Shown: one piece after another, positions 1 through 64,000 of the stretch | How the letters are laid out: each line of letters begins with the position of its first letter | Position numbering within the stretch: the stretch's first letter is position 1 | Origin: Lagopus muta | Taxonomy: Eukaryota; Chordata; Aves; Galliformes; Phasianidae | DNA: 64,000 bases | Reading direction: 5' to 3' | NCBI RefSeq assembly: GCF_023343835.1 | Contig: NC_064466.1 | Span: 496,001-560,000, forward strand | Made by a program: the position numbers and the translations under genes | Notes under the pieces: model-generated | The model's database searches: none | What the model saw: the letters and a program-made list of their open reading frames with translations, nothing else | What the model was told of the DNA's origin: nothing

Positions 1-334
1 ACCCATCTGAACCCAACGCGGATGGCCAAAAGGGAAGGCAGCTGGCACGCGTGGGTTGGTAGCAGAGCCAACGAAGGGAAGCACCGTGCTGGAAACCATG
101 GGTGGGATGGAAAGCGCAGCGCAGAGCTGGCCAAGCCTCTTGGCAGAGCTCCGCATGCCTGGCTGGCCAGCAAAAACTGATTCTTTCATCCCCGTCCCAC
201 ATGGAGCCAATTAGTAGAACGGCGACTGCGCTCCCCGTGCCCCTCATCAGTTCCTCGCGCTGTAGGACGATGCATGGAGGAGCCCTGTGGGATCCATCTC
301 AAGGTGCTCAAAGAGTCGGCTGATGCCATCGTGT

Positions 335-620
335 CCATTATTATTGTTTTGCTTAATGGTCTTGGGAATCTGGAGCCAAGAAGGGCAAGAGAGAAGCCCC
401 TGGTGATTATAGGGCTGTTAGTCTCACTTCAGTGCCTGTGAAAATCACAGAGATTGTTCCAGGAGTTGAAAGCCAACAGTAATTGATCACAGCAACACGG
501 GTTCATAAGGGGCAAGTCCTGCTTAACGAACTTAATTTCCTTTATGACAAGGTTACCCACCTCACTGACCAAAGGAATCCAGGTGATGTCATCTTTCTTG
601 GGTCTCAGCACCTCTCTGCT
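335..620 (+). mobile_element. CR1 LINE fragment (reverse transcriptase part)
   Basis: Broken reading frames resemble the CR1 ORF2 segment just before the reverse transcriptase catalytic core: a 'SVPVK' region, a 'HSNTG' stretch and a 'FYDKVTHL' stretch, in order but in shifting frames. It is a decayed, truncated copy on the plus strand. The call rests on remembered CR1 protein patterns, not on a search. Confidence 0.55.
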
Positions 621-1075
621 CTCTGGTGCCTCGAGGGAGCGGCGCGGAGCTTTGTAGGGGATGCTGTCAGATAGCAGGAAAAGGTTCTTCAGCAGGTGGT
701 GGCCATGGGTCAGATCCTGGGGCAGTGGCACCAAGCTCATGGAACGCTTGGGCACCGCTCTCAGATGTAGGGTTTGGGTTTTGGGTGGCCCTGAGCGGGG
801 CCAGGAGTTCTCCAAGGGGAACTTTTAGGGCAGGTGTGTGGAGTTATCTGGGATGTGGGCTGTTGTTACAAGATTTCTCTCCAATATTCTGCGTGCGCCA
901 CGTTGAGAATTTGGCTTGGGGTGTTGCACTTCAGTAAGAATTTGAATCTCTAAAAACTTCACTGTGCTTGGGTGAAAATTGGGTGTCCAGTAGAGGTCTG
1001 GTTTTCTTTTAGCTGTGGGTGCTCTCCTCTCCCACTGCCTCTTCTTGGGTGGGGGTTTGAGTTGGTGGTAGAGTT
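621..1075. other. Intergenic sequence upstream of WIZ, no gene seen
   Basis: No conserved exon, RNA gene or clear repeat is recognisable. Open frames on both strands are short and look like chance. Confidence 0.5.
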
Positions 1076-1079
1076 TTGT

Positions 1080-1645
1080 GTTGGCCATAGCAGGTCAGCG
1101 TTGGCTGTAGGAGGCTGACATCAGGTAGGGTTCTGTGTTGGCCATAGAAGTTGGCATAGGGTAGGGTTTTGTGTTGGCTGTAGGGTTTTGTGTTGGCTGT
1201 AGGGTTTTGTGTTGGCTGTAGGGGTTGGCACTGCATAGAGTTCTGCTTTGGCCATAGGGGGTCAGCGTTGGCCATAGGGGGCTGACATCAGATAGAGTTC
1301 TGTGTTGGCCATAGAAGTTGGCGTAGGGTAGGGTTTTGTGTTGGCTGTAGGGTTTTGTGTTGGCTGTAGGGGGTCAGTGTTGACTGTAGGGGTTGGCATT
1401 GCATAGAGTTCTGCATTGGCCGTAGAGGTTGGCAACAAGTATCAAGGTTTGGAGTTGGATTTGGAGGTTTTGCACTGGGTTTGGGGGTTTTGCATTGGAT
1501 TCGTGTTTGACATTGGGTGCAGAGTCTCGGGGTTGAGTAGGGTTTGGCTGTAGGGGTGCACGTTGGGTGTTGGTAGGGGCTTGGTGTTGGGTTGGGTTGC
1601 GTGCTGTTGGCTGTTGAGTTGCATGGCCCCATCAGTGCCAAAAGC
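1080..1645. repeat. Minisatellite, GTTGGCTGTAGGGTTTTGT type
   Basis: Variants of GTTGGC(T/C)(G/A)TAGGG with GTTTTGTGTT recur about every 17-40 bases. A longer block near 1090-1240 is repeated near 1265-1415, so the array has a higher-order period of roughly 175 bases. Open frames across it are products of the repeat. Confidence 0.8.
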
Positions 1646-2069
1646 ATCTTTTGGGCTCTGTAACCAGCTTTTACCTAATAGATTCTGTTTCATTGCTTAG
1701 CACCAGGCAGCGTGTGGCCATGGCTCCCTTCTCCCACCCCCCACTGTAGTGGTGTGGTGGTTGTTGCCTAAAACCTGAGGCTCTTGGCGGTGCTGCTGCT
1801 CTGGTTTTTGGGATCAGTTATTCTTGTGAGAGGAGCTGTGTTTTCAGGGAGATCTTATTGCCCATTCCATGAAGATTTGAGTGTGTGTTGGTGCATTCTT
1901 TGTACCTTGGGTGTTGTGGAGCATGGGCAGTGCCTCTGGGGATGGCGTGTGGGCACAGCAAAGTGCTTTGCTTTTTATTAGTGTCTCCAGTAGAAACCAT
2001 CTGGGGCCTTACGTGTGGGGTGTGAGGGGACACGGAGCCTGGGCCTTGTCCTGGATAGGGGGGCTGTGA

Positions 2070-2795
2070 GACCCTGTCTAAGCCCAAGGGGTTGGGTGGG
2101 GGACTGGGGTGTGGTGGGGGGACCTGGGGGTCGCTGAGCAGGGCTCCCATCCATGGGTCTGCCCGTTCGTGGGGCTCTCCTGTTCCATCCACTGGGGACT
2201 GCCCCATCATTAGGGGTTTCTCTGCCCCCTCCCCTTCTGTGGGTCTTCTGTGGGGTTCTCTTTTCCATTTGGGTCTGCGCTTCCATAGGGCTATCCCATC
2301 CATGGGGCTCCCCTCCCTACGTAGTCTCTCATCTGTGGGGCTGCCCCTCCATTATGGGATGTTCATCCATTGAGGGTTACCATCCTTTCCGTGCCCCCTC
2401 TCCCCCACCGTTCTATGGGACTCCCATGCATTGGGTCTCTCCCCTTCATTGGGGCTCCACTCTCTCCAGAGGTCTCCCCGTCTATGAGGTCTTCACTGGG
2501 GCTGTCCATCCCTTCCATGCCTTCCCCTCCCCTCCCATCCATGGGATTCCCATCCATTGGGCTTTCCCATCCTTTCCATTGGGTTCCCTCTGCTCTGTGG
2601 CTTTCCCCATCCACTGAGGTCCTCCCCCCATCCATTGGGGTCCCCCCTATGGTTCTCCCCATCCACTGGGGTCCCTCCGCACTCTGTTGCTCTCCCCATC
2701 CATTGAGGTCCCCTTCTCATCCATTGGGCCCTCGTCCATGGCTCTCCCCCATCCATTGGCATCCCTCTCTTGCCTCTCCCCATTCACAGAGGTTC
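2070..2795. repeat. Degenerate array of CCATCCATTGGGG-like units
   Basis: Short variants of 'CCCATCCATTGGGGT(C/T)CCCCT' recur at irregular spacing on the plus strand. Overlapping open frames in several phases follow from the low-complexity composition and have no family resemblance. Confidence 0.75.
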
Positions 2796-3370
2796 CTCCC
2801 CCCCCCCCCCCACCCATTGCCCCTCTCCTCCCCCCCGGCTCTCCCCATCCAGTGGCACTGTTCATCTATGAGTCTACCCCCACCCACCAGGACTCCCTTC
2901 TATGGGGAGCTCCCACCCCCTTCCCCACCCCACCACCATCCTGTCCCTCTCCCCTCCTTTGTCACCCCACCCCTCCCCATCCTACCAACATTCCCTCCCC
3001 ACCACCATTCCCTTCCGTCTCCTCCATCCCCCACTACCAGCCCCTTCCCCTCCCCACCATCCCTACCCCTTCCCACCCCGCCCCACCTCACCAACGTCCC
3101 CTCTCCTTCCCTTCCCCACCATCCCCTCCCCCACCATCCCCTCCTTACCCCACCAAAGCCTCCCCTTCCCCACCACCCCTCTCTTCGCCCCTCTCCCTTC
3201 CCCCCTTCCCTTCCCCATCATCCCCTTCCCCACCAAAACCTCCCCTTCCCCACCAAAACCTCCCCTTCCCCACCACCCCCTCCTTTCCCTCCCCTCCCAT
3301 CCCCCGTCTCCCTTCCCCACCATCCCCTCCCAACCCTCCCCCCCTTCCCCTTCCCCACCCCCGGTTCCCC
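2796..3370. repeat. Pyrimidine-rich CCCCTTCCCCACC tract before the WIZ promoter
   Basis: About 570 bases are almost pure C/T on the plus strand with repeated CCTTCCCCACCA. The long proline/serine open frames here (for example 2370-3524 and 2687-3871) are composition artefacts. Confidence 0.85.
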
Positions 3371-3660
3371 GCTCGATTTCTCGGCTCTCCCCCCCCTCCC
3401 TGCGCTCCTTCAGCGCCGATCCCGGATTGCGGCTCCGCCGTTCGGCGCTCGATTGGCGCTGCCCGGGGCCGCCCCGCGCGCCGCTCCAAGATGGCGGCCT
3501 CCACCTCCTCGCCGCCCAAAGTGACAAAAGCGGCGGCGGTCCCGCGGCCTCGAGACCGGGACCGGGGTGGGGACGGCGAGACCGGGCCCGAGGCGACCCC
3601 CGAGCCCGGTGAGCGGCCCCTCCCCCCGGCTCCGCCGCCTTCTTCTCCCCGTCGCTCTCG
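3371..3660 (+). promoter_or_regulatory. WIZ: CpG-rich promoter region of WIZ
   Basis: CpG density rises sharply around the first coding exon. An inverted CCAAT box (ATTGG) lies at 3452-3456, about 35 bases before the ATG at 3491, and no TATA box is seen. The transcription start is not determined. WIZ in mammals also has longer isoforms with upstream exons, and none was recognised here. Confidence 0.6.
3491..3608 (+). CDS. WIZ: WIZ coding exon 1
   Basis: The ATG sits in a good context (AAGATGG) inside the CpG-rich region. The exon encodes 39 residues beginning MAASTSSPPK, rich in charged residues, and ends one base into a codon at a GTGAGC donor. It was chosen as the start because it is the only upstream open exon in matching phase with a promoter-like setting. 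No domain is seen. Confidence 0.7.
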
Positions 3661-6600
3661 GCCCCACCGCGGGGCCCGGTCCGGGGCTGAGGGAGCGCGC
3701 TGCCATTCCCGGCGCCGCGCCGCGCTGTGGGGTGAGGACAAAGGAGGGCCGCGGCTCCTCCCGGGCCGTGACATGGAGCCGCCGCTGCCCCACGGCGGCC
3801 CCGGGCACCAACCCAGGGTCGGAGCCCCACAGCCGCCCCGCAACGGCCCCCAGGCCCCACCCCTGGGTTAGGCCCCACGGCCGCCCCAGGCTCTGCTCCG
3901 AGGTTGAGCCCTAAAGCCACCCCATAGCAGCCCTAAAGCCGCCCTATAGCAACCTTAAAGCCACCCCATAGCAGCCCTAAAGCCGCCCTATAGCAACCTT
4001 AAAGCCACCCCATAGCAGCCCTAAAGCTGCCCCACTGTGGCCCCCAGACCCCGCCCTTGGGTTGGGCCCTACAGCAGCCCCAGATCTGGCCCCACAGCAG
4101 CCCCAAGGTCTTCTCTGAAGTTGAGCCCCGCAGCCGCCCCATAGCAGCCCCCAGACCCCGCCCTCGGGTTAGACACCCCAGCAGCCCCAGATCTGCCCCA
4201 CTTTAGCCCCAGGCCCCACCCTTGGCTTTGGCCCCACAGTTGTCCCGGGTCTGCCTCCAGCTGCCCCAGGCCCCACCCCTGGCTTGGGTCCCACACCCCT
4301 GCCCCACAGTGTGCCCAGGCACCACCCCTGGGTTGGGCTCCTGAGCTGCCCCACGGCAATGCCGTGGCTGCCCCGCAGCGTCCTCAGGCACCACCCTGGG
4401 TTGGGCTCCATAGCAGACCCAGAGCCACCTCCTGGAGCTGTCACCGTCCCCCCACAGAGCTCTGTGTTCTCCCACACCTATTCCAAAAGGGTTTCAGTAA
4501 GGAAAAACCTCCTTTCCCCTCATCCAGAGGAACTGGAAATACGGAAAACCCCCTTTTCTGCATTTTACCGAGGAGCTGGAAATAGGGGAAAATATCCCTT
4601 TTTCCCCTCTCGCACAAGGATTGGAAATGGGGGGAAAAAGGCCCTTTTTTCACCCCCAAAATATCATCGGGGGGGTTGGGGCTGATGATTGTTCTTCTCT
4701 CGGCAGTTCTGGCCCCAGAGGAGGAGGAGGTGGTGGCCATGGAGGTGGGTTCCCCCCCGCCTCCCCCACCGCCGCCGCTGCCCAAGAAGAGCTCAGCCCC
4801 GGGGCAGTCGGAGCCGCCCGCCCGCATAGGGACCAAGCTGTGCGCCGAGCCGCCCGGCAGCAAAGCAGATCCACACGACCCCAAAAGTGAGTACTGGCAG
4901 CACTTCACCCTGAGGGGAAGAGTGAGGAGGTGTTGCTGGGGCTAGGATGGAGCTGGGCTCCGTGTGTGGTCGTCAGCTCTGGGAGCTGTGGGGTCTGTGG
5001 GTCACTGGGAGCCAAGAGGGGCTTGGTGGAGCCTGGTGAGGTGTCATGGCCGTGCTGCAGGTGTTGTGCCCCCTGAAAACTTGGGGGCATCGTGCCCTGA
5101 AAGCCCAGGAATGCACTGCCCCAAAATTGGGGGCGTTGTGCCCTGAAAGCCCAGGGATGCACTGCCCCAAAATTGGGGTCATTGTGTCCTGAAAGCCCAG
5201 GGATGCACTGCCCCAAAATTGGGGGCATTGTGTCCTGAAAGCCCAGGGATGCACTGCCCCAAAACTGGGGTCATTATGCCCTGAAAGCCCAGGGATGCAC
5301 TGCCTCAAAACTGGGGGCGTTGTGCCCTGAAAGCCCAGGGATGCACTGCCCCAAAATTGGTGGCATTGTGTCCTGAAAGCCCAGGGATGCACTGCCCCAA
5401 AATTGGGGGCATTGTGTCCTGAAAGCCCAGGGATGCACTGCCCCAAAATTGGGGGCGTTGTGCCCTGAAAGCCCAGGGATGCACTGCCCCAAAATTGGGG
5501 GCATTGTGTCCTGAAAGCCCAGGGATGCACTGCCCCAAAATTGGGGGCATTGTGTCCTGAAAGCCCAGGGATGCACTGCCCCAAAATTGGGGTCATTGTG
5601 CCCTGAAAGCCCAGGGATGCACTGCCCCAAAATTGGGGGCATTGTGCCCTGAAAGCCCAGGGATGCACTGCCCCAAAATTGGGGGCGTTGTGCCCTGAAA
5701 GCCCAGGGATGCACTGCCCCAAAATTGGGGGCGTTGTGCCCTGAAAGCCCAGGGATGCACTGCCCCAAAATTGGGGGAGTTGTGCCCTGAAAGCCCAGGG
5801 ATGCACTGCCCCAAAATTGGGGGCGTTGTGCCCTGAAAGCCCAGGGATGCATTGCCCCAAAATTGGGGGAGTTGTGCCCTGAAAGCCCAGGGATGCACTG
5901 CTCCAAAATTGGGGGCGTTGCACCCCAAAATTCTGAGGATGTTGTGCCCCAGAACTTGGGGAACTTGTGTCACAGAAACCCAAGGTTATTGTGCTCTGAA
6001 ATCCTGAGCATGTTGTGCCCCAAAAACCCGAGGATGCTGTGCCTCAAAGACTCGGGGATGCAGTGTCCCAAAGATGCCCTGGGGATGCTGTGTCCTAAAT
6101 TCAGTGATGTGCTGCCCTGATGACTTGGGAACGTGGTTCCCCAAAATCTCAGAGATGTTGGACCCCGAGAGCCCTTGGATACGGTGCTGCAAAAGCTCAG
6201 GGGTGTCGTGTTGTGCCCCTATAAACCAGGGGTCGTTGTGCTCCAAAAACTTGGGGATCTGATGCCCCAAAGACTTGGGGCCACGATGCCCCAAACTCAG
6301 GAATGAGGTACTTTGAACTTGAGGACGTTGTACCCCAAATGTGAAGTGAGGGTATTGTGCTGCAAAAACCCAGGAATGTGGTGTCCCCAAAAGCCTGGGG
6401 ACGTCACCCTCCCTCAGAACTTTGGGACATTGTGTCTTGAATGTCTGGGGACTCTGTGTCCCCAAAATGAGGGGGCATGTTGCCTTGAAGGCATGGGGCC
6501 GTTGTGACCCTAAAACTTGGGGCTGTGTGCCCCAAACTCAGGGATGCAGTACCCCAAAAGCGTGGAGGCAGCGACCCCAATACTCAGGGATGTTGTGCCC

Positions 6601-9600
6601 CTAAAAACTCAGGGATGTTGTGCCCCTGAAAGCCTGGGGACGTTGTACCCTAAAGATTTGGGTATGCAGTGCCCTGAACATCTTAGGGATGCTGTTCCCT
6701 GAACACTGGGCTGCAGTGCACACCCAAAGCGTGGGGAAACTGCAACGCAAAAGCTCAGGATTGTTGTGCCTGAAACTCAGACCGTGGTGCCCATGATAGC
6801 ACAGGCCTGTTGTGCCCCAGATTCAGGGCCACGGTGCCCCAAAAACCTGGGGAAATTGTGCCTCAAAAAGCTGGAGATGTGGTGCCAAACTCAGGGCCAC
6901 GATGCCCCAAGAGCCTGGGGACGTGGTGCTCCAAGAACCTGGGGCCGTGCTGCCCCAAACTTAGGGCTGTGCTGCCCCAAAAAGCTGGGGATATGGTGCC
7001 CAAAAGCCTGAGGATGTGGTGCCCCAGGCTCAGGGCCACGGTGCTGGATGGTGGGAGATGGACAGCTGTCCAAGACCAAGTGGAGAGTGCACTGCCCAGC
7101 ACAGTTCCCAGTGTTGGGTGTTGGTGGGACCAGGCGCCCATCTGCACTTTCAGGAGCTTCTGCTGGATTTTCAAGGAGAGCGTGGTTGAGTTGTGCTCCT
7201 GTATTACAAGGTTGAGTTGTGCTCCTGTATTGTAAGGTTGAGTTGTGCTCCTGTATTGTAAGGTTGAGTTGCCAGAGCTTGCTGGGGTCGATACGTGACT
7301 CTTTTGTCTGCAGAGCACCTCAGTCAGTCCTCCTGCCCTTTCAGTTACCATAATCAGCATCATAGAGGGATGAAATCATTGGTTGGAAAGGTCTTGAAAG
7401 ATCACAGAATCGTAGAATGGATTGGACTTGGCTTGGAAGGATCCTGAAGGATCACGTGGAATGGGTTGGATTTGGGTTGGAAGGATCCTGAAAGATCACG
7501 GAATCATAGAATGGGTTGCGTTTGGGTTGGAAGGGTCCTTGAAGACCACAGAATGGTAGAATGGTTGGGTTGGAAGGGTTCTTGAAAACTATAGAACCAC
7601 AGAACGATAGAAGAGTTGGGTTGGAAGGGTCCTTAAAGACCACAGAACCACAGAATGGTAGATTGGTTCGGTTGGAAGGGTCCTTGAAGACCACGGAATT
7701 GTAGAATGGTTGACAGCAGAACCGCAAGGACCCTTCCAACCCAACCATTCTACCGTTCTGTGGTCTTCAAGGACCCTTCCAACCGAACCAATCTACCATT
7801 CTGTGGTTCTGTGGTCTTTAAGGACCCTTCCAACCCAAGTCTTCTATCATTCTGTGGTTCTGTAGTCTTCAAGGACCCTTCCAAGCCAACCAATCTACCA
7901 TTCTGTGGTCTTCAAGAACCATTCCATCCAAACCAATCTACCATTCTGTGGTTCTGTGGTCTTCAAGGACCCTTCCAACCCAACCATTCTACCATTCTGT
8001 GGTCTTCAAGGACCGTTCCATCCGAATCAATCTACCATTCTGTGGTTCTGTGGTCTTCAAGAACCCTTCCAAGCCAACCATTTTACCATTCTGTGGTTCT
8101 GTGGTCTTCAAGGACCCTTCCAACCCAACCATTCTATCATCCTGTGGTTCTGTGGTTTTCAGAATGGTAGAATGGTTGGGTTGGAAGGGTCCTTGCAGAC
8201 CACAGAACCAGAATACGATAGAGGAGTTGGGTCAGAAGGTTCCTCAGAGCCTGCAGTGGGTGGGCGCCTCTGGGGATGGGCCGTGAAACTGACGAGCTTC
8301 CCGTTCCGCGTCCTGATTCGCTCTCTGTTTGTTTTCCTCCTCCGATTTCAGCCCAGAACCTGACGACGTGCGAGGTGTGCGGCGCCTGCTTCGAAACCCG
8401 CAAAGGGCTCTCCAGCCACGCGCGCTCCCACCTGCGGCAGCTCGGCGTGGCCGAGTCGGAGAGCAGCGGGGCCCCCCATCGATTTGCTCTACGAACTGAT
8501 GAAGCAGAAGGGCAAACCCGATGGCCACCCCATGGTTTCTCCCACCCTCGGCAAAAAATCTGCCTCTCCCAAGGACGGCATCGCCGGTTCCCCGCGTCCC
8601 GCGCTGCTGGCGCTCGGCAAAGGCGGTGAGCGATCGCTGGATGGCCCCATCAACAAAGCCATCAAATCCCCGCCAGGATTCTCCAAGAGCCTCTCGCAGC
8701 CCGGATCCCCCATCCTCAAGAAGGTGCCCCCCGTGCTCTCTGGGTCCCCCTCTCCAAAAAACCCCGAGGAGAAGAGCTCGAAGCTGTCGCTCAGCCCTCT
8801 GCAGAGCTCCCCAAAGGCGCAGTGGCCACAGGCAGATGAGGAAGGACCTCTCAATTTGAGTGAGTCTCTCTCTCTTTCTTTTTTTTTCTTTTGCCAATCG
8901 TGTTTCCCATTAAGTTTTGGGGCTGGGGATGAGAGGAATCCCTGGGTACTCCTGGTGAGGCTACAGCTCTGTGCTTTGTGGGGTGAGCTCGGTGTGGAAG
9001 AAGCAGTTTTGATGGCCATTATGGCTCCAGGACGCAGCAGCCGGAGGGGAAAGTCCTCCCTGGTGTGATTTCACCTGGTTCTTTACCCTCCGAGCTCCTC
9101 TTGTCGCCTCCCAGTCCTGCTCTCAGCCCCAGCCAAACGCTTCCATTTGCATCCCTCTTTGTCCCTAAGCTCTGTTGGGGTCTTGTTCTCATATCGTGGC
9201 ACCAGAGTAGTTTTACTGCAGCAGTCAGCTCTTTGTGCCCCACGTTCCTTGGGCAGCTCAAAGGGATTTGTTTGCCCTGCAGGATTTCTCCCAGCTCTTC
9301 TTAGAGCTGTGGGGCTGTAGGACCTGCTCCATCTTGGCTAACATGGTGCTTGTCCTGAGCAAAATGTTCTGTGCCTGTGACGCCTCCATGGCTGCCTTTG
9401 GCAGAAACACTGAACTGTGGGGGTTGGATGGGACCTCTGGAGATCATTGAGACCAACCCTCTGCTAAAGCAGGGTCCCAGGTGGAGCAGAAAAGCATCCA
9501 GGTGGGTCTTGAGTATCTCCAGAAGAGGCTCCACAACCTCCCTGAGCAGCCTGTTCCAGAGCTCCGTCACCCTGGCAGGAAAGAAGTTCTTCAGTCCTCT

Positions 9601-12600
9601 TCCCTTTGGGTCCCACTGAGGATGGATTCCATTGGGCACAGAGCTTTGGGTTCAGTCCTCTTCCCTTTGGGTCCCACTGAGGATGGATTCCATTGGGCAC
9701 AGAGCTTTGGGTTCAGTCCTCTTCCCTTTGGGTCCCACTGAGGATGGATTTCATTGCGCAGTGCTTTGGTTTCAGTCCATTTTGCTTCTCAGTCCCCATG
9801 AGGACTGGCTTTGGGTGTGCAGATCTGGTTTCAGCCCCGCTTCCTTTGGAATCCCCCTAAGGACCTGCTTTGTCGCTGCTCACATCTTTGGGTTGGGTTC
9901 CTGTTCCCTTCAGAGCTCCGCTGAGGATTGGTTTTGTTGTTGGGTTGGTATCTGAGTTCAGCCCTGCTCATTTTGGAGTCCCGCTGAGGACTGGCTTTGT
10001 TGGATGCACATCTTTGAGTTCATTTTCCAGTCCCACTGAGGACGGGCTCTGTGCGGTGCCTGCTTTGGGCTCAGCCCCACTCTTTGCCTCCCACTGAGGA
10101 TGGACTTCGTTGGCTTCGCACGCCTTCGGCTCCTTGGCACCACCAAACTCCACCTTTGCATCCCCAGTAACCACAGTTCTCTCTGTTTTTTTTACCTCCT
10201 CTGCAGCCGCCGGGGGGGAGCCGGTGCGGGACATCCGCTGTGAGTTCTGCGGGGAGTTCTTTGAGAACCGCAAGGGTCTGTCGAGCCACGCGCGCTCCCA
10301 CCTGCGCCAGATGGGGGTGACGGAGTGGTACGTCAACGGCTCCCCCATCGACACGCTGCGCGAGATCCTCAAGCGCCGAACTCACCCTCGGAGCGGAGCT
10401 TCCAACCCCATGGGCCCCGGGCACAAAGCCATGGCCAAGACCCTCCTGGCGGCCATGGGACCCCTGGAGCCGCGGGGTCCCGGCGAGCTCCACATCCCGA
10501 CTCTGCCCAAGAAGGTCCAGCAGCCCGGCAGTCCCCTGGGCCACTCTCCTACCTCGTCCCCGCCTCCCACTGCCCGGAAGATGTTTCCAGGCCTCTCTCC
10601 TCCCTCCTTGCAGAAGAAGCTCAAACACGACCAGATGAGAGTGGAGATCAAGCGTGAGATGATGACGGGGGGTCTCCACGGGGAGCCCCATCCCTCCGAC
10701 CAGGCTTGGCCGCCGCTGGAGGAGATGTCACCCTTGAACCTCTGTAAGTGCGTGGCTGTCACCTTCCCCCTCCTGTGGGCTGGTGGGGGTCGGGCACACG
10801 CCGTGCTGGGGAGGGGGATGTGGGATCCAAGGTCCCTTCCAGCCCATTCCATGGCGATTTTCACAGATCCTTCCAACCCACCCCCTTCTTATCATTCATT
10901 GATCTTCAAGGTCCTTTCCAGGCCAATCCCTTCTATCATTGCATGGCTCTAAGATCTGTAAGATCCCTTCCAACCCAGCCCTTTCTATGGTTCTCTGATG
11001 TTTGAGGACCATTCCAATTCGACCCGTTCCAGGGTTCTGTGTTTCTATGATCCTCAAAGACCCTTCCAACCCAACCCCTTCTAAGGCTCTATGATCTTCA
11101 AGGACCCTTCCAACCCAACCCATTCTAAGGCTCTATGATCTTTAAGGACCCTTCCAACCCAACCCCTTCTATGGCCCTATGGTCTTTAAAGACCCCTCCA
11201 ACCCATTCTATGGCTCTATTATTTTCAAGGACCCTTCCAACCCAATTCCTTCTAAGCCTCTATGATCTTAAAGGACCCTTCCAACCCATTCTATGGCTCT
11301 ATTATTTTCAAGGACCCTTCCAACCCAATTCCTTCTAATGCTCTATTATCTTCAAGGACCCTTCCAACCCAACCCATTCTAAGGCTCTATGATCTTTAAG
11401 GACCCTTCCAACCCAACCCCTTCTAAGGCTCTATGATCTTTAAGGACCCTTCCAACCCAACCCCTTCTATGGCCCTATGATCTTCAAAGACCCTTCCAAC
11501 CCAACCCCTTCTATGGCTCTATGATCTCTAAAGATCCCTCCAACCCAAGAGCTCTCTGATGGGTTCTGATCTCTTTGGGTACTTTGGGGTCAGCTGGAAG
11601 CACGGTGCTGTGGGATCTGCTCGTGGATCGTCTTCTGTGGGTTGTGCTGTGGGATATGGGGGCAGGTGGGCTCAGACCCGCTCCCCCTGACGCCAGCTCT
11701 CTCCCTGCAGCCTCCCGAGCCGACCCGGTGCGGGACATCCGCTGTGAGTTCTGCGGGGAGTTCTTTGAGAACCGCAAGGGTCTGTCGAGCCACGCGCGCT
11801 CCCACCTGCGCCAGATGGGGGTGACGGAGTGGTCGGTGAACGGCTCCCCCATCGACACGCTGCGCGAGATCCTCAAGAAGAAATCGAAGCCCTGCGTCAT
11901 CAAGAAGGAGCCCCACACCTCCATCATCGAAACCCCCAAAGGCTTTGGGGAGGAGGGGATGGACCCCAAGCCCTCTGGAAAAGTGCTGCAGGCCATGGCC
12001 CTGCCTCCACTGGGCGGGAGGACGGGGAAACCCGGCGGCTCCAGCATCGGCCGCGAGCTCTCGCTGTCGCCGCTCACCGCCAAGCCCCACGGCGCCTTCC
12101 TGACACCGCTGGCCACCAAACGGCCGCTGCAGGACGACCGCCTGGGTCCCCACCCCGAGGTGAAGCACAAGGCCTACATCCAGACCGAGCTGCCCTTCAA
12201 AACCAAGTCCGTGCACGACAAGCCCACGCACACATGTAAGTGTGGGGAGGCACGTGGTGCGGCTTGTCCAGGTTCCTGGAGGCTGCGGGGAGGGGCTGGA
12301 GGGTTGGCATGCATTGGCCGTGGCCACCATCAGCTGTGGTCATGCATTGGCCAAGTTGTGTTGACCATGGGCACATGTTGGCCATGGTGTTGCGTTGCCA
12401 TAGCCATGTGTCAGCCATGCTGTTGGCCATGGTGTTGGCCATGGCCACGTGTCAGCCATGGTGTTGCGTTGGCTGTGGCCACGTGTGAGCCATGTTGTTG
12501 TGTCGGCCAAGTTGTTGCATTGTCTATGGCCACGTGTTGGCCATGGTGCTGTGTTGGCCATGGCCACATGTTGGCCAAGTTGTTGTGTTGGCCATGGCCA

Positions 12601-14793
12601 CGTGTTGGCCATGGCCACATGTTGGCCAAGTTGTTGCGTTGGCCATGGCCACATATCAGCCATGGTGTTGTGTTGGCCGCAGTCCCACCATCCATGGGGC
12701 ACCATGCTTGGATATTGGACTCCGTCTTTTTGCTGTGATATCTCTGATAAGGAGCAGAGATTTGGGGAGCGTCCACCGCCCCCCATCCCACTTAGAGATG
12801 GATCCCCCTTCTTGGAGCCTTGACCTCCTGCCAGGGACCACCTCAGAGCTCACCGCCGCTCGCCATATGCCGGGAGGGGGCGGATTCCCACCCAGGGGTG
12901 GCGGTGGGGGGGACGGGGCACGTCTCAGCCCCTCGCTCACCGCCTGCCCCCCGCTCCCCCAGCCACCGAAGCGTGCTGCGAGCTCTGCGGCCTCTACTTC
13001 GAGAACCGCAAGGCTCTGGCCAGCCACGCGCGGGCGCACCTGCGGCAGTTCGGCGTCACCGAGTGGTGCGTCAACGGCTCGCCCATCGAGACGCTCAGCG
13101 AATGGATCCGGCACCGGCCGCAGAAAGCCGGCGCGTATCGCAGCTACATCCAGGGCGGCCGACCCTTCACTAAGAAATTCCGGAATTCGTCGCACGCCCG
13201 AGATCACGACGGAGCGCGGAGGGTTCCGCTGAGCCTGCAGCACGGCGGCATGGCGCTGCTGAGCAAAGGGCTGGCGGCGGAGCTGGCGCACGGAGAGCCC
13301 TGCAAGATCCTGGACGGCACCGGGGAGCGGCCTGTGGTCACCTCGCCGCTCTCGCTGGTGAAGATGGAAGAGCATCAGCGCTCCAATTTCCACAGTGAGT
13401 TGGGATGGGGGGGGGATGCAGCTGTCGGGAGGGGGGACTGGTTGGGACCTGGTTCCCTCGGATCTCCTGGTGGCGGCAGCCGTTGGGATGTGGTTCCCGT
13501 GGGGGTTGGGGCCGCTGGGATCCCTCGGGAGGTTGGAGCTGTTGGGACACGGATCCGCAAGGAGGGGGAGCCCCTCCTGTCATCAGGAGCTGTTGCTCCA
13601 AAGCAGAGAGGCTGTGCCATCTCTCGCAGCCCTCAGCACCACGGCAGGGTTCCCCCTTCCCCCCTTGATGCCCTGTTTCGCTTCCATTATTCCCCCCCTA
13701 GAGTTTGAGCGGAGGCAGGCAAGGCCCCTGGACCCCTCCCTGCACCGGGAGGAGGAGGGGGCCGACTTCCAGCAGAAGATGGAGGAGACCCGCCAGCCCC
13801 CACCCAGGATGAGGCCGGTGCCCTCGCTGGTCCCCCGCCCGCCGCAGACCTCCCTGGTGAAGTTTGTGGGTAACATCTACACCCTCAAGTGCAGGTAGGC
13901 CATCCCCTTTTGGGCCCCTTAGGCTTAACTTTTGGGCTCCCTTGGGGCTCCTTGTGGCTTTCTTTCAGGTTCCCCTTTGGGTGCCCTCTGGGTTTGCTTC
14001 GGCTTCCTTTTGTGGGCTTCCCTTTGGAGGCAGCCTTTTCGTTTCCTTCAGGCTCTATTTGGCTTTCTTTGAGGCTCCCCTTTGGCTTCCTTTGAGTTTC
14101 CTTTGGGCTCCCATTGGAGCGCTCCCTCTGGGTCTCTTTTGGGTTTCCTTTGGGCTCCCCTTTTGGTCTCTTTTTGGGGTTTTCTGTAGGCTTTCTCCAG
14201 GGCTCCCTTTTGGTTTCTGTTGGGCTCCCCTTTGGTCTCTCTCTGGGTTTCCTTTGAGGGCTCTCTTTGGGTTCCCTGTTGGGTTTCCTTTGAGGCTTCT
14301 TTTGGCTTTTCTTGATGTTCCCTTTGGGGTTTTCCCTTTCGCTTCCAGGTGGGCTCTGCTTTGGGTTCCCTTTGGGTTGTCTTTTTGGGCTTCCTTTGGC
14401 TTCCCCTTGGATTCCTGTTGGGTTCCTCATTGGGCTCCCATTTGGCTTCCCTTTGTGTTTCCCTCAGCTCCCAAACCTCTGAGCTCTTTGTTCGTGGGCA
14501 CTCCACCCTTCAGCGCTGCACCTGGGGCACTGGGACCCCTTCCTCCCTGCTTTCCCCCCCCCCTTTCCCCCCTCCCCACAGCCTCTGGGCCGCTAAAGGA
14601 GCCTTGGACTGACCCGCTGCCGCCGTGTCCCCGCAGGTTCTGTGAGGTGGAGTTCCAGGGCCCCCTCTCCATCCAGGAGGAGTGGGTGCGACACCTCCAG
14701 CGACACATCCTGGAAATGAATTTCTCCAAAGCAGACCCCCTGCGGGGGGACGCCCCGGCCCCCGAGCCCCCCGCCGTGGCCGAGGCTCAGTAA
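3491..14793 (+). CDS. WIZ: WIZ, widely-interspaced zinc finger protein (8 coding exons)
   Basis: Coding exons are 3491-3608, 4707-4886, 8352-8859, 10207-10743, 11711-12235, 12963-13394, 13702-13894 and 14637-14793, all with GT-AG borders and matching phases. Ignoring one extra C in exon 3, the sum is 2649 nt, or 882 residues. C2H2 fingers of the WIZ type (CxxC, then SSHARSHLRQ or SHARAHLRQ) start near residues 106, 280, 459 and 628. A last finger spans the exon 7/8 border near 830-857. In mammals WIZ bridges the histone H3K9 methyltransferases G9a and GLP through this last finger, and also binds CtBP. Each of exons 3-6 carries one finger followed by a NGSPI(D/E)TL-like motif. Length matches the shorter mammalian isoform. 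The upstream fingers of the long isoform were not found. Identity is very secure, and the exact start is probable. Confidence 0.95.
3900..4440. repeat. Degenerate repeat in WIZ intron 1 (CCCCATAGCAGCCCTAAAGCC)
   Basis: From 3915 to 4030 a block alternating 'CACCCCATAGCAG' with 'GCCCTATAGCAACC' is repeated several times. It grades into looser units containing 'CCCCAGACCCCGCCCTTGGGTTGGGC' variants up to about 4440. No coding signal. Confidence 0.75.
4707..4886 (+). CDS. WIZ: WIZ coding exon 2 (proline-rich linker)
   Basis: The exon follows a CTCTCGGCAG acceptor and ends at GTGAGT, phase 1 to phase 1. It encodes an acidic run (PEEEEVVAMEVG), eight consecutive prolines and a segment ending DPHDPK. 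No zinc ligands are present. It links the N terminus to the first finger. Confidence 0.85.
5065..7045. repeat. 46-bp minisatellite in WIZ intron 2
   Basis: The core is a strict 46-bp repeat: the ATGCACTGCC anchor recurs every 46 bases from 5111 to 5893 (18 starts) with only a few substitutions. From about 5940 to 7045 the array continues as progressively diverged units with GTTGTGCCCCAAAA-like motifs. Long minus-strand open frames here (336 and 210 codons) are the repeat read through successive phases. Confidence 0.95.
7375..8235. repeat. CR1-tail-like tandem array with internal inversion, WIZ intron 2
   Basis: Units contain 'GGTTGGAAGGGTCCTTGAAGA' and 'CACAGAATGGTAGAATGG', matching the terminal part of avian CR1 elements. 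Orientation switches near 7711-7741 and again near 8160, giving a large inverted repeat. The array ends about 115 bases before exon 3. Confidence 0.85.
8352..8859 (+). CDS. WIZ: WIZ coding exon 3 (zinc finger; one-base frame break)
   Basis: The exon encodes the first C2H2 finger of this isoform (CEVCGACFETRKGLSSHARS) and then a Ser/Pro/Lys-rich stretch ending PLNL at a GTGAGT donor. After 'ESSGAP' the frame breaks: the C run at 8472-8477 has one base too many. Removing one C restores a continuous frame to the exon end, in phase with exon 4. The rest of the exon is well conserved, so an assembly or sequencing error is likelier than a real mutation. Confidence 0.92.
9411..9600 (-). mobile_element. 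CR1 LINE 3' fragment, WIZ intron 3
   Basis: The segment reads like a reverse-oriented CR1 3' end, from 'GTTGGATGGGACCTCTGGAG' to 'GAAAGAAGTTCTTC'. It directly borders the 61-bp tandem repeat. Confidence 0.65.
9590..10100. repeat. 61-bp tandem repeat, WIZ intron 3
   Basis: TTCAGTCCTCTTCCCTTTGG recurs at spacings of 61 bases (starts near 9591, 9652 and 9713), with nearly perfect copies. Diverged copies with 'CCACTGAGGA' continue to about 10100, less than 110 bases before exon 4. Confidence 0.88.
10207..10743 (+). CDS. WIZ: WIZ coding exon 4 (zinc finger)
   Basis: The exon opens with VRDIRCEFCGEFFENRKGLS, then SHARSHLRQMGVTEW and NGSPIDTLREI: one C2H2 finger and its conserved extension. A Pro/Ser-rich linker follows, then a basic segment (QKKLKHDQMRVEIKREMM) holding a possible sumoylation site (VEIKRE). 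It ends PLNL at a GTAAGT donor. The finger is nearly identical in DNA to that of exon 5. Confidence 0.95.
10850..11565. repeat. CR1-tail-like tandem array, WIZ intron 4
   Basis: About 15-18 units of 'AAGGACCCTTCCAACCCAAC' plus 'CCCTTCTAAGGCTCTATGAT' variants run on the plus strand. Unit length is roughly 40-46 bases. The array has the composition of CR1 3' termini in minus orientation. Confidence 0.85.
11711..12235 (+). CDS. WIZ: WIZ coding exon 5 (zinc finger)
   Basis: The finger is the same as in exon 4 apart from the residue pair after GVTEW (SV here, YV there). It is followed by KKKSKPCVIKKEPH, which holds an I-K-K-E sumoylation consensus, and by a Ser/Pro/Gly-rich linker ending in a KTKSVHDKPTHT segment. 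Phases are 1 to 1, as for exons 3-6, so these exons could be gained or lost without breaking the frame. Confidence 0.95.
12300..12690. repeat. Minisatellite of GTTGGCCATGGCCACATG units, WIZ intron 5
   Basis: Repeats of 'GTTGGCCATGGCCAC(A/G)TGT' with 'GGCCAAGTTGTTG' recur at about 20-40 bases. Open frames in both directions are repeat artefacts. Confidence 0.85.
12963..13394 (+). CDS. WIZ: WIZ coding exon 6 (zinc finger)
   Basis: The exon holds a diverged finger (CELCGLYFENRKALASHARA), then NGSPIETLSEWI in place of NGSPIDTLREI, and a conserved block with RPFTKKFRNSS and LSLVKMEEHQRSNFH at the donor. No frame break. Confidence 0.95.
13702..13894 (+). CDS. WIZ: WIZ coding exon 7
   Basis: The exon encodes FERRQARPLD, an acidic patch, QPPPRMRPVPSLVPRPPQTS and VKFVGNIYTLKC, closely matching the vertebrate WIZ C terminus. 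The first two zinc-ligand cysteines of the final finger lie across the border with exon 8. Confidence 0.95.
13905..14480. repeat. CTTTGGG-rich degenerate array, WIZ intron 7
   Basis: Short units such as 'CTCCCTTTGGGTTTCCTTTGG' recur irregularly across nearly the whole intron. A 309-codon open frame that runs from exon 7 through this array into exon 8 is intron read-through. Confidence 0.85.
14637..14793 (+). CDS. WIZ: WIZ coding exon 8 (C-terminal zinc finger and stop)
   Basis: The exon encodes FCEVEFQGPLSIQEEWVRHL followed by QRHILEMNFSKADP, then an Ala/Pro tail ending in a TAA at 14791-14793. In mammals this terminal finger contacts the G9a/GLP heterodimer. Confidence 0.95.
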
Positions 14794-15660
14794 CGGAGCC
14801 CCCCAACCCAGGGCAACGGAGCCGAACCGGGGCACCCTCTGCCCCCCCACCCCGTGCCTGCGCCTCCCCCACGGAGCAACCTCAGCCCACCCCCCCCCAA
14901 CTACCCCAACGCCGGGCTGGATGGGGGGCACCCGGCCGCAAGCACTACAAGGATCAAAACCCCCCCCCGGTCCTCTCTCCCCGGGGGGGGGGGGGTGGCA
15001 CTCGAGGACGGGGCAGGGGACAGCGGTGGCACCATATGTGCCCCCCCCCCCCTCCCGACACCGCGGGTCCGGTTCAGCCCAAAGAGGCGGGAGCTGCGTT
15101 GGCTTCCACCGGTTCAGGGACGCGGGGAGCGAGCGCCGTGCGTTTGTCTATGGCCCGAGAGTTGCTGTATATTCGATCCCTGCAGGCAGCGCCGCCCGTG
15201 GTTCCCGGCGCTGTCGGAGCCCGTTGCTCCGGGGTTGCATGTTGCCCCGCTCCCCCTTCCCAAAGGAAAACACTTGGCTCCCCGTCACCACCCCCCCGAC
15301 CCCCGATTTCCAATGGGACCGTGGGCTGCGGTGATGCTGGGGGGGTCCTGGGGGGGGGGGGATCTGCGGAGCCGCACGTCCCCCTCCTCCCCCCGCTCCT
15401 CCTCACTGTTGCTATATTTTTGTTTGTTTTTTTTTGTTGTTTTGTTTTTTTCCCCTCCCTTGTCTAGCTGCATAGACCTTCGACTTTTTTAACTCTAGTT
15501 TTGTGTAGAAAATTTAAGGAGCATTCATTTTTATTTCGAAGTCCCGAGCCCAGCACGGCTCGGAGGGAATTTACCTTTTAACTTTTTTCATTGGGCATAT
15601 TCTGGTTATTAATGTACCTGGGAATATGTACATTAGATTAAACTTCTGGAAACAACCCCC
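14794..15660 (+). other. WIZ: WIZ 3' untranslated region
   Basis: GC-rich sequence with long C and G runs turns T-rich near 15410-15540 and ends with an ATTAAA polyA signal. It is taken as the 3' UTR from its position alone. Confidence 0.7.
15637..15642 (+). terminator. WIZ: ATTAAA polyadenylation signal of WIZ
   Basis: This common variant hexamer is the first good signal after the stop codon. It lies in an A/T-rich stretch followed by GT-rich sequence. Confidence 0.65.
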
Positions 15661-16240
15661 GGGGGGCTGTGTGAGTGCATGGGGGTCTTCACGGGGGATT
15701 TTGGGGGGGAATGAGGTTGGTTTTGGGGCCAGAGGGGTGGTGGGAGCCCACAGGGCTGGGAACAGCGGGGTGAGGACATGGCTGTGAGTCAGGGCTTGGG
15801 AGCATCATAAAGGGGACGTGGGGCCACGGCTGATGGTGTGGTGTGGGGTCAGGATGGGGGGCACACAGGGTCAGGGTGAGGGCACGACCCAGAGCTTGGG
15901 ATGTTGGGGTCAGGGTGAGGCCGTGTCGGGGGGGACATTCAGGACAAAGCGTGGCCGTGACCCCGGGCATGGGGACACCAGGGTCGGGATGGGGACGTCA
16001 GGGTGGCCGCGTCCTGTGGCGGAGGGACACGGGTCGAGAGGAGGCAGCGTCACAAGGCGTGGGAGATGTCGGGATGGGGACATCACGACATGGCCGTGTG
16101 CAACGACACAGCGGCACTGGGGGCACGGTGAGGCTTTTCCGTGGGGAGATGGAGGTCGGGGGGAGGCCGTGCCGTGGGGACGTGGGGTCGGACGCGGCCG
16201 CGCCCCGGGGTTCCGGCACCGAACTGGCGCGGTTTCGGCG
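15661..16240. other. WIZ-AKAP8L intergenic region
   Basis: G-rich sequence contains loose repeats of 'GGGGACATCAGGGT(C/G)GGGATG'. No exon was recognised. Confidence 0.6.
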
Positions 16241-16731
16241 CGCTCATTCCCCGCCGGGGGCGGAGCCCCGCGGCCCTCAGCCAATGGCGACGCGCGGTGC
16301 TAAGGAAGGGGCGTGGCCAAGAGTCGCACCTGCGCGGTGGGGGAGTTGCCGGCGGCTCTGGGCCCTTCTGCCACGCGATTGGTGGAGGCAGCGCTCAGCC
16401 CTCCCACCACCCCCGGTTGGCCAATCAGAGTAGAGAACGGCGGCGGCACCGCCTCTCTGCCAGCTGACCAATCAACGAACGTTCCCTCAGGGTCCATCGG
16501 GAAAGCCGACGATTGGCACCCGCATTCTCCAATCCTCGGCGGGACCGCCCCGCGGGAGGTGGAGACGCGACCAATGACCTCCTCCGGCCGCCCGGAGGCC
16601 GGACCAATGAGCGCGGCGGGGAGGCGGGCGGAGAACACCTTCCGACCAATGAGCGCGGCGGGGAGGCGGGGCGGCGCCGCCGGTACCGTTGGGCGCAGAG
16701 GCGGCGGCGGGCGGCGGGCGGCGCCGCCATT
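16241..16731 (+). promoter_or_regulatory. AKAP8L: AKAP8L promoter with nine CCAAT boxes
   Basis: CCAAT occurs at 16281, 16421, 16468, 16529, 16571, 16604 and 16646, and ATTGG at 16378 and 16512, all within 370 bases of CpG-rich DNA. Two of them sit in a duplicated 'ACCAATGAGCGCGGCGGGGA' block. There is no TATA box. Such spacing is typical of NF-Y-driven, dispersed-start promoters. NF-Y binding is inferred. Confidence 0.75.
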
Positions 16732-19700
16732 ATGAGTTACTCAGGTGAGGGCGCGGCGCAAAGATGGCGGCGGGGGCGGCCAGGGGCTTCTCGGGGGGCC
16801 GGGGGTCGGCGGGACGTCCCGAAAACGGGGGTTTTGGGGCCGAACGCGCGGGGTTCCGTCACCGTCCGGTTGGCGGGCGGCCTCACAGAGCGGAGCGCGG
16901 GGGATGATTGGCTCCTGCCGGCCTCGCTATTGCTGACGCGGGTCAGGGTGCCGTCGGCCCTCTTTGCCAGCCGGGCATCAACCACCACCCCGGGTCCCTT
17001 TCTTCTTCGCAGCCGCTCAGCCCCAAGCCTGCAGCGCTGCCTGGGGTTGCTGTGCCCAAAGCGCAGGACCCGGCGCTTGGCCTCCTTCAACCTCTTGCCG
17101 TTCACCTCAGCCCAGCGATGCGGCTTATCCAGGTCCCTCTGCAGGGCCTCCCTGCCCTCAGGCAGATCCACGCCACCTCCCCGCTCGGTGTCCGCTGCAA
17201 ACGTACTGAGGGTGCACGCAGTCCCTCCTCTGGGTCATCAACAAAGATATCAAACAAGGTCGGCCCCAGTGCCGAGCCCTGGGGACACCGCTTGTAACGG
17301 CTCTGCAGCTCGATTCACTGCATTCACCACGACCTGCCGGGCTCGGCCCTCAGCCAGTTCCTTACCCAAAGCAGGGTGCACCCGACCGGGCCTCGGGCAG
17401 CCAGTTTCCCCAGGAGGATGCTGTGGGAAACAGTGTCAAAGCTTTGCTGAAGTCTAAACAGCCTCATCAGCGGGGCCCATCCTGTTTAATATCTTCATTG
17501 ATGACTTAGATGAAGGCACTGAGTGCATCCTGAGTAAGTTTGCAGATGACACCAAGTTGGGAGGTGGTGTGGATCTGCCTGAGGGCAGGGGGGCCCTGCA
17601 GAGGGATCTAGATAAGCTGGATTGCTGGGCCGAAGTGAATGGGATGAGGTTCAACAAGGCCGAGTGCCGGGTCCTGCATTTGTGCACAACAACCCCATGC
17701 AGCGTTACAGGACTGGGGATGAGTGGTTGGATGACTGTGAAGAGGAAAGGGACCTGGGGGTGTTGGTTGGTGCTCGGCTGAACATGAGCCCACAGTGTGC
17801 CCAGGTGGCCAAGAGGGCCAGCGGCATCCTGGCCTGCATTAGAAATGGTGTGGCCAGCAGGAGCAGGGAGGTGAGCATCCCCTGTACTCAGCACTGGTGA
17901 GGCCGCACCTCGAGTGCTGTGTTCAGTTTTGTGCCCCTCACTACAAGAAAGACATGGAGGCCCTGGAACGTGTTCAAAGGAGAGCAACAAAGCTGGTGAG
18001 GGGTCTGGAGCACAAGTCTTATGAGGAGCGGCTGAGGGAGCTGGGATTGTTCAGTCTGCAGAAGAGGAGCTCAGGGGAGGCCTCATAGCACTCTACAACT
18101 TCCTGAAGGGAGGCTGTGGTGTAAAAGGGTCTGGCCTCTTCTCCCAGGCAAATAGTAGGACCCGAGGAAACGGCCAGAAGTTGTACCAGAGGGGGTTTAG
18201 GTTGGACATGAGGAGAAACTTTTTCTCTCAGAGGGTGGTCAGGCACTGCAATGGCTGCCCAGGGAGGTGGTGGAGTCGCCGTCCCTGGCAGCGTTCAAGA
18301 GGCGCCTGGATGAGGAGCTACGAGATGTGGGTTAGTGCTTGTGGTACTGATAGCAATGGGAGGGGTTGGACTGGATGATCTTGCAGGTCGTTTCCAACCT
18401 TGTGGTTCTGTGAACAGCCTTTCCCTCATCTACCAGTCCGGTCACCCAGCCGCAGGAGGAGATGAGGTCGGTCGAGCACAACCTGCCTTTCATGAACCTT
18501 TCATGCTGTGCGGTTGATCTCACCCAAAATGATTTGCTCCGTAACCTTCCCTGGTGCCGAGGTCAGGCTGACAGGCCTGGAGTTCCCCAGATCCTCCTTA
18601 GGGCCCCTCCTGTGGATGGCAGTCCCATTGCCAAGCCTCCGAGGGGGGGGGTTGTGAGCACTGGGATTTGGGGTCACCTTCCGGGGATCTCCTGGGGCTC
18701 TTCTTGGAGCTCAACTGGGGTCTTGGGACTCTGAGGCTCCTTTAGTTCTCCTTTTGGGGCTCTTTTGGTGGCTCCTTTGGTTCTCCATTGGAGTTCTTTG
18801 GGATCTCCATTTGGGTCTCATTTTGGGGGCTCTTCTTGGAGCTTTATTGGCATCTTGAGGCTCCTTGGGGGCTCTCTGTGGTTCCTTTGGGCTCTCCTTA
18901 GAGCTTTTTTGGGGGATCTTTTAGGGCTCTTTTTGGAGCTCCTTTTGGTGGCTCCTGTGGTGCTCTTGAGGGTGTTGGGCTCGTTTTTGTGCTTTTGGTG
19001 CTTTGTTGGGATCTTGAGGCTCCTTTTGGAACTCCTTTTGGGGTTCTTTGGTTCTCCTTTTGGGGTTCTTTTGGGGGCTCATTTGGTTCTCCATTGCAGC
19101 TCTTTGGGGTCTCCTTTGGTGGCCCTTCCTGGAGCTTTGCTGGGATCCCGGGGGTCCTTTGCAGCACTTTGCAGTCTCCTTTTGGGACTCTTTTCAGAGC
19201 TTCTTTTGGGAGCTCGTTTTGGACTTTCTTGGGGTTCTTTCAAGGCCGGAGAGATGTTGTCTCACAAAGAATGCCAGGTCCTGATTTCATTCTCCAATTC
19301 TTTACCTGCAAAATGCTCCATAGTGGGGTTGTGTGCACCTGAACTGCTTTCTGCTCCCTTGTCTTGGAGGTCTGGTGCCTCCAGCTCCAAATTTTCTGTG
19401 TGAAACCAAAAGAGTTGGCACTTGCAGGTAGGACACCGCTGTGTCACGGTGTGGCAGAAATGGAAGCTGAAAGAAAGAACAGGAAAGAAAGAACCTCATT
19501 CAGGGAAAAAATCTGCATCGTCTGAAGGCCAGCAGGTTGACTGTGGGCCAGCAGTGGGTCCTCGTGGGCAAGAAGGCCAGGGGTGGCCAGCAGTGAGAAC
19601 CTGGTGGACAAGAATCCTCCCAACTGGTGGTGCAGACACGTCTGAAGGCTGTGCTGCCATTCAGCGAGAGCTGGACAGGCTGAGAGCTGGGCAGGAAGAA

Positions 19701-22700
19701 ACCAGATGAGGTTTAACAACAGCAAGTGTGGAGTCTTGCATCTGGGGAGGAATAGTTGTATGCAGCAGTACAGGTTGGGGGATGAGCTGCTGGAGGGGAG
19801 CTCTGCAGAGAGGGACCTGGGGGCGACAGGTTGCCATGGGGCAGCAGTGTGCCCTGCTGGCCAACATGGCGTCCTGGGGTGCATTGCATGGCCAGCAGGT
19901 CGAGGGAGGCGATCCTCCCCCTCTGCTCTGCCCTGCTGAGGCCTCATCTGCAGCACTGCGTCCAGTTCTGGGCTGCCCAGCACAAAACAGACAGGGAGCT
20001 CTTGGGAAGAGTCCAGCAGAGGGCCACCAAGATGGTGAGGGGCCTGGAGCATCTCTGCTATGAGGAAAGGCTGAGTGAACTGGGTCTGTTCAGCATGGAG
20101 AAAAGAAGACTGAGAGGGGAGCTGATCCAGGTCTGTGAATATCTGAGGTGTGGGGGGCAGAATGGCGAGGATGGACTGTTTTCAGTAGGGAGTGGAGACA
20201 GGAGGAGGGGAAATGGCCGGAAACTGCAGCATAGGAAGTTGTGCAGCAATGTGCAAAGGAACGGCTGTGCAGTGAGGGGAGGAGCACTGGAACAGGCTGC
20301 AGGGAGGTGGGGGAGTCTATGGGTCCCAATGTGTCTCTATGGGTCCCAATGGGTCCCAACGTGTCCCTATGGGTCCCAACGTGTCTCTATGGGTCCCAAC
20401 AAGTCTCTATGGGTCCCAACGTGTCTCTATGGGTCCCAACGTGTCTCTATGGTCCCACTGTTCACTGCTGCCCATGGAGGTGGTGGAGTCTCCTGCTCTG
20501 CAGATGTTCCAGACCTGCCTGGATGCCGACCTGTGCGCCCTGCTGTAGGAACGGCTGGGGCAGGGGGTTGGACTCCATGAGCTCTGCAGCTCCCTTCCAA
20601 CCCCTGTGATTCTGTGATTCAGTTCATAGATTGGTTTTGCCACCATTTCTTTCTTTCGGGGTGTTGCTCCTTTTTGGTGGTGAACAAAACCCCCTATGAG
20701 AAGCATGGCTCTGACTGCTTCTTATGTCTGCTTTTTCAGGTTATGGAGACTGGAACTCTGGGACAAACAGAGGCAAGTATGCTGCCAGCTCGAGCGGGTT
20801 CCTGACAGACGGGTTCGTTAGCCTTCAGCTCCTGAAGGATACAGTGCAGAGTCTGCATTCCTTCTTCTTTTATTTTTAGGGTTCTTTTTTGCAACCAATT
20901 TCTTTTATTGTAAAACCTTGTTGAGATGTTAACAACTTCCTTCCCCCGTTTTTTCGGAAGGGCCACACGGCCGAGGATTTGGGTTTTTTCTGTTCCAGCC
21001 CATCTTGATATTGCTGCTGGGTGAAGGCTGGAAAATGGCCTCCCATGGGTTTTGGCGTTACCCAGCGAGGCTGATTTTAGAGGCTGTGCATTCATTCACC
21101 CATGCACCTTAGCTTGAATTAAATATTACCTGCGACAGATCGCCAGGAATGAGAGCTCTCTGTTTTGTTCTTGCAGGGTATGAGAGCTACAACTACGGCT
21201 ACGGCTACGGGCAGGACAACTCGGGCAGCTATGGCTACGGCATGGCTGCCTCCAACTCGTGGGATATGGGCAACTCGGACATGGACATGAACCCAGATGG
21301 TGCTGGCAGTGCCGACGCCGTCATTGCCAAAATGAACCAGCGCCTGGACGTGGTGTCCCCACCTGGATGCTGACAGCATGCAGGGCGGGCACTACGGCTC
21401 CGGCGGGGATCGGTGAGTGGGAAAACCATGGAATGATTGGATAGGTTGGGTTGGAAGGGACTTTAAAGATTCTGGAACAATAGAATGGTTGGGTTGGGAG
21501 AGTTCTTAAAGATAATAGGGTTGTGAAATCCTAGAATAATTGAGTTGGAAGAGTCCTAGAAGGTCAGAGAACCATGGAATTACAGCATGGTTGGGTTGGA
21601 CTCGTCCTTAAAGATCATGGAACCATGGAATGGTAGAATGGTTGAGTTGGAAGGGTTTTTAAAGATGGAATCACAGCAAGGTTGGGTTGGAAGGGTCCTT
21701 AAAGGTCATAGAACCAAGGAATGGTTGAATGGTTGGGTTGGAAGAGTCCTTGAAGGTCATAGAACCAAGGAATGGTTGAATGGTTGGGTTGGAAGAGTCC
21801 TTGAAGGTCATAGAACTATGGAATCACAGCATGGTTGGGTTGGAAGGGTCCTTGAAGGTCATAGAACTATGGAATCACAGCATGGTTGGGTTGGAAGGGT
21901 CCTTGAAGGTCATAGAACTATGGAATCACAGCATGGTTGGGTTGGAAGGGTCCTTGAAGGTCATAGAACTATGGAATCACAGCATGGTTGGGTTGGAAGG
22001 GTCCTTGAAGGTCATAGAACTATGGAATCACAGCATGGTTGGGTTGGAAGGGTCCTTGAAGGTCATAGAACTGTGGAATCACAGCATGGTTGGGTTGGAA
22101 GGGTCCTTCAAGGTCATAGAACTATGGAATCACAGCATGGTTGGGTTGGAAGGGTCCTTGAAGGTCATAGAACTATGGAATCACAGCATGGTTGGGTTGG
22201 AAGAGTTCTTAAAGGTCATAGAACTATGGAATCAAAGCATGGTTGGGTTGGAAGGGTCCTTGAAGGTCATAGAACTATGGAATCACAGCATGGTTGGGTT
22301 GGAAGGGTCCTTAATGGTCATAGAACTATGGAATCACAGCGTGGTTGGGTTGGAAGGGTCCTTGAAGGTCATAGAACTATGGAATCACAGCATGGTTGGG
22401 TTGGAAGAGTTCTTAAAGGTCAACAACTCCAAGTTCTTTTCCTGGAGGAAAAAGTGACCCGTTAAAACACGACCCAAAACAAATTGCTGCCAGTGTCAGC
22501 TTTCTGCCTGGTAAAAGTGGGTGTGCACAGGTGTCCCCAGATGTCCAGGAATGGGGACAGGAGCTCCAGCTGGGCTGTGTCCCCACACAGCTGATAATGT
22601 GGGCTCCTCTTGGTGTTTCGGGGTCTTTTAGGGCATCCTGGGCACTCGCAAAGCAATGAGGGGTTTGGGGGCTCGGTTTCTTTGTTTTTTAACATGTCGT

Positions 22701-25700
22701 TGGGGCTTTGGTTCTTCCACCCTGCGTGGAGGTGGACAGGGACATTGCAGCTGTGCCTTATCCTAGCCCTTGTCCCACAGAGTGGAAACAATCCCACGCT
22801 CAGTGATACGCTGAAGTGTTTAAAATACCAATAAAAACCCATTTTGAAACATTTTGTTGGTTTAACCTCTGCTGGGCTCTAACACAGTGCCAACACTGTC
22901 CCAAAATCTCAGAACCAGCGGATTTGGAAGAGACTTGTGGAGAGCAGAGGACATCATTGGCCTTCTTGGCTATGAGGGCACTCTGTTGGCCACTGTTGGC
23001 TTTCATGGCTGTGAGGGAGCCCTGTTGGCCACCGTTGGCTTTCTTGGCAATGCTCTCAGTCCATGGTCACTCTGTTGGCCACCGTTGGCCTTTTTGGCAA
23101 TGCTCTCAGTCCATGGTCACTCTGTTGGCCACCGTTGGCCTTTTTGGCAATGCTCTCAGTCCATGGTCACGCTGTTGGCCACTGTTGGCCTTCTTGGCAA
23201 TGCTCTCAGTCCATGGTCATGCTGTTGGCCACCGTTGGCCTTTTTGGCAATGCTCTCAGTCCATGGTCACTCTGTTGGCCACCATTGGCCTTTTTGGCAA
23301 TGCTCTCAGTCCATGGTCACGCTGTTGGCCACTGTTGGCCTTTTTGGCAATGCTCTCAGTCCATGGTCATGCTGTTGGCCACTGTTGGCCTTTTTGGCAA
23401 TGCTCTCAGTCCATGGTCACTCTGTTGGCCACCATTGGCCTTTTTGGCAATACTCTCAGTCTGTGGTCACTCTGTTGGCCACCGTTGGCCTTTTTGGCAA
23501 TGCTCTCAGTCCATGGTCACCCTGTTGGCCACCGTTGGCCTTTTTGGCAATGCTCTCAGTCCATGGTCACCCTGTTGGCCACTGTTGGCCTTTTTGGCAA
23601 TACTCTCAGTCCATGGTCACTCTGTTGGCCACCGTTGGCCTTCTTGGCAATACTCTCAGTCCATGGTCACGCTGTTGGCCACCGTTGGCCTTCTTGGCAA
23701 TGCTCTCAGTCCTGGTCACGCTGTTGGCCACCATTGGCCTTCTTGGACCTACAGGCATGCTGCTGACCCTTCTCTCTCCACAGGTACGACTCATACGAAT
23801 CCTACGACTCGAGGTCCTCGCTGAACGACCGGGACATGTACCGCTCCGGTTACGACTACAATGAGAACGAGAACGACAACGCCTACGACAGTCACTACGA
23901 CGGTCACTACGACGACCACTATGAAAGTCACTACGACAGCTTCTATGGGACCCGCAGGGACCAGTACCAGCACAGGGCGCGGGATGGCTTTGGCCAACGG
24001 GGTCAGAACTGGGCGCGGGACGGGCGCAACACCAGAGCCATGGCTTCACCGTACTCGGGGCGCATGGGCGGGCAGTGGAACGACGCGCCGCGAGGCCTGG
24101 GCCCCCATGGCTCCTCCCGCCTGCCCTCCCTCTTCTCCCACAACATCATCCCGGAGCTCGGCGCGTTCCAAGGGATGCGAGGATTTTCGGGGAACGTGCG
24201 CTTTGGAGGAGGCATGATGAAGCAGAGGATGAGGAGAAACTGGAAAATGTGGGATTCGGACTTTAAAGTGAGTACTTTAAACATCCTCCCAAGTCGTTTA
24301 ACTCGAGTGGATGTTATGCAGCCCCGTAGGGAAATGGTTGACCTACAAAAGGCTCCAAAGCACGCGCTGGGAGGTGGTCAGTGTAGTTCCACACGTTGCT
24401 GGCTTGACTTTGTAGTGTGTATCTCCTAAGGACAGACCGAGGAGCGTTCGTATGTGCAGTGCTTTAATCTGAAAACATTTCTTTCCTAACGGTAGGAGAA
24501 TATCGCTGTTGTTTTTTACCTCATCTCCTGTTTTGTAGAGGTGGCGGGTTGTGTCCTGCCTGATGGACCATGCTGACGAGAAACTGGTGGAACAAAGCAG
24601 TGCTGGGTGAGGAGAGCACCGCCCTCGCAGTGGTGATGAACCTTTCTCTCCTCTTGCAGCCTCAGAAAAAGAAAATGAAGAAGGACCTCACCGGAAAGAA
24701 GAGGAAGCAAACCAGCAGCTCAGATGAACCCGACAGCAAGGCGGCGAAGACAGATGGCTCCGAATCGGACTCTGACAACGGTGAGGGCAGAGGTCCCCAA
24801 AGGGGCTTTGCTAGGTGGCAGTGGGACCTCAGCTGGGTTCTGACCGTGCCGTTCCTTTCAGAGGAAGGAACCGAAGGAGAATCGGGAGAAAAAGAGGAGA
24901 AAGAAGGCTCCAGAGGCGTAAGTGACTCTTGAAAAGTTGTAGCTCCTCATAATTAAGAATGTCAGTTTTAATTGGAGGCAGAGCAGTGCAGTGAGGGCAG
25001 GGGCAGAGTCCTGCACCTGGGGAGGAGTGGCCACACACATCAGCACTGGTTGGGAGCTGGAGGAGCTCTGCAGGGGTGAACCTGGGCTTCCAGTGGTCAA
25101 CAGTTGAGCCAGCAGCCCTTGTGGCCACGAAGTCCAGTGGTGATGGCTGATGCGTGATTCTGGCTGGCCTTAACGTCCCCATCTTGCATTTTAGGAAGGG
25201 GAAGATGAAGAAGGTCGAGACTCAGAGAAAGGTGAGTTGGTGTGCGTGCATAGCAGCTCACAGGAGAGGGACAGAGGGATGGTGTGTGCTCTGAATGTGC
25301 ACACAGAGTGGTGCCCAGCAGCAGCAGAGGGCTCTGATGTGGCAGGAGAGAGATGAAGGCTGAATCTCTGGTTTATTCAGACTGGAGTCCGTTTCCAACC
25401 CAACCATTTTACAGCTTTGTGATATTTAAGGCCCCTTCCAACCCAGCCCATCCCATGATTCTATCATCCTTAAGGACCCATCCAACCCATCCCGTGGTTG
25501 TGGGATCTTTAAGGAGCTGTGCAACCCCAGCTGATTCTCTGAAGTAAAGGTGGTGACAATTAGTGCCCCTTACCCAAGCAAATCTGTAACGAATTGATTG
25601 AAAGCCTTCTGCAACCGGAAGCGGTGAGCACTCATTAAAACAAAGAAACAGGAAACCACCTCGAGTGTGTTTGTGTGCCACATCCCCCAACAGGGATCCT

Positions 25701-28700
25701 AAATCCGAGGTTCGTTTGTCCCTGCCTGGAGGGAGCAGCTCCTCGACTCCAGCGTCCCTCTGCCAAGCAATTTCGGGCCAAGCACTGATCTTGTCCAGGG
25801 CAGTTCTCTTGAATCAGGTGCTGTCCTCAAGTAGCGCCCTGAAATGCAACCTGCTTTAAACACTTAGGTGCTTTAACAATTCAAGAAGAGATCAGTCAAA
25901 TCAAACGCAAATTACAGGCGGGCAAGAAAACTCAAGAGAGGCAAAAGAAGAGGCACCGAGATCGCATGGTGGAAAGGTAACGGCTCTCGTTTTGTTTCAC
26001 TGAGCGATGCTGCTTCCTCCTCGGGGAGGAATGCAATGGTTGCAGGCTGGGTCCTTTCTTTGTTCCTCAGTTCTCCCAGTGCTGTGTTTGCTCCTGCCCA
26101 TCTCCTGGTGCTGAATATTTGGATGCGTTGCTGCTGGGGGCAAACTGGAGTTGGCGACGTGCAGCCAACGCTGATGGGGAAATGGGCAAATCTCCAGGGC
26201 ACATCCCACAGATGGGGATCCCCACTTAATGGGGTTGGGGGAGAGCTGTAGGCAGCTCTGCTTTCTGTTAGTGAGCGGCACTCGTCGCAGAGCTCAGGTT
26301 TCAAAGTAACTCTAAAAGGGAAATAGTGGCTGCCACAGAAATTGGGAAGGGGCAGATGTTGTCAGCGTAAAACTCACGAGGTGCACGGGGTGTCGTTGAA
26401 CCAGAGCCTTTTCTCAACAAAGTATTGCCACTTCCACCTGCAAACAACACCGACTCTTGCCTCAAAAAGTGGGGATTTGTGTAAAAATGTCACTTGGCAA
26501 AGAATTTGTTCTTAAGCTTCAAAGCTCCTTGAGTGCAGTTGTCCTCCGGGAGGAAGCGAGGCCGCCTTCCCTCAGTGGAATTCTGTCCCTTTCTCCCAGC
26601 CAAGACAGGGAGAATCGTCTTAATTCGTAGTTACAGCTTCACTTTAATGATAAAAGAATTTTTAAGGTCTGCAAAGGTTTAAAAGAATTTGGCCTCAAGT
26701 TTTGTGGTGTGCCATCCGCCCCGAGCTGCTCCTTACTGTTAGCGTTTGTTTCCAGTCTGACCTCTTTGAGTACGAGCTGGATTTCTTTATTGGGAAGCTC
26801 TCTGTAGTGTTTTTAAAGATGGGAACGCTTTCCTGCGTAGAGGAAACCCGCTGTAGGGGGGTTGGACTGAGGCTGAGCTCTGGAGATCCCCTCTGCTCCT
26901 CTGCTTTGTGGAGAATCACAGATCACAGAATCACAGAATCCCCCGGGTTGGAAGGGACCCCAAGGATCATGCAGTTCCAACCCCCTGCCTGGCAGGGCCA
27001 CCAAACATCCACATTCAGATCAGGTTGCCCAGGACCCCGTCCAACCTGGCCTTGACCACGTCCAAGGACGGGGCATCCACAGCCTCCCTGGGCAGCCCGT
27101 TCCAGGGCCCAACCGCTCTCCTAGTAAAGAACTTCCCCCTAACATCCAACCTAAATCTTCCCTCCTTCAACTTGGATCCATTTCCCCTCGTCCTGCTGTT
27201 GTCAGCCCTTTTGAAGAGTTGACTCCCCTCCTGGGTGTAGGTTCCCTTCAGGTATTGATAGGCTGCAATGAGGTCACCCCGCAGCCTTCTCTTCTCCAGG
27301 CTGAACAAAGCCCAACTCCCTCAGCCTGTCCTCATAGGGGAGCTGCTCCAGCCCCCTCATCATCTTAGTCGCCCTCCTCTGGACCCTTTCCAAATCCCCC
27401 CATCCCCCATACCGACCCCATTCCCCCCTCACTGCCCCCTATAACGACCCCATTGCCCCCCAGCCCCCCTCATTGCCCCCCATTCCCCTCACTGCCCCCT
27501 ATAACGACCCCATCCCCCCTCACTGCCACCTATAACTACCCCATCCCCCCTCATTGCCCCCTATAATGACCCCATTGCCCCCCACCCCCCCATACCCACC
27601 CCATTCCCCCCTCACCGCCCCCCTATAACCACCCTAATGCCCCCCCAGCCCCCTCATTGCCCCCTATAACGACCCCAGTGCCCCCCATCCCCCCTTATTG
27701 CCCCCTATACAGCCCCCTGATCATCTTAGTCGCCCTCCTCTGGACCCTTTCCACAATCTCAATGTCTTTCTTGTACTGAGGGCTCCACACCTGGACACAG
27801 GACTCCAGATGGGGCCTCACAAGAGCCGAGTAGAGAATCCCAGCATCTGAGCACAACCTCAGCCCCTTTCCCCTCTGCTGGGTTCCCCGCTGCGCCGTTT
27901 GTCTGCGTTGCCCCCCAGCATTTGGGTTGTGGGATGGAAGCCTGCACTGGGCGTCCCTCCCGCTCACACCCGCTGTCCCAGCAGGATCCAGTACGTTTGC
28001 TCCCTGTGCAAATATCGCACCTTCTACGACGACGAGATGAACAGCCACCTGGAGAGCAAATTCCACAAGGAGCACTTCAAGTTTGTTGGAACCAAGCTGC
28101 CCCAGCAGACTGCTGACTTCCTGCAGGTGAGCGCTGCTGACGTTTCGATCCTCTATGAATGAGGTTTGGGTGATTTTTGTGTTGCTTTGGCTTTTATTTC
28201 CACAGCTGCTACTCCTCACTCTTGCCTTCCAGGAATACGTTGCCAATAAAACGAGGAAAACTGAAGAGCGCCGTAAAGCAATTGAGGACATCAATGCCGT
28301 TATCCAGCAGATCTACAGGGACCAGGATCTCACACAAGGTGAGCTCTCACCCCTTTCTGATTGGTGATTAATTAGCTTTGCTGTGGCTCACCGATGGAGC
28401 GTTTGATGGTTATGAACGTGGCATGAAAATGGAGCTTGAATGTGGTTTCAAATGAGAAAGTTAAAATGGTAGAACAACATTTATCCAATATTTACCGGCC
28501 TTAGAAGAAAATTCTGGATTAAGGTTCCTTCCAACCAAACTTTCCATAACTCTGTGATCTTTCAGGACCCTTCCAGCCCAACCAATTCTATGATCTTTCA
28601 GGACCCTTCCAGCCCAACCCATTCTATGATCTTTCAGGACCCCTCCAGCCCAACAATTCTATGATCTTTCAGGACCCTTCCAGCCCAATTGATTCTATGA

Positions 28701-30451
28701 TCTTTCAGGACCCTTCCAGCCCAACTGATTCTATGATCTTTCAGGACCCTTCCAGCCCAACCAATTCTATGATCTTTCAGGACCCTTCCAGCCCAACCAA
28801 TTCTATGATCTTTCAGGACCCTTCCAGCCCAAGCCATTCAGTGATCTTCAAGCACCTCCCACACCAATCCATTCTATCATGTCATGTTCTGTGACCTTCA
28901 CAGACCCTTCCACCCCAAGCCATTCTTTCACTTTAAGGTTCTGTGATCTTCAGGGACCCTTCCAACCCAACCTGAAGGTTGGAACCCTCACATTATCCCC
29001 TGTGTTTGCTTCTCCTTCCCCTCAGCCCCCGTTCTGCCCCTTGGGGAGACTCCTGACGCACTGTGAAGTGAATTTTTGGTAGGAAGGTGATGCACGTGGG
29101 GCTCACCTTGTTCCAATCTTCCAGACATCGGTATGGAGCACTTCATCAAGAAGGTGGAGGCCGCTCACTGCGCTGCCTGCGACCTCTTCATCCCCATGCA
29201 GTACGGCATCATCCAGAAGCACCTGAAGTCTCTCGACCACAACCACAACCGCAGGGTGAGTGCTGCCTCCTTCCTGCCCTGGGAATCCCTTTTTATTTAT
29301 ATTTTTGGGGGAGGCTCCAGCCACAACAACAGCAGCAATGTGGATTTGTTCGCTCAGGCGGCTCCTGAAAATAGGGAGAAATGTTTTTCTTCACCTTTCG
29401 GTGCCGTTTGCAAAGAGGCAGCGCTGAGTTCTGAGGGTCCCACGTCAGCTCTGTGAAACAGGGCAAGGCGTTGATGGAAGCAGCTTCAGCAAAGCCCCGC
29501 TGTTCCTTCTGAGCACGAGATGCCTCAGGTGGACGAAACGCGTGTTTATTTCTGTACCCCACGCAGGCCATGATGGAGCAGTCCAAGAAATCCTCCCTGG
29601 TCGTGGCCAGGAGCATTCTGAACAACAAGCTGATCAGTAAGAAGCTGGAGCGGTACCTGAAGGTGGGTGTGCAGAGCGGCTGTGGTTCTGCCCATAGCTG
29701 AGCTTTGGCATTTCGGTGCATTTTGGTAACACCTTTGGGTCCCTCGTTGCTGATGGTGGGTTCTTCTGCTCTGTGTGGTGCTGCTTGTGGGTGGAAGCAG
29801 CCCCAGAGCCCGAGAGCTGCGTGGTTTCAAGCTGAAACTTGTGTTTGCACACAGCTGCTGTGACCCGGTGTGAAGTTACGGGTTTATCAGCAGGGAAACG
29901 TTTGCCTTCTGTTGCAGGGTGAGAATCCTTTCACGGATGACCCTGAAGAAAAAGAGGAGCACGAGGAGGGAGAAGGGGGAGCGGCTGGGAACGTGGAGGA
30001 AGGGACAGCAGAAGGAGGAGACGAAAACAAGGAGGAGGAGGAGCATCTGGAAGAAGAGAATGGGGATGATGAGAACAAGGAGGAAAACGTGGGCGATGAG
30101 AACAAGGAGGAAGAGAATTTAGACAGTGAGAATAAAGAGGAAGAAATTTTAGACGGTGGAAACAAAGAGGAAGGAAATCTGGAAGATGAAAGCAACGATC
30201 CCAAGGAGAACCCAGAAGGAAATGAAAATGAGGAGGAGGAAGAAAAAGGGACAAAGAGGGAAACTGAGGCCCAGGCAGAAGCACAAGAAGTGGAGCTGGG
30301 TGCAGGGAGCAGAGGGGGGGAGGAGGAGGAGGAGAGCTGGCAGCCTGCTGGGGAGTCGCTGCCCGAGGATGAAGAGCAGCAGCCAGCAGAAGGTGAAGAG
30401 GAGGAGGAGGAGAGTGAAGAAACGGCTGCTGCTGCTGAGGACGAGGCATAA
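16732..30451 (+). CDS. AKAP8L: AKAP8L (HAP95/NAKAP95-like nuclear protein), 13 coding exons
   Basis: Exons: 16732-16744, 20740-20772, 21177-21412, 23784-24267, 24660-24780, 24862-24917, 25195-25231, 25868-25976, 27985-28126, 28233-28338, 29125-29255, 29567-29662 and 29918-30451. Correcting one extra C in exon 3 gives 698 residues, against about 646 in human. Order: Tyr/Gly-rich N terminus ([11 protein letters not shown]), NQRLD motif, Tyr/Asp-rich repeats, basic nuclear signal ([15 protein letters not shown]), acidic stretch, first finger near residue 368 ([20 protein letters not shown]), second finger near 461 ([19 protein letters not shown]), conserved [10 protein letters not shown], then a long acidic tail. 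The family is nuclear; AKAP8L binds RNA helicase A and chromatin. A mammalian N-terminal exon between exons 1 and 2 was not found. All other exons are frame-clean. Confidence 0.96.
16960..17456 (-). mobile_element. CR1 LINE, 3' part, interrupted by a second CR1 (AKAP8L intron 1)
   Basis: Reverse-oriented CR1 ORF2 sequence matches, segment by segment, the copy at 58.5-59.1 kb. It continues at 18421-18660 ('CTTTCCCTCATCTACCAGTC') after a plus-strand CR1 that lies within it. Confidence 0.85.
17465..18412 (+). mobile_element. CR1 LINE inserted into another CR1, with 8-bp target duplication
   Basis: A 5'-truncated plus-strand CR1 begins in the reverse transcriptase region ([14 protein letters not shown], then FADDTKL in an open stretch) and runs to the 3' terminus, with 'GATGATCTTGCAGGTCGTTT' near its end. 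AACAGCCT flanks it on both sides (17457-17464 and 18413-18420). The coding frames are broken, so the copy is inactive. Confidence 0.9.
18421..18660 (-). mobile_element. Continuation of the interrupted minus-strand CR1
   Basis: The sequence resumes where the 16960-17456 copy stops, as judged by alignment with the uninterrupted copy near 59.1-59.35 kb. Confidence 0.8.
18660..19245. repeat. CTTTTGGGGCTC-rich degenerate array, AKAP8L intron 1
   Basis: Units such as 'CTCCTTTTGGGGCTCTTTTG' and 'GGTTCTCCATT' recur irregularly. The composition resembles the array in WIZ intron 7. Confidence 0.8.
19525..20620 (+). mobile_element. CR1 LINE 3' portion with an internal 20-bp VNTR, AKAP8L intron 1
   Basis: Plus-oriented CR1 sequence includes 'GGGCCACCAAGATGGTGAGG' and 'TGCTATGAGGAAAGGCTGAG' and ends with 'CCAACCCCTGTGATTCTGTG'. 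Between 20325 and 20455 a 20-bp unit (TATGGGTCCCAACGTGTCTC) is repeated about seven times. Coding is broken. Confidence 0.82.
20325..20455. repeat. 20-bp VNTR inside CR1 (short allele)
   Basis: About seven near-identical copies of TATGGGTCCCAACGTGTCTC are seen. The same unit, in reverse orientation, is expanded at 44690-45520 at the same place within another CR1 copy. Confidence 0.9.
21177..21412 (+). CDS. AKAP8L: AKAP8L coding exon 3 (one-base frame break)
   Basis: The exon encodes the Gly/Tyr-rich N terminus and the NQRLD motif. After VVS the C run at 21357-21360 has one base too many. Dropping it gives [10 protein letters not shown] and then the GTGAGT donor in phase with exon 4. An assembly error is likely, since the other twelve exons are intact. 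Confidence 0.92.
21430..22445. repeat. 51-bp CR1-tail-like minisatellite, AKAP8L intron 3
   Basis: From about 21780 at least twelve copies of a 51-bp unit follow one another, each with GGTTGGGTTGGAAGGGTCCT and ATAGAACTATGGAATCACAG. Diverged copies precede them. Because 51 is 17 codons, the array reads as a 17-residue protein repeat (292- and 225-codon frames), which is an artefact. Confidence 0.95.
22970..23760. repeat. 50-bp minisatellite, AKAP8L intron 3
   Basis: The unit TGCTCTCAGTCCATGGTCAC plus 'GTTGGCCACCGTTGGCCTTT' recurs every 50 bases, for example at 23101, 23151 and 23201, about 15 times with few substitutions. It stops within 25 bases of the exon 4 acceptor at 23783. All three forward frames are open through it. 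Confidence 0.95.
23784..24267 (+). CDS. AKAP8L: AKAP8L coding exon 4 (Tyr/Asp-rich domain)
   Basis: The exon starts [20 protein letters not shown] and continues with tandem [16 protein letters not shown]-type repeats, then [15 protein letters not shown], which is conserved across the family. It ends at TTTAAA|GTGAGT, phase 0. The HYD repeats add a low-complexity Tyr/His/Asp patch. Confidence 0.95.
24985..25135 (+). mobile_element. Small decayed CR1 fragment, AKAP8L intron 6
   Basis: 'GAGTCCTGCACCTGGGGAGG' and the text after it resemble the plus-strand CR1 segment just upstream of its 3' region. Short and diverged. Confidence 0.5.
26920..27397 (-). mobile_element. CR1 LINE 3' end, AKAP8L intron 8
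   Basis: It opens with 'ACAGAATC' and 'GGGTTGGAAGGGACCCCAAG', which is the reversed CR1 3' terminus, and runs to 'CGCCCTCCTCTGGACCCTTT'. The element resumes at about 27712 after a C-rich tandem array. Confidence 0.88.
27398..27711. repeat. CCCATTGCCCCCTATAACGAC tandem array inside a CR1
   Basis: About ten units of roughly 30 bases with CCCCTATAACGACCCCAT are seen. The array separates two copies of the CR1 segment 'ATCATCTTAGTCGCCCTCCT' (near 27358 and 27722). Confidence 0.85.
27712..27850 (-). mobile_element. Continuation of the AKAP8L intron 8 CR1
   Basis: The segment repeats about 40 bases of the first part and then extends it ('TCAATGTCTTTCTTGTACTG'). Confidence 0.8.
27985..28126 (+). 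CDS. AKAP8L: AKAP8L coding exon 9 (zinc finger 1)
   Basis: C2H2 ligands lie in [20 protein letters not shown] followed by KFHKEH. The block [16 protein letters not shown] ends the exon at CAG|GTGAGC. This is the better conserved of the two AKAP95-type fingers. Confidence 0.96.
28510..28985. repeat. CR1-tail-like tandem array, AKAP8L intron 10
   Basis: About eight units of roughly 37 bases ('ATGATCTTTCAGGACCCTTC' plus 'CAGCCCAACCAATTCT') are followed by looser copies. Plus-strand text matches the reversed CR1 end. Confidence 0.88.
29125..29255 (+). CDS. AKAP8L: AKAP8L coding exon 11 (zinc finger 2)
   Basis: The exon encodes [20 protein letters not shown] with the second CxxC, then H..H in [12 protein letters not shown], ending NRR. 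Frame and donor (GTGAGT) are intact. Confidence 0.96.
29918..30451 (+). CDS. AKAP8L: AKAP8L last coding exon (acidic tail)
   Basis: After [11 protein letters not shown] the remaining 165 or so residues are dominated by Glu with Asn, Asp and Gly. At least five imperfect tandem units with an ENKEE core are visible ([38 protein letters not shown]). It ends EEDEA-like after an Ala/Glu run, with the stop ending at 30451. The mammalian tail is acidic too, but these repeats are not in the human protein as I recall it. Confidence 0.93.
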   Translation, partial: GENPFTDDPEEKEEHEEGEGGAAGNVEEGTAEGGDENKEEEEHLEEENGDDENKEENVGDENKEEENLDSENKEEEILDGGNKEEGNLEDESNDPKENPEGNENEEEEEKGTKRETEAQAEAQEVELGAGSRGGEEEEESWQPAGESLPEDEEQQPAEGEEEEEESEETAAAAEDEA

Positions 30452-31200
30452 AACATTGGATGGGAAAGCTGACGTGAAAGAACTGGCATCTTTTTTTTAA
30501 GAACATTGGAAAGAAGCGTAACTGTATCTGTGAATTTCATAGCACACGTTGAGTTACCGTTCCACTAAACCTGTGTAGGCAGTGGAAGCCTTTACCTGTA
30601 AAGTGATGGGGGAAAATAGATTCTTATTTTATTTTTTTGTTCTGTTTTGTTTTTGTTTTGTTTTGTTTTTTTACCAAATCTTCATTTGAGTAGCTAGGTT
30701 TTGTGTGGTCTGGTTTTTTAGATGCCTTTGTACTAGGAGAACTTCTCTGAGCATGTGTACCAACCGGCGCATCGTCACCGCCTGGCGAAGCAGAGCTCTT
30801 CTCTCTTCCCCCAGACACATTTTCTATATTTAATGAAGATGTGGTTTGTCCCCTCAGCCTGTTTGCCTGGAGCCAGCAGAAGTTCCCTCGCAGGGCGTCC
30901 ATTCCTGCGACGCACGCTGTGAGGTTCTGCGTCGTCTCCGTGTGACTGTAATATTTCCTCCCCGATGTTTTAATGCGGAGCGAAAGTTTTCAGTGGTGTC
31001 AACGTTTGTGGTGTTTGTGAAATGCTTTCCCTTGGAGGTGGATGTTGTGGTGGGTGGAGATAAAGGACTACCTGCGACTGCCCCGACTCTGCCTTCATTT
31101 CAGAGCTGGGAGGAGGTGGAGGCTGAGCACAGCTCTGCTGCCCCTGAAGTGTCGTCACCCGGAGCGCAGATCTGCCTCTGGGATGAGGTTTGATTGCCAT
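30452..31200 (+). other. AKAP8L: AKAP8L 3' untranslated region (approximate)
   Basis: T-rich stretches follow the stop. No AATAAA is seen before 31200, and the nearest candidate ATTAAA is at 31431. The end is therefore uncertain. Confidence 0.5.
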
Positions 31201-31209
31201 TCTGTGCTG

Positions 31210-31385
31210 CTGTGAGCGTTAAGGACCCTTCCAGCATAACCCGTTCTCTGGTTCTTTGACCTTCAAGGACCCTTCTGGCCCACGGCTCTGTGATTTTCTG
31301 ACCCTTCCAACCATTCCATCATCTCTAAGATCCCTTCCCAATTTATTCCGTGATTCTTAAGGACTCCTCCAACCCTTCATGGGCA
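31210..31385. repeat. Short CR1-tail-like array
   Basis: Four or five loose copies of 'AAGGACCCTTCC' with 'TTCTCTGGTTC'-like spacers are seen. Confidence 0.65.
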
Positions 31386-31559
31386 GGACATGACACACGT
31401 GTTCCATCAGCAAGAAGGGCTCAATCCACAATTAAATCCCTATTAATTAGGGCATTGCTGCAGCTGCCGTTAAGGTTTCGAGGCTTTTCAAGTGAAGCCT
31501 TGCTCCTTAATGCACCAACCATTGCTGTGCTGCAGACACATTGCAGGACGTTCTGTGCA

Positions 31560-32090
31560 ATTTGTTCTCCCTCAAGCACCACATTTCCTCCTCAAATTTC
31601 CTCATTTTTCCCTTCATAATGCCGTTTTTGGGTCACATTTCCCTCTTTTGTCCTCACTCTCCTTTATCTCTCTCCTTCCACTCCTCCACTTTCCCCACAT
31701 TTTTCTTCCCATTTCTCCTCTTTTTTCACCTTTTCCCATTTTTCCTTCACATTTCCTCATTTTTCCCCCATTCATTTTCCTTTCTCATTTCTCCCAATTT
31801 TCCCTTCACTTTCCTTCACTTTCCCCTCAGATTTCCTCATTTTTCTCTTCCCGTTTCCTCGCCTTTCTCCATTTTTCCCACTCATTTCTTCATTTTTCCT
31901 TGTTTTTCCTTCCTATTTATTTATCTCTTCTTTTTCCCCTCCATATTTCATCCCTTTCCCATTTTCCTCTCCTTTTCCTTCACTTTTCCCCTCTACTGTC
32001 TCCGTTTTTCCTTCACTATTCCTTATTCTTCTTCCTTTTCCCCCATTTTCCCCTCTGTTTTCCCCCTTGTTGCTCTTTTCCCCCCCAGAA
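31560..32090. repeat. Pyrimidine-rich TTTTCC(A/C)TTC tract
   Basis: About 530 bases are over 90% C/T by eye on the plus strand, with irregular 'CCTCATTTTTCC' units. The Phe/Ser/Pro open frames are artefacts. Confidence 0.85.
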
Positions 32091-32199
32091 TCGAACTGAA
32101 TTCCCCTTTCCATGTTAATCGCAGCCCCTCGAGGAGCAGCAGAGGGACGGGGTCACGCTTAGGGCTGGGGTCAGGGGTCAGAGGTTACGGTGTCACTGC

Positions 32200-32584
32200 T
32201 GCCTCAGGGCTGCGCAGCAGGAGCAGGCCGCAGCTCCATAGCAACCGCAGCTTCCGCCGCCGCCGCCCAATCAGGTGCGGATACGGGCATGATTGACGGC
32301 ACAGAGGAGCGAGCGGGGCCTACGGCAATTCACCAATGGGATTTGGGGTTGGGCGCGAGGCGGGGGCAGCGAGGCCCAATGGGAACTGCGGAAAGACCGC
32401 GCCTCTGGGAGCACTCGACCAAAAGGCGCTTCCGGTGGGCGGTGCTTTGGCGTACAGCCAATCGGTGCCTTCCGTGGGCGGGCATAACGGCACGGTTGCG
32501 GCCAATCGTCGTCGGGCACATTGCGCCTGCGTACTGCGCGCTCGAGCGGCCGAGCGGAGCCTCGGCGCTGCGGCGGAGCACGAC
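32200..32584 (+). promoter_or_regulatory. AKAP8: AKAP8 promoter with five CCAAT boxes
   Basis: CCAAT lies at 32267, 32333, 32376, 32458 and 32502, all in the same orientation within 240 bases, in CpG-rich DNA before the ATG at 32585. No TATA box. The layout parallels the AKAP8L promoter. Confidence 0.72.
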
Positions 32585-35500
32585 ATGGAGCCGGGATACG
32601 GCGGTACGTACGGTCCGGGGGCTGCAGGGGGCGGCCGGGCCCTCCCCGGTACCTCCCGGGGCCTTTCCGATCCCTCGGGGCCTCCTCGCCGCATCAACAA
32701 CGGTTAAACCTAAGGGGAGGCGTTGTGCCCGCCCTCTGTGAGGGGGAGCCGCAGCCCATTGGCTGAGCGGAGAGTCGCTCAGCTCGGGGCGGCCGCTGAT
32801 AGGCTGATGGGTTGTGAGGCTCCGGGGGATGGGGGGAGGGGGGGCGAGAATGTGGGGGAAAAAAACGGGGAGGGCAGATGGGGGGGGGATTCGGTGCCCC
32901 CCCGTTGTGGGTTACCCTCGTGGGGGTGTTTCGGTGTTGAGGGGGAGGAAGCGGAGCGGGGGCCCGGTGCTGGCGGAGCCTCAAAATGGCGGCGGTGCGG
33001 CCACGCCCCAGCAGAACCCCTGAAAAAACACTGAGAGGCGGGGGGGGGGGGATCATTGCGACCCCCAGTGCGTGAGGTGACCTCGTAAAGTGGGGGAGAG
33101 GGAAATGTGTGCGGGCAGGGAGTGGTGGGTTGGGGCATTAAGTTCAGAAAGTGGGGATTTAGGTTGATGTGAGGAGGGAAGGTTTTATTGCCTTCAAGGA
33201 CCTTTCCCAGCCCAACTCGTACTTTGATCTTTCAGGACCCTTCCAACCCGATCATTCTGTTGAGCTTTGAGACCCCTTTATATCCAACCATTCTGTGGCA
33301 CTGTGGTTTTATGGACTTTCAAGGACCTTTCTGGCCCATTCTGTGGTTCTGTGATCTTTAAGGACCCTTCCAACCTGAGTCGTGCTGTGATGGTGCAGTT
33401 CTGTGATCTTCAAAGACCCTTCCAACCCAACTCATTCTGTGATTTTCTGATCTTTAAGGACCTTTCCAACCCAACCCATTCTGTGGTTCTGCGATCTTCA
33501 AAGACCCTCCCACCCCCAAGCATTCTGTGATTCTGTGAAATTTAAGGCCCCTTCCAACCCATTCTGTCGTTCTTTGGTTCTGTGATTTTTAAGGGCTCTT
33601 CAACTCAGCCATCCCATGGGGATAGGCTGTGGCACATCTGACCTAAAACCAGGCATTTTGGCCTCAAAATCCACCTCACGCTCTGCCCCCTGTGATGCAC
33701 TCTGTAGATCATTTTATGAAGGGGTCAGTGATGCTCTGGGTGTAAAAACTGCCTTTTATTTCCCAAATGTTTCATGAGTTTTCTTCTTGGGAGATGCCTG
33801 CTGATAAGACACTGCTGACACCTGGGTTGTTCATAACTCTCACTAGGGTAGCGCGGATCTCATGCAGCTCTCTGAGTAGGTGTTCCCTAGGGAAAGGGTT
33901 GAGCTGGGCTTTGTTTTCTGATTGGTTTTAAGGTAATTAAGGGCAGAAAGTGAAACCGTGTTGGAAAAAACACCGTATCCTGAAACCAGCTTCCTTACTT
34001 TGTGTTCTTCTTGCAGGTTATGGCTCCTGGAGTACTGGAGCCACCAACGCACAAGGTGAATTGCTTTACATTGATATATGCATTAAACAAACAAACAAGT
34101 GGGGAAATATCTCTCGGAGCTGAATCCATCTTTCTTCTTTCCCTCAGGTACCTACGCAGCGGGTGCGACAAGCTGGCAAGGTGGGTGCTACACGGAGCTG
34201 CCATCCCAAAAAAAAGCCCCCAAGCCGCTGTCTGGGAGCAGACAAAGAGGGAAGATGGCGCAGCAAGGCAGCAGCCCTAACTGCTCTCGGTTCTATTGTA
34301 GGCATGGCGGCAAAGGAGAACTACGAGGGGTCCTCGTGGCAGAGCTGGCAGTCCCACTACGAGAGCCCCAGGGCGGACATGGGGAAGGCTGCACAAGGTC
34401 AGAGGTCCCTTCAAACCCAAACCATTTGTGTGACCTTCAAGGGACCCTTCCACTCCAAACCATTCTATCACTCTATGGTTCTGTAATCCTTAAGGAACTT
34501 TCCAACCCATCCATTTTGTGATTTCATGGTTCTGTGACTTTTAAGGACCTTCCGACCTATTTCATCATGCCATGATCTCAAAGGACCCTTCCAACACAAG
34601 CTGTCCTATGCTCCTGCAACTTTTCAACCCAACCAGTTTCTAGGATTCTGTGGTTCTGTGAACTGTAAGGACCCATTCCCACCCAGGCATTTTTAGGATT
34701 CCATGGTTCTGTGACGTTTAAGGACCATTCCAACCCAACCAGTTTCTAGGAATCGGTATTTTTTTAACCATTAAGGACCGTTCCAACCCGACCAGTTTTA
34801 GGGTTCCATGGTTCTGTGACCTTTAAGATCAGTTCCAACCCAACCAGTTCTGGGGTTCCATGGTTCTGTGACCTATAAGGACCATTCCAACCTAAGCAGT
34901 TCTAGGGTTCCATGGATCTGTGACCTTTAAGGACCATTCCAACCCAAGCAGTTCTGGGATTCCATGGTTCTGTGACCTTTAAGTTCAGTTCCAACCCATC
35001 CAGTTCTGGGGTTCCATGGTTCTGTGACCTTTAAGTTCCATTCCAACACAACCAGTTCTAGTGTTCCGTGGTTCTGTGACTTTTAAGGACCATTCCATCC
35101 CAAGCATTTCTGGGGTTCCATGGTTCTGTGACCTTCAAGGACCATTCCAACACAACCAGTTCTGGATTTCCATGGTTCTATGACCTTTAAGGACTATTCC
35201 AATCCAACCAGTCTGGGATTCCATTGTTCTGTGACCTTTAAGGTCCATTCCAACCCAACCAGTTCTAGGGTTCCATGGTTCTGTGACCTTTAAGTTCCAT
35301 GCCAACCCAACCAGTTGTAGGGTTCCATGGTTCTGTGACCTTCAAGGACCATTCCAACCCATCGAGTTCTAGGGTTTCATGGTTCTTTGACCTTTAATGA
35401 CCATTCCAACCCAACCAGTTCTGGGGTTCCACGGTACTGTGACCTTTAATGACCATTCCAACCCAACCAGTTCTGGGGTTCCACGGTACTGTGACCCTTT

Positions 35501-38500
35501 AGGACCATTCCAACCCAACCAGTTGTAGGGGTTCCATGGTTCTGTGACCTTTAAGGACATTCCATCCCAAGCAGTTCTGGGGTTCCATGGTTCTGTGACC
35601 TTTAAGTTCCATTCCAACACAACCAGTTCTAGTGTTTCCATGCTTCTGTGACCTTCAAGGACCATTCCAACCCAACCTTTTCTAGTGTTCCATGGTTCTG
35701 TGACTTTTAAGGACCATTCCAACCCAACCAGTTCTGGGGTTCCATGGTTCTGTGACCTTTAAGTTCAGGTCCAACCCAACCTTTTCTAGGGTTCCATGGT
35801 TCTGTGACCTTTAAGGGACCATTCCAACCCAATCAGTTCTGGCATTTCATTGTTCTGTGAACTTTAAGGACCATTCCAACCGCAACCAGTTCTAGGGTTC
35901 TATGGGTTCTGTGACCTCTTAGTTCCATTCCAACCCAACCAGTTCTAGTGTTCCGTGCTTCTGTGACCATTAAGGACCATTCCAAGCCAACCAGTTCTGG
36001 GATTCCATTGTTCTGTGACCTTCCAGGACCATTCCAACCCAACAATTTCTAGGGTTCCATGGTTCTGTGATCTTTAAGGACCATTCCATCCCAACCAATT
36101 TTAGGGTTCCTATGGTTCTGTGACCTTTTAGGACCCATTCCCAACCCAGTTATTTTTTGGGTCCAGTTGTTCTTTGATCTTTAAGTACCTTTTCAACTAA
36201 TTGATTTTGTCAGTGCTTTCATGATCTTCAAGGAAGCTTCCCACTCATCATTGTATTGTTATGTAGTCTTTTGGGACCCAACCATTCCATGGTTCTGTGT
36301 TGTTCAAAGATCTTTCCAACCCATGCCAAGTTTGTATGTTCTTGAAGGACGTTCTAGTCCATCCCCTTCCAGGACTTTATGATCTTTAGGGACTCTTCCA
36401 GCCCCATCCCTTCCATATTTCTATGATCTCGAAGGATCCTTCCTCTCCAACCCAGACTGTGGTTATGTAATCTTTAATGACCCATCCAACCCAACATTCC
36501 ATGGTTCCATGATCTTTAAGGACCCATCCAACCCAGCCATTCCATGGTTCCATGATCTTTAACGACCCATCCAACCCAGCCATTCCATGCTTCCATGATC
36601 TTTAACGACCCATCCAACCCAGCCATTCCATGCTTCCATGATCTTTAACGACCCATCCAACCCAGCCATTCCATGCTTCCATGATCTTTAACGACCCATC
36701 CAACCCAGCCATTCCACCGTTCCATGATCTTTAAGAACCCAACCATTCCTTGGTTCCACAATCTTTAAGAACTCATCCAACCCAACCATTCCATGGTTCC
36801 ACGATCTTGAAGCACCCTTCCAACGCCGTCCATTCTGTGATTCCATGATTTTAAGGACCCTTCCACCCCCAGCATTCCATCATCCCATGGTTCCGACACC
36901 CAAACCCACCCCCCAACCCCAACACCTTCGCGATGCCGCCCTCATCCCATCTTCCCTCCTCCAGGCTACGAAGGCTATGACTACTACAGCGCCCCGAGCT
37001 CGGCTCCGGCACCGCTGCCAGCTACAGCTACGGCCCCACTGCCACCCCCAGCTCCTGGGCACACCCCCAAAGCCCCCGAGCTGCCCCTCAGCGACGTCGG
37101 CATCGCCTCGTACGGCAGCGATCCCGCTCCCAGCGACAACTCCGACTCCATCATCGCCAAAATCAACCAGCGCCTCGACATGCTGTCCAAGGAGGGCAGC
37201 GGCGGGGCTGGGGAAGGCGTGGAGGAGCAGGAGAGGTGAGTGTGCCATTGTGCTGGAGTTAGCGATACTGAAAAGAAGCAGACTTTGGTCTGGTGTGGTT
37301 TTAATTTCAGATTGGGTTGATCTGATTGCGCTGGATCCGGCGTTCATTGAGTGATGAGCTTAGCTGATTAGCTTTCAGCTGGCCCCACGTCTGCACGCCT
37401 TCTAGCAAAGAAACGCAGCGATGAAAGAATCATTTTGCCTAATTGTTTGTTGTTGGTGGTTGTCTTTTTTTTTGGCTTTTTTTTTTTTTTGCTTAGGAGC
37501 TTTGAGGTTTTTCTTAATGGGTTTCTGGAACTCTTTTTGCTGTTTCTTTTTGTGCCTTTTTGCTCCTGGCTTTTGGAGCTCTCCTTTTACTGATGGAGCC
37601 CTTTCTGTGCCCCCCAGGGCTGTGGAGCTCCTTGTGTCCATAGTAAGTTTCCCAACCCCCTTTTCATCCGCGTCCCCTTTTCCTCGAGGCTCCGTTCATT
37701 TGTTTTCTTCTCCAAATCACGGTGCCAAGCACACAGATCCTCCAGGCCGACACAGACACCCACATTTAGAATCCTCTTCCATTTTTCTGGCCGGGCACAT
37801 TTGAATTGTGACCCATCCAGGCTCACACACCCTACAACCAAACGCAAACACCCGTATTTAGAACGCTCCTCCACTGGAGCGCTCAACTGAGCTACAGCTC
37901 ACCACAAAGGCTGCGCCGTTCGCCCTCTGACTCTTCCCCTCTCCTCTCTTCCCCTCTCCTCTCTTCTCTTCTCTTCCCTTCCCCTTCCCCTTCCCTTCCC
38001 TTCCTCCCTTCCCTTCTCCCTTCCCTTCCCTTCCCTTCCCTTCCCTTCCCTTCCCTTCCCTTCCCTTCCCTTCCCCTTCCCTTCCCCTCCCTTCCCCTCC
38101 CTTCCCCCCTCCCTCCCTCCCCTCCTTCCCCCTCCCTTCCCCTTCCCTTCCCTTCCCTTCCCTTCCCTTCCCTTCCCTTCCCCTTCCCTTCCCTTCCCTT
38201 CCCTTCCCTTCCCTTCCTCCTTCCCTTCCCTTCCCTTCCCTTCCCTTCCCTTCCCTTTCCCTTCCCTTCCTTCCCTTCCCTTCCCCTTCCCTTCCCTTCC
38301 TTCCCTTCCCTCCCCTCCCTCCCCTCCCCTCCCCTCCCCTCCCCTCCCTCCCCTCCCCTCCCCTCCCCTCCCCCTCCCCTCCCCTCCCCTCCCCTCCCCT
38401 CCCCTCCCCTCCCCTCCCCTCCCCTTTCCTCTCCTCACAGCTCCTTCAGGTTCGACTCCTTCGACTCCTACGACTCCCGCTCCTCCCTGCCCGACCACGA

Positions 38501-41500
38501 CGCCTTCCGCTCCCCCTACGACTACGAATCCGGCCCTGACCGCTCCGATTCCTTCGGGAGCCACTTCGACAGCCGCCGGGACCAAACCCGAAGCCGAGGC
38601 GGCGCTTACGGTGCGGTGCGCGGCCGGGGCCAGAACCGACCTCAGAACCGGGGCCCGCCCCAACGCTTACGGTCCGCCCCGAACACTTCATGCCCTCGTC
38701 CCAGCTCCGAGCGGCTGTCGGCGCGCTGGAACGAGCTGAACTACATGGGGGGGCCGCGGCGGGGGGGCCCAACCGCCTGCCCTCCCCTCTTCTCCCCAAG
38801 CCCTGGTCCCCGAATATGGCGACTACGGAGACTATGGGGACTACGGGGATTACGGCGACTACGGGGATTATGGCGACTACGGCGTGATGGGGATGTCGGG
38901 CATGGGAATGGGGCGCTATGGGAGCGCGCCCTACGGATACGGAGCGGGGCGGCAGCGCAGCCAGGAGCGCATGGGCAGCGCACCGTGGCATGGGAACATG
39001 CTGGGGGTGAGTGTGGGGCTGGCGGCGGCTTCTGTCGTCTTAGTGAGTTTGTCTGGCCTTTAATGACCCAAACCCACGGGGGATAAAGACTCCGTGTGCT
39101 TTCCCCTTCCAGATGTGCTCTGCCTGGATGCGGGGCCAGCAGCAAAGCCTGCGTAGAAGTCTGTAGGATCACTTGGGCTGCAGGCCAGCAGCAGATTGTT
39201 CTACGGCTGGATAAAAGCCCATAGGGTCACTTGGGGCTATAAGGCTAGCAGCAACCCTCGATTATAAAGCCTGCAGGGCCAATTAGATGCCCCTTGGCCT
39301 GGCTGTAGGGCCAGCAACAAATCCTCTTCTGGCTAGATCAATGCGTATAGGATCACTTAGAATCATAGAATCATAGAATCACCAAGGTTGGAAAAGACCT
39401 CAAAGCTCATCCAGTCCAAACCGTTCACCTCTTACCAACAGCTCCCACTGAACCACGTCCCTCAACACAACATCCAGCCTTTCCTTCAACACCCCCAGGC
39501 TCGGTGACTCCACCACCTCCCTGGGCATCCATTGCAGTGCCTGACCACCCTTTCTGAACAGCAATTCTTCCTCATGTCCAGCCTGAATCTCCCCTGCCGT
39601 AGCTTGAAACCATTCCCTCTGCTCCTATCCCTGATGACACGAGAGCAGAGGCCGACCCCCAGCTCACTGCAGCCTCCCTTCAGGCAGCCATAGAGAGGCA
39701 GTGAGGTCTCCCCTGAGCTCCTCTTCTCCAGGCTGAACATTCCCAGCTCCTTCAGCCTCTCCTCATCAGCCCTGTGTTCCAGACCCCTCACCATTTCATT
39801 GCCCTCCTTTGAACACGTTCCAGGGCCTCAATGCAGTGAGGGGCCCAAGTGAGTGGCCTTGAGCCACAGCGCCAGAAGCAAAGCTTTTACCAGAACCTGT
39901 AGGGTTACCCAGATGTGTTGAGTAGCTGTAGGGCCCACCCAGCAAAGCCTTTTATCCATAGCGTCGCTCCAGCCTGGCTGTAGCCCTGCATGTTTGAGGC
40001 CTGCAGCAGAAGGCTTCAGCACCGCGCTCGTGGAGCTGCTGGATTGACCGATTTCTCCCCTTTTCAGCCCAAAAGGAGAGGATTCCGAAACCGCTCTGGG
40101 GTCCGATCTGACGGCGAGGGGGGGCGCAAACGGAAACAGTCTCAGAGTGGTGATGAGCCTGACAGCAAAACAGGCAAAGAGCGACAGCGACGGCGACGAC
40201 ACCGACAACGGTACAGGCTGGGAGCTGCCCGTCCTGCTGTGTTTTTAAGCACTGTCCTCATTTAACTTCAGTGTTGAGGCCCCTTTGTGCCCCTCAGCGT
40301 TGTTGTAATGCGTTCGCGGTGCCGCCTTGGCAAAACTGAGTGCCTGAGGGGAGCTGCTGAGTGCCTGCACCCGGACTGAGAGCACAGGGAGCAATTGGGG
40401 GGCTTTTATTTGTGGGTTCTGAGCCATTTTCATGGGCCGTGGTGATGAGTGGTGATGAGCCCTTGTCAGCACCCCTAAAATCATTTCTCTCGCACACAGC
40501 AGATGAGGGCGAAGGAGAGGAGAAGTCAGGAGATGAAGCTGACAAAGGTGTAAGTATGACATTTGTAGGTTTGTTTTTCCAGTCCTTGTGGCCAATATTT
40601 CCTTCTCTTTGCCCTGAGCTGAAAGCCCTGCAGGGGGAGGGCTCAAATTAAGCTCAAATTCCAATCAGGGAGGGGTTTCCTTCACTCCCCCACTCTGTTC
40701 TCAGGCAGGGTGGGGATCAGTGCCTTTTATTTTGGCGGTGAGAATTGCTGGGGAGACAAGGAACAAAAGGAGTTGAACAGTGATGTTCTGTCTTACATCA
40801 ACCCTCCCCTCCCTCCTCATGCTGTCCCCTTTCCCCCTCTGCTTCTTGAGGGGGGAGGAGGGGAAAAGGAAAAGCTCAGATGGCAGTAAATGAAACCCTT
40901 CTGTTCTCTCTCTGTTTTGCAGGAGCGGGGCAGCTGTGGCGGAGGAAGGAAGGTAGGATGTGCTGCAGGTAAAGGCATGCAGCCCCACATTGGCACACAG
41001 GTGCTGCTGGTGCTTTCAGGCTGTTCTCCAGGTGAAGTCGAGGTGGTGGTGTGGTGTTGAAGCTTCCTTCGTGCCCGGCTCTGGGCTCTGGGCTCCTTTT
41101 CCTTGAAGAGTTCAGTGAATTGTTTACTCAGATCGCTCACCTCGCAGCTTTTGGCTCAGAACCCTGCAGATTTTAAATCAGCTGCATCTCAGCCTCACAG
41201 TTACCAAAATTTAGGAAGACAACACGTTGAGCATCTCTCAAGCTGTCCTTAGCTGCAACACGAGCGCTTCTAACATCCATTCTTTTGTTGCTCACTCCTC
41301 TCCAGCAGCCCTGTGGTTGGGAAGCACTGAGGACAGGAGCAGAAATAGTTGTTTGTTCCCAACAAGCGAGCCTTGGCCGGTGTCCCTGTCAGTGTCCTGG
41401 CTGTCTGTGATGCTGAGCTGGGTGCCATTGCTGTCTGCATTGATGGGAGCAGCTCTGGGAGCAGCGGGACAGGAAGCTTTGAGTTTTCCAGACCAAAACA

Positions 41501-44500
41501 TTACAATTCTTGAAGCTGAGATTAAAGAGAGAACGAAAGAACTTTGCTCCTAAGTTCCTCTGCTGGTGAAGGGTGCAGCGGTGAGCGGCTCCTCAGGGAT
41601 CTGTTCTCATGCTATGAGGAGGATGATGATGAGATGAAGAAGAAGAGGGAGAAGCAGAGGAGGAGGGACAGGATGCGTGACCGCGCCATGGACAGGTGAG
41701 CAGCATCCCCCCCTGGGCTGCCTGTCCCCTTCTGTGGGCTCCTCTGTTAGGGATTGCGTGTGCTGGGGCTCTGAGTGCTGATTTCATCAGGTTTTGTTTT
41801 CTCTTTTATGTTCTGTGACCGTTTTATCACGTGGAGAACAGCGTTGGTTTAATGCAGCAAGGTGCTGTAAATCCAGAAGGGCCTATTAATTAGCAAATGA
41901 TGCGGCCTTACCATTAAGGTAACGCAGCATTAATGTAAAAGCAGCGGGCAAGGTGCTCCTGTAGCTCAGGGCTGTCCGAAAGCAGGGAGATTGTCTTTAA
42001 TTTCATTTTCTATGGGACCCTCCTGCAGTTTGACTTGCTGGCTGCTGTTAAGCTTGTGTGGGGCTTTCACATCCTGTCACCTCCTGTTTTAGGGAGCAGC
42101 TGATGCTGCTGAACCCCTGTGGGTGCCGCAGTGATGACAGAGGAGCACTGGAAAACCCAACTGGGGCACTTTGAAAACTAAAATAAACCAAACCAACCCA
42201 AAAACAAAGAGACAGAAACTGCAGCAGGAGGAAACTGCAGTCGCCGTCTTGTTGTCGTCGTCCCAGAAGTTCAGCTTGTTCCTCACCCAGCTCATTCCTT
42301 GCTTTTCTTTCCCTCATTCAGGATCCAGTTCGCCTGCTCTGTCTGCAAATTCCGCAGCTTTGAGGAAGAGGAGATCCAGAAGCACCTCCAGAGCAAGTTC
42401 CACAAAGAACCTTGCGCTACATCGGAACAAGGCTGCCCGACAAGACGGTCGAGTTCCTGCAGGTCCGGATCTTTGCGTGTGGTTTCTGGGCTCAGTTTGG
42501 ATCACTTTGGGCTTTGTGGGGGATGCAGGGGTTTTCTTCTTCACCCCTTTACTGCTGGGCTGTAAATTTCTGTGCACCATTTCTGTGCGTCGCTTTTCTT
42601 GACGCAGTTTCTCCTGGTTTGGCACATTGGGAAGATAAAGCGATGTGTGAATTTAACCAGCCAAGCCAAGGGTGAACGCTCCAGAAGTTCTTTGAATAGA
42701 CAGAGCTGGGGAAAGATGCTGCAGCAGTTCTTTGCCATCTGCACAGACAGAACAGAGAAGGGCCTGAGATGAGGGTTTTATTTTCTGGAGCTGATTGCTG
42801 TTTGCTTTTTGGGGTCAGATAAGCGAGGCTGGTGCCTTCTGGCATCTGGAGGGAGCCACCGTTGTGTCCCAGTGGGGTTATAAAAGCATCGGCCTGGCAG
42901 GGGAAAGCACCCAACGTGCCCCTCAGTTCCCACCTGTTATCATTCATCCTCGTGGTCTTTCTGTGGAGCTGCTGCTGTCATTTGAGGGTCGTTGTGTGGT
43001 GCTGTCGTCCCCTGCAGGAGTACATCGTCAACAGGAACAGGAAGATCGAGAAGCGGCGCCAGGAGCTGACAGAGAAGGAGGGCACGAAGCAGAAGCCGGA
43101 TCCCTTCAAAGGTAAGAGGTGTCCAGCTGGTGCTGGGGGTGTCCTGTGGGGCAGGGTGAGTTTGTTGTCTGTTTGGTAGAAGAAATCATTGTGGGGAGGG
43201 GATGTTGGGGAGGGGGAAGTTGGGGATGTTGGGGAGGGGGATGTTGGGGTGGGGGATGTTGGGGAGGGGGATGTTGGGGGGGATGTTGGGGAGGGGATGT
43301 TGGGGAGGGGGCTGGTTGGGGCCTGGGGGGGGGGATGTTGAGGAGGGGGATGTTGGGGAGGGGGATGTTGAGGAGGGGGATGTTGAGGAGGGGGATGTTG
43401 GGGTGGGGGGATGTTGGGGAGGGGGATGTTGGGGTGGGGGATGTTGGGGTGGGGATGTTGGGGAGGGGGATGTTGAGGAGGGGGATGTTGGGGAGGGGAT
43501 GTTGGGGAGGGGGATGTTAGGAGGGGGATGTTGGGGTGGGGGATGTTGAGGAGGGGGACGCTGGGGAGGGGGATGTTGGGGAGGGGATGTTGGGGTGGGG
43601 GATGTTGGGGTGGGGGATGTTGGGGTGGGGGATGTTGGGGAGGGGGATGTTGAGGAGGGGGACGCTGGGGAGGGGGATGTTGGGGAGGGGGATGTTGGGG
43701 AGGGGGGATGTTGGGTGGGGGGACGTTGGGGAGGGGGATGTTGAGGAGGGGGATGTTGGGGTGGGGGATGTTGAGGAGGGGGATGTTGGGGTGGGGGATG
43801 TTGGGGAGGGGTGATGTTGGGGAGGGGGGATGTTGAGGAGGGGATGTTGGGGAGGGGGATGTTGAGGAGGGGATGTTGAGGAGGGGGATGTTGGGGAGGG
43901 GGATGTTGGGGTGGGGGGATGTTGGGGTGGGGGATGTTGAGGAGCGGGGATGTTGGGGAGGGGGATGTTGGGGAGGGGGGATGTTGGGGATGTTGAGGAG
44001 GGGGATGTTGAGGAGGGGGATGTTGAGGAGGGGGGATGTTGGGGAGGGGGATGTTGGGGAGGGGGATGTTGAGGAGGGGGGATGTTGGGGTGGGGGATGT
44101 TCGGGGAGGGGGATGTAGGGGAGGGGGATGTTGGGGGGGGGGGATGTTGAGGAAGCGGCGGGTGATGTTGGGGAGGGGCAGAAGTGCGGGAGGGGTGTTG
44201 GGGAGGGGGTCTGTTGGGGAGGGGGCTGTCTGTCCGTTCTGTGGTTTCTCCAGCAGCAGACCCGCGAGGCTCGTGGAATAAAAGGAGGCAAGCCTCCAAA
44301 AGCTTGGGCAGAACGCCTCCCTCAACTTCTGCCTCATATCTTCCCATTCCCGCAGGCATTGGCCAGGAGCACTTCTTCAAGAAGATCGAGGCCGCCTCAC
44401 TGCATGGCCTGTGACATGCTGATCCCTGCCCAGAGCCACCTCCTGCAGCGGCACCTGCGCTCCGCAGAGCACAACCCGGAACCGCAGGGTGAGCAGCAGC

Positions 44501-47500
44501 ACCCACAGAATCACAGCATCACAGAATCACAGGGCTTGGAAGGGAGCTGCAGAGCTCATGCAGTCCAACCCCCTGCCCCAGCCGTTCCTACAGCAGGGCG
44601 CACAGCTTGGCATCCAGGCAGGTCTGGAACATCTGCAGAGCAGGAGACTCCACCACCCTCCATGGCAGCCTGCTGCAGTGAGCAGTGGGACCCATAGAGA
44701 CTTGTTGGGACCCATAGAGACACACTGAGACCCATAGAGACACACTGGGACCCGTAGAGACACGTTGGGACCCATAGAGACTTGTTGGGACCCATAGAGA
44801 CACATTGGGACCCATAGAGACCACATTGGGACCCATAGAGACACGTTGAGACCCATAGAGACACACTGGGACCCATAGGGACACACTGGGACCCATAGGG
44901 ACACGTTGGGACCCATAGGGACACGTTGGGACCCATAGAGACACGTTGGGACCCATTGGGACCCACTGAGACATATTGGGACCCATTGGGACCCATAGAG
45001 ACCTATTGGGACCCATAGAGACACATTGGGACCCATAGGGACACGTTGGGACCCATAGGGACACGTTGGGACCCATAGAGACACGTTGAAACCCATAGAG
45101 ACATGTTGAGACCCATAGAGACACATTGGGACCCATTGGGACCCATGGAGACACCATTGGGACCCATTGGGACCATAGGAGACACATTGGGACCCATGGA
45201 GACACGTTGGGACCCGTAGAGACACATTGGGACCCATTGGGATCCATAGAGACACATTGGGACCCATGGAGACACATTGGGACCCATTGGGACCCATAGA
45301 GACAGGTTGAGACCCATAGAAATTTGTTGGGGGACCCATTGGGACCCCATAGAGACACATTGTGACCCATGGAGACACATTGGGACCCATTGGGATCCAT
45401 AGAGACACATTGGGACCCATAGAGACACATTGGGACCCATGGAGACACATTGGGGACCCATGGGACCCATAGAGGACACGTTGGGACCCATAGAGACACA
45501 TTGGGACCCATAGACTCCCCCCCCTCCCTGCACCCTGTTCCATTGCTCCTCCCCTCACTGCACAGCCGTTCCTTCGCACATTGCTGCACAACTTCCTATG
45601 CTGCAGTTCCGGCCGTTTCCCCTCCTCCTGTCTCCACTCCCCACTGAACAGAGTCCATCCTCGCCATTCAGCCCCCCACACCTCAGATATTTACAGACCT
45701 GGATCAGGTCCCCTCTCAGCCTTCTTTTCTCCATGCTGAACAGACCCAGTTCACTCAGCCTTTCCCCATAGCAGAGATGCTCCAGGCCCCTCACCATCTT
45801 GGTGGCCCTCTTCCCAAGAGCTCCCTGTCTGTTTTGTGCTGGGCAGCCCACAACTGGACGCAGAGCTGCAGACCCCTCTCTTCTCCTCCCTGTCCTTCAT
45901 CTCTGAGGGCTCCTCCTCCTCCTCTCAGTCTCTGCCTCTGATGAACGTTCAGCCTGAGCTCTGGGTTTATTTGCAGCCTCTACATCACTCCTGTGTCTAT
46001 TTTGCAGCCCTTGTTATTAAAACATAAAAAGGGCGACAGAAGGCCGGTGGGGTGGCTGACCTTGTTTTTGTGAGGCTGATGCCCAGATAAGAGTTGAAAC
46101 ACACAAATGAGTCGATGCCAACCCAAACCATGCAGCGATTCTGTGACTTTCATCTTGAAGATGCACATTTAATTAATGAGTTTACTGCATGTGCCAGGCT
46201 GAGTTTTCCTTCTCTCAATCTGCGTTTGCTTGGAATTCTGACTGAAAAATTCTGCCTTAAAATTTGAGGGCGCTTGAGGAATTCAGATGGAGACAGTAAA
46301 TGTCTAAATGGGGTTTTAGAAACGGGATGGGGTGGGCCAATAACAAAGAGAATCCTAGGATGGGTTGGGCTGTAGGAGGCCCTGAAGGTCACAGAACCAT
46401 GGAATGGTTGGGTTGGAAGGATCCTTAATCATCACAGGACCATGGTTGCACTGGGGAAGGTCCAGAGGCTCCGCTTTCATCCTCCTGCACTTGTGGGATT
46501 TGTAAAAGAGTCTGAACACCTCGAGCCCAAATCCCACGACTCCGATGCTGGGTTCCCTGCTGTGGTGTTGATTCCCCACTCTGACATTTGTTGGGTTCCC
46601 CTTTTTGATGTGGGTTCCCTCTCCAACCTTTGTTGGATTCCCTTCTCTCCAGTCTGGTTTCCCCCCTCCAACATTTCTTGGTATCCCTTCTCTGATGTTC
46701 ATTGGGTTTCCCTCTCTGATCTTGGTTGGATTCCCTTTTCCAGCATGGGTTCCCTCTTCCAACGTTGGTTGGGTTCCCACCTCTGACGTTGGTTGGGTTC
46801 CCTTCCATTGCGTGTTGGGTTTCTTGCATTTCTTGGGTTCCCTTTCCCTCGTGGTCCCTTTCCAATGTGGGTTCCCCTTTCTGACATTTTTTGGGTTCTT
46901 CTCTCCAACAGTCATTGGGTTCCCTCTGATTCTGGTTGGGTTCCCTCTGTAATTCTGGTTGGGTTCCCTCTCTGATGTTTGTTGGCTTCCCCCTCTGATT
47001 CTGGTTGGGTTCCTCACTCTGATGTTTGTTGGCTTCCCTTCTCTGATTTTGGTTGGTTTCCCCCTCTGATTCTGGTTGGGTTCCCTCTGATTTGGTTGGG
47101 TTCCTCACTCTGATGTTTGTTGGCTTCCCCCTGCAGTATTGGTCGCTTTCTCTCCCTGACGTTGGTTGGGTTCCCCTCTCCCATATTCCTTGTTTCTCTC
47201 TCCAGCACAGGTTGGGTTTCGCTCTGTGCCATCAGTCGGGTTCTCTTTCCTACGTGGGCTCCCTTCTCCAACATTTCTCGAGCCCCCCTTGCCGTCTCTT
47301 GGGTTCCCTCCTCCCTTGTGGCTCCCCGCTGTGACACGGCTTCTTTTCCTCCCCAGATGGCCGCCGAGCAGTTCAAGAAGACCAGCCTGCACGTGGCCAA
47401 GAGCGTCCTGAACAACAAACACATCGTCAAGATGCTGAGAAGTACCTCAAGGTGAGCCAGAGGGGGCGGTGCTCAGCTCCGGGAGCCGCACGGCGTGCGC

Positions 47501-49600
47501 TGCGTGCGTTCAGTGCGCGCTGGCTGTGCGCTGCAGCGCCGAGATGCGGGGAGGCTCCGCTCCCTCTCTGCTGCTGCCTTCGGAAAGGCCGAATTTTGGC
47601 TCTGGTTTCTCTCACTCCGGAGGCGGTTCACAACCTCTCGTGTTTTTAACTTGCAGACTGTACAGTACCTACCGTAACCCCCCAGATCAGTTATGAACCA
47701 TCACTAAAGACACCAAATAGCCAAACCAAAACAAAACAAAACAAAAAAAGCAGGAACTAAGCCCCACAGGCACTCCGAGCACGAGGCCCGAGCTCAGCTG
47801 GGTGCAGCGTGCTCCGGGGACGGCCCCGAGCCACCCCACGTCCCGCACAGAGCCGAGCTCTGCAGAGACCCCACGGCACAGAGCCTCCAGGCGCCGCACC
47901 TCGCTCGCTGCCCCGAGATCCCGGTGGGAAGCAGGAGCTGCCCCCGGGCCAGCCCACGGCGCGAGGAGCGGGTCCTTAGGGCCAGCGCGGCGCCGGAGCG
48001 GCAGGAGGAAGCCGGAAACCCGCAGGGGGCCGGAGGAGAGCTCACAGCCCCGCGACGACGCCACGGAGCCGCTTCCCCCGACCCTGGGGGGCACCGGGAT
48101 GCGCTGGGAGACCCCCCCTTGTCCCATCGGCATCACGTTGGCCTTCCCAACCCAACTGCGACTCCATCCCTCTTGGGTCCGGCGCACAGAGCCGCCGAGC
48201 TTTGCGTTCGCCCGGCGCCGCCCTCCGGGCTCTGCCGCTCGCTCAAGTTACGACTCCATCCATCTACCCCTTGCCAGGGTCCCCAGGCACGTCACCGGCA
48301 CCGCCGTCCCACCTCCCGAGCGACGGCGTCCCCACGCTGCCGGCAGAGCTAAGCGCGCCCGGCCGCCGGCCGTCGGCGGGAGGAGAGCGTGGAGCCACCC
48401 CGGCGCCGTCCTCCGTACCGTTCCCAGGTGCCTAAAGCTGAAAAAAGGGGAAAAAACTGAAGGATTGCAGGTAATGCCCGAAAGCTGCCTCGTCCCCAGC
48501 GGAGCCGGGGCGCTGCGTGCCAGGACTGCCCCGCTGGGCACAGCCGGCGGGAGGACTGACGCTCCGCTGGCAGCCGGCATTCCCGTAGCTTTTCCCGGTG
48601 CTTCCCGGACAAGGCTCCGGCTCCGGTGAACCCGAGCAGGGAAGAGCGAAAACGTTGCATGGATCGCACGGAGGCGGCCGAGCGTGGGGCTGAGCCTCCC
48701 ATCGGCTCCGTGGGGCGAGCAGGCCCGCCCGTGTGGGGCCGTGGGGAGCGGGGCGCGGCTGCGGGGCTCCCGCCGCCGCTCTCTGGGAGCTTCCGACGAG
48801 ATAACGAGCTCCGACAATTAAAGGCACGCGCAGGGGGGCGGCCGGCTCCCCCTGGAGGAAGGCAGCGCTGTCGGATCTGCTCCGTGCGCCCGTGCCGTAG
48901 AGCCGGGCCACCGCGATTCGGGATCTCGGCTTCCTCCTGCTGAAAGCGTTGGATCCCGCTCCCGGGCGTCCGATGGTTCCCGGCTCCGCGCCCCCGGCCG
49001 CGCTCAGCGCAACCTCCCCGCTGTTCTTTTTCCCAGGGAGGAAGATCCGTTCCACGGATGAGATCCCGGAGGAAGGAGAAGGGATGGAAGGAGGCGAGCG
49101 GATGCGGCGCCCGCGGACGTGGCTGGGTCGGGAGACAACAGCACAGAGCTGGGGGATCTGTGCGACGTCCCCAAGGATCCGGGGTGACGGCGGCAAGGAC
49201 CTGGCCGACAACGAGGACGGCTGTGACGGCACCGAGGTCACGGCTGATGCTGATGCTGATGCTGAAGGTCCGGGTGACGACGTGAACGAACCGGGTGACG
49301 CCCGGCGAGCCGGGCGATGCCAGAGCTGCGGGTGACGGCACCGAGGACACGGGGGACACCGAGGACACGGGTGACACCGCGGGCGCGGATCCGCCAGCCC
49401 CAGAAGAGCCCCATGAGGAGTTCCTCCGCCGCCCCCCCCCGGCCCCCGCTGCTGCCACCCGTTCCTACAGGACGAGGGACGCCCCCCCAGGAATGAAGAA
49501 CCCCCCCAGGATGAGGAAACCCTCCAGAAGCGGACCTGAGGGTGGGGAGAAAGAAGAGGAGAGAAGGAAGCAGCTCCGGCAGCAGCTGAGCAACTCTTGA
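32585..49600 (+). CDS. AKAP8: AKAP8 (AKAP95), about 15 coding exons, with many assembly frame breaks
   Basis: Exons: 32585-32603, 34017-34055, 34148-34180, 34302-34397, 36965-37235, 38441-39006, 40068-40210, 40500-40549, 40923-40952, 41619-41695 (acceptor uncertain), 42322-42462, 43018-43111, 44356-44488, 47357-47451 and about 49037-49600. Landmarks: [93 protein letters not shown] (first finger), [37 protein letters not shown] (second finger) and [19 protein letters not shown]95 is a nuclear-matrix protein that recruits condensin and, in mammals, PKA RII. Exons 5, 6, 7, 11, 13, 14 and 15 contain single-base indels, mostly in C or G runs, while splice sites are kept. Assembly error is favoured over a pseudogene, but not proven. 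No complete frame can be read as assembled. Confidence 0.9.
33190..33615. repeat. CR1-tail-like array, AKAP8 intron 1
   Basis: About eight loose units contain 'AAGGACCCTTCCAACC' and 'ATTCTGTGGTTCTGTGATCT'. Confidence 0.8.
34302..34397 (+). CDS. AKAP8: AKAP8 exon 4, candidate lineage-specific exon
   Basis: It lies between a TTCTATTGTAG acceptor and a GTCAGA donor, phase 1 to 1, so it can be included or skipped without a frame change. It encodes [20 protein letters not shown] and then [11 protein letters not shown], echoing the SWQG end of exon 3 and the YE start of exon 5. The human protein has nothing alike here as I recall it. The donor is weak. Confidence 0.55.
34400..36890. repeat. Largest CR1-tail-like array (about 2.5 kb, 52-bp units), AKAP8 intron 4
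   Basis: Roughly 45 units have the form 'TGACCTTTAAGGACCATTCC', 'AACCCAACCAGTTCTAGGGT', 'TCCATGGTTC'. A 52-base spacing is exact in places (34921 to 34973). From about 36480 to 36720 a shorter unit, about 46 bp ('ATGATCTTTAACGACCCATC'), is locally homogenised. Confidence 0.93.
36965..37235 (+). CDS. AKAP8: AKAP8 coding exon 5 (NQRLD motif; two compensating frame shifts suspected)
   Basis: The exon starts [11 protein letters not shown] and ends [20 protein letters not shown] plus a Gly-rich end, all in one open frame. Between about 36998 and 37075, however, the family-like text SYSYGP is read only in another frame, while the nominal frame gives an Ala/Pro run. One missing C near 36995 and one extra C near 37075 would explain this. 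Confidence 0.85.
37908..38430. repeat. (CCCTT)n/(CCCCT)n polypyrimidine tract, AKAP8 intron 5
   Basis: About 520 bases are nearly pure C/T on the plus strand with CCCTT, then CCCCT units. It runs to within ten bases of the exon 6 acceptor and merges with its polypyrimidine tract. Confidence 0.95.
38441..39006 (+). CDS. AKAP8: AKAP8 coding exon 6 (Tyr-rich domain with YGD repeat; frame breaks)
   Basis: The first half ([20 protein letters not shown], then [18 protein letters not shown]) is in frame. Family text then hops between frames: [30 protein letters not shown], and LVPEYGD followed by seven YGD units and [13 protein letters not shown]. At least four single-base indels in C or G runs are needed to join them (about 38650-38700, 38755-38770 and 38792-38800). 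It ends NMLG at a GTGAGT donor, phase 0. Confidence 0.85.
39358..39850 (-). mobile_element. CR1 LINE 3' end, AKAP8 intron 6
   Basis: It begins with ATAGAATCATAGAATCACC and 'AAGGTTGGAAAAGACCTCAA', the reversed CR1 terminus with its short tail repeat, and ends near 'GTTCCAGGGCCTCAATGCAG'. About 490 bases, little interrupted. Confidence 0.9.
40068..40210 (+). CDS. AKAP8: AKAP8 coding exon 7 (nuclear signal and acidic segment; frame break)
   Basis: It starts [11 protein letters not shown] and includes [20 protein letters not shown], a probable nuclear localisation signal. The assembled frame then gives an Arg-rich end ([11 protein letters not shown]). One extra A near 40176-40178 hides the expected acidic [10 protein letters not shown], which also gives the correct donor phase. 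Confidence 0.85.
42322..42462 (+). CDS. AKAP8: AKAP8 coding exon 11 (zinc finger 1; frame break)
   Basis: The exon encodes [20 protein letters not shown] and HLQSKFHKE. One base is then missing near 42407-42409. The next frame reads [17 protein letters not shown], as expected of the family. The donor GTCCGG is weak beyond the GT. Confidence 0.88.
43190..44235. repeat. G-rich minisatellite (GGGGATGTTGGGGAGG), AKAP8 intron 12
   Basis: About 65 units of 15-17 bases on the plus strand alternate GATGTTGGGGAGGGG with GATGTTGAGGAGGGG and GATGTTGGGGTGGGG. Runs of four or more G occur every few bases. Minus-strand frames of up to 437 codons (Pro/Ser/Thr/Ile) are artefacts. Confidence 0.96.
44356..44488 (+). 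CDS. AKAP8: AKAP8 coding exon 13 (zinc finger 2; two frame breaks)
   Basis: It starts [13 protein letters not shown]. One extra C near 44395 shifts the frame, and the +1 frame reads [21 protein letters not shown] second extra C in the run 44475-44477 separates EHN from the expected RNRR end at the GTGAGC donor. Confidence 0.88.
44508..44690 (-). mobile_element. CR1 LINE 3' end with expanded internal VNTR, AKAP8 intron 13
   Basis: It starts 'CAGAATCACAGGGCTTGGAA' (reversed CR1 terminus). It is the reverse complement of the 20455-20615 part of the AKAP8L intron 1 copy. The element continues past the VNTR at 45520-45880. Confidence 0.88.
44690..45520. repeat. 20-bp VNTR inside CR1 (long allele)
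   Basis: About 40 copies of GGGACCCATAGAGACACATT variants are present, with some 10-base sub-units (GGGACCCATT). Open frames of 300 and more codons on the minus strand are artefacts. Confidence 0.95.
45520..45880 (-). mobile_element. Continuation of the AKAP8 intron 13 CR1
   Basis: The sequence matches, in reverse, the 19960-20320 part of the plus-strand copy ('GGTCCCCTCTCAGCCTTCTT', 'CATGCTGAACAGACCCAGTT'). Confidence 0.85.
46555..47335. repeat. GGTTGGGTTCCCTCTCTGATG tandem array, AKAP8 intron 13
   Basis: Around 25-30 units of 20-30 bases with 'TTGGGTTCCC' and 'TCTGATGTTTGTTGG' variants are seen. Many of the copies between 46900 and 47120 are near identical. The array stops about 20 bases before the exon 14 acceptor. 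Confidence 0.88.
47357..47451 (+). CDS. AKAP8: AKAP8 coding exon 14 (frame break)
   Basis: The exon encodes [20 protein letters not shown] and HIVKML. One G is missing near 47436, after which the expected EKYLK reads in the next frame up to the GTGAGC donor. Confidence 0.88.
47460..49030. other. CpG-rich intron 14 of AKAP8, no exon recognised
   Basis: Most of the stretch, above all 47760-48900, is GC-rich with many CpG and CGCG sites, unlike the repeat-filled neighbouring introns. Long open frames run on both strands but show no family resemblance. It may be a CpG island. Confidence 0.5.
49037..49600 (+). CDS. AKAP8: AKAP8 last coding exon (acidic C terminus; frame breaks)
   Basis: A TTTTTCCCAG acceptor precedes the family motif EDPFTDE, which is split between two frames by an extra C near 49051. 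Acidic text continues in shifting frames: [19 protein letters not shown], then [18 protein letters not shown] and [13 protein letters not shown], then [20 protein letters not shown]. The last frame stops at 49598-49600. The start of the exon and its reading path are uncertain. Confidence 0.7.
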
Positions 49601-49660
49601 GCGTCCCCACACCGTGAGTGACGCTGCCCCCCTCCTCCCCCCGCAGATCCATTTCATTTC

Positions 49661-49845
49661 ACAGAACCACACAAGGGTTGGAAGGGACCTCAAGGATCAT
49701 AAAACTCCAACCCCCCCAACCCCTCCCTGCCACACACGGGGGCCCCCAACCTCCACATTTAACCCAGGGCCCCATCCAACCTGGCCTTGAACCTCCAGGG
49801 ATGGACGGGGCATCCGCAGCCTCTCTGGGCAGCTGTTCCAGCACC
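49661..49845 (-). mobile_element. CR1 LINE 3' fragment in the AKAP8 3' UTR
   Basis: 'CAAGGGTTGGAAGGGACCTC' to 'GGGCATCCGCAGCCTCTCTG' is the reversed 3' part of CR1, about 185 bases. Confidence 0.85.
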
Positions 49846-50074
49846 TCCATTTTTCCCCTTTTCCTGCATTTGGGTTTGGGGTGGGGGATTCTGTGGGGGC
49901 ACTGAGCTCCTGCTTCTCCCCCCCCCCCCCCCCTTTTTGTTTTAGGTTGAAAAACGATGGAATCCGTCCACACTTCCCCAAAGGAACGAACGTGAGGGAC
50001 GGCGCCGCTTCGGTTCTGGGGGCGTTGCGTTGGATTTTAGGATTGAGAAGTCGTCGTTTGTTGTTGGTTTGGGG

Positions 50075-50080
50075 AATAAA
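50075..50080 (+). terminator. AKAP8: AATAAA polyadenylation signal of AKAP8
   Basis: Canonical hexamer about 475 bases past the stop, followed by TG-rich sequence. Confidence 0.65.
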
Positions 50081-50269
50081 TCGGATTGTATCTGCTGGGG
50101 GCGGCCTTGATGAGGCAGAGTTGGGGTGGGAAGGGAACAGGGGGGGGCTGGGGGGGCACTGGAGAAGTTTGGGTGCGCTGCAATGGGAGGGAAGGGGAAA
50201 AAGCTCAGGCAGACCCCCCTGCATTGCTCCCCCCACCCCCCCAATGTCCTCCCCCCCCAATACACCAAG

Positions 50270-51314
50270 CAATTCCAATTTCTCCCTGTTTAATGTTAAA
50301 GTCACTCTCCATTGTGTACAATACAAAAATACGCCCCCCCCCCCCCCCCCCCAAGCTCCAGGACCCCCTTCCATTCCCCCTCCCCCCCCCAAGCTGTAGC
50401 AGAGAGACCCCAGGGGGGGAAAATTGCTGCCCCCCCCCCCCCATACCAGAGGTAGTCAGTGCAATGGGGGGGGGGGAGTCGGGGGGAGGGGACGACAGCG
50501 CAATTGTGGGGGGGGGGAGAGGGGGGAGGAGGGTGACAGTGTGTTGAACAGTGTGTGACAGGCTCAGATTGGCACCGGAATGGATTTGGTGTAAGATGAG
50601 GGGGGGGTGGGAAAGCACAGGGTGGCTCCGGTCCTGCCCCCAACCCCCCCCTCACCCCTTCAAAGTAAAGCCTCTGGGAGGGGGGGGGTTAAGGGGGGAC
50701 CCTCATTCCTCACCCTGCAGCGCTGGGGGGGCCGGGGGCAGGGCTCAAGAACGGCCCCCCCACTCAAACTGGGGGGGGAAGGGGCAAGGATTGCTCAGTG
50801 GTGAGGGTTGGGAGGGGTCCCAGGGGATGTGGGGCTCCTCAGAAGGGGGTCTGCGAAGGATGGGGCACACAAATCCCGTGGGGGGGTCCCAGGTTACTGG
50901 GGGGGGGGGAGGGAATCGCAATTTATATTGAGAGTGGGGCCAGCATCTACTGCCATGGTCCCAAACTGTTTGGGGGGAGGGCATAGGGGGGGGTTCCTAC
51001 TGAGATTTGGGGTACCCTAACCTATTTGGGGGGGGGGGGGTCCTCAAGCCCCTGGGGGAGCGTTATTGAGGGTGGGGGGCCCAGCGTGGAGTGTTGGTCC
51101 CAGGGATGAACGTGTGGGGGGGGTCCCAGGAAATGGGGGAGGTTCCAGTGGTCCGATGGGGTCCCCCAGTGTTACATGGCTGGGGGGGGGTGGGGAAGGT
51201 GGGCTAGTGTTGTAAGAGGGGGCACCCCAAAATTCGGGGGGGGGGGGCTCTTCCAGCATTTTGGGGGTCAGCTGGTGGCTCCTGGTGCTCTGAGTGTTTT
51301 GGGGTGCCCCCCCC
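50270..51314 (-). other. GIPC1: GIPC1 3' untranslated region
   Basis: On the minus strand, C-rich sequence follows the stop and ends near an ATTAAA hexamer at 50289-50294. It contains many C/G homopolymers, so the length is uncertain. Confidence 0.55.
50289..50294 (-). terminator. GIPC1: ATTAAA candidate polyadenylation signal of GIPC1
   Basis: On the minus strand the hexamer lies in the only A/T-rich patch after the stop, about 200 bases from the converging AKAP8 signal. Confidence 0.5.
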
Positions 51315-51467
51315 TTAGCAGCGCCCTGGCCTTGGCGTCCCCGATGGCCCCCAAGACGTCAAAGACGAACTCATCAGGGAAGGCAAAGTCCCCGAGCTGT
51401 GAGTCCTGGGCCTGCGCCAGAGCGTCGGGGTCACGGGCATCGCGGCCCAGCTCCACCATGGTGGCAG
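51268..51467 (-). CDS. GIPC1: GIPC1 coding exon 6 (C terminus, probable late frame shift)
   Basis: It encodes [20 protein letters not shown] and [20 protein letters not shown]. The assembled frame runs on through [18 protein letters not shown] to a stop at 51268. If one G near 51323 is extra, a TAA at 51315-51317 ends the protein a few residues after AIGDAK, which is the length expected for GIPC. Confidence 0.88.
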
Positions 51468-54400
51468 CTGTGGGGACAACGAGGCGGTCAGGGGACGTCA
51501 TAGGGGACGTGGGGGCACCCATGGGAACCCAGCTGCGCTGCGGGGCCACCAGGATGCGGGGACAGGGGAGGGACAACATAGAGGAACACAGCTGCGCGGG
51601 GGACAGCGAGACATGGGGACAGGCAGGAGGCATCACAAGGGCTGTGAGATTGTGGGGTCAGGGGATGCAGAGGGGACACAGGGACACCCAAGGGATGCAG
51701 CTCAGCTGTGGTGGCAGCTGTGAGGGCACTGGGACAGTCGGGACGCTCGGGGCCCCCTCAGCTCCTCCATGGTGCACATGGGGACAGAAGGGACCCCCAG
51801 GTCCGTGATGGTGGGGATGTGGGGACACCCAGAGGGCAAAGGGGCAGCCAGGGGTCCCCTGTTCCGCCCTAATGGTGACTGCAGGGGGACACGGATGGTC
51901 GGGGACCCCCCAGCTCCTTCGCAATGGGGACACGGGGTCAGCAGGAACCCCAGCAGTGAGGTCACCCGGGGGGCCCCCAGCCCTCAGTAACCCCCTCCCC
52001 AGGCACCACCCCCCTGCTTCACCCCACACCCACCTGCCAGGCCGCTCTGGGCGCTGAGGTGGAGCCCCCCCCCCCTCTTTGCAGCCGCCCCCCTCGCCCC
52101 TCACCCAGCTCGGTGTCGCGGATGCCCCATGTAGCTCTCCAGCAGATCGTCCACCTTGGCGATGGGCGCGCTCCTCGAAGGCGCTGGGCTGATGGGGGTG
52201 GGACAGCAGGGGGGCGTTAAGGAGGGTCCCCAGCATCCCTCTGCCCCCCCTCACGACCCCCCCTCCCCCCCCCACAAACCCACCTGCTCCTCCACGGTGG
52301 CCGGGCCGTGGGCGCGCAGCCTCAGGGTGCCCCGACCGCTGCCCAGCGCTGTGCCCCCCCCCCGGCCCCCCGCCGTGCGCTGGCTGATCATGTCTGCAAT
52401 GGAGGGGGAGGTGGGTGTAAATCCTGGGGTCACCCCACACCCTACAGGACCCTCCCCCAACCACAGTCCTTAAACCCCCATCCCGACCCCAACCCCAGTC
52501 CAAACTGCCCCCAACCCAATCCCACTCTCTGTCCCCATCCCCACTCCAGTCCCAACCCTGCTTCCAATCCCCAGCCCAAAATCAATCTCAACCTCAGCTC
52601 CAATCCATCCTCGATCAATCCCACTCTCAACCCCAACCCACATCCCAACCTCAGGCACAACCCCAGCCTCACCTCCAAGCGCCGATCCCAATCCAATCTC
52701 AACTGGATCTCAACCCCTCCCCAACCCCCATCCCAATCTCAGTCCAACTCCACGCCTCATCCTCATCCCAGTCCCAATTCCCATCTGACTGCATCCTAAT
52801 CCCAATCCCCACCCCAATCCCGTGCCCCATCCTCATCCCCATCCCAATCTCAACCTCAATCCCACCCAACTCCAATCCAATCCCAGTCCCCATCTCAACT
52901 TCATCCCAACCCCAATCCCATTCCCAACCCCACGCCCCATTCTCATCCTCAATCCCAATTTCATCCCAATCTCAACTTCACTTCCACCCACCTCCATCCC
53001 CCATCCTCATCCCAATCCTCAACCCAATCCCAACCCCCCCCCCCCCCCCCGACTCCCCATCCCCCCCCCCTGCCCACCAAAGGCCTTCTGGGCTCGGTGA
53101 GCTGCAGGGCAAAGGTTCTCCCTCGCGGCAGCTCTTCAGTGCCCGCGCCACGTCGTAGTGCCGCGCTCCCCACCAGGCTGCGCCCGTTGATGGCCTCAAT
53201 CATGTCCCCGACGCCGATCAGCGGCACGCGGCGATCACGCTGCCCTCCCTTGATCCGCTGCCATGGGGGGGGGGGGGGGGATGGAGGGAACGGCGCTCGT
53301 TAGCGGTGATTAACGACATTCCGCAGGGGATTGGGGGTGGAGATGGAGGCGGATTGGCCCCACATAACCCCCCCCCCGTCCACTCATGGGTGTCCCCCTG
53401 TGACCTCAGGGACCAACCGCACATCCAGGGGACGTTCCCGTGCCCCTCCACCCACCCCCCCGTCCCCCCCATGCTCACAGATACCCCCATAACAGTCCTA
53501 CGTCCCCCCATACACCCCCGTGTCCCCCTGCGTCCCCACAGCGATTCAGAGGCACCCCCACATCCCCCCCCCAGGCCGTCCCTGCCATCCCCTCTGGCAC
53601 AACCCCCCCCTCAGGACACCCCTGTGCCCCATCACAACCACCCAGGGACGTCCCCACACACCCCCCCCCTTATCACCTCACCCCCCCTCCTCCACCTTGA
53701 TGAAGGCGTATCCGGCGCCGTTGTCGGGGATGGTCAGCCCCAGGGCCTCCTCGGATTTGAGCACCTCCACCTCCTTGCGCTGCCCTTTGGTGTGAGCGAA
53801 GATGAAATCCTCCAGGCCGATCTGCCCCCCCCAGCAGCTTCTCCATGTCCACCTTGTGCGTGTTCAGCGTGCAGAACATCACCTGGGGGGGGGGTGGAAT
53901 ATTGGGGGGGGTGGGGGGCTCCCCCACTCACATGCATCGATCTTGCCCCTCCTTCTTCCACTAGGATGCCTTCCCCCCAAACCCCCACAGCACTCCAAAT
54001 TTACCCCAGGGTCCCTGTTACCACCCCCTCCCCTCAATGAGTCTCCTTCTACCCCCGCCCCCCCCAGGACCCAAACATTCCTTCTTATCCCCCCTCCCTC
54101 CCCCCCCCAGCTGCCTATCCACATTTCCCCCCCCTCCCAGCCCCACAATAACCCCCTATACTCCTCCTACAATGCTGATTCCCCATCTCCACTCCCCCCC
54201 CCAGCACCCCCAATATTTCCCCCTATTCTCCCCCCCAGCTGCCTATCCCCATTCCCAGCCCCCCAAGCACCCTAATAAACCCCCTATTTACTCCCTATGA
54301 CCCCCAGGCCTCCCAACACCCCAATATCTCCCCGATCTGCATTTCCAGACCCCCCCCCCCACTGACCAACAACCAACCCAACACCCCAATATTTCCCCCT

Positions 54401-55106
54401 TCCCTCACCTCCAGACCCCCAGCACCCCAATAACCCCCCAGCCCTCCAATAACCCCCCATCCTCCCTCCCACACAAACACCCCAATATTTCCCCCCTCCC
54501 CGACTCCCCCAGCACCCCATCAACCACCAAACACCCCAATATCTCCTCATCTCCATTCCCACCCCACCCAGCCCCCCCAATATCTCCCCCATTCCTATTC
54601 CCAGACTCTCTGGCACCCCAATATCTCCCCCCACCCCCACCCCAGACTACCCCAGCACCCCAACAAGGCCCAGCACCCCGGTGCTCCCCCTCCCCCCACT
54701 CCAGCGCACCCCCGGCACCTCAACATCTCCCCCATCCCCACTCCCAGCCCCCCGATGACCCCCCCTATTTCCCCCACCCCATATCTCAGGCCCCACCTCC
54801 CCGGGCGGGATGCGGAACGCCTCGGCGATCTTCCCGTACAGCTCCCTCACGTTGCTGAATCCCTCAATGCGGCCCGTGGGGCTGCCGTGCGCCAACTGCG
54901 TGTGAAACACCACCGGGGCCGGAGCGCGGCGGGCGGCGGGGGCAACCCGGGGGGCTGCGGGCCGGCGGGGGGGGCACCGCCCCGCACCCCCGTGATCTCC
55001 CCCCGACTCCTCCGTCCCCCCCCGCCGTTCCCCCCCGGCCCCCCGCCGCCTCCTCGTTCTCCACCAGCGGTGCGGCCTTCTTGCGCCTGCCCAGGCCCAG
55101 CGGCAT
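51315..55106 (-). CDS. GIPC1: GIPC1, PDZ-domain adaptor (6 coding exons, several frame breaks)
   Basis: Exons in coding order: 54797-55106, 53696-53882, 53078-53257, 52284-52393, 52105-52188 and about 51315-51467. The start [20 protein letters not shown] is the family's. Exon 1 ends [20 protein letters not shown] and [13 protein letters not shown] (GH1 region). Exon 2 gives [19 protein letters not shown] and the PDZ binding-loop segment [17 protein letters not shown]. Exon 3 gives [16 protein letters not shown] and ELPRGRTF. Exons 4-6 give [19 protein letters not shown] and [20 protein letters not shown] (GH2 region). GIPC1 links transmembrane cargo such as neuropilin-1 to myosin VI in endosomal traffic. 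Single-base indels in C/G runs interrupt exons 1, 2, 3, 5 and probably 6. Confidence 0.93.
52440..53025. repeat. CCCAATCCCAATCTCAACC degenerate array, GIPC1 intron 3
   Basis: Short units of 6-12 bases (CCCAAT, CTCAAC, CCATCC) fill the intron on the plus strand. The part from 52716 to about 53020 is nearly duplicated at 55627-55980. Confidence 0.9.
53696..53882 (-). CDS. GIPC1: GIPC1 coding exon 2 (first half of PDZ; frame break)
   Basis: After KLLGG an extra G in the run at about 53828-53834 shifts the frame. Reading on in the next frame gives [20 protein letters not shown] and the PDZ carboxylate-binding-loop motif ALGL, then GAGYAFIK at the GTGGAG donor. Confidence 0.88.
53890..54795. repeat. 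C-rich CCCCAGCACCCCAATATCTCC array, GIPC1 intron 1
   Basis: Loose units containing 'CACCCCAATA(T/A)(C/T)(T/C)CCCC' recur about every 30-60 bases through the intron. No coding signal. Confidence 0.75.
54797..55106 (-). CDS. GIPC1: GIPC1 coding exon 1 (start codon; frame break)
   Basis: The ATG at 55104-55106 begins [11 protein letters not shown] Gly/Pro-rich linker follows. Near 54918 an indel in a C run shifts the frame, after which [20 protein letters not shown] is read to the donor. Confidence 0.9.
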
Positions 55107-55229
55107 GGGGGAGGCCGGGGAGCCCCGGAAGGCGCCCCTCACCCCCTCAGTCCGCCCCGCCGGCGTCCCCCCCCGCGCCCGCTCCCCCGCGGTGTCGGTT
55201 CGTTCCGGGGTTTTTGGGACCCCCCCGGC

Positions 55230-55480
55230 TTGATTTCTCGGTGCCGGCGCCGCTGAGCACTGCACTCCAGCCGGGCGCTGCCGGGGTATGGAACGCCGGA
55301 AAGGGCGGGGCTCGCCTACGCGTCCGCCCAATCAGCGGCGCCGCCCTGTCCTCGTAGCCAATGGGACGTGGCGAGAGGGCGGAAGTAAAGGAGAATGTCT
55401 TCTTAACCAATAGGTGGCGGCGGGAAGGGGGAAGTGAGGGCGGAAGTGAGGGCGGAAGTGAGGGCGGAAGTGAGGGCAGC
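55230..55480 (-). promoter_or_regulatory. GIPC1: GIPC1 promoter region with CCAAT boxes and GGAAG repeats
   Basis: CCAAT occurs on the plus strand at 55328, 55358 and 55407 in CpG-rich DNA upstream of the GIPC1 start. Four exact copies of GGAAGTGAGGGC lie at 55430-55477. GGAAG is the core of ETS-factor sites. No TATA box. Confidence 0.65.
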
Positions 55481-55626
55481 TCGGCCCTCCTGGAGCGTTT
55501 CCGCCCTCCGTGCTGCGCTGGGCGCTGCGTGATGGGGTCACGGGAGCGCAGGGAGGCGGCGGAAGGGGAGCAGGGAGAGGCTGGCGCTCCTGGGTTCCCC
55601 GTGGCCCAATCCTGATCTCAGCGCCA

Positions 55627-55980
55627 CCCCAACCCCCATCCCAATCTCAGTCCAACTCCACGCCTCATCCTCATCCCAGTCCCAATTCCCATCTGACTGC
55701 ATCCTAATCCCAATCCCCACCCCAATCCCGTGCCCCATCCTCATCCCCATCCCAATCTCAACCTCAATCCCACCCAACTCCAATCCAGTCCCAGTCCCCA
55801 TCTCAACTCATCCCAATCCCATTCCCAACCCCACACCCCATTCTCATCTCAATCCAATTTCATCCCAATCTCAACTTCACTTCCACCCAACTCCCAATCC
55901 CCACCTCCATCCCCCATCCTCATCCCAATCTCAATCCAATCCCAATCCCCCTCTCAATCCCATCCTAAACCCAACCCCTG
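55627..55980. repeat. GIPC1: Near-copy of a GIPC1 intron 3 segment
   Basis: For about 160 bases (55630-55788) the sequence is essentially identical to 52718-52874. After that the two differ by small indels to about 55980. It starts abruptly and ends about 160 bases before the N run. Confidence 0.9.
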
Positions 55981-56138
55981 CATGGAGCTCTGAGGGCCAG
56001 CAGTGCCGTTATCGAAGGTGCCGTTATCAAATCCCCCTTGCAGTTGATGCCCTCCTCCAGCTGCTTCTGGGTCCCAGAGGAACACAGCAGGCGATGGGGG
56101 CAGACCTTCCCCTTCCCCAGACCCCCAGCGTGGGTGGA

Positions 56139-56638
56139 NNNNNNNNNNNNNNNNNNNNNNNNNNNNNNNNNNNNNNNNNNNNNNNNNNNNNNNNNNNNNN
56201 NNNNNNNNNNNNNNNNNNNNNNNNNNNNNNNNNNNNNNNNNNNNNNNNNNNNNNNNNNNNNNNNNNNNNNNNNNNNNNNNNNNNNNNNNNNNNNNNNNNN
56301 NNNNNNNNNNNNNNNNNNNNNNNNNNNNNNNNNNNNNNNNNNNNNNNNNNNNNNNNNNNNNNNNNNNNNNNNNNNNNNNNNNNNNNNNNNNNNNNNNNNN
56401 NNNNNNNNNNNNNNNNNNNNNNNNNNNNNNNNNNNNNNNNNNNNNNNNNNNNNNNNNNNNNNNNNNNNNNNNNNNNNNNNNNNNNNNNNNNNNNNNNNNN
56501 NNNNNNNNNNNNNNNNNNNNNNNNNNNNNNNNNNNNNNNNNNNNNNNNNNNNNNNNNNNNNNNNNNNNNNNNNNNNNNNNNNNNNNNNNNNNNNNNNNNN
56601 NNNNNNNNNNNNNNNNNNNNNNNNNNNNNNNNNNNNNN
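56139..56638. other. Assembly gap of 500 N
   Basis: Exactly 500 undetermined bases, a size commonly used as a placeholder. Real content and length are unknown. Open frames across it are meaningless. Confidence 0.99.
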
Positions 56639-57120
56639 TTGCCCTGGGGGCAGCAGCCACAGCCCCTGTCCCATCTGCACAGTGACCCTGAGCCATCCCT
56701 AGGGCACCTCGAGACCCTCCTCCTCGGCACAGCCCCACAAAGCGTGAGGGAAGCTGTGGGGTGGCAATGGGCCCCCTGGAACGGGGCAGGGATGGTGCCC
56801 TCATCCCATCCATCTGCAGATCTCGGGGCTCCAGAGATCCCCAGGGTCCCTCAGTGTCCCCTGTTCCCAGTGCCACCCTTATTTCACAGTCTTCTTCCTT
56901 ATGTGCAATCTAAAGACTCCTTATGTCCTTCCTGATGTCCAGTCTAAACGTGAAGAGGAAAGATTGTGAGGGGGTTTCCCCAGTGAGAAGTACAGTTTCA
57001 GAAAGGGGCACGTGCGGAGAACCCAGAGGGAAAGCAAGGCAAACCTCACAATGACTGCCACAAAACCAGTGCTACAAAGAGGGAATTCACTGCCAGAAAT
57101 AGCTGACAGTCCAGTGATAA
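56639..57120. other. Sequence after the gap, no gene recognised
   Basis: Ordinary-composition sequence without visible exon families or repeats. Confidence 0.5.
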
Positions 57121-57685
57121 AGGACTCCCTTCCCTTCCCTTCCCCTTCCCTCCCCCCCTCCCCCTCCTTCCCTCCCCCCCTCCCCCTCCTCCTTCCTTCC
57201 TTCCTTCCTTCCCTTCCTTCCTTCCTTCCTTCCTTCCTTCCTTCCTTCCTTCCTTCCTTCCTTCCTTCCTTCCTTCCTTCCTTCCTTCCTTCCTTCCTTC
57301 CTTCCTTCCTTCCTTCCTTCCTTCCTTCCTTCCTTCCTCCCTCCCTCCCTCCCTCCCTCCCTTCCTCCCTCCCTCCCCCTCTTTCCTCCCTCCCTCCCCC
57401 TCTTTCCTCCCTCCCTCCCCCCCTTCCCTCCCTTCCTCCCTTCCTCCCTTCCCTCCCTCCCTTCCCCCATTCCCTCCCTCCCTCCCTCCCTCCCTCCTTC
57501 CTTCCTTCCTTCCTTCCTTCCTTCCTTCCTTCCTTCCTTCCTTCCTTCCTTCCTTCCTTCCTTCCTTCCTTCCTTCCTTCCTTCCTTCCTTCCTTCCTTC
57601 CTTCCTACTTTCCCTTCCTCCCTCCCTCCCTCCCTTCCTCCCTTCCTCCCTCCCCCCCTTCCCTCCCTCCCTTCCTTTTCCAGCC
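57120..57685. repeat. (TTCC)n/(CCCT)n polypyrimidine microsatellite
   Basis: About 560 bases contain two long pure (TTCC)n blocks (about 57193-57340 and 57497-57607) separated by CCCT-rich stretches. Confidence 0.97.
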
Positions 57686-57976
57686 GACTGATGGCTGCTT
57701 TCTTTGTGGCCACAACTCCTGAGGAGCCGCTGAGAGCTGGGAGGAAACAGGGGAATGTTGCACCCCCTGCGGGATCCCCGAAAATCAGTGACGCAGGGCA
57801 GGTGCTGGGAGGAGCTGCAGGGTGCAATGCTGGCAGCCGAGCTCCGCTTCTGGCAGCACGATGGGCTGCGCCTCTGAGAAGGCGACTGCAATCACAGTGA
57901 GCAGTGGCAGCAGGCACATCAGGTTTGCATCCCATCTCTCTCCACTTTCAGATTCTCGATCCGGCCCACAGAGCCA

Positions 57977-59800
57977 AAATCACAGAATCACAAGGTTGGA
58001 AACGACCTGCAAGATCATCCAGTCCAACCCCCCTCCCATTGCTATCAGTACCACAAGCACTAACCCACATCTCGTAGCTCCTCATCCAGGTGCCTCTTGA
58101 ACGCTGCCAGGGACGGCGACTCCACCACCTCCCTGGGCAGCCATTGCAGTGCCTGACCACCCTCTGAGAGAAAAGTTTCTGCTAATATCCAACCTAAACC
58201 TCCTCTGGTACAACTTGGGGTTGTACCTCCTCAGGCCTGGGAGAAGAGGCCAGACCCTTTTGCACCACAGCCTCCCTTCAGGAAGTTGTAGAGTGCTATG
58301 AGGCCTCCCCTGAGCTCCTCTTCTGCAGACTGAACAATCCCAGCTCCCTCAGCCACTGTTCATAAGACTTGTGCTCCAGACCCCTCACCATTTCATTGCC
58401 CTTCTCTGCACACGTTCCAGGGCCTCCATGTCTTTCTTGCAGTGAGGGGCACAAAACTGAACACAGCACTCGAGGTGCGGCCTCACCAGTGCTGAGTACA
58501 GGGGATGCTCACCTCCCTGCTCCTGCTGGCCACACCATTTCTAATGCAAGGCCAGGATGCCGCTGGCCCTCTTGGCCACCTGGGCACACTGTGGGCTCAT
58601 GTTCAGCCGAGCACCAACCAACACCCCCAGGTCCCTTTCCTCTTCACAGTCATCCAACCACTCATCCCCAAGCCTGTAAACGCTGCATGGGGTTGTTGTG
58701 CCCAAATGCAGGACCCGGCACTCGGCCTTGTTGAACCTCATCCCATTCACCTCGGCCCAGCGATCCAGCTTATCTAGATCCCTCTGCAGGGCCTCCCTGC
58801 CCCTCAGGCAGATCCACACCACCTCCCAACTTGGTGTCATCTGCAAACTTACTCAGGGTGCACTCAATGCCTTCATCTAAGTCGTCAATGAAGATACTAA
58901 ACAGGATGGGCCCAGCACCAACCCCTGGGGGACACCACTTGAAACAGGTCTCCAGCTAGACTTCACTCCATTGACACCACCCGTTGAGCACGGCCCTGCA
59001 GCCAGTTCCTTATCCAGCGGAGGGTAAAACTGTCCAAGCCACGGGCAGCCAGTTTCTGCAGCAGGATACTGTGAGAGACCATGTCAAAGGCTTTGCTGAA
59101 GTCTAGGTAGACAACATCAAACTGCCTTTCCCTCATCTACCAGTCTGGTCACCCAGTCGTAGAAGGAGATGAGGTTGGTCAAACACGACCTGCCTTTCAT
59201 GAACCCATGCTGGCTGGCCCCTGATCCCATGGACGTTGCACACAAGCCGTGTGATCTCTCCCAGGATGATTTGCTCCATGACCTTCCCTGGCACTGATGT
59301 CAGGCTGACAGGCCTGTAGTTCCCCGGATCCTCCTTACGGCCCTTCTTGTAGATGGAGTCACATCAGCAAGCCTCCAATCCTCTGGAACCTCTCAGTCAA
59401 CCAGGAGCGCTGGTAGAGCCGAGAGCGGCTCAGCAATCGCCCCTGCCAACTCCCTCAGCACCCTAGGATGAAGCCCATCCGGTCCCATGGACTTGTGCCC
59501 TGTCCAGATGGAGGAGGAGCTCCCTAACGGCCTCCACCTCCATCTCCAGGGAGACATGCTGCATGTCAGCCCAGATATCCAGATCAGGGCACAAAGTGCC
59601 CTGAAGATAGATGGTCTGACTATTAAAGGCAGATGTAAAGAAGGCGTTGAGGACCTCAGCCTTCTCCTTGTCATCTGTGGTCACATCCCCCACCGCATCA
59701 ATTAAAGGATAGAGACTATCCTTGTTTTTTCTCTTGCCATTGATATATTTGTAAAAGGATTTCTTATTCTCCTTTACTGCAGTGGCCAATCTAAAAGAAA
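57977..59800 (-). mobile_element. CR1 LINE, about 1.8 kb, 5'-truncated
   Basis: In reverse it runs from the CR1 3' end ('ACAGAATCACAAGGTTGGAA' at 57985) back through the reverse transcriptase region to the segment before it. That segment reads KENKKSFYKYINGKRKNKDS and KAEVLNAFFTSAF in one open stretch (59463-59789). Frames are broken elsewhere, so it is inactive. It is the longest CR1 copy here and serves to align the interrupted one at 17-18.6 kb. Confidence 0.93.
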
Positions 59801-60170
59801 AGGAAGAAAATGTGCTAGTAGTTCTTGCTCGGTTCCTATTGCAGAGCGAATGGTTGCCTGCTGGTCAGAGCAGGATGGTGCCTGCTGTCCTGCTGAACCT
59901 TACGCAGGAGCGCTGGTGCTTTTGCATCATTTGCAAATCATTTGCAAAATCATTTTGCACTCCCACCCTTGTCCCCTGCCCTGTAGGGCACCCACAGCCT
60001 CTGGGCACCCTGGGCCAGGGCCTCGCTGCCTTTGGGAGAGGAATTCCCTCTGCACATCTACCTCAATTTGCACTCTTTGAGTTTAAAGCCATTCCCACTC
60101 GTATGATCGCCGTCTGCCAAGTGGCACACGAGGCCTGGCAGCGGGTCGGGTAATGACACAGCAGCACGTG
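59801..60170 (-). mobile_element. Possible further CR1 fragment
   Basis: 'GGGCCAGGGCCTCGCTGCCT' and 'GAGTTTAAAGCCATTCCCAC' resemble phrases of reversed CR1 3' regions, but the similarity is weaker than elsewhere. Confidence 0.4.
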
Positions 60171-60191
60171 GACAGCTGTGGTGTTATGTTG

Positions 60192-60197
60192 TTTATT
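60192..60197 (-). terminator. AATAAA polyadenylation signal downstream of the unknown gene
   Basis: Canonical hexamer on the minus strand, beyond the 150-bp array. It is the nearest good signal after the stop at 61464, so the array may be 3' UTR or hold further exons. Confidence 0.5.
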
Positions 60198-60249
60198 GGT
60201 AATCTCAGGTACATGACAGCAGCGGTTCTGCAGATGTCCGACGGTGTCC

Positions 60250-61460
60250 CAAACCCGCATGCTGGGGGTGCTCTCACCTCCCGATGGAGAGTGGAGGGGA
60301 GCGGAAGGGCAGACGTAGTGCTGGGGGGTGCTGGGGGCTGCTGGCCCAGGTCTGTTTCCCCCTGGCAGTGGTCTTCCACTTATCTAATGAAGCCCCTGAG
60401 CTGACGCCCCGGGGGGGCCACTCCCACCGCCTGAAAGATGCTTGAGGGGAGGGAGAGGATGGTGCTCGGGGCGGCTGTGGGCTGCTGAACTGCTCACGCT
60501 TCCCCCAGGCCGCAGTTGTCGGTCTGCTGGATAATTCCCCCAGGCCAAGACCCTGGGGGGGCTGCTCCCACCTCCCTAAAGGATGGTGGAGAGGAGGGGG
60601 AGGGCAGCGGGGAGGCCTGGGGGGGCCACCTCCCGTCCTCTGAAGGATCGTGGAGGGGAACGGGAGGCTGGTGACGGCGCCCGGGGAGGCTGGGGGCTGC
60701 TGGGCCGGTCCTGCTTCCCCCTGGCAGCGGCTGTCCCTGTCGGAGAGTTTCCCCGAGTCGGCACTCTGCGCGGATCGCTTCCATTCCCTGACAGGTGATG
60801 GAGGGAACGGGGATGGCAGAGGCGGCGCTGGGGGGGGGCTGGGGGCTGCCAGGCCTGGTCTGTTTCCCCCTGGCACTGGTTTTCCAGGGGTGTGATGATG
60901 CCCCCGAGCTGAGAGCCGGGGGGCGCTGCTCCCCACCTCCTAAAGGATGATGGAGAGGAGGAGGGGGGGCAGAGGTGGTGCCGGGGGGGGCTGGGGGATG
61001 CCGGGTCTCTCAGGCTCCCCCGAGGCAGCGGTTATCCAGTGCTGGATGATGCCCGCGAGCCGACATGCTGAGGAGACCGCTCCTGTTCCCTGAAGGATGG
61101 TGGTGGGGGACAGGGGGGCGGGCGTTGATGCCCGCTGAGGCGGGGGCTGCTGGGCCTGTCGCTCAGCTGCTGGGGAGCAATTGGTTCAGTGCTGGCCGAT
61201 GACCGCAAGCCTCCACCCCCAGATGGTTCCTTCTGTCCCTTGATGGATGGGTGGAGGAGGACGAGGGGGCGGTGTTGATGCCCGCTGGGGCCCGGGGCTG
61301 CTGGGCCTGTTTCTTATCTGCTGGGGAGCAATCGGTTTGGTGCTGGCCGATGACCGCAAGCCTCCACCCCCGGCTGGTTCCTTCCGTCCCTTGAAGGATG
61401 GTGGAGGAGGACGAGGGGGCGGTGTTGATGCCTGCTGGGGCCGGGGGCTGCTGGGCCTGT
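60250..61460. repeat. Array of about 150-bp units downstream of the unknown gene
   Basis: An anchor reading CTGAAGGATGGTGGAGG or close variants lies near 60432, 60576, 60640, 60789, 60940, 61091, 61239 and 61390. Spacing is 144-151 bases with one short step of 64. Most units also share 'GGGGGCTGCTGGGCC' and a following stretch ('TCTGTTTCCCCCTGGCA' or 'CAGCTGCTGGGGAGCAAT'). On the minus strand, the direction of the gene above, most units hold a pyrimidine stretch then AG. Confidence 0.85.
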
Positions 61461-61463
61461 CAC

Positions 61464-63800
61464 TCATCCCCCGCAATGCAGAGCCCGGGCTGGGGGGCCG
61501 CGGGGGCCGAGGCGGGGGTAGCTGAGCCCGGCGGCTGTCCAGCCTGGCAGGGGGCCGCTCTGCTGGTGCCCTGCAGCTGGTGGGCAGGTTGTTCCCGCCA
61601 CAGATGGTTGGTGGTTTGTCTGTCTGTCGGGCCACTCGAGGTCAGCAGACTCCTCCTCTGACGGCGAGCTGTAGCTGCTGCTATCGTCCCGCGCTCCGTC
61701 AGCTGCAGCGAGGCGCCTGCGGAGAGAGGAACGTGCTGAGGGCGCAGCAGAGCCCCTGCTCTCCTTCCTCATGGCAAGAGCCGCCCTCGGCTCTCAGCCC
61801 ATCTCAGGGCCCAGCACTAAGAACGGGCTGCAGGAATGGCCGCGCCACTCCAACGTCTGACAGCACAGATCTCAGACCATGTTAGCCAACGGCTGACCCG
61901 CCTCTCTGTGCTGCTTGAACTACAAATGCCTCCTGGCTCACGGCAGCCCTGCAGTAAAAGAGTTGGGTGGGACGGGGGGTGGGGGGTGAACAACAACTCA
62001 CTGCTTCCTCTTCCTGCACCACCAGAAAAGAACGCAGCACAGAATCATCGTTAGCAACAGGGAAACCGGCACAGATGCGGCAAGTTCCAGGTACAACTTC
62101 TGTGCATCTTTAACTTGCTCGGCGTTTGCACGTCCTTCCTCATCCCACACCTGCAGGAATAAAGTGGTCGTCGCTGTGTCTCGTGCCATACCGGCAATCT
62201 CGCAGCAGCTCTGACACGGCCACAAAATGCTCTTCTCATTTTGCTGGCCTCCTGGAACAAGTGAAAATCCTCAGGCTGCAATGCTTTCCCTGATTCCAGG
62301 GGAAGCTAAGGGAGTTCCCAAAGGCGCTGCACATCAACGCACTCTGGAGCCTCTGTTCTGCCTCTCAGCTTTGTTTACACTCTGGCTCTGTCACCGTCCA
62401 AATGTTCCTGGGCCATGGATTTGCTCCTTCTTCTCCATCACGCTCTAAGATTTCTTTTGCACTCGCCCACCCTTGCCTCGTGAGGCTGGGCAGTGCTGCT
62501 GCAGGCACACCGTGACCGCTTGGGGCACGTTGTCTGACCTAAAGAAGACTGCTTAGAGCAGAAGGAGAGCGTGTGGATCTCTTTAACCAACTGTGCTATG
62601 AGTGACATGGACAAGAACAAGCCCTGAGCTCCCCCCTCCCACTGGGAACCCACTCGGAGGCAGAGTCAGGCCCTCCCTACAGGCACCTGAACCTGCCTCT
62701 CCCTTTTTGCCTTTCCCCCGGCGTGGGCACAACTTGCAGGCTCCGACTTTTCTCCCCTTTATGAACTCCTGCCTGATTGTTGCTCACCTGGATTCTTCAG
62801 AAAAAAACCACGGATCCAGTTGTACTGGGCTTCCTGGGGCTCTAACAGCACTGTGAAGAATGAGAGAAAGGCAAAGTCTCAGCGTGGTGCAGGCAAAGAG
62901 GAGGCAGGACGGGGAGGCTCCCTCTAGGGAGTCAGTGCGTCCCTCTGGAGCTCAGTTTGCAGGAGGGATCCCGCTGCGGGCTGCTGGTGTGCCAGGCGCC
63001 TCAAGGGAGGCACAGCAAGCTCTGGAATGCAGGGACTGTGGGAGGGAGGTACGTCGGAGAGTCCTATTTCCTCTCCTCATCTGCTGAATGTGGTTCCCCT
63101 GGCCACAGTTCCTAAATCCCTGGGAACTGGGGGTGATGGGAGGGGAGCAACCTCTGACCATGGCCACGGAGCTCCAGGGAGGGGCTTTACCTGGAGCGCC
63201 AGTCGTGTGCTTGGCCTCTGTTTCTCCCGGAGGGACGTGCGCTGTGCGACGGCTGCCTGCCTGAAATGCATCCCTGTGCCCAGGTTCTCCGTCTGCCTCT
63301 TTAGAAAGGAAGTAAGAGAGTGGGGCTGTAAGTAACTGCTTCTCATCAGGAAGATGGTATCTGCAGGAGGCACCAGTTCTCTAGACACATCAGTAGAGTT
63401 TAGGAACAAAGCCTGGGCTTTTTGTGGTGCACCCCATTCCTGCTCCAAACTGCGTGCCATTCTGTGAGACAAACTCAAGTGCTGCACACTTCCCAGTTTG
63501 CGAGCACAGACAGCAAGACCTGTCCTGCTGGGGAGACAGCAGGTTGCAGGCAGGCTTCTTGTGCGATTCTGGCAAGTTGCAAGATGATGCACCAGCCAGT
63601 TCAGATCAGAGGGCTCTGATCCATCCTGTCCTGCTGGGCACGTTACAGTTTCTCCATGTATCTATCTAGAAACTCAGCTTCCCCAGTCTTTCAGTGAACA
63701 GACAGAGACACCCACCGTGTGCTGCCTTCTCCTTCATGATTTCTTCAGGATATGGGAGAGCCTCTGAGAATATTTTCCAGTTCTCGATGTCTCTTTCCAT
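61464..63800 (-). CDS. Unrecognised five-exon gene, predicted 252-residue single-pass membrane protein
   Basis: Exons in coding order: 63716-63800, 63191-63298, 62788-62850, 62002-62251 and 61464-61716, total 759 nt with all borders GT-AG, phases 1,1,1,2 consistent and no internal stop. It starts MERDIENWKIFSEALPYPEE with no signal peptide. Exon 3 encodes EPQEAQYNWIRGFFLKNP. Exon 4 has a Cys cluster (PCQSCCEIAG, residues 97-106), a charged helix-like stretch (DEEGRANAEQVKDAQKLYLE) and one membrane segment (about 143-164, SVPVSLLLTMILCCVLFWWC) stopped by RKRK. Exon 5 gives an acidic Ser-rich patch (DDSSSYSSPSEEE) and a Pro/Gly-rich end. By the positive-inside rule the C terminus would be cytosolic. 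I do not know the family. The membrane segment followed by an acidic Ser patch faintly recalls avian ITPRIPL1-like proteins, but no catalytic-like domain follows. An upstream 5' UTR exon outside or near the window edge is likely. Confidence 0.6.
62002..62251 (-). CDS. Membrane-segment exon of the unknown gene
   Basis: The CACTTGTTCCAG acceptor and GTGAGT donor are both strong. The exon has 250 nt, phase 1 to 2, open throughout. It holds the Cys cluster, the charged stretch and the 22-residue hydrophobic segment. A possible internal 41-base intron was considered and fails on phase. Confidence 0.65.
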
Positions 63801-64000
63801 ATCTCAGGACCTGAACACAAAGCACGAAAATACATTGCAGACAAACAAAGGGTTGAACCAAATGGTCTTTTTGGTGAAGTCAATAAAGACAACAGCCACC
63901 CCTGGGACGCCTGTGGGGCTCCAGCACGGCAGGCAGCCAAGGATTTTTGCCCGGCCTTCCCTGCAGCCACTTCTGCACCCAAAGGCTGAGGAGAACTTTC
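63801..64000. other. Window edge upstream of the unknown gene
   Basis: A pyrimidine-rich stretch on the minus strand ends in TTGTGTTCAG at 63811-63820, a good acceptor just before the ATG. Nothing else is recognised. Confidence 0.45.

Follow-up and report, generated by a model that had tools for sequence, protein, structure and literature searches.

The minus strand of the window, the whole 64,000-nucleotide stretch of DNA that was analyzed, carries a candidate gene. Our best explanation, which we judge slightly likelier to be right than wrong, is a real multi-exon protein-coding gene extending from ~63.8 to 60.2 kb, with its 5' end possibly beyond the window, that encodes a single-pass membrane protein of ~215–280 residues with a cytosolic, acidic, Ser-rich tail. 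This explanation draws on the open frame and its junctions, splice-site scores, tests against shuffled sequence and against other stretches of the same DNA, the bias in codon use of exons 1 and 3, a helix with its charge pattern, and a poly(A) signal in place. Against it we counted small frame leads, two weak splice sites, the retention of the membrane stretch in only 13 of the 25 best chains, the lack of a Pfam or PDB relative, a signal-less outer part of ~143 residues, and frame breaks in nearby GIPC and WIZ-like exons. A first-pass annotation had proposed a membrane protein gene here. Support for a spliced gene is good, and it is most naturally read as encoding a single-pass product, but the exact product claimed did not hold to the same degree. 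We consider the locus a good gene prediction that is ordinary in kind, namely a single-pass membrane protein with no family assigned.

The first-pass annotation had joined five minus-strand exons into a clean 252-residue frame, and rebuilding from sequence reproduced this open frame letter for letter, with GT/AG borders throughout. The five segments measure 85, 108, 63, 250, and 253 nt, in agreement with the 63–253 nt originally given, and the phases match at all four junctions (1, 1, 1, 2) as claimed. We scored splice sites on the minus strand across 63.9–60.1 kb with a rough, hand-entered matrix. Exon 1 is coding from its ATG (63716–63800; 28 codons plus one base; donor 3.57 bits), which has G at both -3 and +4 and is preceded two codons upstream by an in-frame TGA. 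A strong acceptor at 63810 (7.47 bits, in the top 0.3% of AGs), whose exon would begin ten bases before the ATG, suggests that exon 1 includes a part of the 5' UTR. Exon 2 (63191–63298; acceptor 5.65 bits, donor 3.62 bits) is putative and doubtful; it is phase 1-1 and can be skipped without changing the frame, and its GC3 of 0.51 is lower than its GC1 (0.77) and GC2 (0.66). Exon 3 (62788–62850) has the best acceptor (8.61 bits) and best donor (7.23 bits) of the region.

Exon 4 falls into two halves. The 5' half with a Cys cluster (62151–62251; acceptor 62251, 3.23 bits) is model-dependent, and the other half (62002–62150) contains the transmembrane helix, CC..WWC, and RKRK before ending at the donor GCA/GTGAGT (1.92 bits). 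Exon 5 (61464–61716; acceptor 6.23 bits) encodes the acidic Ser-rich tail and the stop TGA, and in an alignment of the tandem array that follows, its end appears to overlap a degenerate first unit. When the five exon peptides were searched against the window with tblastn, each was found at its own place and the other hits listed had E-values of 0.17 or worse. The firmest parts of the gene are exons 1 and 3.

The splice sites had been described as good, which holds for most of them, although donor 4 (1.92 bits) and the acceptor feeding exon 4 (3.23 bits) are both weak. Seven sites in 63.9–60.1 kb reached at least 5 bits as a donor or at least 6 bits as an acceptor. Four of these lie within 63.9–61.4 kb (donor 62787 and acceptors 63810, 62850, and 61716), and three of the four are borders of the model. 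We then asked how often a chain of at least five exons, from ATG to stop and within 2.4 kb, could be assembled from 63900–61300, its shuffles, and real pieces of the window, using up to 50,000 search steps per shuffle or piece. Because the thresholds were fixed once the model was known, and the locus itself had been picked by eye, the resulting figures are not clean probabilities. Strict thresholds, set at the level of the weakest observed sites, gave a chain of at least five exons in 6 of 1000 dinucleotide shuffles and one of 252 residues in none. Looser thresholds gave a chain in 272 of 1000 shuffles and 252 residues in 42, but none that also attained the 40 bits of the model's observed splice total. 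Among 190 overlapping real pieces from both strands, one had any chain of at least five exons at the strict thresholds. At the loose thresholds, 38 had a chain, 14 reached 252 residues, and four combined 252 residues with 40 bits; two of these four cover AKAP8 exons (+27951 and +28601) and two cover the present locus (-61401 and -60751). The splice chain exceeds chance expectation.

These results bear on whether the model merely strings together open stretches that arose by chance in GC-rich sequence. The open reading frames that hold the exons (45, 142, 55, 90, and 109 residues) are no longer than nearby frames outside the model, such as those of 194 residues at 63077–63661 and 221 residues at 60274–60939. 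The post hoc thresholds and the 14 of 190 real pieces with a loose chain of 252 residues also fit a chance origin. However, no shuffle out of 1000 combined 252 residues with 40 bits at either threshold setting, and the only other real pieces to do so lie over AKAP8. We consider a chance origin improbable.

Codon bias was evaluated with a chicken codon table, first with a 6-bit penalty per stop and then with stops omitted. With stops omitted, the claimed frame of exon 1 scored 0.18 bits per codon versus -0.14 and -0.14 for the other frames, and that of exon 3 scored 0.34 versus 0.11 and 0.10. The corresponding values were 0.12 versus -0.16 and 0.11 for exon 4, and -0.25 versus -0.32 and -0.47 for exon 5, all negative in the latter case. 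In exon 2 the claimed frame (-0.24) was not the best of the three (-0.15 and -0.45 for the others). The claimed frame thus led by 0.32 in exon 1 (28 codons), 0.23 in exon 3 (20 codons), 0.07 in exon 5, and 0.01 in exon 4. Six control stretches (three from AKAP8, one WIZ-like, and two GIPC) had true-frame scores of -0.05 to 0.48 and leads of 0.26–0.89 over the next frame. By this measure exons 1 and 3 are about like real exons, though over few codons, while exons 4 and 5 have almost no lead and exon 2 has none.

Considering the halves of exon 4 separately, the claimed frame scored 0.08 bits per codon in 62151–62251, where another frame with one stop scored 0.18. In 62002–62150 it scored 0.12 versus -0.16 and 0.06 with stops omitted, and it is the only one of the three frames without stops, as the other two carry two each. 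This last stretch had initially looked strongly coding (+11.4 versus -15.5 and -5.4 bits), an interpretation we discarded given the small lead with stops omitted. The larger earlier margins were mostly stop penalty, which in this stretch arose from the two stops in each rival frame. Evidence for translation is modest, and with modest codon bias the case for it rests mostly on an open frame that continues over good splice junctions and on the type of product encoded.

A rival possibility is that the gene has decayed or yields a spliced transcript that is non-coding, its splice sites being kept and its translation lost. This would account for codon bias that ranges from weak to none in exons 2, 4, and 5. 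It would also fit the lack of a relative in Pfam or PDB and the degenerate array at the 3' end. It fits less well with a frame that is open through all five exons, with codon bias near that of real exons in exons 1 and 3, and with a clear membrane helix followed by a stop-transfer. We regard lost translation as unlikely, at roughly one chance in four.

Returning to the preferred reading of a translated gene, we asked how exact the 252-residue product is by scoring chains of at least 80 residues with splice and codon terms (n = 2471). The first-pass model ranked 32nd with a score of 74.2, and 31 chains scored higher. Higher-scoring models drew on one or more alternative middle exons within 62471–62595 on the minus strand, which are phase-compatible with exon 3. 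These models added an exon at 62595–62539 (83.5) or 62548–62471 (81.9), or spliced 62595–62471 to 62150 (80.6). Skipping exon 2 lowered the score to 65.9 from 74.2. The chain score adds a term per intron, which favors longer chains. Among the best 25 of the 2471 chains, exons 1, 2, and 3 occurred in all 25, while the membrane stretch (62150–62002) and acceptor 61716 each occurred in 13.

It is about an even chance that the gene is real with a product other than the one first proposed, in which the middle is 62595–62471 plus 62150–62002 or a variant, exon 2 is perhaps skipped, and the end of the tail may differ. This is a refinement of the best explanation, and both can hold together. Besides the 31 chains that beat the original model, among them the 62595–62471 plus 62150–62002 chain, a different product is favored by the internal acceptor 62150, which at 4.91 bits beats the 3.23 bits of acceptor 62251, and by the claimed frame of exon 2 not being top of three. 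On the other hand, acceptor 62595 is weak (2.09 bits), the per-intron bonus lifts long chains, and the score gaps are small relative to rough matrices. The core of the original product is plausible, but its middle and its ends are uncertain. We do not regard the 252-residue product as established in detail, since the middle with its Cys cluster and exon 2 have equal or better alternatives and degenerate repeat sequence makes up the C-terminus.

The predicted 252-residue product has a single hydrophobic stretch at residues ~144–163, with a mean hydropathy of up to 2.45 over 19 residues, which bears out the earlier claim of one membrane segment near the middle. The RKRK stop-transfer after the helix and the acidic Ser-rich tail, encoded by exon 5, were likewise present as described. 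The reported Cys cluster before the helix also exists (C98, C101, and C102), but its inclusion depends on the weak acceptor 62251. Three further cysteines (C157, C158, and C164) occupy the inner end of the helix as CC..WWC. A single-sequence AlphaFold2 model of exon 4 alone placed a helix over the membrane segment with pLDDT ~75, although overall confidence was low (65.3, pTM 0.38).

Residues 1–147 have a net charge of -9, and neither an N-glycosylation sequon nor a signal peptide or hydrophobic N-terminus was seen in the predicted product. By the positive-inside rule, the positively charged flank of a membrane helix is cytosolic. Acidic residues before the helix and basic residues after it would consequently place the N side outside. 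As the N-terminus is not hydrophobic, insertion would have to rely on the helix itself, barring a further coding exon upstream, and the in-frame TGA that closely precedes the ATG argues against such an exon. Hydropathy and charge thus match a single-pass type III protein, having one helix, no N-terminal signal, and a positive C side, on the assumption that exon 1 is the first coding exon. The helix would then be a reverse signal-anchor, with the N-terminus outside and the C-terminus in the cytosol. An outside part of ~143 residues with neither a signal peptide nor N-glycosylation sites is unusual.

The tail and the inner face of the helix point to a possible function. CC..WWC may be palmitoylated at the cytosolic face. 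Casein-kinase-2 acidic clusters serve in sorting, and the stretch DDSSSYSSPSEEES resembles them. As a putative cluster of this type, DDSSSYSSPSEEES could become a docking or trafficking signal once phosphorylated, and the protein might act as a membrane adaptor or receptor tail that undergoes sorting. The lymphocyte adaptors LAT, PAG, SIT, and LIME are alike in being single-pass proteins with no signal peptide, Cys at the cytosolic face, and an acidic or Ser-rich tail. Juxtamembrane Cys residues are palmitoylated in adaptors of the LAT/SIT type, to which C157, C158, and C164 would correspond as candidate sites. However, LAT/SIT-type adaptors have a very short outer segment, in contrast to the ~143 residues before the helix here, and the product has no significant sequence similarity to LAT, PAG, SIT, or LIME. 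The Pfam SIT profile matched the helix plus tail with an E-value of 0.1 and 13.6 bits, below its cut-off of 27.6. The type III receptors BCMA and BAFF-R are similar in having the N-terminus outside, a Cys-containing outer part, and no signal peptide. In contrast to their TNFR cysteine-rich domain, no TNF-receptor family appeared among Pfam matches to the product up to an E-value of 10.

The first reading had been unable to assign the product to a family, and our searches led to the same result. No Pfam-A family matched the original product, its exons, or its variants at the curated cut-off, the best match being DUF3169 (E-value 0.029, 14.4 bits versus a cut-off of 31.6). Multi-exon Pfam queries of variants omitted exon 2 or started after it, and the tail, where included, was cut at QPSV. 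The membrane and tail part alone gave nine sub-threshold Pfam matches (E-values 0.029–0.27), including DUF3169, MYCT1, SIT, FAM176, ErbB1, and EphA2. The MYCT1, FAM176, ErbB1, and EphA2 profiles match the helix and basic juxtamembrane region (E-values 0.07–0.27), but all fall under their curated cut-offs and such matches are generic for membrane segments. A phmmer search of PDB up to an E-value of 10 returned no matches for the original product or for one alternative product. Scanning viral contigs with exon 4 produced three pattern matches and no confirmed relative, and no Rfam family reached its gathering score anywhere in the window.

One reading of this orphan status is a fast-evolving, bird-restricted gene beside the presumed GIPC1 on a GC-rich small chromosome, representing a new family of single-pass proteins that lack a signal peptide and are unrelated to known ones, which annotation would have missed because of tiny exons and a GC-rich tandem-array 3' end. 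We think this has little chance of being correct, about one in eight. Should the gene prove both real and unannotated, it would add one more avian gene hidden in GC-rich, repeat-laden regions, a topic of PMC4539667 and PMC8449477. Speculatively, an orphan membrane protein of this small size might serve as a receptor in immunity or reproduction. Among the titles and abstract openings listed for literature on the neighboring genes in birds and on avian genes that are hidden or missing, none names the locus, which does not show that the gene is unannotated. GIPC1, AKAP8, WIZ, and chromosome 30 do not occur in PMC12954441 or PMC8449477. AKAP8L occurs twice in PMC9632285, on chicken structural variants.

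At the 3' end, the stop codon (61464–61466) sits where a tandem array begins. The proposed 3' UTR (60200–61463, minus strand) consists of eight diverged, GC-rich units of ~150 bp that make up a decayed minisatellite, with Tandem Repeats Finder (TRF) reporting a 151-bp period over 61083–61466. The units are anchored at 61453, 61303, 61152, 61002, 60850, 60702, 60487, and 60343, giving spacings of 150, 151, 150, 152, 148, 215, and 144, and one-base indels recur between them. Ahead of these eight, exon 5 seems to contain a further, degenerate unit. The array extends up to a poly(A) signal, AATAAA, at 60192–60197, which is the sole AATAAA or ATTAAA on the minus strand of 60–64 kb. The minus strand of the full window has 20 AATAAA, or ~1 per 3 kb, so this signal adds only a little support.

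We also considered an alternative C-terminus in which the true tail extends across the ~150-bp units in a different frame, forming a Pro-rich repeat domain (RPSSP...PPPRPPPPSF...), and the present stop is a base error. One open frame with an SH3-ligand-like PPPRPPPP does span unit 1 and the beginning of unit 2, and frames in neighboring genes break at homopolymers. However, unit spacings are not all multiples of three, and the recurring one-base indels make coding of the array unlikely. Differences between units 1 and 2 have no third-position bias by eye, and neither the 60274–60939 frame nor the unit 1–2 peptide has a Pfam match. We accordingly rate a Pro-rich tail as very unlikely.

The neighborhood contains several recognizable genes. 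A minus-strand GIPC-family gene, which we take to be GIPC1, has Pfam GIPC1-3 GH1 and GH2 domains in 54647–55138 and 51271–51657, respectively. AKAP8 is marked by a Pfam AKAP95 domain in 29091–29453. Reading of frames suggests an AKAP8L-like gene, two tested pieces of which had no Pfam match, and also WIZ, for which one of two tested pieces had a zf-C2H2 match below cut-off and the other nothing. In a GIPC-family exon at 53800–53880 (minus strand), the conserved frame, judged by that of GIPC1, breaks at a run of eight G, reflecting an assembly base error or a real break. The zinc-finger frame of a WIZ-like exon at 8460–8485 (plus strand) breaks at a run of six C, its continuation being presumed from WIZ, and this break suggests that homopolymer lengths in the window may be unreliable.

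Beyond the AATAAA lies a broken reverse-transcriptase element at 58770–59363 (minus strand), three pieces of which matched RVT_1 below the Pfam cut-off (E-values 1.2e-5 to 0.0015); its neighboring pieces (two plus two tested) had no Pfam match. A second broken reverse-transcriptase piece at 17458–17778 (plus strand) matched RVT_1 below cut-off, and we presume that both are probably CR1 elements. Elsewhere in the window, ~120 copies of the TCCT tetranucleotide span 57190–57677, an assembly gap of 500 N lies 5' to the GIPC-family gene at 56139–56638, and a tandem array of ~46-bp units at 4976–6043 is open in several frames.
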